In this document: in pieces, positions 1 through 42,301 of the stretch
How the letters are laid out: each line of letters opens with the position of its first letter
Position numbering within the stretch: position 1 is the first letter of the stretch
Assembly (NCBI GenBank): GCA_028821125.1
Contig: JAPPHD010000158.1
Location: forward strand, 1-42,301
Direction: 5' to 3'
DNA length: 42,301 bases
DNA from: Gammaproteobacteria bacterium
GTDB taxonomy: Bacteria; Pseudomonadota; Gammaproteobacteria; Pseudomonadales; Azotimanducaceae
Notes under the pieces: generated by a model
What the model was told of the DNA's origin: nothing
The model's database searches: none
Seen by the model: only the letters and a program-made list of their open reading frames with translations
Translations under genes and position numbers: made by a program

Positions 1-47
1 ATGTCAAATAGATTATCTATTGAAATCAATGAGTTGAAAATTGTTCC

Positions 48-1088
48 ATGCGAGCGTTAATTACCGGCGTAGCGGGCTTTATCGGCTCGTTCACGGCCCG
101 GCGCCTGATAGACCGCGGCGACGAGGTGGTCGGCGTCGACAACCTCAACGACTACTACGACGTACGCCTGAAACGGGCCCGCCTGGCACGCCTGCACGGT
201 AGCGCGGGGTTCGCGTTCGACAAGGTCGATGTAGCGGATGCCAAGGCGATTCTGGAAGTTTTCAGGACGCATCGGCCGGACCGGGTGGTGCACCTTGCCG
301 CCCAGGCGGGTGTCCGCCATTCGCTGGTGGACCCGCACGCCTATGTCGAAGCGAACCTGAGGGGGTTCGCCAGCCTTCTGGAGGCGGTGCGGGAGGCCGG
401 AACAGGGCATCTTGTCTACGCCTCGACCAGTTCGGTGTATGGGGCCAACACCAATGCGCCCTTCTCGGAGCACGACGGCGCCGGCCATCCCCTGTCGCTG
501 TATGCGGCAACCAAGCGCTCGAACGAACTGATGGCGCATGCGTACAGCCATCTCTTCGGCATCCCCACGACGGGCCTGCGCTACTTCACGGTCTACGGCC
601 CCTGGGGGCGGCCCGACCAGGCGCTGTTCACCTTCACGCGCAGGATTCTCGCGGGTGAACCGATCGATGTGTACAACAACGGCGAACACCGGCGCGATTT
701 CACCTATATCGACGATGCGGTCGAGGGGACGGTCAGGGCGCTCGACCGGGTGGCATCGCCGGATCCGGATTGGGACGGCGCCAAGCCGGACCCGGCGGTA
801 TCGGCGGCACCCTTCCGGCTGTACAACATCGGCGGCAACAATCCGGTAGAACTGCTGCGCTGTATCGATCTCATCGAGCGGTTCCTCGGCCGGAGCGCGA
901 CGAAACGCATGCTCCCCATGCAACCGGGCGATGTCCCGGAAACCTGGGCGGACACATCAGACCTCGTCGGTGACCTGGGCTTTCAGCCGAAAACCTCCCT
1001 GGAGACCGGTGTGGAGCGGTTCGTTGCCTGGTATCGCGACTATTACAAGCCGTGCGAAACGCCCGGTACCGTTGGACCGTCCGATTGA
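48..1088 (+). CDS. NAD-dependent sugar epimerase (UDP-glucuronate 4-epimerase-like)
   Basis: A 346-residue extended short-chain dehydrogenase. The N-terminal NAD-binding motif GVAGFIG is at residues 7-13, the catalytic serine lies in STSSV near 126-130, and the Y-x3-K pair is Y152/K156. The segments [16 protein letters not shown] and [14 protein letters not shown] are typical of the UDP-glucuronate/UDP-galacturonate 4-epimerase (capsule protein I) group, and the length fits. It would act in the cytoplasm to supply a nucleotide sugar for surface polysaccharide. About 47 AT-rich bases precede it and no strong ribosome binding site is visible. An SDR and a membrane reductase follow on the same strand. 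Exact substrate is inferred; UDP-glucose 4-epimerase is the main alternative. Confidence 0.85.
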
Positions 1089-1139
1089 CCGGGCGTGGTC
1101 GACTGCCGCGCTGCGGCGGGAGATGCAACGGTTTCGTGT

Positions 1140-1946
1140 ATGCTCGCGCGCATGTCTGGAGCCGATAAATCGTTTACGAAGCGGTATGGCGACTGGGCGG
1201 TCGTGGCCGGCGCTTCCGAAGGGCTCGGCGCCGCCTTCGCGGCGGGCCTCGCCGCCCGAGGCATGCATCTGGTGCTGATCGCCCGGCGCGGCGAGGTAAT
1301 GGAGGAAGTTGCGGAGAAGATTCGCGCGGAGCGGGGCGTGGAGGTCCGCTGCCTGGCCCGGGACCTGTCCGATCCCGACACGGTGGACGCAGTCTCCGAG
1401 GCGCTTGCCGGGCGGGACCTCGGCGTGCTCGTCTATAACGCGGCTTCGGTTCCCCTGGGCCCGTTCCTCGATGTCGAGTTCGAGGAAATCGAGCGGGCGG
1501 TGGCGGTCAACGTGCGCGGGCCGCTGGCCTTCGCCCATGCCCTGCTGCCCGGCATGTGCGAGCGGGGCCGCGGCGCCGTGGTGCTGATGTCGTCGCTGGC
1601 GGGCCTGCAGGGTACGCCGGGCATCGCCACCTATGCGGCGAGCAAGGCGTTCAACATCATTCTGGGTGAAGGGCTCTGGGGTGAGTTGCGCGAACGGGGC
1701 ATCGACGTATCGGTGTGCTGTTCGGGCGCGGTGCGCACCCCGGGCTATACCCGGTTCTCCGACAAGGACGCGCCGGGGATGCTGTCGCCGGAGGAGATGG
1801 TCCGGCAGACACTCGATGCCCTCGGCAAGGGGCCCAGGTTCGTGCCCGGCAGAACGAATCGCTTCACGGCCCAGCTCATGGGGCGCCTGCTGCCCCGCAA
1901 GACGGCCATCGGCATCATCGCCAGGAACACGCAGAAGCTGTCGTGA
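1140..1946 (+). CDS. Short-chain dehydrogenase/reductase
   Basis: A classical SDR of about 268 residues. The cofactor loop reads GASEGLGAAFA, a serine-containing MSSLAG segment is mid-protein, and the active-site Y-x3-K is in TYAASKAF. The RRGEVMEEV-type sequence after beta-strand 2 (basic residues ARR) favours NADP(H). The ATG at 1140 gives the usual N-terminal length; an ATG at 1152 is equally possible, and the upstream GTG at 1095 would add residues that do not look SDR-like. Its stop overlaps the GTG of the next membrane-protein gene by four bases, so the two are translationally coupled. This points to a shared pathway, possibly isoprenoid or lipid reduction, but the substrate cannot be read from sequence. 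Confidence 0.8.
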   Translation: MLARMSGADKSFTKRYGDWAVVAGASEGLGAAFAAGLAARGMHLVLIARRGEVMEEVAEKIRAERGVEVRCLARDLSDPDTVDAVSEALAGRDLGVLVYNAASVPLGPFLDVEFEEIERAVAVNVRGPLAFAHALLPGMCERGRGAVVLMSSLAGLQGTPGIATYAASKAFNIILGEGLWGELRERGIDVSVCCSGAVRTPGYTRFSDKDAPGMLSPEEMVRQTLDALGKGPRFVPGRTNRFTAQLMGRLLPRKTAIGIIARNTQKLS

Positions 1947-3028
1947 CAAACCTGCTGGTGGGCTTTTTCGCACCCTGGTTCATATTCGCGGCGCTCATGG
2001 CGCTGCACCTGTTGTTGCCGGCGCGCCGGGTGGCGGGCTATGTGCGCGACGAGGACAGCGGCGAGCTGCTGCGCTATCGCCTGAACGGGCCGCTGGTGCT
2101 CGTCGTCAGCGTCGGCATCTGGGCGGCGCTGGGCTTGAGCGGCACGCTGCCCTGGGACTGGCTCTGGCAGCATCGCTGGCCGGGGGCGGCAGGTGCCGTC
2201 ACCCTGGGCCTGCTGTTGTCGGCGGCAGTGGTGCTGTCGACACCGGGGAAGGGCGGTTCGCTGCTCGCAGACCTCTATTTCGGGCGCCGGGAGAACCCGC
2301 AGCCGTTCAACCGCAGGGTGGACGCAAAGATGTTCCTGTACCTGGCCGGTGCGGTGCTGCTGCAACTCAACCTGCTGTCGTTTGCGGCCCATCACTTCCT
2401 GGCGTACCCGGACGACCCTTCGCCGGGAGTCGTCCTCTACGTGGCGCTCTTCACTTGGTTCGTCTGCGACTACCTGGTCTTCGAGCGGGTTCACCTCTAT
2501 ACCTACGACCTGTTCGCGGAACGCCTCGGCTTCAAGCTGATCTGGGGTTGCCTGGCCTGGTACCCCTACTTCTACGCTGTCGGGTTGTGGTCCGTGGCCG
2601 ACCTGCCGAACCCCCATTCGCCCACCTGGTTGCTGGTGCTGGCGGCCGTGGTCTTCTTTGCGGGCTGGATACTGGCGCGGGGCGCGAACATGCAGAAGTT
2701 TACCTTCAAGCTGGACCGGGAGCGGGTCTTTCTGGGCAGGGTCGCGCCGCGAACCTTTTCGGACGGTGAGCGGCACGTCCTCTACAGCGGCTTCTGGGGC
2801 GTCTCCCGGCATATCAACTACCTGGGCGAGATACTGATGGCCGGCGGACTGGCGCTCGCACTGGGTTGGCCGCTTTTGATCGGCCCCTGGCTGTACGCGC
2901 TCTATTACGTGGTGCTGCTGTTCCCACGGGAGCGGGACGACGACAGGCGCTGTGCGGCGAAATACGGCCCGCTCTGGGAGCAGTACCGGCAAGCGGTGCC
3001 CTGGCGCATCGTGCCGAAGGTTTACTAG
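1943..3028 (+). CDS. Membrane reductase of the ERG4/ERG24 (sterol C14/C24) family
   Basis: A 361-residue polytopic membrane protein with roughly eight to ten hydrophobic segments. The C-terminal third carries the family signature: GFWGVSRHINYLGEI, then a hydrophobic pair, then LFPRERDDDRRCAAKYG and W..YR..VPWRIVPKVY. In eukaryotic delta14-, delta7- and C24(28)-sterol reductases and lamin B receptor this region binds NADPH and the sterol double bond. The GTG start at 1943 overlaps the SDR stop (GTGA) and the ORF opens directly into a hydrophobic helix. Bacterial members may act on sterols, hopanoids or other isoprenoids. Its stop codon overlaps that of the convergent phosphatidyltransferase gene. 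The reductase fold is well supported; a sterol substrate in this organism is not. Confidence 0.75.
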   Translation: MTNLLVGFFAPWFIFAALMALHLLLPARRVAGYVRDEDSGELLRYRLNGPLVLVVSVGIWAALGLSGTLPWDWLWQHRWPGAAGAVTLGLLLSAAVVLSTPGKGGSLLADLYFGRRENPQPFNRRVDAKMFLYLAGAVLLQLNLLSFAAHHFLAYPDDPSPGVVLYVALFTWFVCDYLVFERVHLYTYDLFAERLGFKLIWGCLAWYPYFYAVGLWSVADLPNPHSPTWLLVLAAVVFFAGWILARGANMQKFTFKLDRERVFLGRVAPRTFSDGERHVLYSGFWGVSRHINYLGEILMAGGLALALGWPLLIGPWLYALYYVVLLFPRERDDDRRCAAKYGPLWEQYRQAVPWRIVPKVY

Positions 3029-3564
3029 CCCGACGCCCGGCGGATCCTGATCAGGAACAGCAGCCGTTCGCCCATGGATGTGAGCGTGGTGGCCACCAGC
3101 GCCCAGGCAAGTATGTCAACCAGCAGCAGCGGCACCCACTCCAGCCCGAATGCCTGGCGTCCGATGACGGTTCCGGGAAGCACGAAATAGCCGATGCCGT
3201 TGGTCTTGCCCAGCACGTTGGTGCGCAGGGCGTGGCCGGCCAGTACGCCCGAGTCCAGGGTGTACTGCACGAAGGCCACCGGGATCAGCACCACCAGCAG
3301 CCACGGCGCCCAGCCCGCCGCGGCCAATCCGGCCAGTGTCGCGGTGACGAAGGTGCAATCCGTGGCGTGATCGAAAAATCCGCCGCCAGGGGTTGCCTGG
3401 CCGAAACGGCGGGCCGCCATCCCGTCCAGCAGGTCGGTGAGCACCGCGAGTGTGAAAAGGGCCAAGGCCAGCCGCCATTGGCCGGTCGCCGTGCCCCACG
3501 CGCACAGTGGCGCGGCCAGAAGCCGCAGGGCAGTGAGTCCGTTCGCCCACGTCATGAACGGCAT
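3025..3564 (-). CDS. CDP-alcohol phosphatidyltransferase
   Basis: A 179-residue integral membrane enzyme. The complete CDP-alcohol phosphatidyltransferase motif D-x2-DG-x2-AR-x8-G-x3-D-x3-D is present, starting at DLLDGMAAR and ending in FFDHATD, so all metal and catalytic aspartates are kept. About six hydrophobic segments follow the usual pattern. It would transfer a phosphatidyl or similar group from a CDP-activated lipid to an alcohol in the inner membrane; the acceptor is unknown. The start is taken at the ATG at 3564 (MPFMTWANG); an ATG three codons further in is also possible. The reading frame is open far upstream, but that part is low-complexity and lacks family similarity. It is convergent with the sterol-reductase-like gene and divergent from the gene at 3775. 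Confidence 0.85.
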   Translation of the reverse strand: MPFMTWANGLTALRLLAAPLCAWGTATGQWRLALALFTLAVLTDLLDGMAARRFGQATPGGGFFDHATDCTFVTATLAGLAAAGWAPWLLVVLIPVAFVQYTLDSGVLAGHALRTNVLGKTNGIGYFVLPGTVIGRQAFGLEWVPLLLVDILAWALVATTLTSMGERLLFLIRIRRASG

Positions 3565-3774
3565 GATAGGCGAGATCTGCCGCGGCAGCCTTGCTGACGG
3601 GTGGGTCCGGCCAATGCGGGCGGTTGGTTTTTTCAGCGCAGGCGATTTAGGCTGCGTCGCTTCCCGGTTCGGGAGCCCGACGGGGCGAGGCCGTAACCCG
3701 GATGAGAACGCGGTGAACGCGCGCGAACTTGGCCCGCTTGACAACGCGGTCCGCGAACGAGAGGTCTGGAAGCA

Positions 3775-4425
3775 ATGACAACTGGATTGCGCAACCTTCT
3801 GGCGCAAGGACGAACCTGGCTCTGGGGTGCGCCGTCCGTCGTCTGGATGCTGTTCAGCATCTGGTACACCAATACCGCCGGTCCGCTGAAAACGGAGGAG
3901 ATCGATGCCTTCATCGCTCAGGCGGAGCGCGGCGGCGCGGGGCCGGAACGCGTGGAGTTCCTGCGCCGCTTCATGACCGAAGACACGGGCGATCAGTTCC
4001 TGATGGTGAACCTTCTGGAGATGGCCGAACCGCACCCTTCCCGGGTGGATACGCCAGAGGAGTCGCTGGCGCGCTACATGGAACACATGTACCCGGAACT
4101 GTTCAAGCGCGCCTGCCATCCGGTGCTTGCCGGGCCGGTGGTGCACGGAGCCCTGGACCTCGTGGGCATCGATGGCGCGGAGCAATGGAGCTCGGTGGGC
4201 ATCATGCGCTACCGCAGCCGCCGAGACCTGCTGGAGATCGCGTTCGATCCTATCTTCGACAGCAAGCATGAATTCAAGATCGCGGCGCTTGAGAAAACCG
4301 TCGCGGTCCCCGTGGAGCCCTTCCTTTACTTCGGCGACTTGCGCACGGTCACCTTTCTTTTCTTGTTCTTCCTGCTTGCCGTCACGGATGCGCTGACTTT
4401 CCGTCGCCGAACGCGGCCGGACTGA
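3775..4425 (+). CDS. Membrane-anchored protein with a DUF1330-like dimeric alpha/beta-barrel domain
   Basis: A 216-residue protein of unknown function. A hydrophobic stretch near residues 18-32 and a strong transmembrane helix near 190-208 (TFLFLFFLLAVTDAL) bracket a soluble domain. That domain contains FLMVNLLEMAE, a Y-x-E segment, GPVVHG and IMRYRSRRDLLEIAFDP, the order seen in DUF1330-type alpha/beta-barrel proteins, where the equivalent text is a MVNL strand and a YPSR-like strand. The match is by pattern only. The 210-base gap upstream is divergent from the phosphatidyltransferase. No operon partner is evident; the fds operon starts 141 bases downstream. Confidence 0.6.
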   Translation: MTTGLRNLLAQGRTWLWGAPSVVWMLFSIWYTNTAGPLKTEEIDAFIAQAERGGAGPERVEFLRRFMTEDTGDQFLMVNLLEMAEPHPSRVDTPEESLARYMEHMYPELFKRACHPVLAGPVVHGALDLVGIDGAEQWSSVGIMRYRSRRDLLEIAFDPIFDSKHEFKIAALEKTVAVPVEPFLYFGDLRTVTFLFLFFLLAVTDALTFRRRTRPD

Positions 4426-4566
4426 CCGTCAATACTCGCTGCGCGGGACGGATTCCGACACGAAAGTTCCGGGTTGCGACAGCGCCAATCGAGGGTTTGA
4501 GCACCCGCCGCCCGGCGACGTGGCCCCATGCTATATTCCGCTGCCCTCGCAACCCGATGGTCTGCC

Positions 4567-5004
4567 ATGGACGCAACGTCGGACGTCCGAGACATCGCTG
4601 AACGCTTTACGGGCCTGATCGGCGGGCCGATCACGGCGTTGCGCAAGATCGTTGAGGCGTGCGGGCACATCCAGTCTGCCCACGTGGCGACCGTGGCCGA
4701 CGTATTCAACCTGAGCGTTGCGGAAGTGCGCGGCATCGTCAGTTTCTACAGCGACCTGCGCACCGAGCCGGCGGGGCGCAGGCACATCCGCATCTGCCAG
4801 GCCGAAGCCTGTCAGGCGGTGGGGGCGCGGGAGCTCACGGCGGCAATTGCCGACAAGCTGGGTATAGGACTGGGGGAGACCGCCGCGGACGGCAGCGTCA
4901 GCCTCGAAGCCGTCTATTGCCTCGGGCTCTGCACGAACGGGCCCACTGCCATGGTGAACGGTGATCCGGTGGTCGGCGCCACACCGGAGGGGCTCGCGGG
5001 ATGA
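4567..5004 (+). CDS. fdsG: NAD-dependent formate dehydrogenase gamma subunit (NuoE-like, 2Fe-2S)
   Basis: A 145-residue thioredoxin-like [2Fe-2S] protein homologous to NuoE/FdsG. The four ligands are in CQAEACQ (C-x4-C) and CLGLC (C-x3-C), the standard spacing. The N-terminal helical region with VEACGHIQSAHVATVADVFNLS and VSFYSDLRTEPAGR is typical. It passes electrons within the diaphorase part of the cytoplasmic formate dehydrogenase. The ATG at 4567 is chosen; an in-frame ATG at 4528 would add 13 residues without family similarity. A TATATT at 4530-4535 could be a -10 box, without a good -35. The stop overlaps the fdsB ATG (ATGA), starting a tightly coupled fdsG-fdsB-fdsA-fdhD operon. Confidence 0.93.
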   Translation: MDATSDVRDIAERFTGLIGGPITALRKIVEACGHIQSAHVATVADVFNLSVAEVRGIVSFYSDLRTEPAGRRHIRICQAEACQAVGARELTAAIADKLGIGLGETAADGSVSLEAVYCLGLCTNGPTAMVNGDPVVGATPEGLAG

Positions 5005-6446
5005 GCCTCGCCAAGGTGCCCTATGAGACCCTGGCCAATGCGCTGGGCGCAAACCGCATTGCGGACGATCTGGCACGCAGTGGCCACCAGGTGATTCGTA
5101 CCGGTTCCCACGGGCTGAATTGGCTGGAACCGCTCGTTGAAGTCGATGGGGTGGCTTTCGGTCCCGTCAAGGATGCAGGCGATCTCGATGCGGTCAGGAT
5201 TGGGCCGGTGCAGGAACTACCGGCGCTCGCCCGCCAGCAGCGGCTGGTCTTCGACCGGTGCGGGCATGTGGATCCGTTCGACTACGATCCGGCCTGGATT
5301 CGCGCGCAACTCGAGCGGGAACCTGCGGACATCCTGGAGCAGGTCCGGCTGAGCGGGCTGCGGGGCCGCGGCGGTGCGGGCTTTCCCGCGCACATCAAGT
5401 GGCGCACCGTGCACGATACGCCGGCGGACGAAAAATACATCGTGGTGAATGCCGACGAAGGCGATTCGGGCACCTTCGCCGACCGGCTGGTGATGGAGGG
5501 CGACCCGTTCCGCCTCATCGAGGGCATGCTCCTGTCCGGGCATGCGACCGGTTCGGGGAAGGGCATCGTCTACCTGCGCTCCGAGTACCCGCTGGCGGCG
5601 GAGATTTTCGGGAAAGCGATCGATGCGGCCCGGGGCCTGGGCCTGCTTGAGGCGTTCGACATCGAACTCTTCGTCGGCGCGGGCGCCTATATCTGTGGCG
5701 AGGAAACCTCCCTGCTCGAGAGCCTGGAAGGCAAACGGGGCGAGGTGCGGTCGAAACCGCCGGTTCCCGCCATTGCCGGGCTTTTCGGCCGCCCGACGCT
5801 GGTGCACAACGTGATCACCCTGGCCGCGGTGCCCGCCATTCTCGACATAGGCGGCGCCGCCTATGCGGAACTCGGCGTGGGGCTTTCGACCGGCACCATG
5901 ACCTTTCAGCTTGCGGGCAATGTCCGCCGCGGCGGCCTGATCGAACTGCCCTTCGGCATCCCCTTGCGCGAACTGATCGAAGACTGGGGCGGCGGCACCA
6001 AGAGCGGCCGCCCGGTGGGCGCCGTGCAGGTGGGCGGGCCCCTCGGCGCGTACCTCAAGGACGGGGAACTGGACACGCCTCTTACCTACGAAGCGCTCGC
6101 TGAACTCGGCGCGGGCGTCGGCCACGGCGGCGTGGTGATCTTCGACGACACTGTCGACCTGGTGCAACAGGCGCATTTCGCCTTCGCCTTCTGCGCCCAC
6201 GAATCCTGCGGCAAGTGCACGCCCTGCCGCATCGGCGCGGTACGCGGCAAGGAGACGGTCGAAACCCTGATGGCCAAGGGACACCGCGGGGTTCCGGGTA
6301 CCGATCCGGCGGGTGGCGGCGACCGGCATGGCGACGCGGAATTGGCTATCATTGCCGATCTGTGCGACGTCATGGAGGACGCGAGCCTGTGCCAGATGGG
6401 CGGCATGACGCCCATACCGGTTCGTAGCGCACTGGGATTGAAATGA
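5001..6446 (+). CDS. fdsB: NAD-dependent formate dehydrogenase beta subunit (NuoF-like)
   Basis: A 481-residue NuoF/FdsB homologue. An N-terminal thioredoxin-like extension of about 100 residues is followed by the NAD/FMN core: LRGRGGAGFPAHIKW, NADEGDSGTFADR and GAGAYICGEETSLLESLEG. Near the C-terminus ESCGKCTPCRIG plus a later cysteine (SLCQMGG) bind the N3-type [4Fe-4S] cluster. It receives electrons from formate through the iron-sulfur chain and reduces NAD+. A GGAGGGG ribosome binding site at about 4986 precedes the ATG, and the start overlaps fdsG by four bases. The end overlaps fdsA in the same way. All motifs are intact. Confidence 0.95.
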   Translation: MSLAKVPYETLANALGANRIADDLARSGHQVIRTGSHGLNWLEPLVEVDGVAFGPVKDAGDLDAVRIGPVQELPALARQQRLVFDRCGHVDPFDYDPAWIRAQLEREPADILEQVRLSGLRGRGGAGFPAHIKWRTVHDTPADEKYIVVNADEGDSGTFADRLVMEGDPFRLIEGMLLSGHATGSGKGIVYLRSEYPLAAEIFGKAIDAARGLGLLEAFDIELFVGAGAYICGEETSLLESLEGKRGEVRSKPPVPAIAGLFGRPTLVHNVITLAAVPAILDIGGAAYAELGVGLSTGTMTFQLAGNVRRGGLIELPFGIPLRELIEDWGGGTKSGRPVGAVQVGGPLGAYLKDGELDTPLTYEALAELGAGVGHGGVVIFDDTVDLVQQAHFAFAFCAHESCGKCTPCRIGAVRGKETVETLMAKGHRGVPGTDPAGGGDRHGDAELAIIADLCDVMEDASLCQMGGMTPIPVRSALGLK

Positions 6447-9274
6447 GCCTTTTCGAAACCGACTATGGCACGCCCGCCTCCGCGGCGGCGGAGACGGTTG
6501 CGCTGACCATCGACGGCATGCCGGTATCGGTGCCGGCCGGCACGTCCATCATGCGGGCGGCGGCGACCGCGGGCATCCCGGTACCGAAACTCTGCGCCAC
6601 CGACAGCCTGGAGGCCTTCGGCTCCTGCCGGCTCTGCCTGGTGGAGATCGAGGGCCGGCGCGGCATGCCGGCGGCCTGCACCGAGCCGGTGCGGGAGGGC
6701 ATGTCGGTGCGCACCCAGACCGACGCCCTGGCCAGAATCCGGCGCGGCGTGATGGAACTGTACATCTCCGACCATCCGCTGGACTGCCTCACCTGCCCCG
6801 CCAATGGCGACTGCGAACTCGAGGACATGGCAGGCGCCGTGGGCCTGCGCGAGGTGCGCTACGCCAACGGCAAGGAGCACGCGAACCACCTGGATGCGCC
6901 GAAGGACGAGTCCAACCCCTATTTCACGTTCGACCCGTCCAAGTGCATCGTCTGCTCCCGCTGCGTGCGCGCCTGCGACGAGATCCAGGGCACCCTGGCG
7001 CTGACCATCGACGGGCGCGCCTTCGACTCGGTGGTGAAGACCGGCGCGGAGGATTTCTTCTCCTCGGAGTGCGTCTCCTGCGGCGCCTGCGTGGAAGCCT
7101 GCCCCACCGCCACGCTCATGGACAAGTCGGTGATCGAGCACGGCGTGCCGGACCGGGTGGTGAAGACCACCTGCGCCTACTGCGGCGTCGGCTGCTCCTT
7201 CAAGGCGGAGGTAAAAGGCGACCGGGTGGTGCGCATGACGCCCGACAAGGACGGCAAGGCCAACCACGGCCACTCCTGCGTGAAGGGGCGCTATGCGTGG
7301 GGTTACGCCAATCACGGCGACCGGATACTCGAGCCCATGGTGCGCGACCGCATCACCGATCCCTGGCGGGTTGTGTCCTGGGAGGAGGCCATCGACGAGG
7401 CGGCTTCGCGCCTGCAGGCGGTACAGGAGAAATACGGCAACCCGTCGATCGGCGGCATCACCTCGTCGCGCTGCACCAACGAGGAGGTCTGGCTGATTCA
7501 AAAGATGGTGCGCACCGCGTTCGGCAACAACAATGTCGATACCTGCGCGCGGGTCTGCCACTCGCCCACCGGCTACGGCCTGAAGCAGACCTTCGGCACT
7601 TCGGCGGGCACGCAGAATTTCGACTCGGTGGCCCAGGCCGACGTCATCGTGGTGATCGGCGCCAATCCCACCGACGGGCACCCGGTGTTCGCCTCCATGA
7701 TGAAGCGGCGGCTGCGCGAGGGCGCGAAGCTCATCGTCGCCGACCCGCGGCGCATCGACCTGGTGCGAACGCCCCACATCGAGGCGGAACATCACCTGCC
7801 GCTGCTGCCGGGCACGAACGTGCCGTTGATGAACGCATTCGCGCACGTGGTCGTCACCGAAGGGCTGCTCGACCGGGAATTCGTCGACGACCGTTGTGAC
7901 GCGGAGTCGTTCCAGGAGTGGCTCGCCTTCGCCGCCCGGGATGAAAACTCGCCGGAACGCATCGCCTCGGTCACGGGCGTGGCGGCTGAAGACATCCGCG
8001 CGGCCGCGCGCCTCTACGCCACCGCACCGAACGGCGCGATCTATTACGGATTGGGGGTCACGGAACACAGCCAGGGCTCCACCATGGTCATGGCCATGGC
8101 GAACCTGGCGATGGCCACCGGCAACATCGGCCGGCCGGGCGTGGGCGTCAACCCGCTGCGCGGGCAGAACAACGTGCAGGGCTCCTGCGACATGGGTTCT
8201 TTCCCGCACGAATGGCCCGGTTACCGGCACATCACGAACGACAGCGTGCGCGCCTCTTTCGAGCGCGCCTGGAATGTCGGCCTGTCCGGCAAACCGGGGT
8301 TCCGCATCCCGAACATGCTCGACGAAGCCTGCGCCGGGGGGTTCAAGGGCATCTACATCCAGGGCGAGGACATCGCCCAGTCAGACCCGAATACCCAGCA
8401 TGTGGAGGCAGCCCTCGGCGCCATGGAGTGCGTCATCGTCCAGGACCTGTTCCTGAACGAGACGGCCAAGTTCGCCCACGTCTTCTTCCCGGGCACCTCG
8501 TTCCTGGAGAAGGACGGCACCTTCATCAATGCCGAGCGGCGCATCAACCGGGTACGGCCCGTCATGCAGCCGAAGACCGGCATGCACGAATGGGAAGTGA
8601 CCCAGGCGCTGGCCCGGAAGCTCGGGTACCCCATGGAATACGGTTCGACCAGCGAGATCATGGACGAGATCGCCACCCTCACGCCGACCTTCGCCGGCGT
8701 TTCCTTCGCGATGCTCGACCGCGAAGGCAGCGTGCAGTGGCCCTGCAACGAGGCCGCCCCGCTAGGCACGCCGATCATGCACCGGGAGGAGTTCGTGCGC
8801 GGCAAGGGCCTGTTCGTACTCACCGACTACCAGCCCACCGACGAGAAGGCCAACCGCAAGTACCCGCTGCTGCTGACCACCGGCCGCATCCTCACCCAGT
8901 ACAACGTCGGCGCCCAGACCCGCCGCACCGACAACATCGAGTGGCTGAACGAAGACCGGCTGGAAATCCATCCGGCGGATGCGGAGTTGCGCGGCATCCG
9001 CACCGACGACTGGGTCTCCGTGACCAGCAGGATGGGCGAAATAACCCTGCGCGCCGACGTGACCGAGCGCGTGGCGGCGGGTGTGGTCTACACGACCTTC
9101 CACCACCCCTCCACGGGTACCAACGTCGTCACCACCGAGTTGAGCGACTGGGCCACCAACTGCCCGGAATACAAGGTCACCGCCGTGGAGGTCCGGCCCG
9201 CCAATCACCGTTCCCGCTGGCAGGAAGAGCACCTGAGCCGGGCAAGCGAACAGGTCGGCCTGCTGCCGGCCTGA
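6443..9274 (+). CDS. fdsA: NAD-dependent formate dehydrogenase alpha subunit (Mo-bis-MGD, iron-sulfur)
   Basis: A 943-residue catalytic subunit. Domains in order: [2Fe-2S] ferredoxin (C51, C62, C65, C79); NuoG-type His-Cys motif (H111, C115, C118, C124); two [4Fe-4S] sites (C168-C178 and C210-C220); the molybdopterin oxidoreductase [4Fe-4S] site (C244, C247, C251, C279); then the Mo domain with active-site C372-H373 in ARVCHSPTGYG; and a C-terminal molydopterin-dinucleotide domain. It oxidises formate to CO2. The catalytic position is cysteine, not selenocysteine, which matters because the window encodes a selenoprotein elsewhere. FdsA proteins are oxygen-tolerant and cytoplasmic. The start overlaps fdsB by four bases. 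Confidence 0.96.
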   Translation: MSLFETDYGTPASAAAETVALTIDGMPVSVPAGTSIMRAAATAGIPVPKLCATDSLEAFGSCRLCLVEIEGRRGMPAACTEPVREGMSVRTQTDALARIRRGVMELYISDHPLDCLTCPANGDCELEDMAGAVGLREVRYANGKEHANHLDAPKDESNPYFTFDPSKCIVCSRCVRACDEIQGTLALTIDGRAFDSVVKTGAEDFFSSECVSCGACVEACPTATLMDKSVIEHGVPDRVVKTTCAYCGVGCSFKAEVKGDRVVRMTPDKDGKANHGHSCVKGRYAWGYANHGDRILEPMVRDRITDPWRVVSWEEAIDEAASRLQAVQEKYGNPSIGGITSSRCTNEEVWLIQKMVRTAFGNNNVDTCARVCHSPTGYGLKQTFGTSAGTQNFDSVAQADVIVVIGANPTDGHPVFASMMKRRLREGAKLIVADPRRIDLVRTPHIEAEHHLPLLPGTNVPLMNAFAHVVVTEGLLDREFVDDRCDAESFQEWLAFAARDENSPERIASVTGVAAEDIRAAARLYATAPNGAIYYGLGVTEHSQGSTMVMAMANLAMATGNIGRPGVGVNPLRGQNNVQGSCDMGSFPHEWPGYRHITNDSVRASFERAWNVGLSGKPGFRIPNMLDEACAGGFKGIYIQGEDIAQSDPNTQHVEAALGAMECVIVQDLFLNETAKFAHVFFPGTSFLEKDGTFINAERRINRVRPVMQPKTGMHEWEVTQALARKLGYPMEYGSTSEIMDEIATLTPTFAGVSFAMLDREGSVQWPCNEAAPLGTPIMHREEFVRGKGLFVLTDYQPTDEKANRKYPLLLTTGRILTQYNVGAQTRRTDNIEWLNEDRLEIHPADAELRGIRTDDWVSVTSRMGEITLRADVTERVAAGVVYTTFHHPSTGTNVVTTELSDWATNCPEYKVTAVEVRPANHRSRWQEEHLSRASEQVGLLPA

Positions 9275-9297
9275 CAGTTCCAGCCAGCCGATCGCCG

Positions 9298-10131
9298 TTG
9301 GCCAGCTTGCGCGTCGATATCGACAGGATTGGCCCCGATTCGACGTGGCTCGCGGATAGCGATGTCATCACCGTCGAGGAACCGCTCGAGATCCGGTTGT
9401 CGTACACAGCGCGGGGTGAACGTGTGGAGCAGAGCATTTCGGTCACCATGCGGACCCCCGGCAACGACAAGGAACTGGCGGTGGGGTTTCTGGCGGGCGA
9501 AGCCATTGTCCGCGGCCGTGCCGATGTGCTTCGGGTCGAGCACTGCGACCCGCCGAGCGAAGACAAAGGCATTCAGAACGTCATCCGTGTGGAACTGGCC
9601 GACGGCGTCGGTGTCGATGCGGGTGGGCTCCTGCGTCACTTCTACACCACCTCGAGCTGCGGCGTATGCGGCAAGGCTTCGCTCGATGCGGTACGCGTGC
9701 AACTCGAACCGCGCCCGCCATCGACGTTCGGCATTACCGCGAAGGCGCTCAGGGGCCTGCCGCGGGCGCTCAGGGCCGTTCAGACAGAGTTCGCCCGTAC
9801 CGGCGGGCTGCACGCCACGGCGAGTTTCGATTCAGCGGGCGCCATACTGCGGGTTCGGGAAGACGTGGGCCGGCACAACGCCTTCGACAAGCTGGCGGGC
9901 TCGTACCTCGCGGAAGGGAACCTGGCGAGCTACGGCATACTTCTGAGCGGCCGCGCCAGCTTCGAGCTGTTGCAGAAGGCGGCGGTGGCCGGTTCACCGC
10001 TGGTCGCCTCAATCGGCCCGCCCTCAAGCCTTGCCGTGGAGCTGGCGCGGGACCAGGGCATCGCGCTGGTGGGCTTCCTCAAATCGGACCGCTTCAACGT
10101 CTATTCGGGGGCCGAACGCATACTGGCCTGA
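9298..10131 (+). CDS. fdhD: FdhD sulfurtransferase / FdsC-like formate dehydrogenase accessory protein
   Basis: FdhD carries sulfur from a cysteine desulfurase to the molybdenum cofactor of formate dehydrogenase. The CGVCG sulfur-transfer motif is at about C121/C124, preceded by HFYTTSS. The EEPLEIRL, PGNDKELAVGFLAGE, REDVGRHNAFDKL and LLSGRASFEL blocks are all present. The frame is open back into fdsA; the TTG at 9298 is the best in-frame start after the fdsA stop (23 bases away), giving about 277 residues. TTG at 9307 is another option. It is the last gene of the fds operon. No separate FdsD-like small gene follows before convergent aprA. The final codons (RFNVYSGAERILA) recur, damaged, at 13483-13527. 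Confidence 0.93.
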   Translation: MASLRVDIDRIGPDSTWLADSDVITVEEPLEIRLSYTARGERVEQSISVTMRTPGNDKELAVGFLAGEAIVRGRADVLRVEHCDPPSEDKGIQNVIRVELADGVGVDAGGLLRHFYTTSSCGVCGKASLDAVRVQLEPRPPSTFGITAKALRGLPRALRAVQTEFARTGGLHATASFDSAGAILRVREDVGRHNAFDKLAGSYLAEGNLASYGILLSGRASFELLQKAAVAGSPLVASIGPPSSLAVELARDQGIALVGFLKSDRFNVYSGAERILA

Positions 10132-10244
10132 AGCGCCGGTGTGGACTCCGGGCCAGCGCGCTTTGAGACCGGTAGCGCCGGCGTGGGGCCAACGGGAGTT
10201 GGGCGTGACAGGATTGCGCGATTCCGGCGCAGGCGCCCTGCCGC

Positions 10245-12089
10245 TCAATCGACGATGTGGTAGACGGGCGCCTTTTCCATTTCCCACGAATCGGCATGCC
10301 GGTCGTAGCGGGACAGCGTGAAACAGTGCCAGTCCTCATCGTCCAGCTTCGGGTGGTCGGCCCGGTAGTAGTAGCCCGGCCAGCGCGTTTCCCGCCGGAA
10401 CAGGGTGTGATGCGCCACCGCCTCTGACGCCAGCACCCGGTGGCGGAGTTCCCAGGCCCGCTGCAACTGGTGCAGGTCTTCGGCGGCGAGGCGGGCCAGA
10501 TCCTCCTTCAGCATGCCAAGCAGCTCCAGCCCGCGGCTGAGCAGGGGCTCGTTGGTGGTGTAGTGGGAACCGATGCCGCCGACATACTCGTCCATGAGTT
10601 GCTCCAGGCGCTGCAGGCCGTTGATCGGCAGGATATAGCTCGGCGAGACGGTTCCCGCGACGATCTCGTTGCGGCCGACGCGGTAAGTCTCCAGGGGCTG
10701 AAAGACCTGCGCCTTCAGTTCGTCGTATTGCCGCTCGCTGATCTCCGGCTGCTCGCGCGCGCGGTCCATCGCGAAATTGACGGCCGCCTTGGCGGCGATG
10801 CGGCCTTCGGTGAAGGACCCGGAAGAGAACTTGTGGGCGCTGCCGCCAATCGCATCGCCGGCGCCGAACAGCCCCTCCACCGTCATCATCCGGTTGTAGC
10901 CCCACTGATACTCGTCTGGCGCGCAGTCCGCCGGCCCACTCGCCCAGGCGCCGGAACAGGTGGCGTGTGAGCCCATGACGTAGGGCTCCGAGGTGGTCAG
11001 TTCCGGATCCGTATGCTTGGGATCAATGTTCTGCGATGCCCAGACCACCGCCTGGCCGATGGTCATGCCGAGAAAATTCTCCCAGCCGACGGTTTCCTTG
11101 TGCGGGTCCTGGAAAGCTTCCCGGGTCACCATGCGGATGGGCCCGTTGCCCGCCTTCACCTCCTCGAGAAAGGCGTGGTTGCGCAGGCAGGTCGGAACCG
11201 GGTGCCGGTCGATGTAGTCGCCCACCAGCGCCCTGGTGTGGTCGTACCACTTCGATTCGTATTCCTGCCCGTAGCCGTTCTCGGTATAGGTCTCGAGATG
11301 CAGGAAGTAGGCCCCGACCGGGCCGTAGCCGTCCTTGAAGCGCGTGAGGACGATGCGGTTTTCCATCTGGGTCATCTTGGCGCCGGCGAGGATCGGCAGG
11401 GCATAGGCCGAGGCGCTGCTCCAGGGGGCGTACCAGGTTCTGCCCATGCCTTCGCCCACGGCGCGGGGCTTGTAGATGTGCGATGCGCCGCCGGCGCAGA
11501 CGATCACAGCCCGGGCGCGGAAGACGTGGAAATCACCGCTGCGGACGTTGAAGCCCACGGCTCCGCCGACCCGGTTTTCATGCTTCTCGTCCAGCAGCAG
11601 GTGGGTGACCATGATCCGGTTGTAGACCTCGGTGGCGGCCTTCTGCGCGGCTTCGGCGACGATCGGCTTGTAGCTTTCGCCGTGAATCATGATCTGCCAC
11701 TGGCCTTCGCGCTGATAGCGGCCGGTTTCGGGGTTGCGCATGATGGGCAGGCCCCACTCCTCGAACTTGTGCACCGTGGCGTCGACGTGCCGGGCGATGT
11801 CGTAACCGAGATCTTCGCGCACCAGCCCCATGAGGTCGTTGCGCGCGTAACGTACGTGGTCTTCCGGCCGGTTCTCGTCCCACTGCATGCCCATGTAGCA
11901 GTTGATCGCATACAGCCCCTGGGCCACCGCGCCGCTGCGCTCGATATTCGCTTTCTCGACGCAGACGATCTTCAGGTCGCGCCCCCAGTACCTGGCCTCG
12001 TAGGTGGCGCCGCAACCGGCCATGCCGCCGCCGATCACGAGGATGTCGGCGTCCACGAATACCGTTTTCCTGCGGTTGAAAAGGCCCAC
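10245..12089 (-). CDS. aprA: Adenylylsulfate (APS) reductase alpha subunit
   Basis: A 614-residue FAD protein. The N-terminal dinucleotide motif is ADILVIGGGMAGCGATYEA, followed by NIERSGAVAQGLYAINCYMG, GRTWYAPWSSASAYALPIL and a GLFGAGDAIGGSAHKFSSGSFTEGR block, all diagnostic for AprA. The enzyme interconverts APS and sulfite plus AMP; here, beside aprM, it most likely runs oxidatively (sulfite to APS). The start is the GTG at 12089, whose first base is the last base of the aprB stop (TAGTG), with AGGAAAGG about ten bases upstream. This adds GLFNRRKTVF before the FAD motif. No disruption is seen. Confidence 0.95.
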   Translation of the reverse strand: MGLFNRRKTVFVDADILVIGGGMAGCGATYEARYWGRDLKIVCVEKANIERSGAVAQGLYAINCYMGMQWDENRPEDHVRYARNDLMGLVREDLGYDIARHVDATVHKFEEWGLPIMRNPETGRYQREGQWQIMIHGESYKPIVAEAAQKAATEVYNRIMVTHLLLDEKHENRVGGAVGFNVRSGDFHVFRARAVIVCAGGASHIYKPRAVGEGMGRTWYAPWSSASAYALPILAGAKMTQMENRIVLTRFKDGYGPVGAYFLHLETYTENGYGQEYESKWYDHTRALVGDYIDRHPVPTCLRNHAFLEEVKAGNGPIRMVTREAFQDPHKETVGWENFLGMTIGQAVVWASQNIDPKHTDPELTTSEPYVMGSHATCSGAWASGPADCAPDEYQWGYNRMMTVEGLFGAGDAIGGSAHKFSSGSFTEGRIAAKAAVNFAMDRAREQPEISERQYDELKAQVFQPLETYRVGRNEIVAGTVSPSYILPINGLQRLEQLMDEYVGGIGSHYTTNEPLLSRGLELLGMLKEDLARLAAEDLHQLQRAWELRHRVLASEAVAHHTLFRRETRWPGYYYRADHPKLDDEDWHCFTLSRYDRHADSWEMEKAPVYHIVD

Positions 12090-12550
12090 TACAACGCGCC
12101 TTTCCTGAATTGCCCGGGGCGCAGGGCGGGCAGGTCGGCGACCTTGAGTGCATCGGGCTCGTGTGCGAGTTCTTCGGAGCGCATGGCTTCCGCGCTCGGC
12201 GCAGGCATATCGGCGGGTGACGGAATCGACCCCCACGGGGTGGTTCGAATGGGGGACTCGAAGCTCTTCACCCGCCCGTCGCGGAACTGCACACGCCAGG
12301 AAATCGTGCCCTTGGTATCTTCCCGCAACACCCGGACGCTGTGTCCGAGGGGGGCGAAGTCGGCGTACCCGCGCACGTCGATGGCGTTCTGCGGGCAGGC
12401 CTTGACGCAGGAGTAGCACTCCCAGCACATGTTCGGTTCGATGTTGTAGGCGCGGCGGTGGGTGCTGTCGATGTGCATGATGTCGGAGGGGCAGATGTCC
12501 ACGCAGTGTCCGCAGCCATCGCATTGGGTCATGTACACGAAAGTCGGCAT
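12089..12550 (-). CDS. aprB: Adenylylsulfate (APS) reductase beta subunit (two [4Fe-4S])
   Basis: A 153-residue ferredoxin-like electron-transfer subunit. Two cluster motifs are present: CDGCGHCVDICP and CWECYSCVKACPQNAIDVRGYADFAPLG, the latter characteristic of AprB. The C-terminal tail (RDGRVKSFESPIRTTPWGSI) is the extension that wraps around AprA. A GGAGG ribosome binding site lies four bases before the ATG. The stop overlaps the aprA GTG by one base and aprM lies 15 bases upstream, so aprM-aprB-aprA form one operon. Confidence 0.95.
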   Translation of the reverse strand: MPTFVYMTQCDGCGHCVDICPSDIMHIDSTHRRAYNIEPNMCWECYSCVKACPQNAIDVRGYADFAPLGHSVRVLREDTKGTISWRVQFRDGRVKSFESPIRTTPWGSIPSPADMPAPSAEAMRSEELAHEPDALKVADLPALRPGQFRKGAL

Positions 12551-12565
12551 GGCTCCTCCGACCGA

Positions 12566-13354
12566 TCAGAAACTTCGAGGCAACCGGCGCGCGCTACCGA
12601 ATACCTCGGGTTTGTCCGCCGGCGCCGGCAGCCCGTTCCTCGAACCGTTCGCATCGGCCACCCGTTTCCCGAACGCCGCGGTGGGTTTGAAGAACATGTG
12701 CGCGAACTTGGACCAGGGCACGGATCCGAACAGCACGGTGTTGGCGATGACGTACAGGCCAAAGCACAGCGTTGTGCCCACCGTTGCGCCTGCGGTCTGC
12801 AGCAGCGACCAGATCAGGCCCGCGGTAGCGCTCGCAAGCAACGACAGTACGAACAGGTCCGCGCGCACGATGCGGAACGGAGAGTTTCCCTCCGCCACGA
12901 CATCGGCGCGAATGAAGAACCAGAACCAGTACCCGCCGATGCAGACCATCAGCGCGCCGATATGCCAGGCCCACGGGAGAACGGCCGGCGCCGTGCCGAC
13001 GGACCCGGGGTAGCCGAGAACCAGGAGTGCCGAGGCGATGACATGGGCAAGGAAACCGTACATGGTCAACAGGTGCGCGATCCGGCGCCGCGTGCTGCAG
13101 AATTCGCCCGAGGCCAGCACCTCCGAGCACAGCGTCCGGACGGCCAGCGATGCCATTTCCCCGCCGCCGATTCGTTTCGACCCCCGGTTCCTGGCCTGGC
13201 GCCAGTTGCCGAAGAAATAGCGGGCGCTTCGCTTGTGCACGACATCGAACAGGGTGCCGGCGAACACGAGCACCGCCATCGCGATGACAAAAGCCTCCGG
13301 AACACCGGGCTCTATGGACGCAGGAATCCCGGCGAAAGGATTGTTGGTGAACAT
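12566..13354 (-). CDS. aprM: Putative membrane anchor of APS reductase
   Basis: A 262-residue integral membrane protein with about five hydrophobic segments (near residues 20-37, 95-112, 125-150, 165-185 and 190-212). Histidines in HLLTMYGFLAHVIASAL and AWHIGAL could bind b-type haem. Sulfur oxidisers such as Allochromatium and Thiobacillus carry an aprM gene directly before aprBA, whereas other aprBA lineages use qmoABC; position and topology match the aprM type. It would pass electrons from AprBA to quinone. Identification rests on context and membrane pattern more than on a diagnostic motif. The ATG at 13354 gives a complete protein; no strong ribosome binding site precedes it. Confidence 0.75.
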   Translation of the reverse strand: MFTNNPFAGIPASIEPGVPEAFVIAMAVLVFAGTLFDVVHKRSARYFFGNWRQARNRGSKRIGGGEMASLAVRTLCSEVLASGEFCSTRRRIAHLLTMYGFLAHVIASALLVLGYPGSVGTAPAVLPWAWHIGALMVCIGGYWFWFFIRADVVAEGNSPFRIVRADLFVLSLLASATAGLIWSLLQTAGATVGTTLCFGLYVIANTVLFGSVPWSKFAHMFFKPTAAFGKRVADANGSRNGLPAPADKPEVFGSARRLPRSF

Positions 13355-13705
13355 GGGAGGGGGATTCTAGGGGTGGCCGGCCCTCGCCGCCAGCGGCACG
13401 ATTGACCTGTGCCTGGGTGTTCAGCGCCGGCGAGTCCGCCCGGCGTGTCGGCGCTGACATTCCGGCCCGGGAATCCAGGGCGTACCGGTTCAACGTCTAT
13501 TCCGGCAATGAACGAACAACGGCCTGACCGGGCGTGCTCCACGGATCGACACGGCTCTGCCGCCAGCGACCTGGAAATTGATCCCTTGCGTTAGTTCGCC
13601 ATGGCCCCGATACCGTGAAATCTCACGCACAGTTCCGTCGTTTGCCTCTTGCGGTGTCTTCCAGATAGTCATATATGCGGTCAGACAGGTCATCGAGGTG
13701 CCGAC
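13355..13705. other. Stretch upstream of aprM without an intact gene
   Basis: This 350-base stretch should contain the aprM promoter, but I see no convincing -35/-10 pair facing aprM. It holds the fdhD-tail copy at 13483-13527. Before the antitoxin remnant, TTGCGG (about 13650) and TATATG (about 13673) with a 17-base spacer could be a weak forward promoter. The rest shows no recognisable coding. Confidence 0.4.
13483..13527 (+). pseudogene. Copy of the 3' end of fdhD
   Basis: Read forward this stretch gives YRFNVYSGNERTTA followed by TGA, while the intact fdhD ends DRFNVYSGAERILA followed by TGA. I count about 34 of 44 matching bases. Nothing upstream resembles the rest of fdhD. The two tails lie on either side of aprMBA, at 10087-10131 and here. 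It could be a relic of a second fdhD or of a rearrangement that placed aprMBA. It is short, so chance similarity cannot be fully ruled out. Confidence 0.55.
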
Positions 13706-14145
13706 ATGAATGGAAGCTGGCAGGTTCAAGACGCCAAGGCGCGGTCCGCAGCGAATGTCTGGACATTGGCAAGGGCCGCAACACGGCCCTCGGCGGTTTT
13801 GCGCCCTCCCGAAGGGCGCGCCGCACAAGGCCTGTGGCTGCGTTGCGACCCTTGCCAATATGCTCGATATTGGCTGCGGGCCGCGCCTTGCCACAGACCT
13901 TGTGCGGCACGCTGAAAGGTAGCGTATTTGTGACACAGGACACTAGTTTGACGGAAGGACCTCAGATAGTGATCCGGCGAGGAGTTCAAACAGCGGTGCT
14001 AATTCCGATTGACGAGTGGCGCAGGTTGAAGAGAGCTGCCGGCCCCCGCGTCAAGGACTTGTTGCTCGCACCGGAAGCCCGTACCGAGGCGCTGACAGCC
14101 CCGAGAACGGTAGAGCGGTTGCGCCCGACGCCGAATCTTGATTGA
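13706..14145 (+). pseudogene. Phd/YefM-type antitoxin gene, interrupted by a palindromic insertion
   Basis: The two halves of a Phd/YefM antitoxin are present but separated. The N-terminal half (ATG 13706, with GAGGTG five bases upstream) reads MNGSWQVQDAKARS, the usual opening of the family. The C-terminal half, from about 13924, reads FVTQDTSLTEGPQIVIRRG and continues with TAVLIPIDEWRRLKRAAG to a TGA at 14143-14145. Joining the halves would give a normal protein of about 85 residues. Between them lie about 165 bases of inverted repeats, and the halves are out of frame. A GTG at 13930 could in theory restart the C-terminal half, but it lacks the DNA-binding N-terminus. The toxin remnant starts two bases after the stop. 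Confidence 0.8.
13757..13920. repeat. Palindromic (MITE/REP-like) insertion within the antitoxin gene
   Basis: Two interlocking imperfect inverted repeats are visible. Arms 13765-13782 and 13842-13859 match at 17 of 18 bases. Arms 13820-13838 and 13890-13908 match at 18 of 19. A perfect 7-bp hairpin GCGCCCT/AGGGCGC sits between at 13801-13819. Near-identical heptamers AGCGAAT (13750-13756) and AGCGTAT (13921-13927) flank the unit and may be a degraded target duplication. There is no transposase, so it would be non-autonomous. A reverse-strand ORF spans it but looks like translated palindrome. Confidence 0.7.
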
Positions 14146-14147
14146 TC

Positions 14148-14225
14148 GTGTATTTGCCGGATACCGACGTGGAGTCCGAACTGCGCCGTTCGAAGCCGCA
14201 TCACGGCTGGCGGCACGCCAGATAG
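14148..14225 (+). pseudogene. 5' remnant of a PIN-domain (VapC-type) toxin gene
   Basis: Starting at GTG 14148, two bases after the antitoxin stop, the frame reads VYLPDTDVESELRRSKPHHG and ends at TAG 14223-14225. VapC toxins begin with a hydrophobic strand then DTNV.SELR...P, so the first PIN aspartate (D5) and the SELRR motif are visible. The remaining roughly 110 residues are absent; the sequence runs straight into the 3' end of the convergent TPR-ATPase gene, with which it overlaps. The expected asparagine after DT is aspartate here. Toxin and antitoxin are both non-functional. Confidence 0.75.
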
Positions 14226-17035
14226 TTTGCTTTCGCGCGCCGGAAATGGGTGTGTTCGTGTCCGGTTTGCACACGGAAGGAATCCAGGATGTCGAGAGCG
14301 CGCCGCATCGATTGCTCCGCTTCCTCGACCCGGTTCGTCTCTTTTAGCAGAAGCGCCAAGTTATTCAGTCTAATCGCCAATTTCGGGTGTTGGCCACCGA
14401 ATGCGGCCTCATCGATACGGAGGGCTCGGCGCAACAACGGTTCCGCTTCCTCGAATCGGCCAGCGTCCTGCAGCAGCACCGCCAGATTGTTCAAGTCTGT
14501 TCCCAGAGTCGGGTGATGGGACCCGAATGCGGCCTCATCGATGTCGAGAGCCCTGCGCATCAATAGCTCCGCTTCTTCGAGCCGACCGGTTTCCTGCAGC
14601 AGAAGCCCAAGGTTGGTCAGGCGAATCGCCACTTTTGGGTGTTGCGCATTGAATGCGACCTCATCGATGCGGAGTGCCTGGCGAAACATTCGTTCGGCTT
14701 CCTTGATCCTGCCCGTGTCCTTGAGCACCAGCGCCAGATTGTTTAGGCGGTTAGCCACGGTGGGGTGTTCGTGTCCGAACGCTGCCTCGTCGATTGCCAG
14801 GGCACGCCGGAGCAACGGCTCGGCTTCCTCAGTGCGGCTGGTTTCGTGATACAGCCTCCCTAGATTGTTCAAGCGGTTAGCTACAGAGGGGTGTTCGTGT
14901 CCGAATACTCTCTGGTCGACCATGAGAGCCTGCTCGAACAATGGCTCCGCTTCGCCAATACGGTTTGTGTCGTGCAGGAGGCACGCCAGATTGTTCAAAC
15001 CTATCGCCAGTCGCGAATGAAGCCTTCCATAAGCCGCGTCCTCGATTGCGATGGCTCGCCGCATCAAGGTCTCGGCTTCCACGAAACGATTGGTGTCTTG
15101 CAAAAGGAGGGCCAGGTTGTTCAGATCTATCGCCACTTTCGGGTGCTGGCTTCCGAAGGTGGATTCATCGACAGCGAGGGCCTGCCGGAACAGTGGCTCG
15201 GCCTCCGTGAACCGGTTGGTGTCCTTTAACAGGAGCCCCAGGTCGTTGGCCGCCGTCGCCACGAGTTTCGATCCCGGGAATGTCTTGGCCTCGGCAAGCG
15301 CGGCGCGAAGCAGTTCTTCAGACTCCTCCCACCGCGCAAGTTCGTACAGTACAGTGGCAATCTTCAGTCGTTGTTCCACTCGCTCTTCTGAATCGCCCAA
15401 GCTTTCGAGCGTATTCCGAAGGAAAGAAAGTTTGGTTTCGGAAAAGCTGCCCAGCGTCAATTTCTCTCCCATGGAAATCAACCGGTGGGCAAATGCTTCG
15501 AATTCGCCACTTCGATGCGCTTCCCAGCAAGCGATCATCTCTTCTATTTCCGACAGATAGTCTGAGGCAGACTCAGCGCCCGTGACGAAGCGTGCGATGG
15601 GTAGACTCACGTCGTCGCCAGCCAGCGGTGCGGCTTCCAGCACGTACTTGACAGTCTGATCGGACACACCCAGGGCAGCGAAATCTGTTGCCATATCGAA
15701 CTTTGCGCCCGCACGTTCCTTTTCGCTGCCGATTTCACTGAGATAGTCGAGCGCCTTTTCCGCATCGCCGTCACCTTCCGAGGCGAGTTGCTCGCGCAAT
15801 TCCCGCCGTTTCTTTTCCCGCGCGTCAATGCTTGGGTAGAAGAGTTCGAAGAACTCGAGGAGAAACGGCAGGCGTTTGCGCGCGCTGCGAGAGAGATTCA
15901 TTGCCAGCCAGAGGTCGAAGAATCCCTCGCGAATGGTGTAAAGGCGCGAGCGTCTGTCTTGCGGATTCTGGCTGGAGCGCAAGTAGTGAGCATCGGAAAG
16001 GCGCTTGAGAAGCGACGAGATTTCCTGCTGGCTCATGCGCATGCGCCGGGCTATTGCCGCCGGAGTTTTATCCTGGTCGCGCATTCCGGCGAGGCATTCC
16101 AGAACTGCTCGCTGAGCGGGCGACAGGTCGGTAAGCCGGCTTTGATAGAAAGGTGAAATCCTGTCGAGGAGCAGATGAAACTGATCATGTACACGGGCAA
16201 CCGATTCGTTGGCGATCAACTCGTAGAGCATGAGGGTCAGCCGTGGGTTTCCCCCGGTCATTTTGTATAGCGCTTGCAGCTTGGGACGCATATCTTCGAA
16301 AGTTTCGAGGAGATCTGTGCGGGTATCCCATTCGAGGTTCCTCCGGATTACCTCGACGGCCTCCTCGAAGCTCAGGTTCTCCAGAATCTGGATGTCGAAG
16401 AAGGCGTAAAACGGCTGCTCCATGTCTGTGATTCCGTCGAAATGCATCGGTGCGGTGGCCAATAGCAGGCAGCCGTTGTCGCCCATGAAGAACTTGCGCA
16501 ACGAGGCGATGTCCCGCTGGTTGCGTATCTGCCGGGTGAACATCTCGCCCAGGTTCTCGAGCATGACGAGGAGCGTGCGTTTGCGCATTCGATTCTGTTC
16601 GCGTATGGCCGGCACGATGGTGTCGATTACGATGGCGTCGTCATCCTCGGTTTCTACGCTGGCGAACAATTGAGCCCAGAGCGGGTCGTCTTCGAGGGTG
16701 TCTTTCAATATCCGGCACAGACCGATCAGGAAATCGGCAAAAGACAGCGTCTGATTCGATTCCTCCGGAAACCGGGCAACGACCACGCTCGCACGCAGTG
16801 CTTCGTCCGATTCCACCGCCGATTCGACGCAGGAGAGCAGGTGGGTCTTGCCGATTCCGCGAGGCCCGATGAACAACATGTGATGTTTCGACTTCCTGCC
16901 CACCGACTCGCGCAGGGACTCGATGGCATTGCCCAGGGTCCGGTCACGCCCTACGCTCGTTCGGCGGAGACGTTCCGGGCTGGTAACGCCGGACCGGTAC
17001 AGCCCGATGTTGGTACTCATTGCCGGTTCAGGCAT
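14201..17035 (-). CDS. STAND-like ATPase with C-terminal tetratricopeptide repeats
   Basis: A 944-residue protein. Residues 57-64 form a Walker A (GPRGIGKT) in an AAA/ORC-like NTPase domain; the Walker B region (LLVMLENLG, about 155-163) has glutamate-asparagine rather than aspartate-glutamate. A winged-helix-like segment (TPAAIARRMRMSQQEISSLL) lies near 330-360. After an alpha-helical middle, residues about 580-917 carry eight 42-residue kinesin-light-chain-type TPRs of the form HP.VA..LNNLA.LL..T.R..EAEPL.RRAL.IDEAAFG. This layout fits STAND signalling NTPases: sensor repeats plus a switch. The ATG at 17035 has a GGAGG seven bases upstream and overlaps the preceding ATPase gene. A recognisable effector domain is lacking. 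A defence or regulatory role is only inferred. Confidence 0.8.
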   Translation of the reverse strand: MPEPAMSTNIGLYRSGVTSPERLRRTSVGRDRTLGNAIESLRESVGRKSKHHMLFIGPRGIGKTHLLSCVESAVESDEALRASVVVARFPEESNQTLSFADFLIGLCRILKDTLEDDPLWAQLFASVETEDDDAIVIDTIVPAIREQNRMRKRTLLVMLENLGEMFTRQIRNQRDIASLRKFFMGDNGCLLLATAPMHFDGITDMEQPFYAFFDIQILENLSFEEAVEVIRRNLEWDTRTDLLETFEDMRPKLQALYKMTGGNPRLTLMLYELIANESVARVHDQFHLLLDRISPFYQSRLTDLSPAQRAVLECLAGMRDQDKTPAAIARRMRMSQQEISSLLKRLSDAHYLRSSQNPQDRRSRLYTIREGFFDLWLAMNLSRSARKRLPFLLEFFELFYPSIDAREKKRRELREQLASEGDGDAEKALDYLSEIGSEKERAGAKFDMATDFAALGVSDQTVKYVLEAAPLAGDDVSLPIARFVTGAESASDYLSEIEEMIACWEAHRSGEFEAFAHRLISMGEKLTLGSFSETKLSFLRNTLESLGDSEERVEQRLKIATVLYELARWEESEELLRAALAEAKTFPGSKLVATAANDLGLLLKDTNRFTEAEPLFRQALAVDESTFGSQHPKVAIDLNNLALLLQDTNRFVEAETLMRRAIAIEDAAYGRLHSRLAIGLNNLACLLHDTNRIGEAEPLFEQALMVDQRVFGHEHPSVANRLNNLGRLYHETSRTEEAEPLLRRALAIDEAAFGHEHPTVANRLNNLALVLKDTGRIKEAERMFRQALRIDEVAFNAQHPKVAIRLTNLGLLLQETGRLEEAELLMRRALDIDEAAFGSHHPTLGTDLNNLAVLLQDAGRFEEAEPLLRRALRIDEAAFGGQHPKLAIRLNNLALLLKETNRVEEAEQSMRRALDILDSFRVQTGHEHTHFRRAKANYLACRQP

Positions 17036-18257
17036 GGTATTTCCTCCACCAGAGTTTCAGCACGCCGCCGGCGAAATTGTAGACCCCTGCCTTTACCTCT
17101 TCGACGTAGAAGTCGTTTTCCAGGTCGAGCATGATCCGATTGAACACCTGCCTGCGCTCGTGGGGCGGCAATTCGAGCCCGAGATCTGCCAGCAGGCGCT
17201 CTGTTTCCTGAAGCAGGATCGTGCGCCCGAGCCCTTCTTCGCTCGCGCTGATCTGTCCGAGCAGGGCGTGGGCAATCGAGCCGTTCGTGTTCCCGTAGTA
17301 CTGCCGGATGCGCGAGTGGAAGTGCTGCAGTTGCGGGCGGGCACCGGAACTGACAATCATTGCGTCGAATACTGTATCGACGTCCGAGGCGACGATTTTG
17401 CGCTGCTCTCTTTTCCACAGCCGGTAGAGATCCTGGGTCGCCATCTGCATGAACAGGGGGATGGGACGGCCCAGGCGTGCGACAAGCCGTAGCCCGACGC
17501 CGTTGTCGAATGGAACGCCGCGCCCGCCGAGCATGTCGTTCAGGAAAGCCTCGACGTCCTCATCGGTGAGCGGAGGCAGGGGGATATCCACGAGATCGTT
17601 GATGAGGTCCACCAGCCCGAGCGAATCTAGCGTGCCGCTCAGGTTGACTGAGCCGCCGACAAGCCAGCGGACCGGGTCCCTTGCCGGTGCGGGACTCAGC
17701 CGTTGCGCGCGAAACCAGGCCAGAAACCCGCGCAACAACGGTTCGTTCTCGCGGGCGAGATTGAGCAGCATGTCGGGAAACTCGTCGACGATGAACAAAA
17801 CCGGCCGACCGGTTTTGCGGGCCTGGGCGAGCAGCCTGTCGCCGTGCTGACGCCAATTCTTGTCCCATTCGGGGTCGCTCCGCCTCAGCGCCAGCTTGAA
17901 TCCGCCAACGTCGATCTCATCGACCTTGCGCAAGACGCCACTCAACAGCTCCCATCCTTTGGCAAGTTGGCCGCGGAGGAAATCCGGGTGTGCATCGTGG
18001 AACGCATCGAGCAGCGCCTGGAAGAATTCTGCCGGGTGGGTCAAGTCCTGGACGTTGATCGAGACTACGGAGAATCCGTGTTCGGGTCGATCATGCAAGT
18101 GATCCATGATGCTGGTCTTGCCTGTTCGCCGGGGCGCCGTCAGCACCGCGTGTTGAGTGCGCAGCGTCTGCCACAGCTCCTCAAGGAACGCGCCACGAAA
18201 TCTCAGGTCGACGGGATCGACCGGGGCGCCGGTGTAGAAATCGGGAACTCGATTCAT
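17028..18257 (-). CDS. AAA/archaeal-type ATPase
   Basis: A 409-residue P-loop ATPase. Walker A is APRRTGKTS (41-49) and Walker B is VLFIVDEFPDML (153-164); a sensor-like VGGSVNLSG follows near 200. The first residues RVPDFYTGAPVDPVDLRFRG resemble the usual opening of this family (AAA_16/ATPase_2, often STAND-like). The C-terminal 90 residues (ERRQVFNRIMLDLENDFYVEE then FAGGVLKLWWRKY) look like a winged-helix end. I take the ATG at 18257; one at 18284 would add nine residues that translate one arm of a palindrome and would leave only a ten-base leader. It is coupled by overlap to the TPR-ATPase gene, so the two products probably work together. Confidence 0.75.
   Translation of the reverse strand: MNRVPDFYTGAPVDPVDLRFRGAFLEELWQTLRTQHAVLTAPRRTGKTSIMDHLHDRPEHGFSVVSINVQDLTHPAEFFQALLDAFHDAHPDFLRGQLAKGWELLSGVLRKVDEIDVGGFKLALRRSDPEWDKNWRQHGDRLLAQARKTGRPVLFIVDEFPDMLLNLARENEPLLRGFLAWFRAQRLSPAPARDPVRWLVGGSVNLSGTLDSLGLVDLINDLVDIPLPPLTDEDVEAFLNDMLGGRGVPFDNGVGLRLVARLGRPIPLFMQMATQDLYRLWKREQRKIVASDVDTVFDAMIVSSGARPQLQHFHSRIRQYYGNTNGSIAHALLGQISASEEGLGRTILLQETERLLADLGLELPPHERRQVFNRIMLDLENDFYVEEVKAGVYNFAGGVLKLWWRKYHA
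17043..17047 (-). promoter_or_regulatory. Ribosome binding site deciding the TPR-ATPase start
   Basis: On the reverse strand GGAGG is followed by seven bases and then the ATG at 17035. This supports that start over the in-frame ATG at 17020, and shows the gene is translated within the end of the upstream ATPase gene. Confidence 0.8.
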
Positions 18258-18263
18258 TTGTAC

Positions 18264-18319
18264 ATCAATATCGTTGTAAAACATTATTGTCGTTTAAAGA
18301 ACTATACAACGATATTGAT
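18264..18319. repeat. 15-bp perfect inverted repeat, probable operator
   Basis: Arms 18264-18278 (ATCAATATCGTTGTA) and 18305-18319 are exact reverse complements, separated by 26 bases. One arm lies in the promoter spacer and -10 box, the other just downstream of the expected transcription start. A further related palindrome TTGTATACAA is at 18334-18343. The AT-rich block differs sharply from its GC-rich surroundings. A repressor-binding role is inferred. Confidence 0.65.
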
Positions 18320-18328
18320 ATAAGTCAA
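18301..18328 (-). promoter_or_regulatory. Sigma70-like promoter for the ATPase/TPR pair
   Basis: On the reverse strand TTGACT (18328-18323) and TATAGT (18306-18301) are separated by 16 bases, each one mismatch from consensus. It points at the ATPase gene. Transcription would start near 18294. The palindrome arm overlaps the spacer and the -10 box. Confidence 0.7.
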
Positions 18329-18554
18329 TCTTGTTGTATACAATTCAGAAATTGAACTCGGATGGTGCCAACCGTCGGTTGAATCAAGACTTGCAGCCCA
18401 ACGCCTGATCCAACCGATCGACCTGTCCGACGTGAGTTCCAGCTTCGCCATGGAACGCATCAAGTACACCGCCGTGCTGCCGCTCAAGCACGCGCGGCAA
18501 CGCTCGCCGGGTTGATATAGACTGCGAGCGATTGCATCAGAAAAGGATTCTCCG

Positions 18555-18989
18555 ATGTCCGAATACATTCCGCCCACGCTCGACTGGGTTCGCGACCAGG
18601 TGGAACTCTGGGAGAAGAGCGGCGGCACCGAAGGCACCACGCTGCTGGATACCGGTTTGCCCTGCATTCTGGTCATCCACCGTGGCAACAGGACCGGCGC
18701 GATCCGGAAGATTCCGCTGATGCGCGTCAAGGACGGCGACAGCTACGTGCTGGTCGGCTCGTTCGGCGGCCGGCCGAAGCACCCGGTTTGGATCTACAAC
18801 CTGCGGGCCGACCCGAACGTCGAGATCCGGGACGAGACCGAGGTTCACGCGATGCGGGTGCGCGAAGTCGACGATCAGGCGGAACGGGAGCGGGTCTGGG
18901 AGCTTGCGGTGGCGGCCTACGCGCCTTACGAGGAATACCGCGGCAACACCACGCGCAAGTTTGCGATTTTCATTGCCGATCCTGTCTGA
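18555..18989 (+). CDS. Deazaflavin (F420)-dependent nitroreductase (Ddn) family protein
   Basis: A 144-residue split-barrel protein of the Ddn/TIGR00026 family. Typical blocks are HRGNRTGAIRKIPLMRV, YVLVGSFGGRPKHPVWIYNL, then ADPNVEI and the C-terminal P-x-FxIF-like end (KFAIFIADPV). Family members bind F420 or flavins and reduce quinones or nitro compounds; proteobacterial members may use FMN instead. An AAAGGA lies seven bases before the ATG. The next gene begins 14 bases after its stop, so it probably forms an operon with the thioredoxin-fused protein and the selenoprotein. The 208-base gap upstream is partly coding-like (see findings). Confidence 0.8.
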   Translation: MSEYIPPTLDWVRDQVELWEKSGGTEGTTLLDTGLPCILVIHRGNRTGAIRKIPLMRVKDGDSYVLVGSFGGRPKHPVWIYNLRADPNVEIRDETEVHAMRVREVDDQAERERVWELAVAAYAPYEEYRGNTTRKFAIFIADPV

Positions 18990-19003
18990 GATAGATTGGC
19001 GCC

Positions 19004-20581
19004 ATGACCCAACCGCCTGCCTTTCTGCTTGAGGATGGTCAGGGGGAGCCGCATGCCTTCCCCGGTTCGAAGCCGGCGTTCGTCTGCTTCGTCAAGGAAG
19101 ACTGCCCCACCTGCAACGATGTCATGCCGCTCATCGAGGCGGCCTGGGGCGGATTGCGCGAAAGCGTGGACTTTTTCGTCTGCGGGCAGACCGAGACGGG
19201 AAACCGCGCCTTGGCGGAGAAGCACGGCCTGACCGTGCCCCTGCTGGACGATTCCTCGCTCAAGGTGTCCTTCGCCTGGGATATCGAAATCGTGCCCACG
19301 CTCGTGGTGGCCGACCCCAACGGCAGCCCGCGTCATCGTTTCATGGGTTTCGAGCGGGAGGAATGGCGGCAGGCGCTGGACGATCTGGCGGAGACGTCCG
19401 GCGCGCCGCAATTAGAGATCGACTGGCCGGCTTTTCCGGCGCTGCGCCCGGGATGCGGTTCGCGCTCGGCGGACCCCACCATTGCCGCGCGCCTGCAGGC
19501 GGAGGCTGAGAACAGCCCCCTGCGCGCCCGGCGCATCGACATCGCAGCGCACGACGACGAATTCGAATTCATGTTCGACCAGGGGTTCAGCGACGGCATG
19601 CCCCTCATCCCGCCCACGCCCGAGCGGGTGATGCGCATGTTGGGCGGGACGACCCGCGATCCACATGAAGTGATCGCTACGGTTCCGCCAAACATGGGCG
19701 AGGCCACGGTGGAAAAAGTGGCCATCAACTCGGTCATGGCCGGCTGCAAACCCGAGTACCTGCCCGTGGTGCTGACGGCGCTCGAAGCCGTCTGCACGGA
19801 CGAATTCAACATTCACGGTGTGATGGCGACGACCATGGGCGCCAGCCCCGTCATGGTGGTCAACGGCCCCATCCGCCACCGGCTCGGCATGAACATGAAG
19901 CTCGGCGCGCTCGGCCAGGGCAACCGGGCGAACGCCACCATCGGCAGGGCGCTGCGCCTGGCGATCCGCAACATCGGCGGTGCCAGGCCCGGCGGCACGG
20001 AACGGTCGACGCTGGGCAATCCGATGAAGTTCAGCATGTGCTTCGCGGAATGGGAGGAGCGCAGCCCCTGGACGCCGCTGCATGTCGAGCGCGGGTTCGA
20101 ACCGGAAGATTCGGTCGTGACGGTCTACGCAATGACCAGCGGGCCGGTGTTGACGGTCGACCAGGATTCGCGCACCGGGCCGCAACTCGCGGGCAGCCTG
20201 GGCCTGGGCATCGAGGGCATGCTGCATCCCAGGGCGCGCCTGTGGGGCGAGACGCTGCTGGTGATTGCCCCCGAGCATGTCGATAAACTGGCTGGAGACG
20301 GTTACGGCAAGGCCGAGATTCGCGCGCGCATCCAGGAAGTCGCCGCCCGCCCCATGCGGGAACTGGTGGAAGACGACCGGTCCGCCATGGGCATCAAGCG
20401 CGCCGCGGCCGAGCAGATGGAAGACGAAGCGCTGGACCGGAAGCTGCCGAAGTTCCGAAGCGATGCGGATATTCATATCGTCGTGGCGGGGTCCGAGGCG
20501 GGCAGTTTCTCGGCCGCCTTCCACGGCTGGCTGATGGGCGAGACCGGTTCCATCCCGGTCTCACGGAAGGTTTTGTCGTGA
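19004..20581 (+). CDS. Thioredoxin-domain protein fused to a large domain of unknown function
   Basis: A 525-residue cytoplasmic protein without a signal peptide. Residues about 1-130 look like thioredoxin: CFVKEDCPTCNDV (C34-P-T-C37), then IVPTLVVADP with the cis-proline. The remaining about 370 residues (from about 180) form a domain I do not recognise, with conserved-looking GFSDGMPLIPPTPERV, GVMATTMGASPVMVVNGP, GALGQGNRANATIGRALRL and GMLHPRARLWGE. It lies between a Ddn-type protein and a UGSC selenoprotein, pointing to a shared redox process: the thioredoxin domain could reduce the selenoprotein's Sec/Cys centre. That link is inferred. All codons are sense; no Sec in this protein. Confidence 0.7.
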   Translation: MTQPPAFLLEDGQGEPHAFPGSKPAFVCFVKEDCPTCNDVMPLIEAAWGGLRESVDFFVCGQTETGNRALAEKHGLTVPLLDDSSLKVSFAWDIEIVPTLVVADPNGSPRHRFMGFEREEWRQALDDLAETSGAPQLEIDWPAFPALRPGCGSRSADPTIAARLQAEAENSPLRARRIDIAAHDDEFEFMFDQGFSDGMPLIPPTPERVMRMLGGTTRDPHEVIATVPPNMGEATVEKVAINSVMAGCKPEYLPVVLTALEAVCTDEFNIHGVMATTMGASPVMVVNGPIRHRLGMNMKLGALGQGNRANATIGRALRLAIRNIGGARPGGTERSTLGNPMKFSMCFAEWEERSPWTPLHVERGFEPEDSVVTVYAMTSGPVLTVDQDSRTGPQLAGSLGLGIEGMLHPRARLWGETLLVIAPEHVDKLAGDGYGKAEIRARIQEVAARPMRELVEDDRSAMGIKRAAAEQMEDEALDRKLPKFRSDADIHIVVAGSEAGSFSAAFHGWLMGETGSIPVSRKVLS

Positions 20582-20658
20582 ACGGCACCAGGCGGCGCTC
20601 TCGAGCGGCACGCTGAATGCGAAGAGCCGTTTGAATCAGGAAACCAGAGGAGGAAAAA

Positions 20659-21183
20659 GTGGTAACCATTCTGGACCCCACCGACGAACGCGTACCGGTG
20701 GAACGTCAGGTAACGCCGCGCCCGGATACGGTATCCGGCAACGTCGCGCTGCTCGACATCTCCAAGCCGCGCGGCAACGTGCTGCTCGACCGGCTGGAGG
20801 CCCTGTTGCAGGAACGCCTGCCGGGCATATCCATCAACCGCTACGCCAAGCCGACGTTCGCGAAACCGGCGCCGGACGCACTGCGGGCGGATATCGCCTC
20901 AAGCAACGACTTCGTGATCGAGGCGCTGGCTGACTGAGGTTCCTGTACCACGTGCAGTTTGCATGACACGGTATGGTTCGAGATTCAGGGCAAGCCCGCG
21001 GTTTCGATCGCATCGACTGAGTTCGTCGATGCCGCGGCCACCCAGGCCGAAGCGCTCGGCATGAAGGATGCGCGCGCGGTGTTCGTCGGGCACCCCATTC
21101 AGGGCGCGACCGATGAGGAGATGCGCAGCAAGGCGGATGAAGTTGTCGATCGTGTGGTGGCTGCGCTTTCCGACGCCAACTAG
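20659..21183 (+). CDS. UGSC-family selenoprotein (in-frame UGA = Sec93)
   Basis: Read through TGA 20935-20937 the frame is continuous for 174 residues. The junction reads EALAD-U-GSCTTCSLHDT, the signature that gives the UGSC family its name; cysteine homologues have CGSC. The N-terminal half has MVTILDPTDERVP and LLDISKPRGN; the C-terminal half has STEFVDAAATQAEALG and VGHPIQGATDEEM, as in the family. Cysteines at 96 and 99 sit next to Sec93. A hairpin follows the UGA. The GTG start at 20659 has a strong AGAGGAGG site. Standard gene calling splits it into 92- and 74-residue pieces. It is 77 bases after the thioredoxin-fused gene. The biochemical reaction is unknown. Confidence 0.88.
20947..20972 (+). 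promoter_or_regulatory. Bacterial SECIS-like stem-loop
   Basis: After the UGA, CGTGCA (20951-20956) pairs with TGCATG (20960-20965; one G-U pair) around the loop GTT. ACC (20947-20949) and GGT (20970-20972) can extend the stem across an asymmetric bulge. The apical loop carries the G-U expected for SelB recognition and lies about 20 bases after the UGA, as in known bacterial SECIS elements. Folding was done by eye. Confidence 0.65.
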
Positions 21184-21275
21184 CCGGGATTAGACGGAAG
21201 CTCGAAATCCTCCAATGTCACCCACACCTGCGCTTCCGAAACGCAATCTTTAGCATTGTGTTTGGGTGCCGCTTG

Positions 21276-24200
21276 TCAATCGCCGCGTTCTGGTGCGGTT
21301 GACAGGTTCGTCAGATGCCCGGTACGGCTCTCAAGTAGGCTCATCACCCACAAGGATTGATCGGAAGCGACGTTCAGGCGCCACTTGCCACTGCCGTCAC
21401 CCAGGCGCCCGATAGTCGACTCGCTGCCCGATTCAAGCTGCTGAGACGACAGGATCCGTGTGCGTCGGGCCGCCACCTCCAGGCTGACCTCGCCGTAGGT
21501 TACGCCGCGGTCGTCCACGCCAGTGATCGTCACGCTTGCATCTTCCGTGGTGGCGTTGGCCAGGAGCAGGCGGCTCACCTGGTTGGGATTGCTGCCCGGA
21601 TTAAACATCGGCAATTCGTATCTTTGGTCCTCCATCTCAGCGGCTACATCGTGCATGCTGGTCAGAAAACCGTCCTCGTGGCGGATGTATGCAAGTACGT
21701 CGAGTTCAATGTCGCTCTCGAGTTCCAGCCTCCAATCCCCGGTGCCTGCCCCAATGCCTTGCAGCCCCTTCCCTGCGTTACCCATCTCCAAATCGTTCGA
21801 GTTGAACTGCACCGCCGCACCGCCAGGCACCGTCAATGAGTCGGGGTATCCGGGGCCGGTGTCATCATAGGCAAGGATATGCACGGTCGCCTCGTCGGAA
21901 CCACGGTTGACCACGCGGGCGAATCCCTGACGCCCCAATGCGTCCGCCGCAGAGGGGAAGTAGGGGATATGGTGTGTTGTTCCATTTTCATCGATTACCT
22001 GGTTTGCCGGCATGGAGGACAGGTTCGTCACATGTCCGGTGGGGCTCCGGAGCAGATTCGCGACAGCCACAGGCGCATCCGAGGAAACAGTCAGCCGCCA
22101 CTTCCCGCGGCCATCGCCCAACCCCCCATCCAGTTCCTGGCCGGACTCAAGTTCCTGCGCCGTGATCGTGCGTGATGTCCCACCTGCAAGCGCCAAGCGA
22201 ATCGTGCCTGCCCGATTGCCGTCGTCGTCTATGCCGGTTATTTCGATGTCCGCTTCCGTATCGCCTTCGTTGAGAATCCGCAGTTGGCTGACCTGGTCGG
22301 TATTGCTGGCTGGGTTGAAGATCGGAACGCGCCAGGTGCCGTCCGGCCCCTGTGCGACCAGGTCGTGCATGCTGGTAAGGAAACCGTCCGCCGTGCGGAT
22401 GTATGAGAGCGCCTGGATGTCGTTTGACCAGACTCGCAGACGCCAGTTGTTCGGCCCAGCTCCTGTCCCGCGGCTCAACCCTTTGCCGAAGTTGCCGTTC
22501 TCAAGGTCGTTCGAATTGAAATGGAGCGTTTGCCCGCGGCGAATCGACAGGGTGGTCGGCGAAATTGCGCCGTCGGGCCTGATCGCTTCGATATGTACTG
22601 CGTTTCTACCGCCGCGGTTGACGACGCGCATGAATCCCTCGCGTACGCCGTCGCCGGCCGCTGGGAACAAGGGTGCCATATGCGAAGGCCCCGCCCGGTC
22701 GACGATGAGCCCCACCGCCTGGGAGGTCCTCGCGTTAACCCAGCGGGGGCGCTTGTACGGCAACGAAACCCCAGGCGGCAGTTCGCGGGTGCCTCCGTAC
22801 AACTCGATGATAAAGACCTCATGCGGCTCCTGCCGATTGTCGTTCAGCAGCCGGATGAACGTGCTGGATTCGGTTGTTCCGGCAGGTAGGGCGATGACCC
22901 GGCAACCTTCGCGAAAGTCGAAGCATGCGCCGGTCGTGTCGAAATCGGCGTCGCTCGCCGTGGACTTGGCATCCACCACCGATCGAAATCCTCCGACGTT
23001 CTCGCCTAGCACGCCCCATGTCAGCTTTACCCGGTCCGTGGCCGGTTCGGTCAGGCGCACCACTGCCTCCGCGTCGTCCCCTTCCTTCGCCGACGTATCC
23101 ATCGCCAGCGCCACGGCACGGTAGACCGTAACACCCGCCTGACGCAGCCTCGGAACATACGCGTGCAGCGAGTCTGCACCCAGCGGATTGTCGTACAGGT
23201 AGAGTGTGCGAAGTGCCCCTAGCTGGGTGGCGTCTGCAAGGACGGATATGTCCGCAATCTGGTTATTGCCCAGGTTCAAGCTACCCAGCCGGCGCAGGCG
23301 GGCAAGCGGCGTGACGTCGCTCACGTAGTTGTCGGAGAGATCGATTTCAATCAATTCTCCCAGATGTGCTAGGGGTGTAATGTCGGCAATCGCGTTCCCA
23401 CCAAGACTCAATCGCTGCAGCCGGGACAGCTTCGACAGGGGTCCGATGTCACTGATCGCGTTGCCGTCCAGCCACAGATGGGTCAACGAGGCTATTTCGC
23501 CCAGGGGTACGATGTTCTCGATCAGGTTGCTGCGCAGGCTCAGCTCGGTCAGCGCGATCTCGCTCAACGGAGAAACGTCCTTGATCCGATTGCCGTCGAG
23601 GTACAGCCTGGTCAGTGACAGGTCCGAAAGGGGTGAGAGTTCCGAAATCCGGTTGTCTCTCAGGTCCAGCACCACCAGGGCATGCAGGGCCCGGAGCGGC
23701 TCAAGATCGGAGATATCGTTGCCGCTCAGGTCAAGGTTGCCGCACCTCCTCAATGACTGGAGGGCCGAGAGGTTGGAGATCTTCCCATTGTTCGCAAGTC
23801 CCAGGATCGTCATCGAGGTCAAGCCGCTCAGGGGAGACAGGTCGGATACAGATGCGCCGTTCAAAGTCAGCCACGACAGTCCGATAAGGCCTTGGATCGG
23901 CGAGAGGTCCGACAGCGGATTGCCGTCCAGCACGAGAAGCCACAGGCTGGACTTGTGTTCGAGGCCGGCGAGATTGGAAAGGCTATTGCCGGGCAACCTG
24001 AGCTGTCGGAGCTTTGTCATTGCCGACAGCGGCGTCAGATCAATGACTCGGTTGCAGGACAGTTCGAGTTCGCGCAGTTCAACCAGGCCCGAGATGGGTG
24101 AGATGTCGGTGATGTTGCCGCGCCGGGCACAGCCGTCAATCCAGTGACCACCCGTCAGCTTGAGGTGCCGCAATCCCGCAAGCCCGCCTACGGGCGCAAG

Positions 24201-26615
24201 GTCCTCGACCGCGGCGAATGTCAGATCCAGTGTTCTGAGCGTTTTGAGGCCGCGAAGCGGCTCCAGGTCGCTGCCGCGCCAGTGCGTCATGTCCAGAGAC
24301 CTGAGAGCGGGCAGGTGTCCCAGGGCGGACAGGTTGGAGGCCTTCAGCCCGGGAAGCTGCAGTGACAACAGGCCCGTCGCAAATTCCAACCCGGTAAGAT
24401 CGTCAACACTATTGGCGACGAGTTCGGTCAGGCCTGCCATGTCCTCCATCGAGAGGTGGTCGTCCGGCTCTTTTCCCAGCCCCTGCAGGACCGCGCTCCG
24501 GAGCCGCCCGTCGGGAATGGCGAACTCGCCGTCGTCGTCGATGATGGTTCCTGCTGCGGTCCCCGCATCCGTGGATACTACGGGACCGTCTGGTGCGCGG
24601 GGTGTGCCGGCCGCGAGGGCCACGCGGAGCCTGTCGGGTGGTTCGGCAACCGCATCGTCGAGCGTGACGACCTCGATCCAGGCGACTTCCTCGCCGGCCG
24701 GAATCGACAAGGCGCCGCTTCTCGCATCGAAGTCGATACCGTCCACCGCGGTGTCTGTTGACACCCTGTAGTTCACATGGATGTCGACCGGAAAGGTCGA
24801 CGAAAGGCTGACCGGAAAGCGCAACGCCTGCCCCTCGGTCGCCTCGGCATCCGCAATCGAGACCGTCGGCCCCACGGTGACCTGCACCCTGTCGCAGGGG
24901 ACAGCAGCCAAGGCATCATCCACGCATGCGAAGTAGTAATACGCTCCCGGGTCGGCCGGAGCGGTCAGGTCCAGGGTGCGGGAAACGGCGCTTGATGCAT
25001 CCAGCGCGAGCACGTCCACCCGTCCGGCTTCTTCGTCGTCGCTCGAGAATTCCGCGTCCGAGGATCGGTACGCGACAAGCGTTGTCGCGGCGGCGTCCAC
25101 CCGGCCACGATTGGTGATGTCGGCCATTAACCTGAAACTTTCCGACCTGTCCAGCGCGGTCTTGGTGACAGTCGACGAGACCGACAGGTTTGCGTGAGGG
25201 TCCCGGTAACCCGCAATGACCGATCGCATTTCGTTCAGCGTGCGCCGTGCGTCCGCCGGGCCGTCGACCGTGTAGGTCTCCACCTCGCCAGGGACGCCCA
25301 GTGCATCGCCCATGTACTCATGGTCGGGATTCGAGAAACGCGGCAGCCAGTGGCATTGAAACTGCAACTCGGAGCATTGATCGTTACGAGCCATGACAGT
25401 GATCCAGCCCGACGCAGCGGGCGCGTCGGGCTCGAAAGCCGCCTGGTTCACATAGCCGTGGTTGTACGGGGCGAGTTTCGATGTCTTGTGCGCGTCCAGG
25501 TAACGGTCGTGAAACAGGCCGAAGTTGTGTCCGATCTCGTGGATGAAGACGTTGCTTGCACAGGCGTATTTCGACGCGCTGATGAAGGAAATTTCTGCTT
25601 CGTCCGCGGAGATGGGTATGTGGGCAAGGCCGGTGCAGGGATACCCGCTTGCGAGAAAGTGCACGAGGTCTGCACCCACCTTGTCGCGGAGTTCCAGTAC
25701 CTCCTCGCGTACGTTCCGCTCGTCCAAGCCCGATACGGTTCCGGTGAGCGAATGCCACACGTTCAGGCCGCCGTCGTCCTCGGTGTCCACCTGCTGCATG
25801 TGCGGAATACTCAGCCGGACTCGGGCGCCGCTGTCTGCGAATACCTTGTTGGCGTGCGCGGCAAGGTGGTCGATGGTTGCGACCAGGTGTTCACGGCTAC
25901 CCGCCTCGTCTTCGGCTTCCGAAGACCAGACGACCAACAGGTCGACGATTGTCTCTTCGTCGTCGCTCACTGAGGCGGCCCTGCTCCCGCCTCCGCCCTT
26001 GGCAGCACTCTTCTGGTCAACACGCAAGGCGTCCGGTTCGTCGAATTCGATGAAATCCGGGTGAACCTGACGAATCTGAACCAGACCTCCTTTGCCGATG
26101 GAGCGGATGGTGTAGATTTCCCGTGCGGTGTGCACGGAGCCGACAACGATCTCATCGTTTACGACCAGCGTCGCCGTGCCCAGGGGTACGCCCTCAAGGT
26201 CTCCGGAGAGCGAATAGCCGGCGGTTGTGGGGCCGAACATTGGAGAGACGAGCGAAAAGGAGGCGTTGCCGAACAGGTTCAGTTCGGTTGCAGCATCGGA
26301 GTCCGATTCTTTCAGAACTCGGAGGTGGTCAAGGTCCAGTTTTGCCGAGCGAATCCGAAGCGTTGCGGGACGAGAGGTAGGGTCATTGACAGCGCTGATC
26401 GACGACCTCGAATAGTCCTTCGCCGACGGTTCTCCGGTGCGGGGGGCGACTTCGAATTCGGGCGACGAGGAAAAAAGAGGCGCGGGCTCGTGAGTGAACG
26501 CACTCAATGGGGCTGCGGCAATCACCACGCCGAATGCAATTGCGGCGGCCCAGGTTACCCGAGACGTTTCGTTCCGCCTCGACTTGGAATCGGTATTGAC
26601 GTCTTTTCGCGACAT
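21276..26615 (-). CDS. Secreted metzincin protease with Calx-beta, internalin-like LRR and C-terminal repeat domains
   Basis: A 1779-residue modular protein. The ATG at 26615 gives a signal peptide (basic start, hydrophobic AAAIAFGVVIAAAPLSAF); an upstream ATG at 26711 lies in group II intron sequence. A reprolysin-like (M12B) protease domain has HEIGHNFGLFHD at about 359 and a methionine-turn ITVMARND after it. A Calx-beta domain (about 575-690) follows. Some 18 LRRs of 21-22 residues (L..L.L..N.ISDLSPLS..., about 730-1160) resemble internalins. A second Calx-beta-like part (about 1160-1290) and two 230-residue units ending in TGH.TNLS (1290-1779) complete it. It is likely secreted or cell-surface, and fits adhesion or host contact. 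No sortase or membrane anchor is visible. Confidence 0.85.
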   Translation of the reverse strand: MSRKDVNTDSKSRRNETSRVTWAAAIAFGVVIAAAPLSAFTHEPAPLFSSSPEFEVAPRTGEPSAKDYSRSSISAVNDPTSRPATLRIRSAKLDLDHLRVLKESDSDAATELNLFGNASFSLVSPMFGPTTAGYSLSGDLEGVPLGTATLVVNDEIVVGSVHTAREIYTIRSIGKGGLVQIRQVHPDFIEFDEPDALRVDQKSAAKGGGGSRAASVSDDEETIVDLLVVWSSEAEDEAGSREHLVATIDHLAAHANKVFADSGARVRLSIPHMQQVDTEDDGGLNVWHSLTGTVSGLDERNVREEVLELRDKVGADLVHFLASGYPCTGLAHIPISADEAEISFISASKYACASNVFIHEIGHNFGLFHDRYLDAHKTSKLAPYNHGYVNQAAFEPDAPAASGWITVMARNDQCSELQFQCHWLPRFSNPDHEYMGDALGVPGEVETYTVDGPADARRTLNEMRSVIAGYRDPHANLSVSSTVTKTALDRSESFRLMADITNRGRVDAAATTLVAYRSSDAEFSSDDEEAGRVDVLALDASSAVSRTLDLTAPADPGAYYYFACVDDALAAVPCDRVQVTVGPTVSIADAEATEGQALRFPVSLSSTFPVDIHVNYRVSTDTAVDGIDFDARSGALSIPAGEEVAWIEVVTLDDAVAEPPDRLRVALAAGTPRAPDGPVVSTDAGTAAGTIIDDDGEFAIPDGRLRSAVLQGLGKEPDDHLSMEDMAGLTELVANSVDDLTGLEFATGLLSLQLPGLKASNLSALGHLPALRSLDMTHWRGSDLEPLRGLKTLRTLDLTFAAVEDLAPVGGLAGLRHLKLTGGHWIDGCARRGNITDISPISGLVELRELELSCNRVIDLTPLSAMTKLRQLRLPGNSLSNLAGLEHKSSLWLLVLDGNPLSDLSPIQGLIGLSWLTLNGASVSDLSPLSGLTSMTILGLANNGKISNLSALQSLRRCGNLDLSGNDISDLEPLRALHALVVLDLRDNRISELSPLSDLSLTRLYLDGNRIKDVSPLSEIALTELSLRSNLIENIVPLGEIASLTHLWLDGNAISDIGPLSKLSRLQRLSLGGNAIADITPLAHLGELIEIDLSDNYVSDVTPLARLRRLGSLNLGNNQIADISVLADATQLGALRTLYLYDNPLGADSLHAYVPRLRQAGVTVYRAVALAMDTSAKEGDDAEAVVRLTEPATDRVKLTWGVLGENVGGFRSVVDAKSTASDADFDTTGACFDFREGCRVIALPAGTTESSTFIRLLNDNRQEPHEVFIIELYGGTRELPPGVSLPYKRPRWVNARTSQAVGLIVDRAGPSHMAPLFPAAGDGVREGFMRVVNRGGRNAVHIEAIRPDGAISPTTLSIRRGQTLHFNSNDLENGNFGKGLSRGTGAGPNNWRLRVWSNDIQALSYIRTADGFLTSMHDLVAQGPDGTWRVPIFNPASNTDQVSQLRILNEGDTEADIEITGIDDDGNRAGTIRLALAGGTSRTITAQELESGQELDGGLGDGRGKWRLTVSSDAPVAVANLLRSPTGHVTNLSSMPANQVIDENGTTHHIPYFPSAADALGRQGFARVVNRGSDEATVHILAYDDTGPGYPDSLTVPGGAAVQFNSNDLEMGNAGKGLQGIGAGTGDWRLELESDIELDVLAYIRHEDGFLTSMHDVAAEMEDQRYELPMFNPGSNPNQVSRLLLANATTEDASVTITGVDDRGVTYGEVSLEVAARRTRILSSQQLESGSESTIGRLGDGSGKWRLNVASDQSLWVMSLLESRTGHLTNLSTAPERGD

Positions 26616-26666
26616 ATGCGTTGTGTCCGCCAAAGCTAGACGAGGTACTCTAGCCGGGATTATTCG

Positions 26667-27335
26667 GTGCGCCGTGCAAAGGTGCACAACCTTAGTGGGT
26701 GCGAACCCCACCCGGCAAGAGTCGTTCCAGCCGGTAGCAATCGGAACGGCCGTGGAGGTAACGAACCGGTCGAAGCTTCTGGTGTAGAGGGTCCGTAAGG
26801 GACTTGGCGAGCGTACAGGCCGTCACGTGCAGTGAACGCTGAGCAGGCCTCGAAAAGGGCAATGCGGAAGCCGACCCGCCTGAATTACGGGGAAGGCCGC
26901 CGTCGTTGGGGAAGCGAACGACGCATGCACCCAACGGTTCCGCCGGGGTAGTGGCGACGGCATGTACGAAAGAGGGGTTGTGTGCAACACGGGAAGCCCC
27001 TTGGGGCGGCTGGCAAGCGGCGTCGGCCGACGGTGGCGCTGTGAGGCGCAGAACCGGCCCCTTGGGGTGGCGGAGAGGGTCGTAGTACCGAGGAAGCCAG
27101 GTAATGCCGGTGAAGGAAAGGACCCTTGGTCTGGGACTTGGTCTGGGAATAGTGCTGGCAGGAGCGAGCGCGAGGCGATTGACGAATGAGTCTGGTAACG
27201 CCGAAAACAGTCGAGAAGCTCTGTAAGGCACTGCATGCGAAAGCGAAGGAAGCAGTCGGGTTCCGGTTTTATCTCGTCTAGGACAAGGTCAACGGCGGGG
27301 ACGTTTTGAGCCATGCCTATGCGTTGAGTCGCGCG
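26667..27335 (+). mobile_element. Group II intron, 5' fragment
   Basis: The 5' end is the GTGCG at 26667. The following 520 bases have the style of bacterial group II intron domains I-IV (GTGGGTGCGAACCCCACCC hairpin, CCGGTAGCAATCGGAACGG, GAGGGTCCGTAAGGG) and end in a maturase start at 27186. Sequence breaks off around 27335 inside the maturase, and no domain V/VI hairpin is found. It is therefore a dead 5' fragment of a once about 2.5-kb element. It sits 51 bases upstream of the protease start, so it has replaced or displaced that gene's natural promoter region. Confidence 0.8.
27186..27335 (+). pseudogene. ltrA: Group II intron reverse transcriptase/maturase, 5' remnant
   Basis: From ATG 27186 the frame reads MSLVTPKTVEKLCKALHAKA then EAVGFRFYLV, a TAG at 27279-27281, and DKVNGGDVLSHAYALSRA. 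Intact maturases have FRFY.LYDKV..DVL.HAY..ARAN, so the TAG replaces the tyrosine codon. Similarity ends at about 27335; some 400 codons of RT and maturase domains are missing. Both nonsense mutation and truncation inactivate it. Confidence 0.85.
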
Positions 27336-27337
27336 GC

Positions 27338-27380
27338 GCGCTGCACATTCCGCTCGCTCCGCTCCGGGAATGTGTAGCGC
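27338..27380. repeat. Hairpin repeat at the intron breakpoint
   Basis: Arms 27338-27351 (GCGCTGCACATTCC) and 27367-27380 pair at 13 of 14 positions around a 15-base loop (GCTCGCTCCGCTCCG). It begins three bases after maturase similarity ends, so it may mark the truncation event or be a REP-like element. The bases from here to the SDR stop at 27573 hold nothing I can assign. Confidence 0.55.
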
Positions 27381-27572
27381 CCACCCCCGTGAGATCTCGA
27401 TTAGATCAGTTTTCCGAAGAGTGGCTGCCGAGTCTCACATGTTTCTCAACCAGGACACGCGCTGGGCGCGACACTGATGCTCGCTGCCAGGGCCGCGCGT
27501 AGTCGGAATCTTGGGGCGGTGGTATTCGCCAGACTGCGGAATGTTTTCCGGCGAGGACGGGGAAGGGGCTGT

Positions 27573-28388
27573 CTACGACCCGTCGCGCTCCCGCTGTCTT
27601 GGCGGCCGTTGACCGTTCTCATCGAAAACGTCAAATTCTTCGCCCAGGTCCTCAACCCACTGAATCGTGCCCGTGCGTTCCATCAGCTTGTCGCTGGCCA
27701 GGAGCGCAGCGGCACAACGGCCGACGAACAGCGGCGTCTGCGCGTTGGTCAGGTCCATGCCCTGTTGCTTGGCGGCGTCGATGATGAATTCCGTGCTCAC
27801 GGCGCCGGGGTATAGGGCTATGGCCGCTATGCCCTTGGGCCGCAACTCGATGGCCATGTCCGCGGTCAAGCGGTCTAGGCCGGCCTTGCCGGTGCCGTAG
27901 GAGCAGGAGAACGCATAGCCCTGCCCGCCGGCGGAAGAGATATTCAGGATGGCGCCGCCAGGGCCGGCCTCGAAGAGCAGCGGTGCCGCATACCAGCTCG
28001 CCACGTAATGGGCTCTGAGCCCGATGCCCACCTGGTCGTCCCAGATCTGCAGCGGATGATTCCAGAAACCGCCGCCCCAGGCCGGCGGGTCGGGAATCTT
28101 GTAGACGTTGTTGACCAGCAGATCGATCCTGCCGGCTTCGGACCTGACCTGCTCGAATACCGCCCCGATCTGTTCGTCAATGAAGTGATCACACTGGATG
28201 GCCCGGCCGTCGCCGCCGTTCTCGGTGACCAGGCGCGCCGTGGTATCGATGGTGCGGTCGCCGTCGCCGGTAGTGCGGCCGGTGAGGTAAACCGTGGCCC
28301 CGGCTTCGCCGAGCGCCAGCGCAATGCCCTTGCCGATGCCGCGGCTGGCCCCGGTGACCACCGCCACCTTGTCTCTGAGTGCAGTCAT
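27573..28388 (-). CDS. Short-chain dehydrogenase/reductase (DHRS1-like)
   Basis: A 271-residue classical SDR. TGASRGIGKGIAL is the cofactor loop, then LVNNVY, ILNISSAGG with the active serine, and Y-x3-K in CSYGTGKAG. GGGFWNHPLQIWDDQVGIGLRAHY resembles the DHRS1 subgroup, whose members reduce steroids and xenobiotic ketones. The ATG at 28388 is preceded by GGGG at nine bases; a TTG at 28403 would add five residues. The C-terminal tail (NGQRPPRQRERDGS) is basic. It is separated from the BCCT gene by a 267-base gap holding a long inverted repeat, so it probably is not part of that operon. Confidence 0.82.
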   Translation of the reverse strand: MTALRDKVAVVTGASRGIGKGIALALGEAGATVYLTGRTTGDGDRTIDTTARLVTENGGDGRAIQCDHFIDEQIGAVFEQVRSEAGRIDLLVNNVYKIPDPPAWGGGFWNHPLQIWDDQVGIGLRAHYVASWYAAPLLFEAGPGGAILNISSAGGQGYAFSCSYGTGKAGLDRLTADMAIELRPKGIAAIALYPGAVSTEFIIDAAKQQGMDLTNAQTPLFVGRCAAALLASDKLMERTGTIQWVEDLGEEFDVFDENGQRPPRQRERDGS

Positions 28389-28474
28389 TTCAGTGTGCCC
28401 CAAATTTTGGAGCGCGCACTATAGCGTAAACGGCAGCGCCGACGTGGAAAGAACAATGCCGAATCCCGGGAAAG

Positions 28475-28581
28475 AGTTCGCATACGGCGCTTCCCTTTCG
28501 GCGCGTTAAGCTCGTCCGAAAACCTGGCGTACCGCTGGACGATGTGGCCGTGCGCCGAAAGGGAAGCGCCGTATGCGAACT
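28475..28581. repeat. 30-bp perfect inverted repeat downstream of the BCCT gene
   Basis: Arms 28475-28504 and 28552-28581 are exact reverse complements (core CATACGGCGCTTCCCTTTCG), separated by 47 bases. Further weak inverted pairs lie between it and the BCCT stop (AACTTGC/GCAAGTT; GATTTTA/TAAAATC). It could terminate the long reverse-strand operon or be a MITE. There is only a short T-run after the stem (TCTTT), and no flanking duplication is seen. Confidence 0.75.
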
Positions 28582-28655
28582 TGCTGTTGAGACTGACGAT
28601 TTTATGTCAAACAACTTTTTATTTAAAATCAAATAGTTAAGTTATTCCATGCAAG

Positions 28656-30317
28656 TTAATCAGTTTGCGCCGAACCCGCCGTTGCGGTTACCGCACCGGA
28701 ATCCAGGGCAAGCGACCTCAGCAGCCCGTACATCATGAAAAGCAGCACGATGCTCACCGGCAGCGCCGCGACGATCGATGCCGTCTGCAGCGCCTGCAGG
28801 CCGCCGGCCAGCAGGAGCACCGCGGCCACCAGCCCCTGACCCAGCCCCCAGACCACGCGGAACCGCTGCGGCGGATGATCGTCGCCCATGCTCAGCATGG
28901 TGGTGATCACCAGCGTGCCCGAGTCCGAGGAGGTGATGAACCAGGTTGCCAGCAGGAAGGTGGCAAGCGCTGAAATGAGCCAGACGAGCCAGGACAGGTG
29001 GCTCATCGAGGCGATGGTGCCGTACAGGGCGGCTTCGAGGTTGCCGCCGCGCACCAGGTCCATGATGCCCGCCGTGCCGGCGCCGCCGTCCGCCCAAAGC
29101 TCCAGGTGGATGGCGTTGCCGCCCAGGAGGGCGATCCAGAACACGCCCAGGCCCGTCGGTACGAACATGGCCCCGGCGACAAATTCCCGGAGTTTGCGAC
29201 CCCTGGAAATCCGGGCGATGAACATGCCGACGAAGGGGGCCCAGCTTATCCACCAGCCCCAGTAGAAGACCGTCCAGTTGCTCTGCCAGGTCTCGGTGGC
29301 GTCGTCGGCCGCGGTCCAGAACCCCATTGGAATCACCGCCCACAGGTAGTCGCCGGCGGTGGTGGCGAAAAATCCCAGCAACCATTGGGTCGGGCCGAAA
29401 AACAGGAAGAACCCGAGCAGCACGACGGTGAGGTAGACATTCCATTCGGAGATGATGCGGATGCCCCGACCGACGCCGGAGACCGCCGACAGGGTGGCCA
29501 CGGTTGAGATCGCCGCGATCAGGCCGATCTGCGTGACGATGCCCGGGTCGAGACCGAACAGGGTATCCAGCCCGGCGCCCATCTGCTTGACGCCCAGCCC
29601 CAGGGACGTGGCGACGCCGAAGACGGTGCCGAATACCGCCAGCAGATCGACGAGATGGCCCGGAGTGCCGTAAATCCGATCGCCGATCACGGGATAGAGG
29701 GCGGAGCGGAGCGTCAGCGGCAGCTTCTTGCGGAAGCCGAACCACGCGAGGCAGAGGCCGACGATCACGTACACCGACCAGGCGTGAATCCCCCAGTGCA
29801 TGTAGGTGACGCGCACCGCGTGCTCCGCCCGCTGCACGTCGAGCAGCAGGGCGCCGGCGCGGTCTGCGTGCGGGTTGTTGGGGTAGCCGCCTGGGGCGCT
29901 GTTGTCGAGGTAATAGAGCGGTTCGGCGATGGAGAAGAACAGGAGCCCGATACCGAGGCCCGCCGAGAACAGCATTGCCAGCCACGAAAAGGTGCTGAAC
30001 TCCGGCCGCGCATCGTCGTCGCCAAGCCGGTAGTTGCCGTAGCGGCTGCACATCAGGAACAGGGAGACGAACACCGCAACGCACACGGTCAGCACGTAGT
30101 ACCAGTCGAGCGTACTCTCTATCCAGGCCCGGACCTCGGAATACAGGACGCCCGCCTGGTCGAGAAAGGCGACGGAAAGGACCACGAACACCAGTACCAT
30201 GCCTTTGGCCGCCAGCGCCATGCCGGGATGCAGACCCTTCCAGACCCCGGTTGCGGCGACGGATAGCGCCGCGGCAGTGTCCGGTGCCCCTGTTCCGATT
30301 TCCTTCCCCTCAGTCAT
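28656..30317 (-). CDS. BCCT-family betaine/carnitine/choline transporter
   Basis: A 553-residue secondary transporter with about twelve transmembrane helices. The family signature is intact: SNWTVFYWGWWISWAPFVGM followed by FIARISRGRKLREF. FSAGLGIGLLFFSIAEPLYY and MHWGIHAWSVYVIVGL are the other conserved blocks, and the length fits BCCT carriers. It imports quaternary ammonium compounds, driven by sodium or protons. GGAAG lies five bases before the ATG at 30317; the frame is open further upstream but without family similarity. As the last gene of the demethylation operon it probably delivers the substrate, most likely glycine betaine. Confidence 0.92.
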   Translation of the reverse strand: MTEGKEIGTGAPDTAAALSVAATGVWKGLHPGMALAAKGMVLVFVVLSVAFLDQAGVLYSEVRAWIESTLDWYYVLTVCVAVFVSLFLMCSRYGNYRLGDDDARPEFSTFSWLAMLFSAGLGIGLLFFSIAEPLYYLDNSAPGGYPNNPHADRAGALLLDVQRAEHAVRVTYMHWGIHAWSVYVIVGLCLAWFGFRKKLPLTLRSALYPVIGDRIYGTPGHLVDLLAVFGTVFGVATSLGLGVKQMGAGLDTLFGLDPGIVTQIGLIAAISTVATLSAVSGVGRGIRIISEWNVYLTVVLLGFFLFFGPTQWLLGFFATTAGDYLWAVIPMGFWTAADDATETWQSNWTVFYWGWWISWAPFVGMFIARISRGRKLREFVAGAMFVPTGLGVFWIALLGGNAIHLELWADGGAGTAGIMDLVRGGNLEAALYGTIASMSHLSWLVWLISALATFLLATWFITSSDSGTLVITTMLSMGDDHPPQRFRVVWGLGQGLVAAVLLLAGGLQALQTASIVAALPVSIVLLFMMYGLLRSLALDSGAVTATAGSAQTD

Positions 30318-30385
30318 GCGAGCTTCCCGGTCTGCGCTGCGCATCCATGTTCCGGGAATTCCGGCCGAGGGTCGAGTCCGCCCCG

Positions 30386-32416
30386 TCAGGCTCGCTTGCC
30401 GTGACGCCGGCGCCGCCGACGCGATGCCAGGGCGGTGACGTTCGCGCCCTGCGGGGTTTCGCCGCGGTGGGGGAGCGGGAACGCCGCTTGCAGGTTCACA
30501 AACGGGTCGCTGTTGTGCGGAATGGCCATGGCGTTGACGAAGTATTCCTGGAACTTCGGTTCCACCGCCGTCTCCACCCGCTCGATCCGTCTCACCACCG
30601 TCTCGATCTCTTCGCGGGAGGCGTTGTTCAGGAGCGCGATGCGCGCCCCGGTGCCGGCGGCATTGCCGGCCGGGCCGGCCGCCTCGAGCGGGCAGTCGGG
30701 AATGATGCCCAGCGCCATGGCGTACTTCACGTCGATGTGGCTGCCGAAGGCGCCCGCCAGGCGGATGCTGTCCACCGAATCGACGTCCAGCCGGTCCATG
30801 AGCAGTTTCACGCCGGCGTAGAGAGCAGCCTTCGCCAACTGAATCTGGCGCACGTCGTTCTGCGTGACGGAAATGACCGGGTCGCCCTGATGGAGCACGA
30901 ATGAGAACGTCCTCCCGTCGCGCACCAGGCGTTCGTTGCGGCCGGCCATCCCGTCTTCGATGACGCCGTCGCCGCTCAGAACCCCCGCCAGCAGCATTTC
31001 GACAACCGCTTCGATAATTCCGGAGCCGCAGATGCCGGTCACGATGCCGCCGGGCACCGACTCGGCGAAGCCCGGGTCGTCCGACCAGAGGTCCGACCCG
31101 ATGACCTTGATGCGGGTCTCGAGTGTGCGTGGATCGATGCGTACACGTTCGATGGCTCCGGGCGCCGCCCGCTGGCCGCAACTGATCTGGGCGCCTTCGA
31201 AAGCCGGGCCCGTGGGGCTCGAGCAGGCCAGCAGCCGGTGCCGGTTGCCCAGCACGATTTCCGCATTGGTGCCGATGTCCACGACGAGGTTGATCCCGTC
31301 CCGGTCATGCGGCTGTTCGGAGAGGATCACGCCAGCGGTATCGGCCCCAACGTGGCCGGCGATGCAGGGCAGCACGTAGGCCACGCCGCCGGGATTGGCG
31401 GCGATGTCGAGATCCCGCGCCGGCACGTACAAAGATGTGTCGACCGCCAGGGCAAAGGGCGCACCGCCGAGTTCCACCGGGCTCAGGCCCAGCAGGAGGT
31501 GGTGCATCACCGGGTTGCAGACGATCACGATGCTCAGGATGTCGTCGGCGCCGATGCCGGCGTCGGCACTCGTACGGTCGATGAGTTCGTTGATCGCACC
31601 CCGGACCGCCCGGGTCATCTCACTGCTGCCTTCCGGATGCATCATGACGTAGGAGACCCGGCTCATGAGGTCCTCGCCGAAACGGATCTGCGGATTCATC
31701 ATGCCGTTCGAACAGACCACTTCGCCGCTGGACAGGGCGCAGAGGTGGGCGGCGATGGTGGTCGAGCCGACATCGATGGCGAGCCCCCAGACCTCGTCCC
31801 GATATCCGGGCCACAGCGCGATGATTTCCCGGGCCCGGTGCACGGCCACCGTGACGGACCACTTGCCCTCCCGCAGCGCCGCCTGCAGGCCCGCGGTAAC
31901 CCGGGTGCCGCAGGACAGGCCGGTGAGATTCCACTGCTCTTCCAGAGCTTCCCGGAGGCGCGTGAGGTCGCTTCTGGAGTCATGGAGGAGCGCTTCGTCC
32001 ACTTCGACGTAGTAGAGCTGAACCACGGGGTCGAGCTCGATGGTCCGCCGGTCAGCCTCCTTGCGGACCACCTGGCGGTGCACCTGGCTCTCCGGCGGCA
32101 CATCGATGACGAGGTCGCCCTGGACGGTGGCGTGACAGCTCAGTCGCCGGCCCGGCGCCAGGGGCTTGCGCCTGGCGCCGTAGTCCCGCTCGGTGGCCGT
32201 GAACGGCGAGAGATGCTCTCTGCTGGAGACGATGCCGTGCTTCGGAAAGTCGCCCTCGCTGCACAGGACCTGGCAGCGCCCGCACAGGCCTCGGCCGCCG
32301 CAGATCGAGGCGATGTCGACACCGAGTTCCCGCGCCGCGTCCAGAACGGATGTACCGAACGGAAAGGTTCCCCGCCGGCCGGCAGGAGTGAATACGACTT
32401 TGGCGTTGGGTTGCAT
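30386..32416 (-). CDS. Corrinoid activation protein (RACo/RamA-type ASKHA ATPase, DUF4445)
   Basis: A 676-residue protein. An N-terminal [2Fe-2S] ferredoxin domain has C39, C45, C48 (CGGRGLCGRC) and C94. From about 210 an ASKHA ATPase fold follows: GLAIDVGSTTIAAHL, VVDIGTNAEIVLGN and LAGAFGSHIDVKYAMALG. Such proteins reduce inactive Co(II) of corrinoid methyltransfer proteins to Co(I) at the cost of ATP. The C-terminus ends in an arginine-rich tail (SRRRRRRHGKRA). The gene starts 12 bases after the methyltransferase stop and BCCT follows after 68 bases. The reductive-activation role is strongly supported by the family and the operon. Confidence 0.9.
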   Translation of the reverse strand: MQPNAKVVFTPAGRRGTFPFGTSVLDAARELGVDIASICGGRGLCGRCQVLCSEGDFPKHGIVSSREHLSPFTATERDYGARRKPLAPGRRLSCHATVQGDLVIDVPPESQVHRQVVRKEADRRTIELDPVVQLYYVEVDEALLHDSRSDLTRLREALEEQWNLTGLSCGTRVTAGLQAALREGKWSVTVAVHRAREIIALWPGYRDEVWGLAIDVGSTTIAAHLCALSSGEVVCSNGMMNPQIRFGEDLMSRVSYVMMHPEGSSEMTRAVRGAINELIDRTSADAGIGADDILSIVIVCNPVMHHLLLGLSPVELGGAPFALAVDTSLYVPARDLDIAANPGGVAYVLPCIAGHVGADTAGVILSEQPHDRDGINLVVDIGTNAEIVLGNRHRLLACSSPTGPAFEGAQISCGQRAAPGAIERVRIDPRTLETRIKVIGSDLWSDDPGFAESVPGGIVTGICGSGIIEAVVEMLLAGVLSGDGVIEDGMAGRNERLVRDGRTFSFVLHQGDPVISVTQNDVRQIQLAKAALYAGVKLLMDRLDVDSVDSIRLAGAFGSHIDVKYAMALGIIPDCPLEAAGPAGNAAGTGARIALLNNASREEIETVVRRIERVETAVEPKFQEYFVNAMAIPHNSDPFVNLQAAFPLPHRGETPQGANVTALASRRRRRRHGKRA

Positions 32417-32428
32417 GGCTCGCCGGGA

Positions 32429-33331
32429 TCAGGCCCGGCGGCGGCGCCCCCGTTCCCGTCGCCGCCCCCCGTTCGCAGCCTGTGGGGCAGGCTCTCGGTA
32501 TTGCCGGATCCAGCGTGAACAATCCGGATCGTTGCCCATCATCACGTCGGCGCCAAGCACGGCCTGCATGACTTCGGTGTGCAGCGGGTTGGTTATCGCC
32601 GACGTGAGGCCGGCGCCGATGGCCATGGTCAGGAAGGCGCTGTTGATGCCGCCGCGGTTCGGCAGGCCGAAACTCACGTTCGAGGCGCCGCAGGTGGTGT
32701 TCACCTTCAGTTCGTCGCGCAGGCGCCTGACGATTTGCATCACCTGGCGCCCGGCGCTGTTGATGGCCCCGATGGGCATCACCAGCGGGTCGACGATCAC
32801 GTCGCTTCTCGGGATGCCGTGGTCGGCGGCGCGCTCGACGATCTTCCTGGCAACCTCGAAGCGCACGTTCGGGTCTTCCGAGATGCCGGACTCGTCGTTG
32901 GAAATGGCGACGACGGCGGCACCGTGCTTGGCGACCAGGGGCAGCACCGACTCGAGCCGGTCTTCCTCGCCGGTCACCGAGTTTACGAGCGCCTTGCCCT
33001 GGTAGACGGCCAGGCCCGATGCCAGGGCCGCCACGATGGAGGAATCGATGGACAGGGGCACATCGGTGACCTGTTGGACCAGCCTGACGGCTTCGGCAAG
33101 GATCGCCGGCTCATCCGCAAGCGGAATGCCGGCGTTGACATCGAGCATGTGAGCACCGGCCTGCACCTGGGCGACGGCATCGGCCGTCACCCGGCTGTAG
33201 TCGCCAACCTTCATCTCGGCGGCCAGCACCTTGCGGCCGGTCGGGTTGATGCGCTCGCCGATGATTACGAAGGGCCGGTCGAAGCCGATTACGACCTCCC
33301 GGGTGGCGGAACTTACGATGGTGTCGGTCAT
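32429..33331 (-). CDS. Methyltetrahydrofolate:corrinoid methyltransferase
   Basis: A 300-residue pterin-binding TIM-barrel enzyme related to MeTr/AcsE and MtgA. FVIIGERINPTGRKVLAAEM is the typical opening, followed by AGAHMLDVNAGIPLADEP, PLSIDSS, VNSVTGEE and DVIVDPLVMPIG. It moves a methyl group between a corrinoid protein and THF. In a demethylating cluster it would work toward methyl-THF. The ATG at 33331 shares one base with the metF stop (TGATG). The last residues (GGRRRERGRRRRA) form an arginine-rich tail beyond the normal end of the barrel. Confidence 0.9.
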   Translation of the reverse strand: MTDTIVSSATREVVIGFDRPFVIIGERINPTGRKVLAAEMKVGDYSRVTADAVAQVQAGAHMLDVNAGIPLADEPAILAEAVRLVQQVTDVPLSIDSSIVAALASGLAVYQGKALVNSVTGEEDRLESVLPLVAKHGAAVVAISNDESGISEDPNVRFEVARKIVERAADHGIPRSDVIVDPLVMPIGAINSAGRQVMQIVRRLRDELKVNTTCGASNVSFGLPNRGGINSAFLTMAIGAGLTSAITNPLHTEVMQAVLGADVMMGNDPDCSRWIRQYREPAPQAANGGRRRERGRRRRA

Positions 33332-34341
33332 CAGGCTGCTCCCGATGCTGCTTGTGCGGTTGCGGGTTGCCAGGGCGTCCGGCCTTCCAGTATGCCCGAG
33401 CCTGCCACGATCTCGGGGACCCGATGCTCCTGTCGGTAGGCCATGATGTGCACCCCGTGCACGCCTTCGATCTCGCGCAGTTGCCCGATGACGTCCTTGC
33501 AGATCTCCACGCCTTCCTGCGCCTGGTCCTTTGCGCCCTTGAGCCGGTCGATGCAGGCGTCCGGTATAAACACGCCCGGTACGTTCGTGCGTATCCACTC
33601 GGCGGCGCGGGCCGATGCCAGCGGGCCTACGCCCGCCAGGATGAACACCTGTTCGTGCAGCCCCTCGTCGCGTACCCGCTGCATGTACCGCTTGAACCGG
33701 TCGATGTCGAAGCAGTACTGCGTCTGAACGAACTGGGCGCCGGCGACCACTTTCTGGGCGAAGCGGACCGGCCGGAAGTCATGGGGGGGAGAGAAGGGAT
33801 TGATGGCAGCGCCCAGAAAGACCCGCGGCGGGCTCTTGATCTTGCGGCCGCTCAGGTACTCGCCCTCATCGCGCATGGTGCGTAGCGTGCCGAGCAGGGT
33901 CATGCAGTCGAGATCGAAGACCGCCTTGGCCTCCGGATGATCGCCGTTCGAGACGGAATCGCCCGTGAGGCACAGGATGTTGGCCACGCCCATGGCGGAG
34001 GCGCCGAGCGCATCGCCCTGTATGGAGATGCGGTTCCGGTCCCGGCAGGTCATCTGCAGGATCATGGCGTAGCCGCGCCGGGTCAACAGCGAACAGACGC
34101 CGACGCTCGACATGTGGCAATTGCCGCCGGAGCCGTCGGTGGCGTTGATGGCGTCGACCCAGCCGTCGAATACTGCGGCCCGTTCGTAGACATCTTCAGG
34201 GTCGGCGGAGTCGGGCGGCGACACTTCCGCCGTCACGGCGAATGCGCCGGACCGCAGCACCCGTTCCAGGCGCCCCGGCGAGAAATGACCGGGGAGGATG
34301 GGCAGGTTCTCGCCCGGATCCGGCTCGTCGTCAAACCGCAT
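33331..34341 (-). CDS. metF: 5,10-methylenetetrahydrofolate reductase, catalytic subunit
   Basis: A 336-residue MetF-family TIM barrel. AVTAEVSPPDS, HMSSVGVCSLL, ILQMTCRDRNR, NILCLTGDS and AQFVQTQYCFDIDRFKRY are the family's folate/FAD blocks. It interconverts methyl-THF and methylene-THF. Here, downstream of a demethylase, net oxidation of methyl-THF is the likely direction, an unusual one for E. coli-type MetF. The ATG overlaps the end of the MetV-like gene by 11 bases, suggesting a MetF/MetV complex as in acetogens. Confidence 0.9.
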   Translation of the reverse strand: MRFDDEPDPGENLPILPGHFSPGRLERVLRSGAFAVTAEVSPPDSADPEDVYERAAVFDGWVDAINATDGSGGNCHMSSVGVCSLLTRRGYAMILQMTCRDRNRISIQGDALGASAMGVANILCLTGDSVSNGDHPEAKAVFDLDCMTLLGTLRTMRDEGEYLSGRKIKSPPRVFLGAAINPFSPPHDFRPVRFAQKVVAGAQFVQTQYCFDIDRFKRYMQRVRDEGLHEQVFILAGVGPLASARAAEWIRTNVPGVFIPDACIDRLKGAKDQAQEGVEICKDVIGQLREIEGVHGVHIMAYRQEHRVPEIVAGSGILEGRTPWQPATAQAASGAA

Positions 34342-34918
34342 GGCTTTGCTCCAGGTGTACTACCGGGTGTTGCTCCAGGTGCTGTCCCGGGTGTTCCTCC
34401 GGATGACGGCCCGGTTGCTGGCCCGGGTTGCGCGCCGGAATGACCGGTTCCGGATGCGCATGACGTTTCCGAACCTCGCGCAACCAGGCTGAAGTGTTTT
34501 TCAGCCGATCGTCCGCGGGCGGCAGCACGAACCGTACCGCCCGCAGGTCGGGGTCCAGCCGCCGGCGGCCTTCCCAGGCGACGACCCAAACGCAGGGCAT
34601 ATCCGGAATGACCTCGCAGTTGCCGTCCGGTCGGACGCCCCCGCAAGGCCCGTTTCGCAGCCGCTTCGGGCAGTTCATGGGGCACGACATGCCGGTGAGT
34701 TTCAGTGTGCACTGGCCGCAGGATTGGGAGTCGAACAAAAAGCCCTTGATCTTCTTCTCCACGGCGAGGAAGTAGCCGTCCAGGCGCTCGTAGCCGATGC
34801 GCACGAACAGTGGATGCAGCAGGGCGAGGAAGCTCTCCAGACCGTTGTAGAGGCGGGCGAGCCAGCGCGCGTTGCGCACGGACCAGAGGCGCATCGCGTA
34901 CTTGTCCATCATCGCCAC
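34331..34918 (-). CDS. metV: MTHFR C-terminal-domain protein (MetV-like, cysteine-rich)
   Basis: A 195-residue protein with the MTHFR C-terminal (PF12225-type) pattern: CGQCTLKLTGMSCPMNCPK, then NGPCGGVRPDGNCEV and MPCVWVVAW. In acetogens MetV partners MetF and its cysteines bind zinc or iron-sulfur centres; it is thought to link MetF to electron carriers other than NAD(P)H. The GTG at 34918 has GGGAG six bases upstream. The last about 40 residues are a proline/histidine/glutamine-rich imperfect repeat (PGQQPGRHPEEHPGQHLEQ), coded by imperfect 24-bp repeats at about 34345-34440 and absent from the family. Confidence 0.85.
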   Translation of the reverse strand: MAMMDKYAMRLWSVRNARWLARLYNGLESFLALLHPLFVRIGYERLDGYFLAVEKKIKGFLFDSQSCGQCTLKLTGMSCPMNCPKRLRNGPCGGVRPDGNCEVIPDMPCVWVVAWEGRRRLDPDLRAVRFVLPPADDRLKNTSAWLREVRKRHAHPEPVIPARNPGQQPGRHPEEHPGQHLEQHPVVHLEQSHAV

Positions 34919-34972
34919 GTTAGACTCCCTGTTCGCGGGTCGGTTTCCCGGGTGATTCGAATCCCCGCCCGG

Positions 34973-35311
34973 TCACTGTTTTGTCCCCGGGTTGGGGCAT
35001 CCGTCCGATACGCCGTGATTCCTGATCAGTGCCAGCAGGCGCTCGTCGGAATAGGCGCGCTCAAGTTCCCGTGCGATTGCGTCGGCGATTCCCTGCAGGC
35101 CGGAGTGGTCTTCACAGCCGGGCTCCAGGCGGCTCCTGTTGCGCACCCACTCGCTCATGTAGGCGTCTTCGCTGCGCTTCCTGGCGCGCATCGCCGCCCG
35201 GTCCACCGCCTGCTGGAAGCGGGGGCTCAAGAGCGCCCTGGCGCGCTTTCTGCCGTTCTTGACGATTACCTGCGATGGGATGTCGCGCCAACAGACCACG
35301 ATCTTTTCCAT
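34973..35311 (-). CDS. Small 'virulence factor' (PF13769-type) domain protein
   Basis: A 112-residue protein. VVCWRDIPSQVIVKNGRKRA, then SPRFQQAVDRAAMRA and YMSEWVRNRS match the pattern of the PF13769 'virulence factor' family, a name that carries no known activity. Family members recur beside corrinoid methyltransferase genes, and this one lies three bases after the DUF1638 stop and inside the same operon. A role in methyl transfer or corrinoid handling is likely only by association. No signal peptide or membrane segment is present. Confidence 0.75.
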   Translation of the reverse strand: MEKIVVCWRDIPSQVIVKNGRKRARALLSPRFQQAVDRAAMRARKRSEDAYMSEWVRNRSRLEPGCEDHSGLQGIADAIARELERAYSDERLLALIRNHGVSDGCPNPGTKQ

Positions 35312-35314
35312 CGT

Positions 35315-36115
35315 TCAGGCCGCCGAACGGCAGATGACGCGGTCCTCGGCGCCGGAACCCGACCGTTCCCCGCGAGCGAACGCGGCGACCTCGGCCTCCA
35401 GCGCGCCGTAACCGCAGTGAACGTGGTGGAATTCGAGATTCAGCGTTTCGGCCGCCCGCCTGGCGGCGGCGAGCAGCCCGTCGTCCAGGGTCTGCGACAA
35501 ATAGACTATCCGACGGTAGTTGCCGAAGAACGACTCGATGAGCTCGGGGTGTCGGTCGAGCATCAGGGCGCCCATGACGAACCGGTCGAAGAAGCGCGCC
35601 AGGAAGTCCGTCAGGTAAAAGGTTCCCGGCTCCTCCTCGGACAAGCGGCCGAACTCCGGGGCGCCGGCGAAGAACTCGTAGCAGTGCAGGCCGGGGAGCC
35701 GTTCGATGCCCGGCTCCGCAGCCAGTATCCGGTCGATCTCGCCATAGGTGCCGCAGTCGGCGTAGGCGACGAAAACGCGCCGGTAGCCGGTGCGGGCCCG
35801 GGCAATCTCTTTGCGCAACCGCTCCGGAATCAGCGAGGGGCGGTGGTGCAGCCTGGCATCGATGCACCGGATGTGCAGGTGGTCCCAGCCGTTGGCCTGC
35901 CGGATCGCGTGCAGTTCCCTGGCAAGCGCGCCGCAGGAAATCACGAGTACCGGTTCGGTACTCGTTTCCGCGTCGCCGACCGGGGCTTCGGCACACCGGC
36001 CAAACTCCGCTATCCGAGCGTGGGTGTTCATGACGCCGGGCTTCGTTGGGCTTGACGCGGACAACGGCTGTTCGCTGCGGCGGATTGTACGCGTCGTTGT
36101 TCGGACTCGTGCCAT
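35315..36115 (-). CDS. DUF1638 protein
   Basis: A 266-residue protein with the DUF1638 pattern: LVISCGALARELHAIR, then CIDARLHHRPSLIPERL, AYADCGTYGEID, GLHCYEFFAG, TFYLTDFLARFFDRFV and IVYLSQTLD. Cysteines and histidines in ISCGAL, YADCGTYG and GLHCYEFF are candidates for metal or corrinoid contact. No reaction is established for the family. The ATG at 36115 has AAGGAG ten bases upstream, within the end of mttB; an ATG at 36031 would remove a basic, serine/threonine-rich leader that looks poorly conserved. It lies directly after the methyltransferase gene, hinting at a role in corrinoid loading or methyl transfer. Confidence 0.8.
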   Translation of the reverse strand: MARVRTTTRTIRRSEQPLSASSPTKPGVMNTHARIAEFGRCAEAPVGDAETSTEPVLVISCGALARELHAIRQANGWDHLHIRCIDARLHHRPSLIPERLRKEIARARTGYRRVFVAYADCGTYGEIDRILAAEPGIERLPGLHCYEFFAGAPEFGRLSEEEPGTFYLTDFLARFFDRFVMGALMLDRHPELIESFFGNYRRIVYLSQTLDDGLLAAARRAAETLNLEFHHVHCGYGALEAEVAAFARGERSGSGAEDRVICRSAA

Positions 36116-36122
36116 CGTCCGG

Positions 36123-37664
36123 TCACTCCTTGTCCGGCAGTTCCGACTTGCGGCGATCCATGAAAGCCTTGAGCGCATCGTCGGTCGCCTCGTCCAGCGG
36201 CGGCGGTTCGTAGTTCGCAAGCGTCTCTTTCCAGATCCGGTTGGCGCGCTGGGCGGCATCGAGTTCGCCGTCTTCGCGCCACTGCTCGAAGCTGTTGTTG
36301 TCGGCGACGTTCGAGCGGTAGAAGGCCTGCTCGAAATTCGCCTGCGTATGGGCCGCCCCCAGGAAATGGCTGCCGGGGCCGACCTCGCGGATGGCATCCA
36401 TGGCCATGCCGTTCTCGCTGAGGTCGACGCCTTTCAGCAGTGCGCCGATCATGCCCGCCTGGTCCGCGTCCATGACGAACTTCTCGTAGCCCATTGCCAG
36501 GCCGCCTTCCAGCCAGCCAGCCGCATGCAGCATGAAGTTCACCCCAGCCAGCGCCGCCGCCTGCAGCGTGTTGGCGGACTCGTAGGCGGCCTGGGCATCG
36601 GCAATCTTCGAGGCGCACAACCCGCCGCCGCTGCGGAACGGCACGCCCAGCCGGCGGGCGAGGGCGGCTGCGGCGTAGAGCACGAGCGTTGGCTCGGGCG
36701 ATCCGAAAGTGGGCGCCCCCGACTGCATTGAGATCGAAGAGGAGAAGGTTCCGAAAATCACCGGTGCGCCGGGGCGGACGAGCTGCACGAAGGTCATTCC
36801 GGCCAACGCTTCGGCGAGAATCTGGGCCAGGGTGCCGGCGATGGTGACCGGCGACATGGCCCCGGCCAGGATGAACGGGGAAATCACCGTGGCCTGGTTG
36901 TTGCGGGCATAGACCCTGGCAGCGCCAAGCATCGTCGCGTCATAGGTCATTGGCGAGTTGGCGTTGATCAGGCTGGTGATGACGGTGTTGGCATCGACGA
37001 ACGCCTCGCCGAAAACGACTTTCGCCATGTCCACCGAGTCCTGGGCCCGGTCGGGGTGTGTCACCGACCCCATGAACGGCTTGTCGCTGTACTTGATGTG
37101 GGTATAGACCATGTCGAGGTGGCGCTTGGTGACCGGCAGGTCAACGGGCTCGCAGACCGTGCCGCCCGAATGGTGCAGGCCCGGGGATGCGGCCGTGAGC
37201 TTCACGAAGTTCCTGAAGTCCTCGATGGTGGCGTAGCGCCGGCCCTTGTCCAGGCAGCGCACGAAAGGCGGGCCGTACGCCGGCGCCAGCACGGTCCGGT
37301 TGCCGCCGATGACCACGCTGCGTTCCGGGTTGCGGGCGTGCTGGGTGAATTCCCGGGGTGCGGAGGCCTGGATGATCGAACGGCACATCCCGCGCGGGAA
37401 ACGGACACGCTCGTGATCGATATCGGCGCCCGCCCCGCGAAAGGATTCCAGCGCCCCCGGGTCGCCGCGGAACTCGATGCCGATATCCTCGAGGATCGTC
37501 TCGGCGTTCTCCTCAATCAGCGCGAGGGCGCCGTCGTCCAGGAGTTCGTAGTAGGGAATCTGGCGCTCGATGAAGGGCGCCTCGGGGGCGCGCGCCACGA
37601 GCCGCAACGCCTGGCGGGCGCTGCGGCCGCCGCTTCGTCTGCGTCTTGATGCTCTTGCATTCAT
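36123..37664 (-). CDS. Trimethylamine/glycine-betaine methyltransferase (MttB superfamily, non-pyrrolysine)
   Basis: A 513-residue MttB-superfamily corrinoid methyltransferase. IPYYELLDDGALALIEENAETIL is the usual opening, then PAYGPPFVRCLDKGRR, ANSPMTYDATMLGAARVYA, GAMSPVTIAGTLAQILAEALAG and a C-terminal GSHFLGAAHTQANFE. The frame has no internal TAG, so it lacks the pyrrolysine of archaeal MttB and belongs with homologues such as the glycine betaine methyltransferase MtgB. It would demethylate a quaternary amine and methylate a corrinoid protein. It is the first gene of the reverse-strand operon. The first 20 residues (NARASRRRRSGGRSAR) are arginine-rich. Substrate (glycine betaine, proline betaine, carnitine) is inferred from BCCT and the divergent dimethylglycine operon. 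Confidence 0.88.
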   Translation of the reverse strand: MNARASRRRRSGGRSARQALRLVARAPEAPFIERQIPYYELLDDGALALIEENAETILEDIGIEFRGDPGALESFRGAGADIDHERVRFPRGMCRSIIQASAPREFTQHARNPERSVVIGGNRTVLAPAYGPPFVRCLDKGRRYATIEDFRNFVKLTAASPGLHHSGGTVCEPVDLPVTKRHLDMVYTHIKYSDKPFMGSVTHPDRAQDSVDMAKVVFGEAFVDANTVITSLINANSPMTYDATMLGAARVYARNNQATVISPFILAGAMSPVTIAGTLAQILAEALAGMTFVQLVRPGAPVIFGTFSSSISMQSGAPTFGSPEPTLVLYAAAALARRLGVPFRSGGGLCASKIADAQAAYESANTLQAAALAGVNFMLHAAGWLEGGLAMGYEKFVMDADQAGMIGALLKGVDLSENGMAMDAIREVGPGSHFLGAAHTQANFEQAFYRSNVADNNSFEQWREDGELDAAQRANRIWKETLANYEPPPLDEATDDALKAFMDRRKSELPDKE

Positions 37665-37977
37665 GCGCGTCGTTGCCTGTTCCCTGGTCTGCCCGAGTGT
37701 GGAAATGCAGGCGATGCATCGCCTTCGCTACGTGCGCCGCCACCGTGTTACGGCCGGCCACCGGGAAGTTTGGAACAGGGCGGGTTTTGCTGCGCGTGAA
37801 AGTACGACACTCATGTAAGCGATTACGACACAAGGCATGATCGTGCCAATCGCATTGACTAATCTTCGGCGATTTGATGCTCGCTGCCCGGTGCCGGCGA
37901 TTGTTGCGAAGTGGTCTGCTGCGGATAGTGCTGGCTGGCATGCGGGCCCTGGTTACCGGCGATTGCAGTTGCGCAAG
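37665..37977. other. Divergent control region between the methyltransferase and dimethylglycine operons
   Basis: These 313 bases separate two divergent operons that should be needed together. I see no convincing -35/-10 pair on either strand (a TTGACT at 37855-37860 lacks a partner) and no riboswitch I can recognise. The clearest signal is the TACGACAC repeat listed separately. The forward frame is open from 37837 but carries no family similarity before 37978. Confidence 0.5.
37803..37831 (+). promoter_or_regulatory. Direct repeat TACGACAC, 21-bp period (candidate activator site)
   Basis: TACGACAC occurs at 37803-37810 and 37824-37831, 21 bases apart, i.e. two helical turns. AraC-family activators bind such repeats, and GbdR, an AraC-type regulator, controls betaine and dimethylglycine catabolism in Pseudomonas. 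The link to such a regulator is inference. Confidence 0.4.
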
Positions 37978-40443
37978 ATGAAAACACATGTCCGTGCAGT
38001 GGTGATTGGAGGCGGCGTTGTGGGCGTCAGCACGCTCTATCACCTGGCCCGCAAGGGCTGGGGCGAGGATGCGGTGCTGCTCGAGAAGGCGGAACTTACG
38101 TCGGGGTCCACCTGGCACGCCGCCGGGCTCCTGCCGCTGTTCAACATGAGCTACAGCGTCGGCCAGATTCACAAGTACTCCGTTGAACTGTACCGGGGCC
38201 TTGAAGCAGAAACGGGGCAGGCCGTGGGGTTCCGGCAGGTCGGCAACCTGCGCCTGGCCATGAACCGCGACCGGATGGACGAGTACACCCAGTACGCCGC
38301 CACTGCCCGCACCATTGGCGTCCATATCGAATTCCTAACGCCCGCCGAAGTCGGGCGAATCTGGCCGCTCTGCAATACGGAGGGACTCATCGGCGCCCTC
38401 TTCCACCCGGAGGACGGCTACATACAGCCGGCGGATCTCACCCAGGCGCTTGCGGCCGGTGCCCGCGCCCTCGGTGCGGTGATCCACCGCAATACCCTCG
38501 TGACGGGCATCGAGCGCACCGCTTCAGGTGAGTGGCGGGTAAAAACGAATCTCGGCGACATCGTCTGCGAACACCTGGTGTCCGCCACCGGCAGCCATGC
38601 CCGCCGCACCGGCGCCATGGTAGGGCTCGATGTGCCGGTCATGCCGGTCGAGCACCAGTACATCGTCACGGACGCCCATCCGGAACTCGCGGCGCGGGCG
38701 GAGCGGGGCGAGCCGGAGATGGCGGTGCTGCGTGAGTCGGACGGATCCTGGTACCTGCGCGAGGAAAACCGGGGATTCATCCTGGGCCCATACGAGAAAG
38801 GCGCGCCCTGCTGTTACGTGGACGATCCGCCGATCGACGCGGAGTATGAACTGTTCCAGGAAGACATCGACCGGCTCGAGCCGCACATCGAGGCGGCGAT
38901 CAACCGGGTTCCCGCGTTCGGCGAGTGCGGGGTGAAGCAGGTCTACAACGGCGCCATTGCCTATACCCCGGACGGCAATCCGATCGTAGGCCCCGCTTGG
39001 GGAGTCAGGAATTTCTGGCTCAACGAGGGGCACAGTTTCGGCATCACCGCCGCGGGCGGCGCCGGCTGGCAGCTTGCCGAATGGATCGTGGAGGGCGAAC
39101 CCACCATCGACATGCTGGGCGTCGAACCCCGGCGCTTCGGGGCCTACGCGAACAAGGACTACCTGATCGAAAAGAACGAGGAGGCCTATGCCCACGTCTT
39201 CATCATCCACTATCCCGACGAGGAACGCCCCGCCGCGCGCCCGCTGAAGACGGCGCCCTGTTTTGAGCGACTGAAGGCGCGCGGCGCCGTGTTCGGGCAG
39301 AAGTCCGGATGGGAAAGGGCGAACTTCTTCGCAACGGGCAGGATGCCGCAGGAAGATCACTGGTCGTTCCGCCGCTCGCGATGGTTCGAGGCCATTCGCA
39401 CAGAAGCCCTGCACGTACACGAGAAAGTCGGGCTGCTGGACATGACCCCGTTCGCCAAGTGCCGCCTCTCGGGCCCGGGCGCCGGGGCATGGCTGGACGG
39501 GATGATCGCGAATCGCCTGCCCGCGCGCATCGGCCGCATCGGCTTGTGCCATGCGCTCAACGAGCGCGGCGGCGTGCATTCGGAATTCACCGTCACCCGT
39601 GAGTCCGACGATGCCTTCTATCTGGTTTCCGCTGCCGCCTGGGAGCGCCTCGACCACGATTACCTGCACAAGCGCATGCCCGATGATGGTTCCGTGCGTT
39701 TTGAACACCTCACCGATGACATCGGCGTGTTCGTCGTCGCGGGTCCGCGTTCCCGAGAGCTGTTGCAGCGCCTGACGGGCTCGGATTTTTCCAACGACGC
39801 GTTCCGATTCCTCACCGCCCGCGAGGTGGAGATCGCGGGCGTGCCGCTCAAGGCCATGCGCGTGAATTACGTGGGCGAACTGGGCTGGGAGCTGCACCAC
39901 CCGATAGCCCGGCAGAACGAGTTGTTCGACGCCCTGTTCGAAGCTGGACGGGATTTCGATCTCAAGCCGTTCGGCATTCGCGCCATGGACTCGTTGCGAC
40001 TCGAGAAGTCCTACCGGATGATCGGCACGGAGCTTTCCATCGAGTACTCGGCCTATGAATCTGCAATGGACCGATTCGTTCGTCCCGACAAGGGCGAGTT
40101 TCTCGGGCGCGCCGCCCTCCTCGCAGGCCAGCAGCGCGGGCTGAATCACCTGCTCGTCACCCTCGATGTGCTCGGTACGGAGGACGCGGATGCATTGGGC
40201 AACAATGCGTTGACCGCCAATGGCGAGTTGATTGGCCGCGCCACTAGCGGGGGATACGGCTTCCGGGTAGACAAGTCCCTGGCTCTCGGCATGGTCAGGC
40301 CGGAATACTCGGAGCCCGGCACCAGGTTGGAAATCGACATTCTCGGGCGCAACTTCGATGCGGTCGTCGTTCCGGAGAGCCCGTTCGATCCGTCCAACGA
40401 GAGGCTGCGCGACATCAACGATGCGAACCGGCAGGCGGATTGA
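37978..40443 (+). CDS. Dimethylglycine/sarcosine dehydrogenase (FAD + aminomethyltransferase fusion)
   Basis: An 821-residue two-domain enzyme. The FAD domain opens [17 protein letters not shown] (10-24) and has [14 protein letters not shown], where H47 corresponds to the covalent flavin site of dimethylglycine dehydrogenase. A linker domain (about 380-430) leads to a GcvT-like THF-binding half (about 430-800): [41 protein letters not shown] and [16 protein letters not shown]. It oxidatively removes an N-methyl group and passes it to THF as methylene-THF. The ATG at 37978 starts two codons before the FAD motif region; upstream in-frame codons are ignored. The TGA is followed by the sdaA ruin and sarcosine oxidase genes. 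Confidence 0.9.
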
Positions 40444-40459
40444 AGCAGGCGGCGTATCC

Positions 40460-40736
40460 ATGATCAGCGTATTCGACGTGGTCACTGTCGGCATGGGGCC
40501 GTCGCGTTCGCATACGGTCGGCCCGATGCGCGCGGCGCGCCGGTTCGGCGAAGCGCAACGCCATCGCGGCAGTCAAGGCGATCAATGCATCGAGGCTGGC
40601 GTTGCTGGCGGACGGGCAGCACTATGTGTCCCTGGACAACGTCATCAGGACCATGCACGAGGTGAGCCGGGACATGAAGACCAAGTACAGGGAATCGGCC
40701 CGCCGGGGGCTCGCGGGCAACGTCGTGGAATCCTGA
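40460..40736 (+). pseudogene. sdaA: L-serine dehydratase (sdaA) with large internal deletion
   Basis: The start (ATG 40460) reads [20 protein letters not shown] then [10 protein letters not shown], the usual beginning of single-chain serine dehydratase. After about 31 codons the frame changes, and from about 40553 the text reads [31 protein letters not shown] and [21 protein letters not shown], the end of the same enzyme. Roughly 360 central residues, with the iron-sulfur cysteines, are missing. It lies between dimethylglycine dehydrogenase and sarcosine oxidase genes, where an intact enzyme would convert glycine-derived serine to pyruvate. Confidence 0.9.
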
Positions 40737-40737
40737 C

Positions 40738-41994
40738 TTGAAACGGCAGAAATACTCGGCCTTCTCCCTGCTGCGCAACGCTTTCTCCCACCACGAGAAG
40801 TGGCGGCAGGCCTGGTGCCACCCGGAGCCGCGCAAGAGTTACGACGTAGTCATCGTGGGCGGAGGCGGACATGGCCTGGCGACGGCCTATTACCTTGCCC
40901 GTGAGCATGGTGCGCGCAACGTTGCGGTGCTGGAAAAGGGCTGGATCGGCGGCGGCAATACGGGCCGCAACACCACTATCGTGCGCTCCAATTACCTCTG
41001 GACGGAGGCGGCCCTCCTCTACGAGAAGTCGATGCAGCTCTGGGAGGGCCTGAGCGCCGACCTCAACTACAACGTCATGTTCAGCCAGCGGGGCGTCTAC
41101 AACCTGGGCCACAGCCTGCAGGACATGCGTGAGATCGAGCGTCGGGTGACCGCCAACCGGCTGAACGGCATCGATGCCGAGGTGGTGACGCCGCGCGAGA
41201 TCAAGGCCGCCATTGGGATCATCAACACCTCCCGCGATGCGCGCTACCCGATTCTGGGCGCATCCCTGCAGAAGCGGGGCGGCGTCGCCCGGCACGATGC
41301 GGTGGCCTGGGGATTCGCGCGGGCCGCGGATTCCCTGGGTGTCGACATCATCCAGAACTGCGAAGTAACCGGCCTGGACGTGGTGAACGGCAGGATCGAG
41401 GGGGTGCAGACGAACCGGGGACCCATTCAGTCCGGCAGGGTGGGGGTAGTCGTCGCCGGCCATGCGAGCGTACTGGCCGCCATGGCCGGCATTCGCCTGC
41501 CCATCGAGAGCCACCCGCTGCAGGCCTACGTGTCGGAACCGCTGAAGCCCGTGCTCGATACCGTTGTCATGTCCGGGGCCGTACACGGCTATATCAGCCA
41601 GTCGGACAAGGGCGAACTGGTGGTCGGCGCAGGCATCGATGCCTACAACGGTTACGGCCAGCGCGGCAGCTTCCAGACCATCGAGCACGCCATGCAGGCC
41701 ATCGTCGAGCTGTTCCCGGTGTTCAGCCGGGTGCGAATGCTGCGCCAGTGGGGCGGGATCGTGGACGTTACGCCCGATGCCTGCCCCATCATTGGCGGAA
41801 CCCCGGTAGAGGGCCTCTACTTCAATTGCGGCTGGGGCACCGGCGGGTTCAAGGCGACCCCGGGCTCGGGCTGGGTGTTCGCGCACACGATCGCGCACGA
41901 TGCGCCGCACGAGTTGAACGCGCCGTTCGGCCTGGAGCGGTTCACCACCGGCGCGCTCATCGACGAGCACGGCGCCGCCGCGGTGGCGCATTGA
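40738..41994 (+). CDS. soxB: Heterotetrameric sarcosine oxidase beta subunit
   Basis: A 418-residue FAD/FMN protein. [17 protein letters not shown] opens it as in known SoxB, then [18 protein letters not shown] (nucleotide binding), [36 protein letters not shown] and the C-terminal [22 protein letters not shown]. It oxidises sarcosine to glycine, with methylene-THF formed by the alpha subunit. The start is a TTG at 40738, one base after the sdaA pseudogene stop and about eight bases after GGA; no ATG fits the family N-terminus. soxD follows 16 bases later. Confidence 0.93.
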
Positions 41995-42010
41995 GGCGGA
42001 GAGGCGAAGC

Positions 42011-42301
42011 GTGCTGCTGATCGAGTGCCCCTGGTGCGGCAGGCGCGACGAGGGCGAATTCAGTTACGGCGGCGAGGCGGACATCCGGCGGCCCCTGGCG
42101 CCGGACGACCTCTCCGACGAACAATGGGCCGACTACCTGTTCATGCGCAAGAATCCCAGGGGCGCCCATCGGGAATTGTGGAATCACGCGCACGGTTGCC
42201 GCCGCTGGTTTGTCGCGGAACGGGATACCGTGACCTATCGTTTTGCGGATTCCGGGGATTCCGGGGATTCCGGGGATTCCGGGGATTCCGGGGATTCCGG
42301 G
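42011..42301 (+). CDS. soxD: Sarcosine oxidase delta subunit, cut by the window end
   Basis: The visible 97 codons encode SoxD: MLLIECPWCGRRDEGEFSYG, then LSDEQWADYLFMRKNPRG and HRELWNHAHGCRRWF. Zinc ligands C6, C9, H59 or H61, and C63 are present. GTG 42011 has a GGAGAGG site six bases upstream. From residue 80 the sequence becomes (DSG)n because of a 9-bp tandem repeat that runs off the window; SoxD normally ends with a short non-repetitive tail. soxA and soxG are expected next, outside the window. Confidence 0.9.
   Translation, partial: MLLIECPWCGRRDEGEFSYGGEADIRRPLAPDDLSDEQWADYLFMRKNPRGAHRELWNHAHGCRRWFVAERDTVTYRFADSGDSGDSGDSGDSGDSG
42248..42301 (+). repeat. 9-bp tandem repeat in soxD
   Basis: Six exact copies of GATTCCGGG, in frame, giving (Asp-Ser-Gly)6, up to the last base of the window. 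The true copy number is not visible, and an assembly break at the repeat is possible. Confidence 0.9.

Follow-up and report, generated by a model that had tools for sequence, protein, structure and literature searches.

Glycine reductase binds its substrate through protein B, to which the pyruvoyl subunit GrdE belongs. GrdB has the selenocysteine (Sec) motif UxxCxxC and PrdB is homologous to it, as stated in those sections of a 2026 review that were consulted, where the UGSC family of selenoproteins is listed apart from them, among the thioredoxin (Trx)-like folds, and is counted with the families of largely uncharacterised function (PMC13188914). According to an earlier note on the DNA considered here, the reaction of the family is not established. 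Since 2008, UGSC has ranked with the most abundant selenoproteins known from aquatic metagenomes, with 255 Sec forms in GOS, and a fusion of UGSC to a domain named 'Unknown_1' has been mentioned (PMC2398784, in the sections consulted). In the portions of this literature that were consulted, no relation to GrdB, no reaction and no constant partner is stated for UGSC beyond the 'Unknown_1' fusion (PMC2398784).

The window that we have analysed, i.e., the whole stretch of 42,301 nucleotides, contains a UGSC gene that is preceded by a longer gene, referred to below as the partner. The features of this region are as follows:

18555-18989, forward strand: F420H2-dependent quinone reductase-like gene, preceding the partner gene by 14 nt
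19004-20581, forward strand: partner gene (525 aa), with a thioredoxin-like domain and a partner domain, 77 nt upstream of UGSC
19004-19408, forward strand: thioredoxin/ResA-like domain of the partner (residues 1-135), with CPTC at 19103-19114 and a TM-score to ResA of about 0.83 by target
19571-20578, forward strand: partner domain (residues 190-525, 336 residues), a family with no Pfam, NCBIfam or solved-structure match
20646-20653, forward strand: ribosome-binding site AGAGGAGG, preceding the GTG at 20659
20659-21183, forward strand: UGSC-family selenoprotein gene, with GTG start and TAG stop (21181-21183), 174 aa, Sec at residue 93
20935-20937, forward strand: UGA codon read as selenocysteine, U93 of U93-x-x-C96-x-x-C99
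20951-20965, forward strand: core hairpin of a predicted bacterial SECIS element, with a 6-bp stem and the loop GTT (20957-20959), 19 nt after the UGA

The earlier note had joined two pieces in the same frame through the TGA at 20935-20937 into one protein of 174 residues, with U-GSC-TTC at the junction and a very strong ribosome-binding site in front of it, and had assigned this protein to the UGSC family. Both parts of this reading are borne out. The read-through protein, with U93-G-S-C-T-T-C, conforms to the family motif [U/C]-G-S-C, matches PF24696 with 166.1 bits over residues 3-171 (cut-off 25), and also matches the NCBIfam equivalog NF041046 over its whole length with 164 bits (cut-off 125). 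Taken separately, the halves cover model positions 1-92 (with 61 bits) and 94-171 (with 84 bits) of PF24696, and the TGA thus occupies the sole column in between; the similarity does not stop at residue 92, as the match of the whole protein runs to residue 171. The openness of the frame alone is weak evidence, since by composition 81 open codons beyond a stop are expected in about 12% of cases. The window gene almost certainly encodes a genuine selenoprotein. Taken alone, it is a further representative of a selenoprotein family already described (PF24696/NF041046), from which the window protein shows no difference.

What is new is the unit to which this gene belongs, viz. a GrdB-like Sec domain, an unnamed and near-constant partner, and a built-in thioredoxin. 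Among 299 genomes of the phylum, four contain PF24696, and exactly these four were recovered again when a partner profile was searched independently. The partner adjoins UGSC or is fused to it both in the window and in each of the other 13 loci that the UGSC query yielded at first (L027-L032 and L034-L040), and it is present, adjacent or fused, in 10 of 10 plasmid records with UGSC. In a sample of Actinomycetota, UGSC was matched in 24 of 296 genomes; of the 34 matches over the cut-off 28 were returned with their locus, and the partner was observed in 27 of these, the exception being shortened by the contig end. A search of genome contigs starting from the window's partner confirmed 566 relatives, and the best 80 of these by closeness to the window were analysed. 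UGSC was present in 77 of these 80 loci, in 71 of them as the next gene downstream, on the same strand and no more than 300 nt away, and its Sec-site codon was TGA in 75 and TAG in one, with the contig ending first in one. The partner loci without UGSC are L085, whose contig stops 183 nt beyond the partner, L088, where a contig of 3.3 kb leaves 1.3 kb past the partner, and L101, with 6 kb of following sequence. As the 80 loci were ranked by closeness to the window, their high shares of Sec and of thioredoxin fusion describe this clade. Nine further partner regions from plasmids were considered (of 24 partner plasmid records, six besides the UGSC-positive ones, H12, H18 and H30-H33, were left out), and UGSC or a UGSC-like domain was adjacent or fused in eight of them, which include two (L167 and L168) with only a degenerate, weakly scoring fused UGSC domain; the ninth (L173) was without it. 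In Variovorax boronicumulans, UGSC and partner form one chain, and the 'Unknown_1' domain, as described in the consulted sections of PMC2398784, may be the partner domain of the window. It is thus very likely that UGSC and the partner form a functional unit, and we infer that together they are one enzyme.

At the Sec site, homologues have TGA in 82 and TGC or TGT in seven of 89 codon sites, the latter being the Cys homologues aligned at residue 93 that the earlier note had proposed to look for. These sites omit the eight duplicates L019-L026, and also L040, whose motif CACGSC escaped the motif rule, L070, where the contig ends first, and L072, which has TAG. In an alignment (A4) of 74 TGA-form members, comprising the window and 73 of the 77 UGSC-bearing loci (those complete, on the same strand and with exactly one TGA), C96 and C99 are invariant; because the rows were picked for having one TGA, the invariance of U93 in it is not independent evidence. 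Beyond the window's clade Cys99 is not kept, and the paralogues from the same genome as the window have Gly at this position.

In the genome of the window (5.28 Mb in 193 contigs), selA (484 bits), selB (386 bits) and a tRNA-Sec follow one another on contig C142, and selD is located on contig C33; all of these score over their cut-offs, and the tRNA-Sec has the anticodon UCA (ARAGORN). All four genes, selA, selB, selC and selD, for which the earlier note had suggested a search, are therefore present. The formate dehydrogenase of the window (6443-9274) was said to use cysteine, and it does, for it has no in-frame TGA and has TGC in VCHSPT, the Cys of which we take to be the active site. Across genomes, the Sec-site codon and the machinery also agree. 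A search for selA covered 41 genomes, 38 of them belonging to the 80 partner loci and three to other members of the phylum. It was found in 39, of which 38 have the TGA form and one the TAG form, and a Cys codon occupies the site in precisely the two genomes that lack it, G143 and G277. The UGSC gene of the selA-less G277 (L032, 7784-8307) is frame-broken with an extra TGA downstream, so that G143 is the only clean Cys case. Additionally, 16 of the 80 partner loci contain selA and selB as well (three of these loci are acidimicrobial by title, and the other 13 are alphaproteobacterial or fall among such loci in the closeness ranking), which suggests that UGSC is a main selenocysteine user there. 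Because selA and selB are within a few kilobases of it, UGSC may be the reason why selenocysteine has been kept in some Alphaproteobacteria and Acidimicrobiia. The TAG form is that of Candidatus Blastococcus massiliensis AP3 (L072, 7248-7250); the consulted part of PMC5330540 refers to UGSC-motif selenoproteins described before it from three Geodermatophilaceae genomes with CUA tRNA-Sec, and hence this form is already known.

The hairpin with a GU-containing loop that was noted about 20 bases after the UGA is present and conserved, but its energy in the window alone is unremarkable. All six stem pairs are found in 75 of 82 TGA sites, with mostly a GTN loop and a start 19 nt after the TGA. The sites without the full stem are L094, L098, L109, L113, L114 and the two paralogues of the window's own genome (L027 and L028), for which no convincing hairpin was observed. 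Ser100, whose codon makes up the end of the stem together with the loop, is encoded by AGT in all 77 TGA genes having Ser there, as compared with 122 of 1835 Ser codons in the partner genes (6.6%, with a few loci entering more than once) and 14 of 80 codons for Ser95 in these UGSC genes; the three Cys forms with Ser100 use TCC, TCG and AGC. The loci behind these hairpin and Ser100 counts are related and the counts are hence not independent, though, to judge by their titles, the loci come from several phyla. Taking all TGA sites together, the hairpin has an energy of -10.2 kcal/mol versus -7.2 kcal/mol in synonymous reshuffles, and on average across these sites 23% of the reshuffles fold as well. 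The window hairpin is ordinary (z of -0.45 and -0.95, with nine of 20 synonymous reshuffles equalling it), and, as a sequence-based prediction, it is convincing through conservation only.

The partner protein consists of two parts. Its N-terminal domain has a weak AhpC/TSA match, and its first 135 residues share the fold and the CPTC site of ResA/TlpA-type thioredoxin-like proteins, from which they differ in being fused to an unnamed domain of 336 residues. The model of the 525-residue protein has a mean pLDDT of 95.3, and the 50 PDB matches listed for it are thioredoxin-like proteins that cover about the N-terminal domain. For the partner domain alone, a profile search against solved structures revealed no relative (three hits, with E of 0.24 or worse). 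Among 74 partner proteins compared with Pfam-A and NCBIfam, the families matched are of the thioredoxin type, in keeping with the N-terminal domain. For six plasmid partners, Pfam yielded nothing beyond chance matches, apart from the fused UGSC domain, and the five of these compared with NCBIfam had no match over a cut-off. The possibility that the partner is a diverged GrdE or GrdB was also considered and rejected, as profile comparisons find no resemblance. A thioredoxin-type in-frame upstream extension is present on the partner in 74 of the 80 loci by a loose rule, which accepts CPTT in L061 and L063.

The AlphaFold2 model of UGSC (pLDDT 92.6, pTM 0.87) shows an alternating b-a-b-a-b-a-b-a-b-a order, in which Sec93 is predicted to open a helix after the third strand. 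Of the 1746 PDB matches of this model at E up to 10, 27 reach an E of 0.001 or better. Flavodoxin-like proteins, azoreductases, lumazine synthase and other alpha/beta proteins make up most of the 50 listed; the query TM-scores are 0.30-0.53, a weak similarity, and no thioredoxin is among these 50. A comparison by hhalign of UGSC with the unit's own thioredoxin domain gave a probability of 0.4. The predicted model, the listed PDB matches and the profile comparison together argue against a Trx fold for UGSC, and our finding predicts, to the extent that the model is right, that the Trx-like fold given for it in print is wrong.

A similarity of a different kind was observed between UGSC and GrdB. 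Four GrdB genes from a Chloroflexota-wide sample read UGTCTRC, UGTGTRS, UGSCNRC and UGSCNRC at their in-frame TGA; two of the four thus resemble the UGSC motif, and one (UGTGTRS) is without both motif cysteines. The hhalign comparison of UGSC with these four gave a probability of 93.5 (E 2.4e-7) over 82 columns, with U93 placed on U348 and a score of 54.8 versus 24.8 for the best of 200 column shuffles, and a more diverse UGSC set gave 96.2 (E 2.7e-9). When the seven motif columns were masked, the match dropped to a probability of 9.4 (E 0.0035), which indicates that much of the signal is the motif; the register was kept and the masked match (28.2 versus 23.9) was above all 200 shuffles. Against eight PrdB-like proteins the match was weaker (45.1, 24.6 and 57.1, depending on the set-up), and no similarity was found by hhalign between UGSC and GrdE or residues 1-332 of GrdB. 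PF07355 gave no match in the UGSC protein at E 0.1, and this model ends before the Sec site. Based upon these results, the UGSC domain is in all probability homologous to the Sec domain of GrdB. UGSC shares with GrdB (PF07355) and PrdB the same UxxCxxC Sec domain in register, with thioredoxin as the likely reductant, but it is without the remainder of GrdB. It also differs in that GrdE/PrdA (PF09338) is absent from the UGSC genomes examined and the partner is unrelated to GrdE. PF09338 was found in none of 28 chosen UGSC genomes, as against four of five GrdB control genomes; UGSC thus seemingly borrows no GrdE-type subunit, and the partner is the obvious candidate for binding the substrate.

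These observations point to an undescribed reducing enzyme that is related to glycine reductase. We propose that 19004-21183 encodes a two-gene, three-part reductase, in which UGSC would be a stand-alone relative of the GrdB/PrdB Sec domain and the other gene a partner dedicated to it, which in the window's clade carries its own thioredoxin domain. The partner domain would bind a small organic substrate, and Sec93 would attack this substrate or accept its leaving group. Cys96, together with Cys99 in the window's clade, could then resolve the product as a selenenylsulfide, and UGSC would be re-reduced by the CxxC of the fused thioredoxin domain or, in other lineages, by separate TrxA/TrxB. A trxB gene adjoins the unit in Roseovarius and in Arthrobacter (with trxA) and is two genes off in Variovorax SRS16. 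Both the direction in which electrons flow and the assignment of the reaction to reductive cleavage, of the kind performed by glycine and proline reductase, are inferred. The combination of a GrdB-like Sec domain, the partner and a thioredoxin reductant is, taken as a whole, the explanation that we favour with some confidence, and a thioredoxin-driven reduction of a small substrate is likewise rather probable. As slender clues to the substrate, the surroundings of the plasmid members contain CoA-transferases, CoA lyases, PEP-mutase-like enzymes and TRAP/TTT carboxylate transporters. In the ten representatives scanned, the neighbour clusters beyond the UGSC-partner pair indicated no common substrate, their conservation being insufficient.

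Three other explanations have to be weighed against this proposal. It could be held that the TGA is a true stop, which would make the UGSC sequence either a pseudogene or a pair of short genes, as standard translation terminates at 20937 and the window hairpin alone is no more stable than shuffles. However, both halves are conserved, the set of sel genes is complete, selA and the Sec-site codon agree across genomes, the same TGA is present in 75 of 80 partner loci, and Ser100 is AGT in 77 of 77 cases, which together make this explanation exceedingly improbable. A chance open frame or a pseudogene is rejected also because the two halves hit neighbouring positions of one model. Another explanation accepts the selenoprotein but regards UGSC as a thioredoxin-fold thiol oxidoreductase or peroxidase, with the partner as its protein substrate or as a redox-controlled protein. 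The UxxC motif and the thioredoxin fusion suit redox work generally, and in their consulted sections PMC2398784 and PMC13188914 both assign a Trx-like fold to UGSC. Against this, the AlphaFold2 model alternates b-a without a thioredoxin among the 50 of 1746 PDB matches listed, and UGSC does not resemble the unit's own thioredoxin domain in the above profile comparison; we consider this explanation distinctly unlikely.

The UGSC-partner scaffold might also be basically a non-redox enzyme, e.g., a carboxylic-acid lyase or hydratase, in which Sec or Cys serves as a nucleophile or metal ligand. Fused UGSC-partner proteins from plasmids of Vibrio europaeus (L167, 5335-7020) and Sporomusa termitida (L168, 5293-7017), each near genes for aconitase X and DUF126, have GDMGTS in place of the Sec/Cys site. 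With the loss of both redox residues, this part of the superfamily is not redox-active, and the scaffold can serve a non-redox purpose. The plasmid members amid CoA-transferases, CoA lyases and carboxylate transporters are in line with such a role, although one such region has the partner without UGSC. In contrast, C96 and C99 are invariant in the 74 TGA-form members, a thioredoxin-type extension is found in 74 of 80 partner loci, and trxB adjoins the unit or is near it in three plasmid loci, and a non-redox enzyme is on this evidence unlikely.

The reductase that we prefer may, tentatively, be placed more widely. UGSC-Trx-partner could add a third class to the GrdB-type selenol reductases, of which glycine and D-proline reductase are the other two; this class would have no pyruvoyl subunit, would be driven by a built-in thioredoxin and would reductively cleave a small organic acid or amine, with members in Pseudomonadota, Chloroflexota, Actinomycetota, Acidobacteria and, in a Cys form, haloarchaea. 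The interpretation of the earlier note, a UGSC selenoprotein, is supported, and to it are now added the near-constant upstream partner, the likeness to GrdB, and two further UGSC genes in the genome. With the partner, the built-in reductant and the tie to glycine reductase, what had been a gene of no assigned reaction becomes a defined complex, amenable to purification and assay.

The two further UGSC genes of the window's genome, on contigs C112 (L027, 7862-8395) and C28 (L028, 7830-8357), have one in-frame TGA each and the motif UGSCT[ST]G; their order is UGSC-partner and no thioredoxin is fused. Each of them seemingly also ends at a TGA, so that this codon would have two meanings within a single gene, Sec and stop. 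On contig C35 of the same genome, a PrdB/GrdB-like sequence (L122, about 1501-2100; PF07355 with 38 bits) has an in-frame TGA at UPVCHQ and is probably a fourth selenoprotein of this genome. In L177, a thioredoxin/peroxiredoxin-like sequence with CATC lies upstream of 1501, right before a GrdB gene reading UGSCNRC, which hints that such reductases travel with thioredoxin. A conjugative IncP plasmid of Acidovorax sp. T1 (L038, 7932-9491) also carries UGSC, with an in-frame TGA, and the partner.

As for the neighbours of the unit in the window, the F420H2-dependent quinone reductase-like gene is possibly in the same operon as the partner. It was rejected as a constant part, since a tblastn search of the examined loci hit only the window (L127) and a gene of L072 with 37% identity. 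Right after the UGSC gene, on the minus strand (21276-26711), is a gene for a protein of 1811 aa with reprolysin-like, Calx-beta and leucine-rich repeat regions. Also on the minus strand (28656-34341), a BCCT-type transporter, a RACo-like corrinoid activator, a pterin-binding enzyme and MTHFR are encoded, which probably serve one-carbon use of the methylamine/betaine type.
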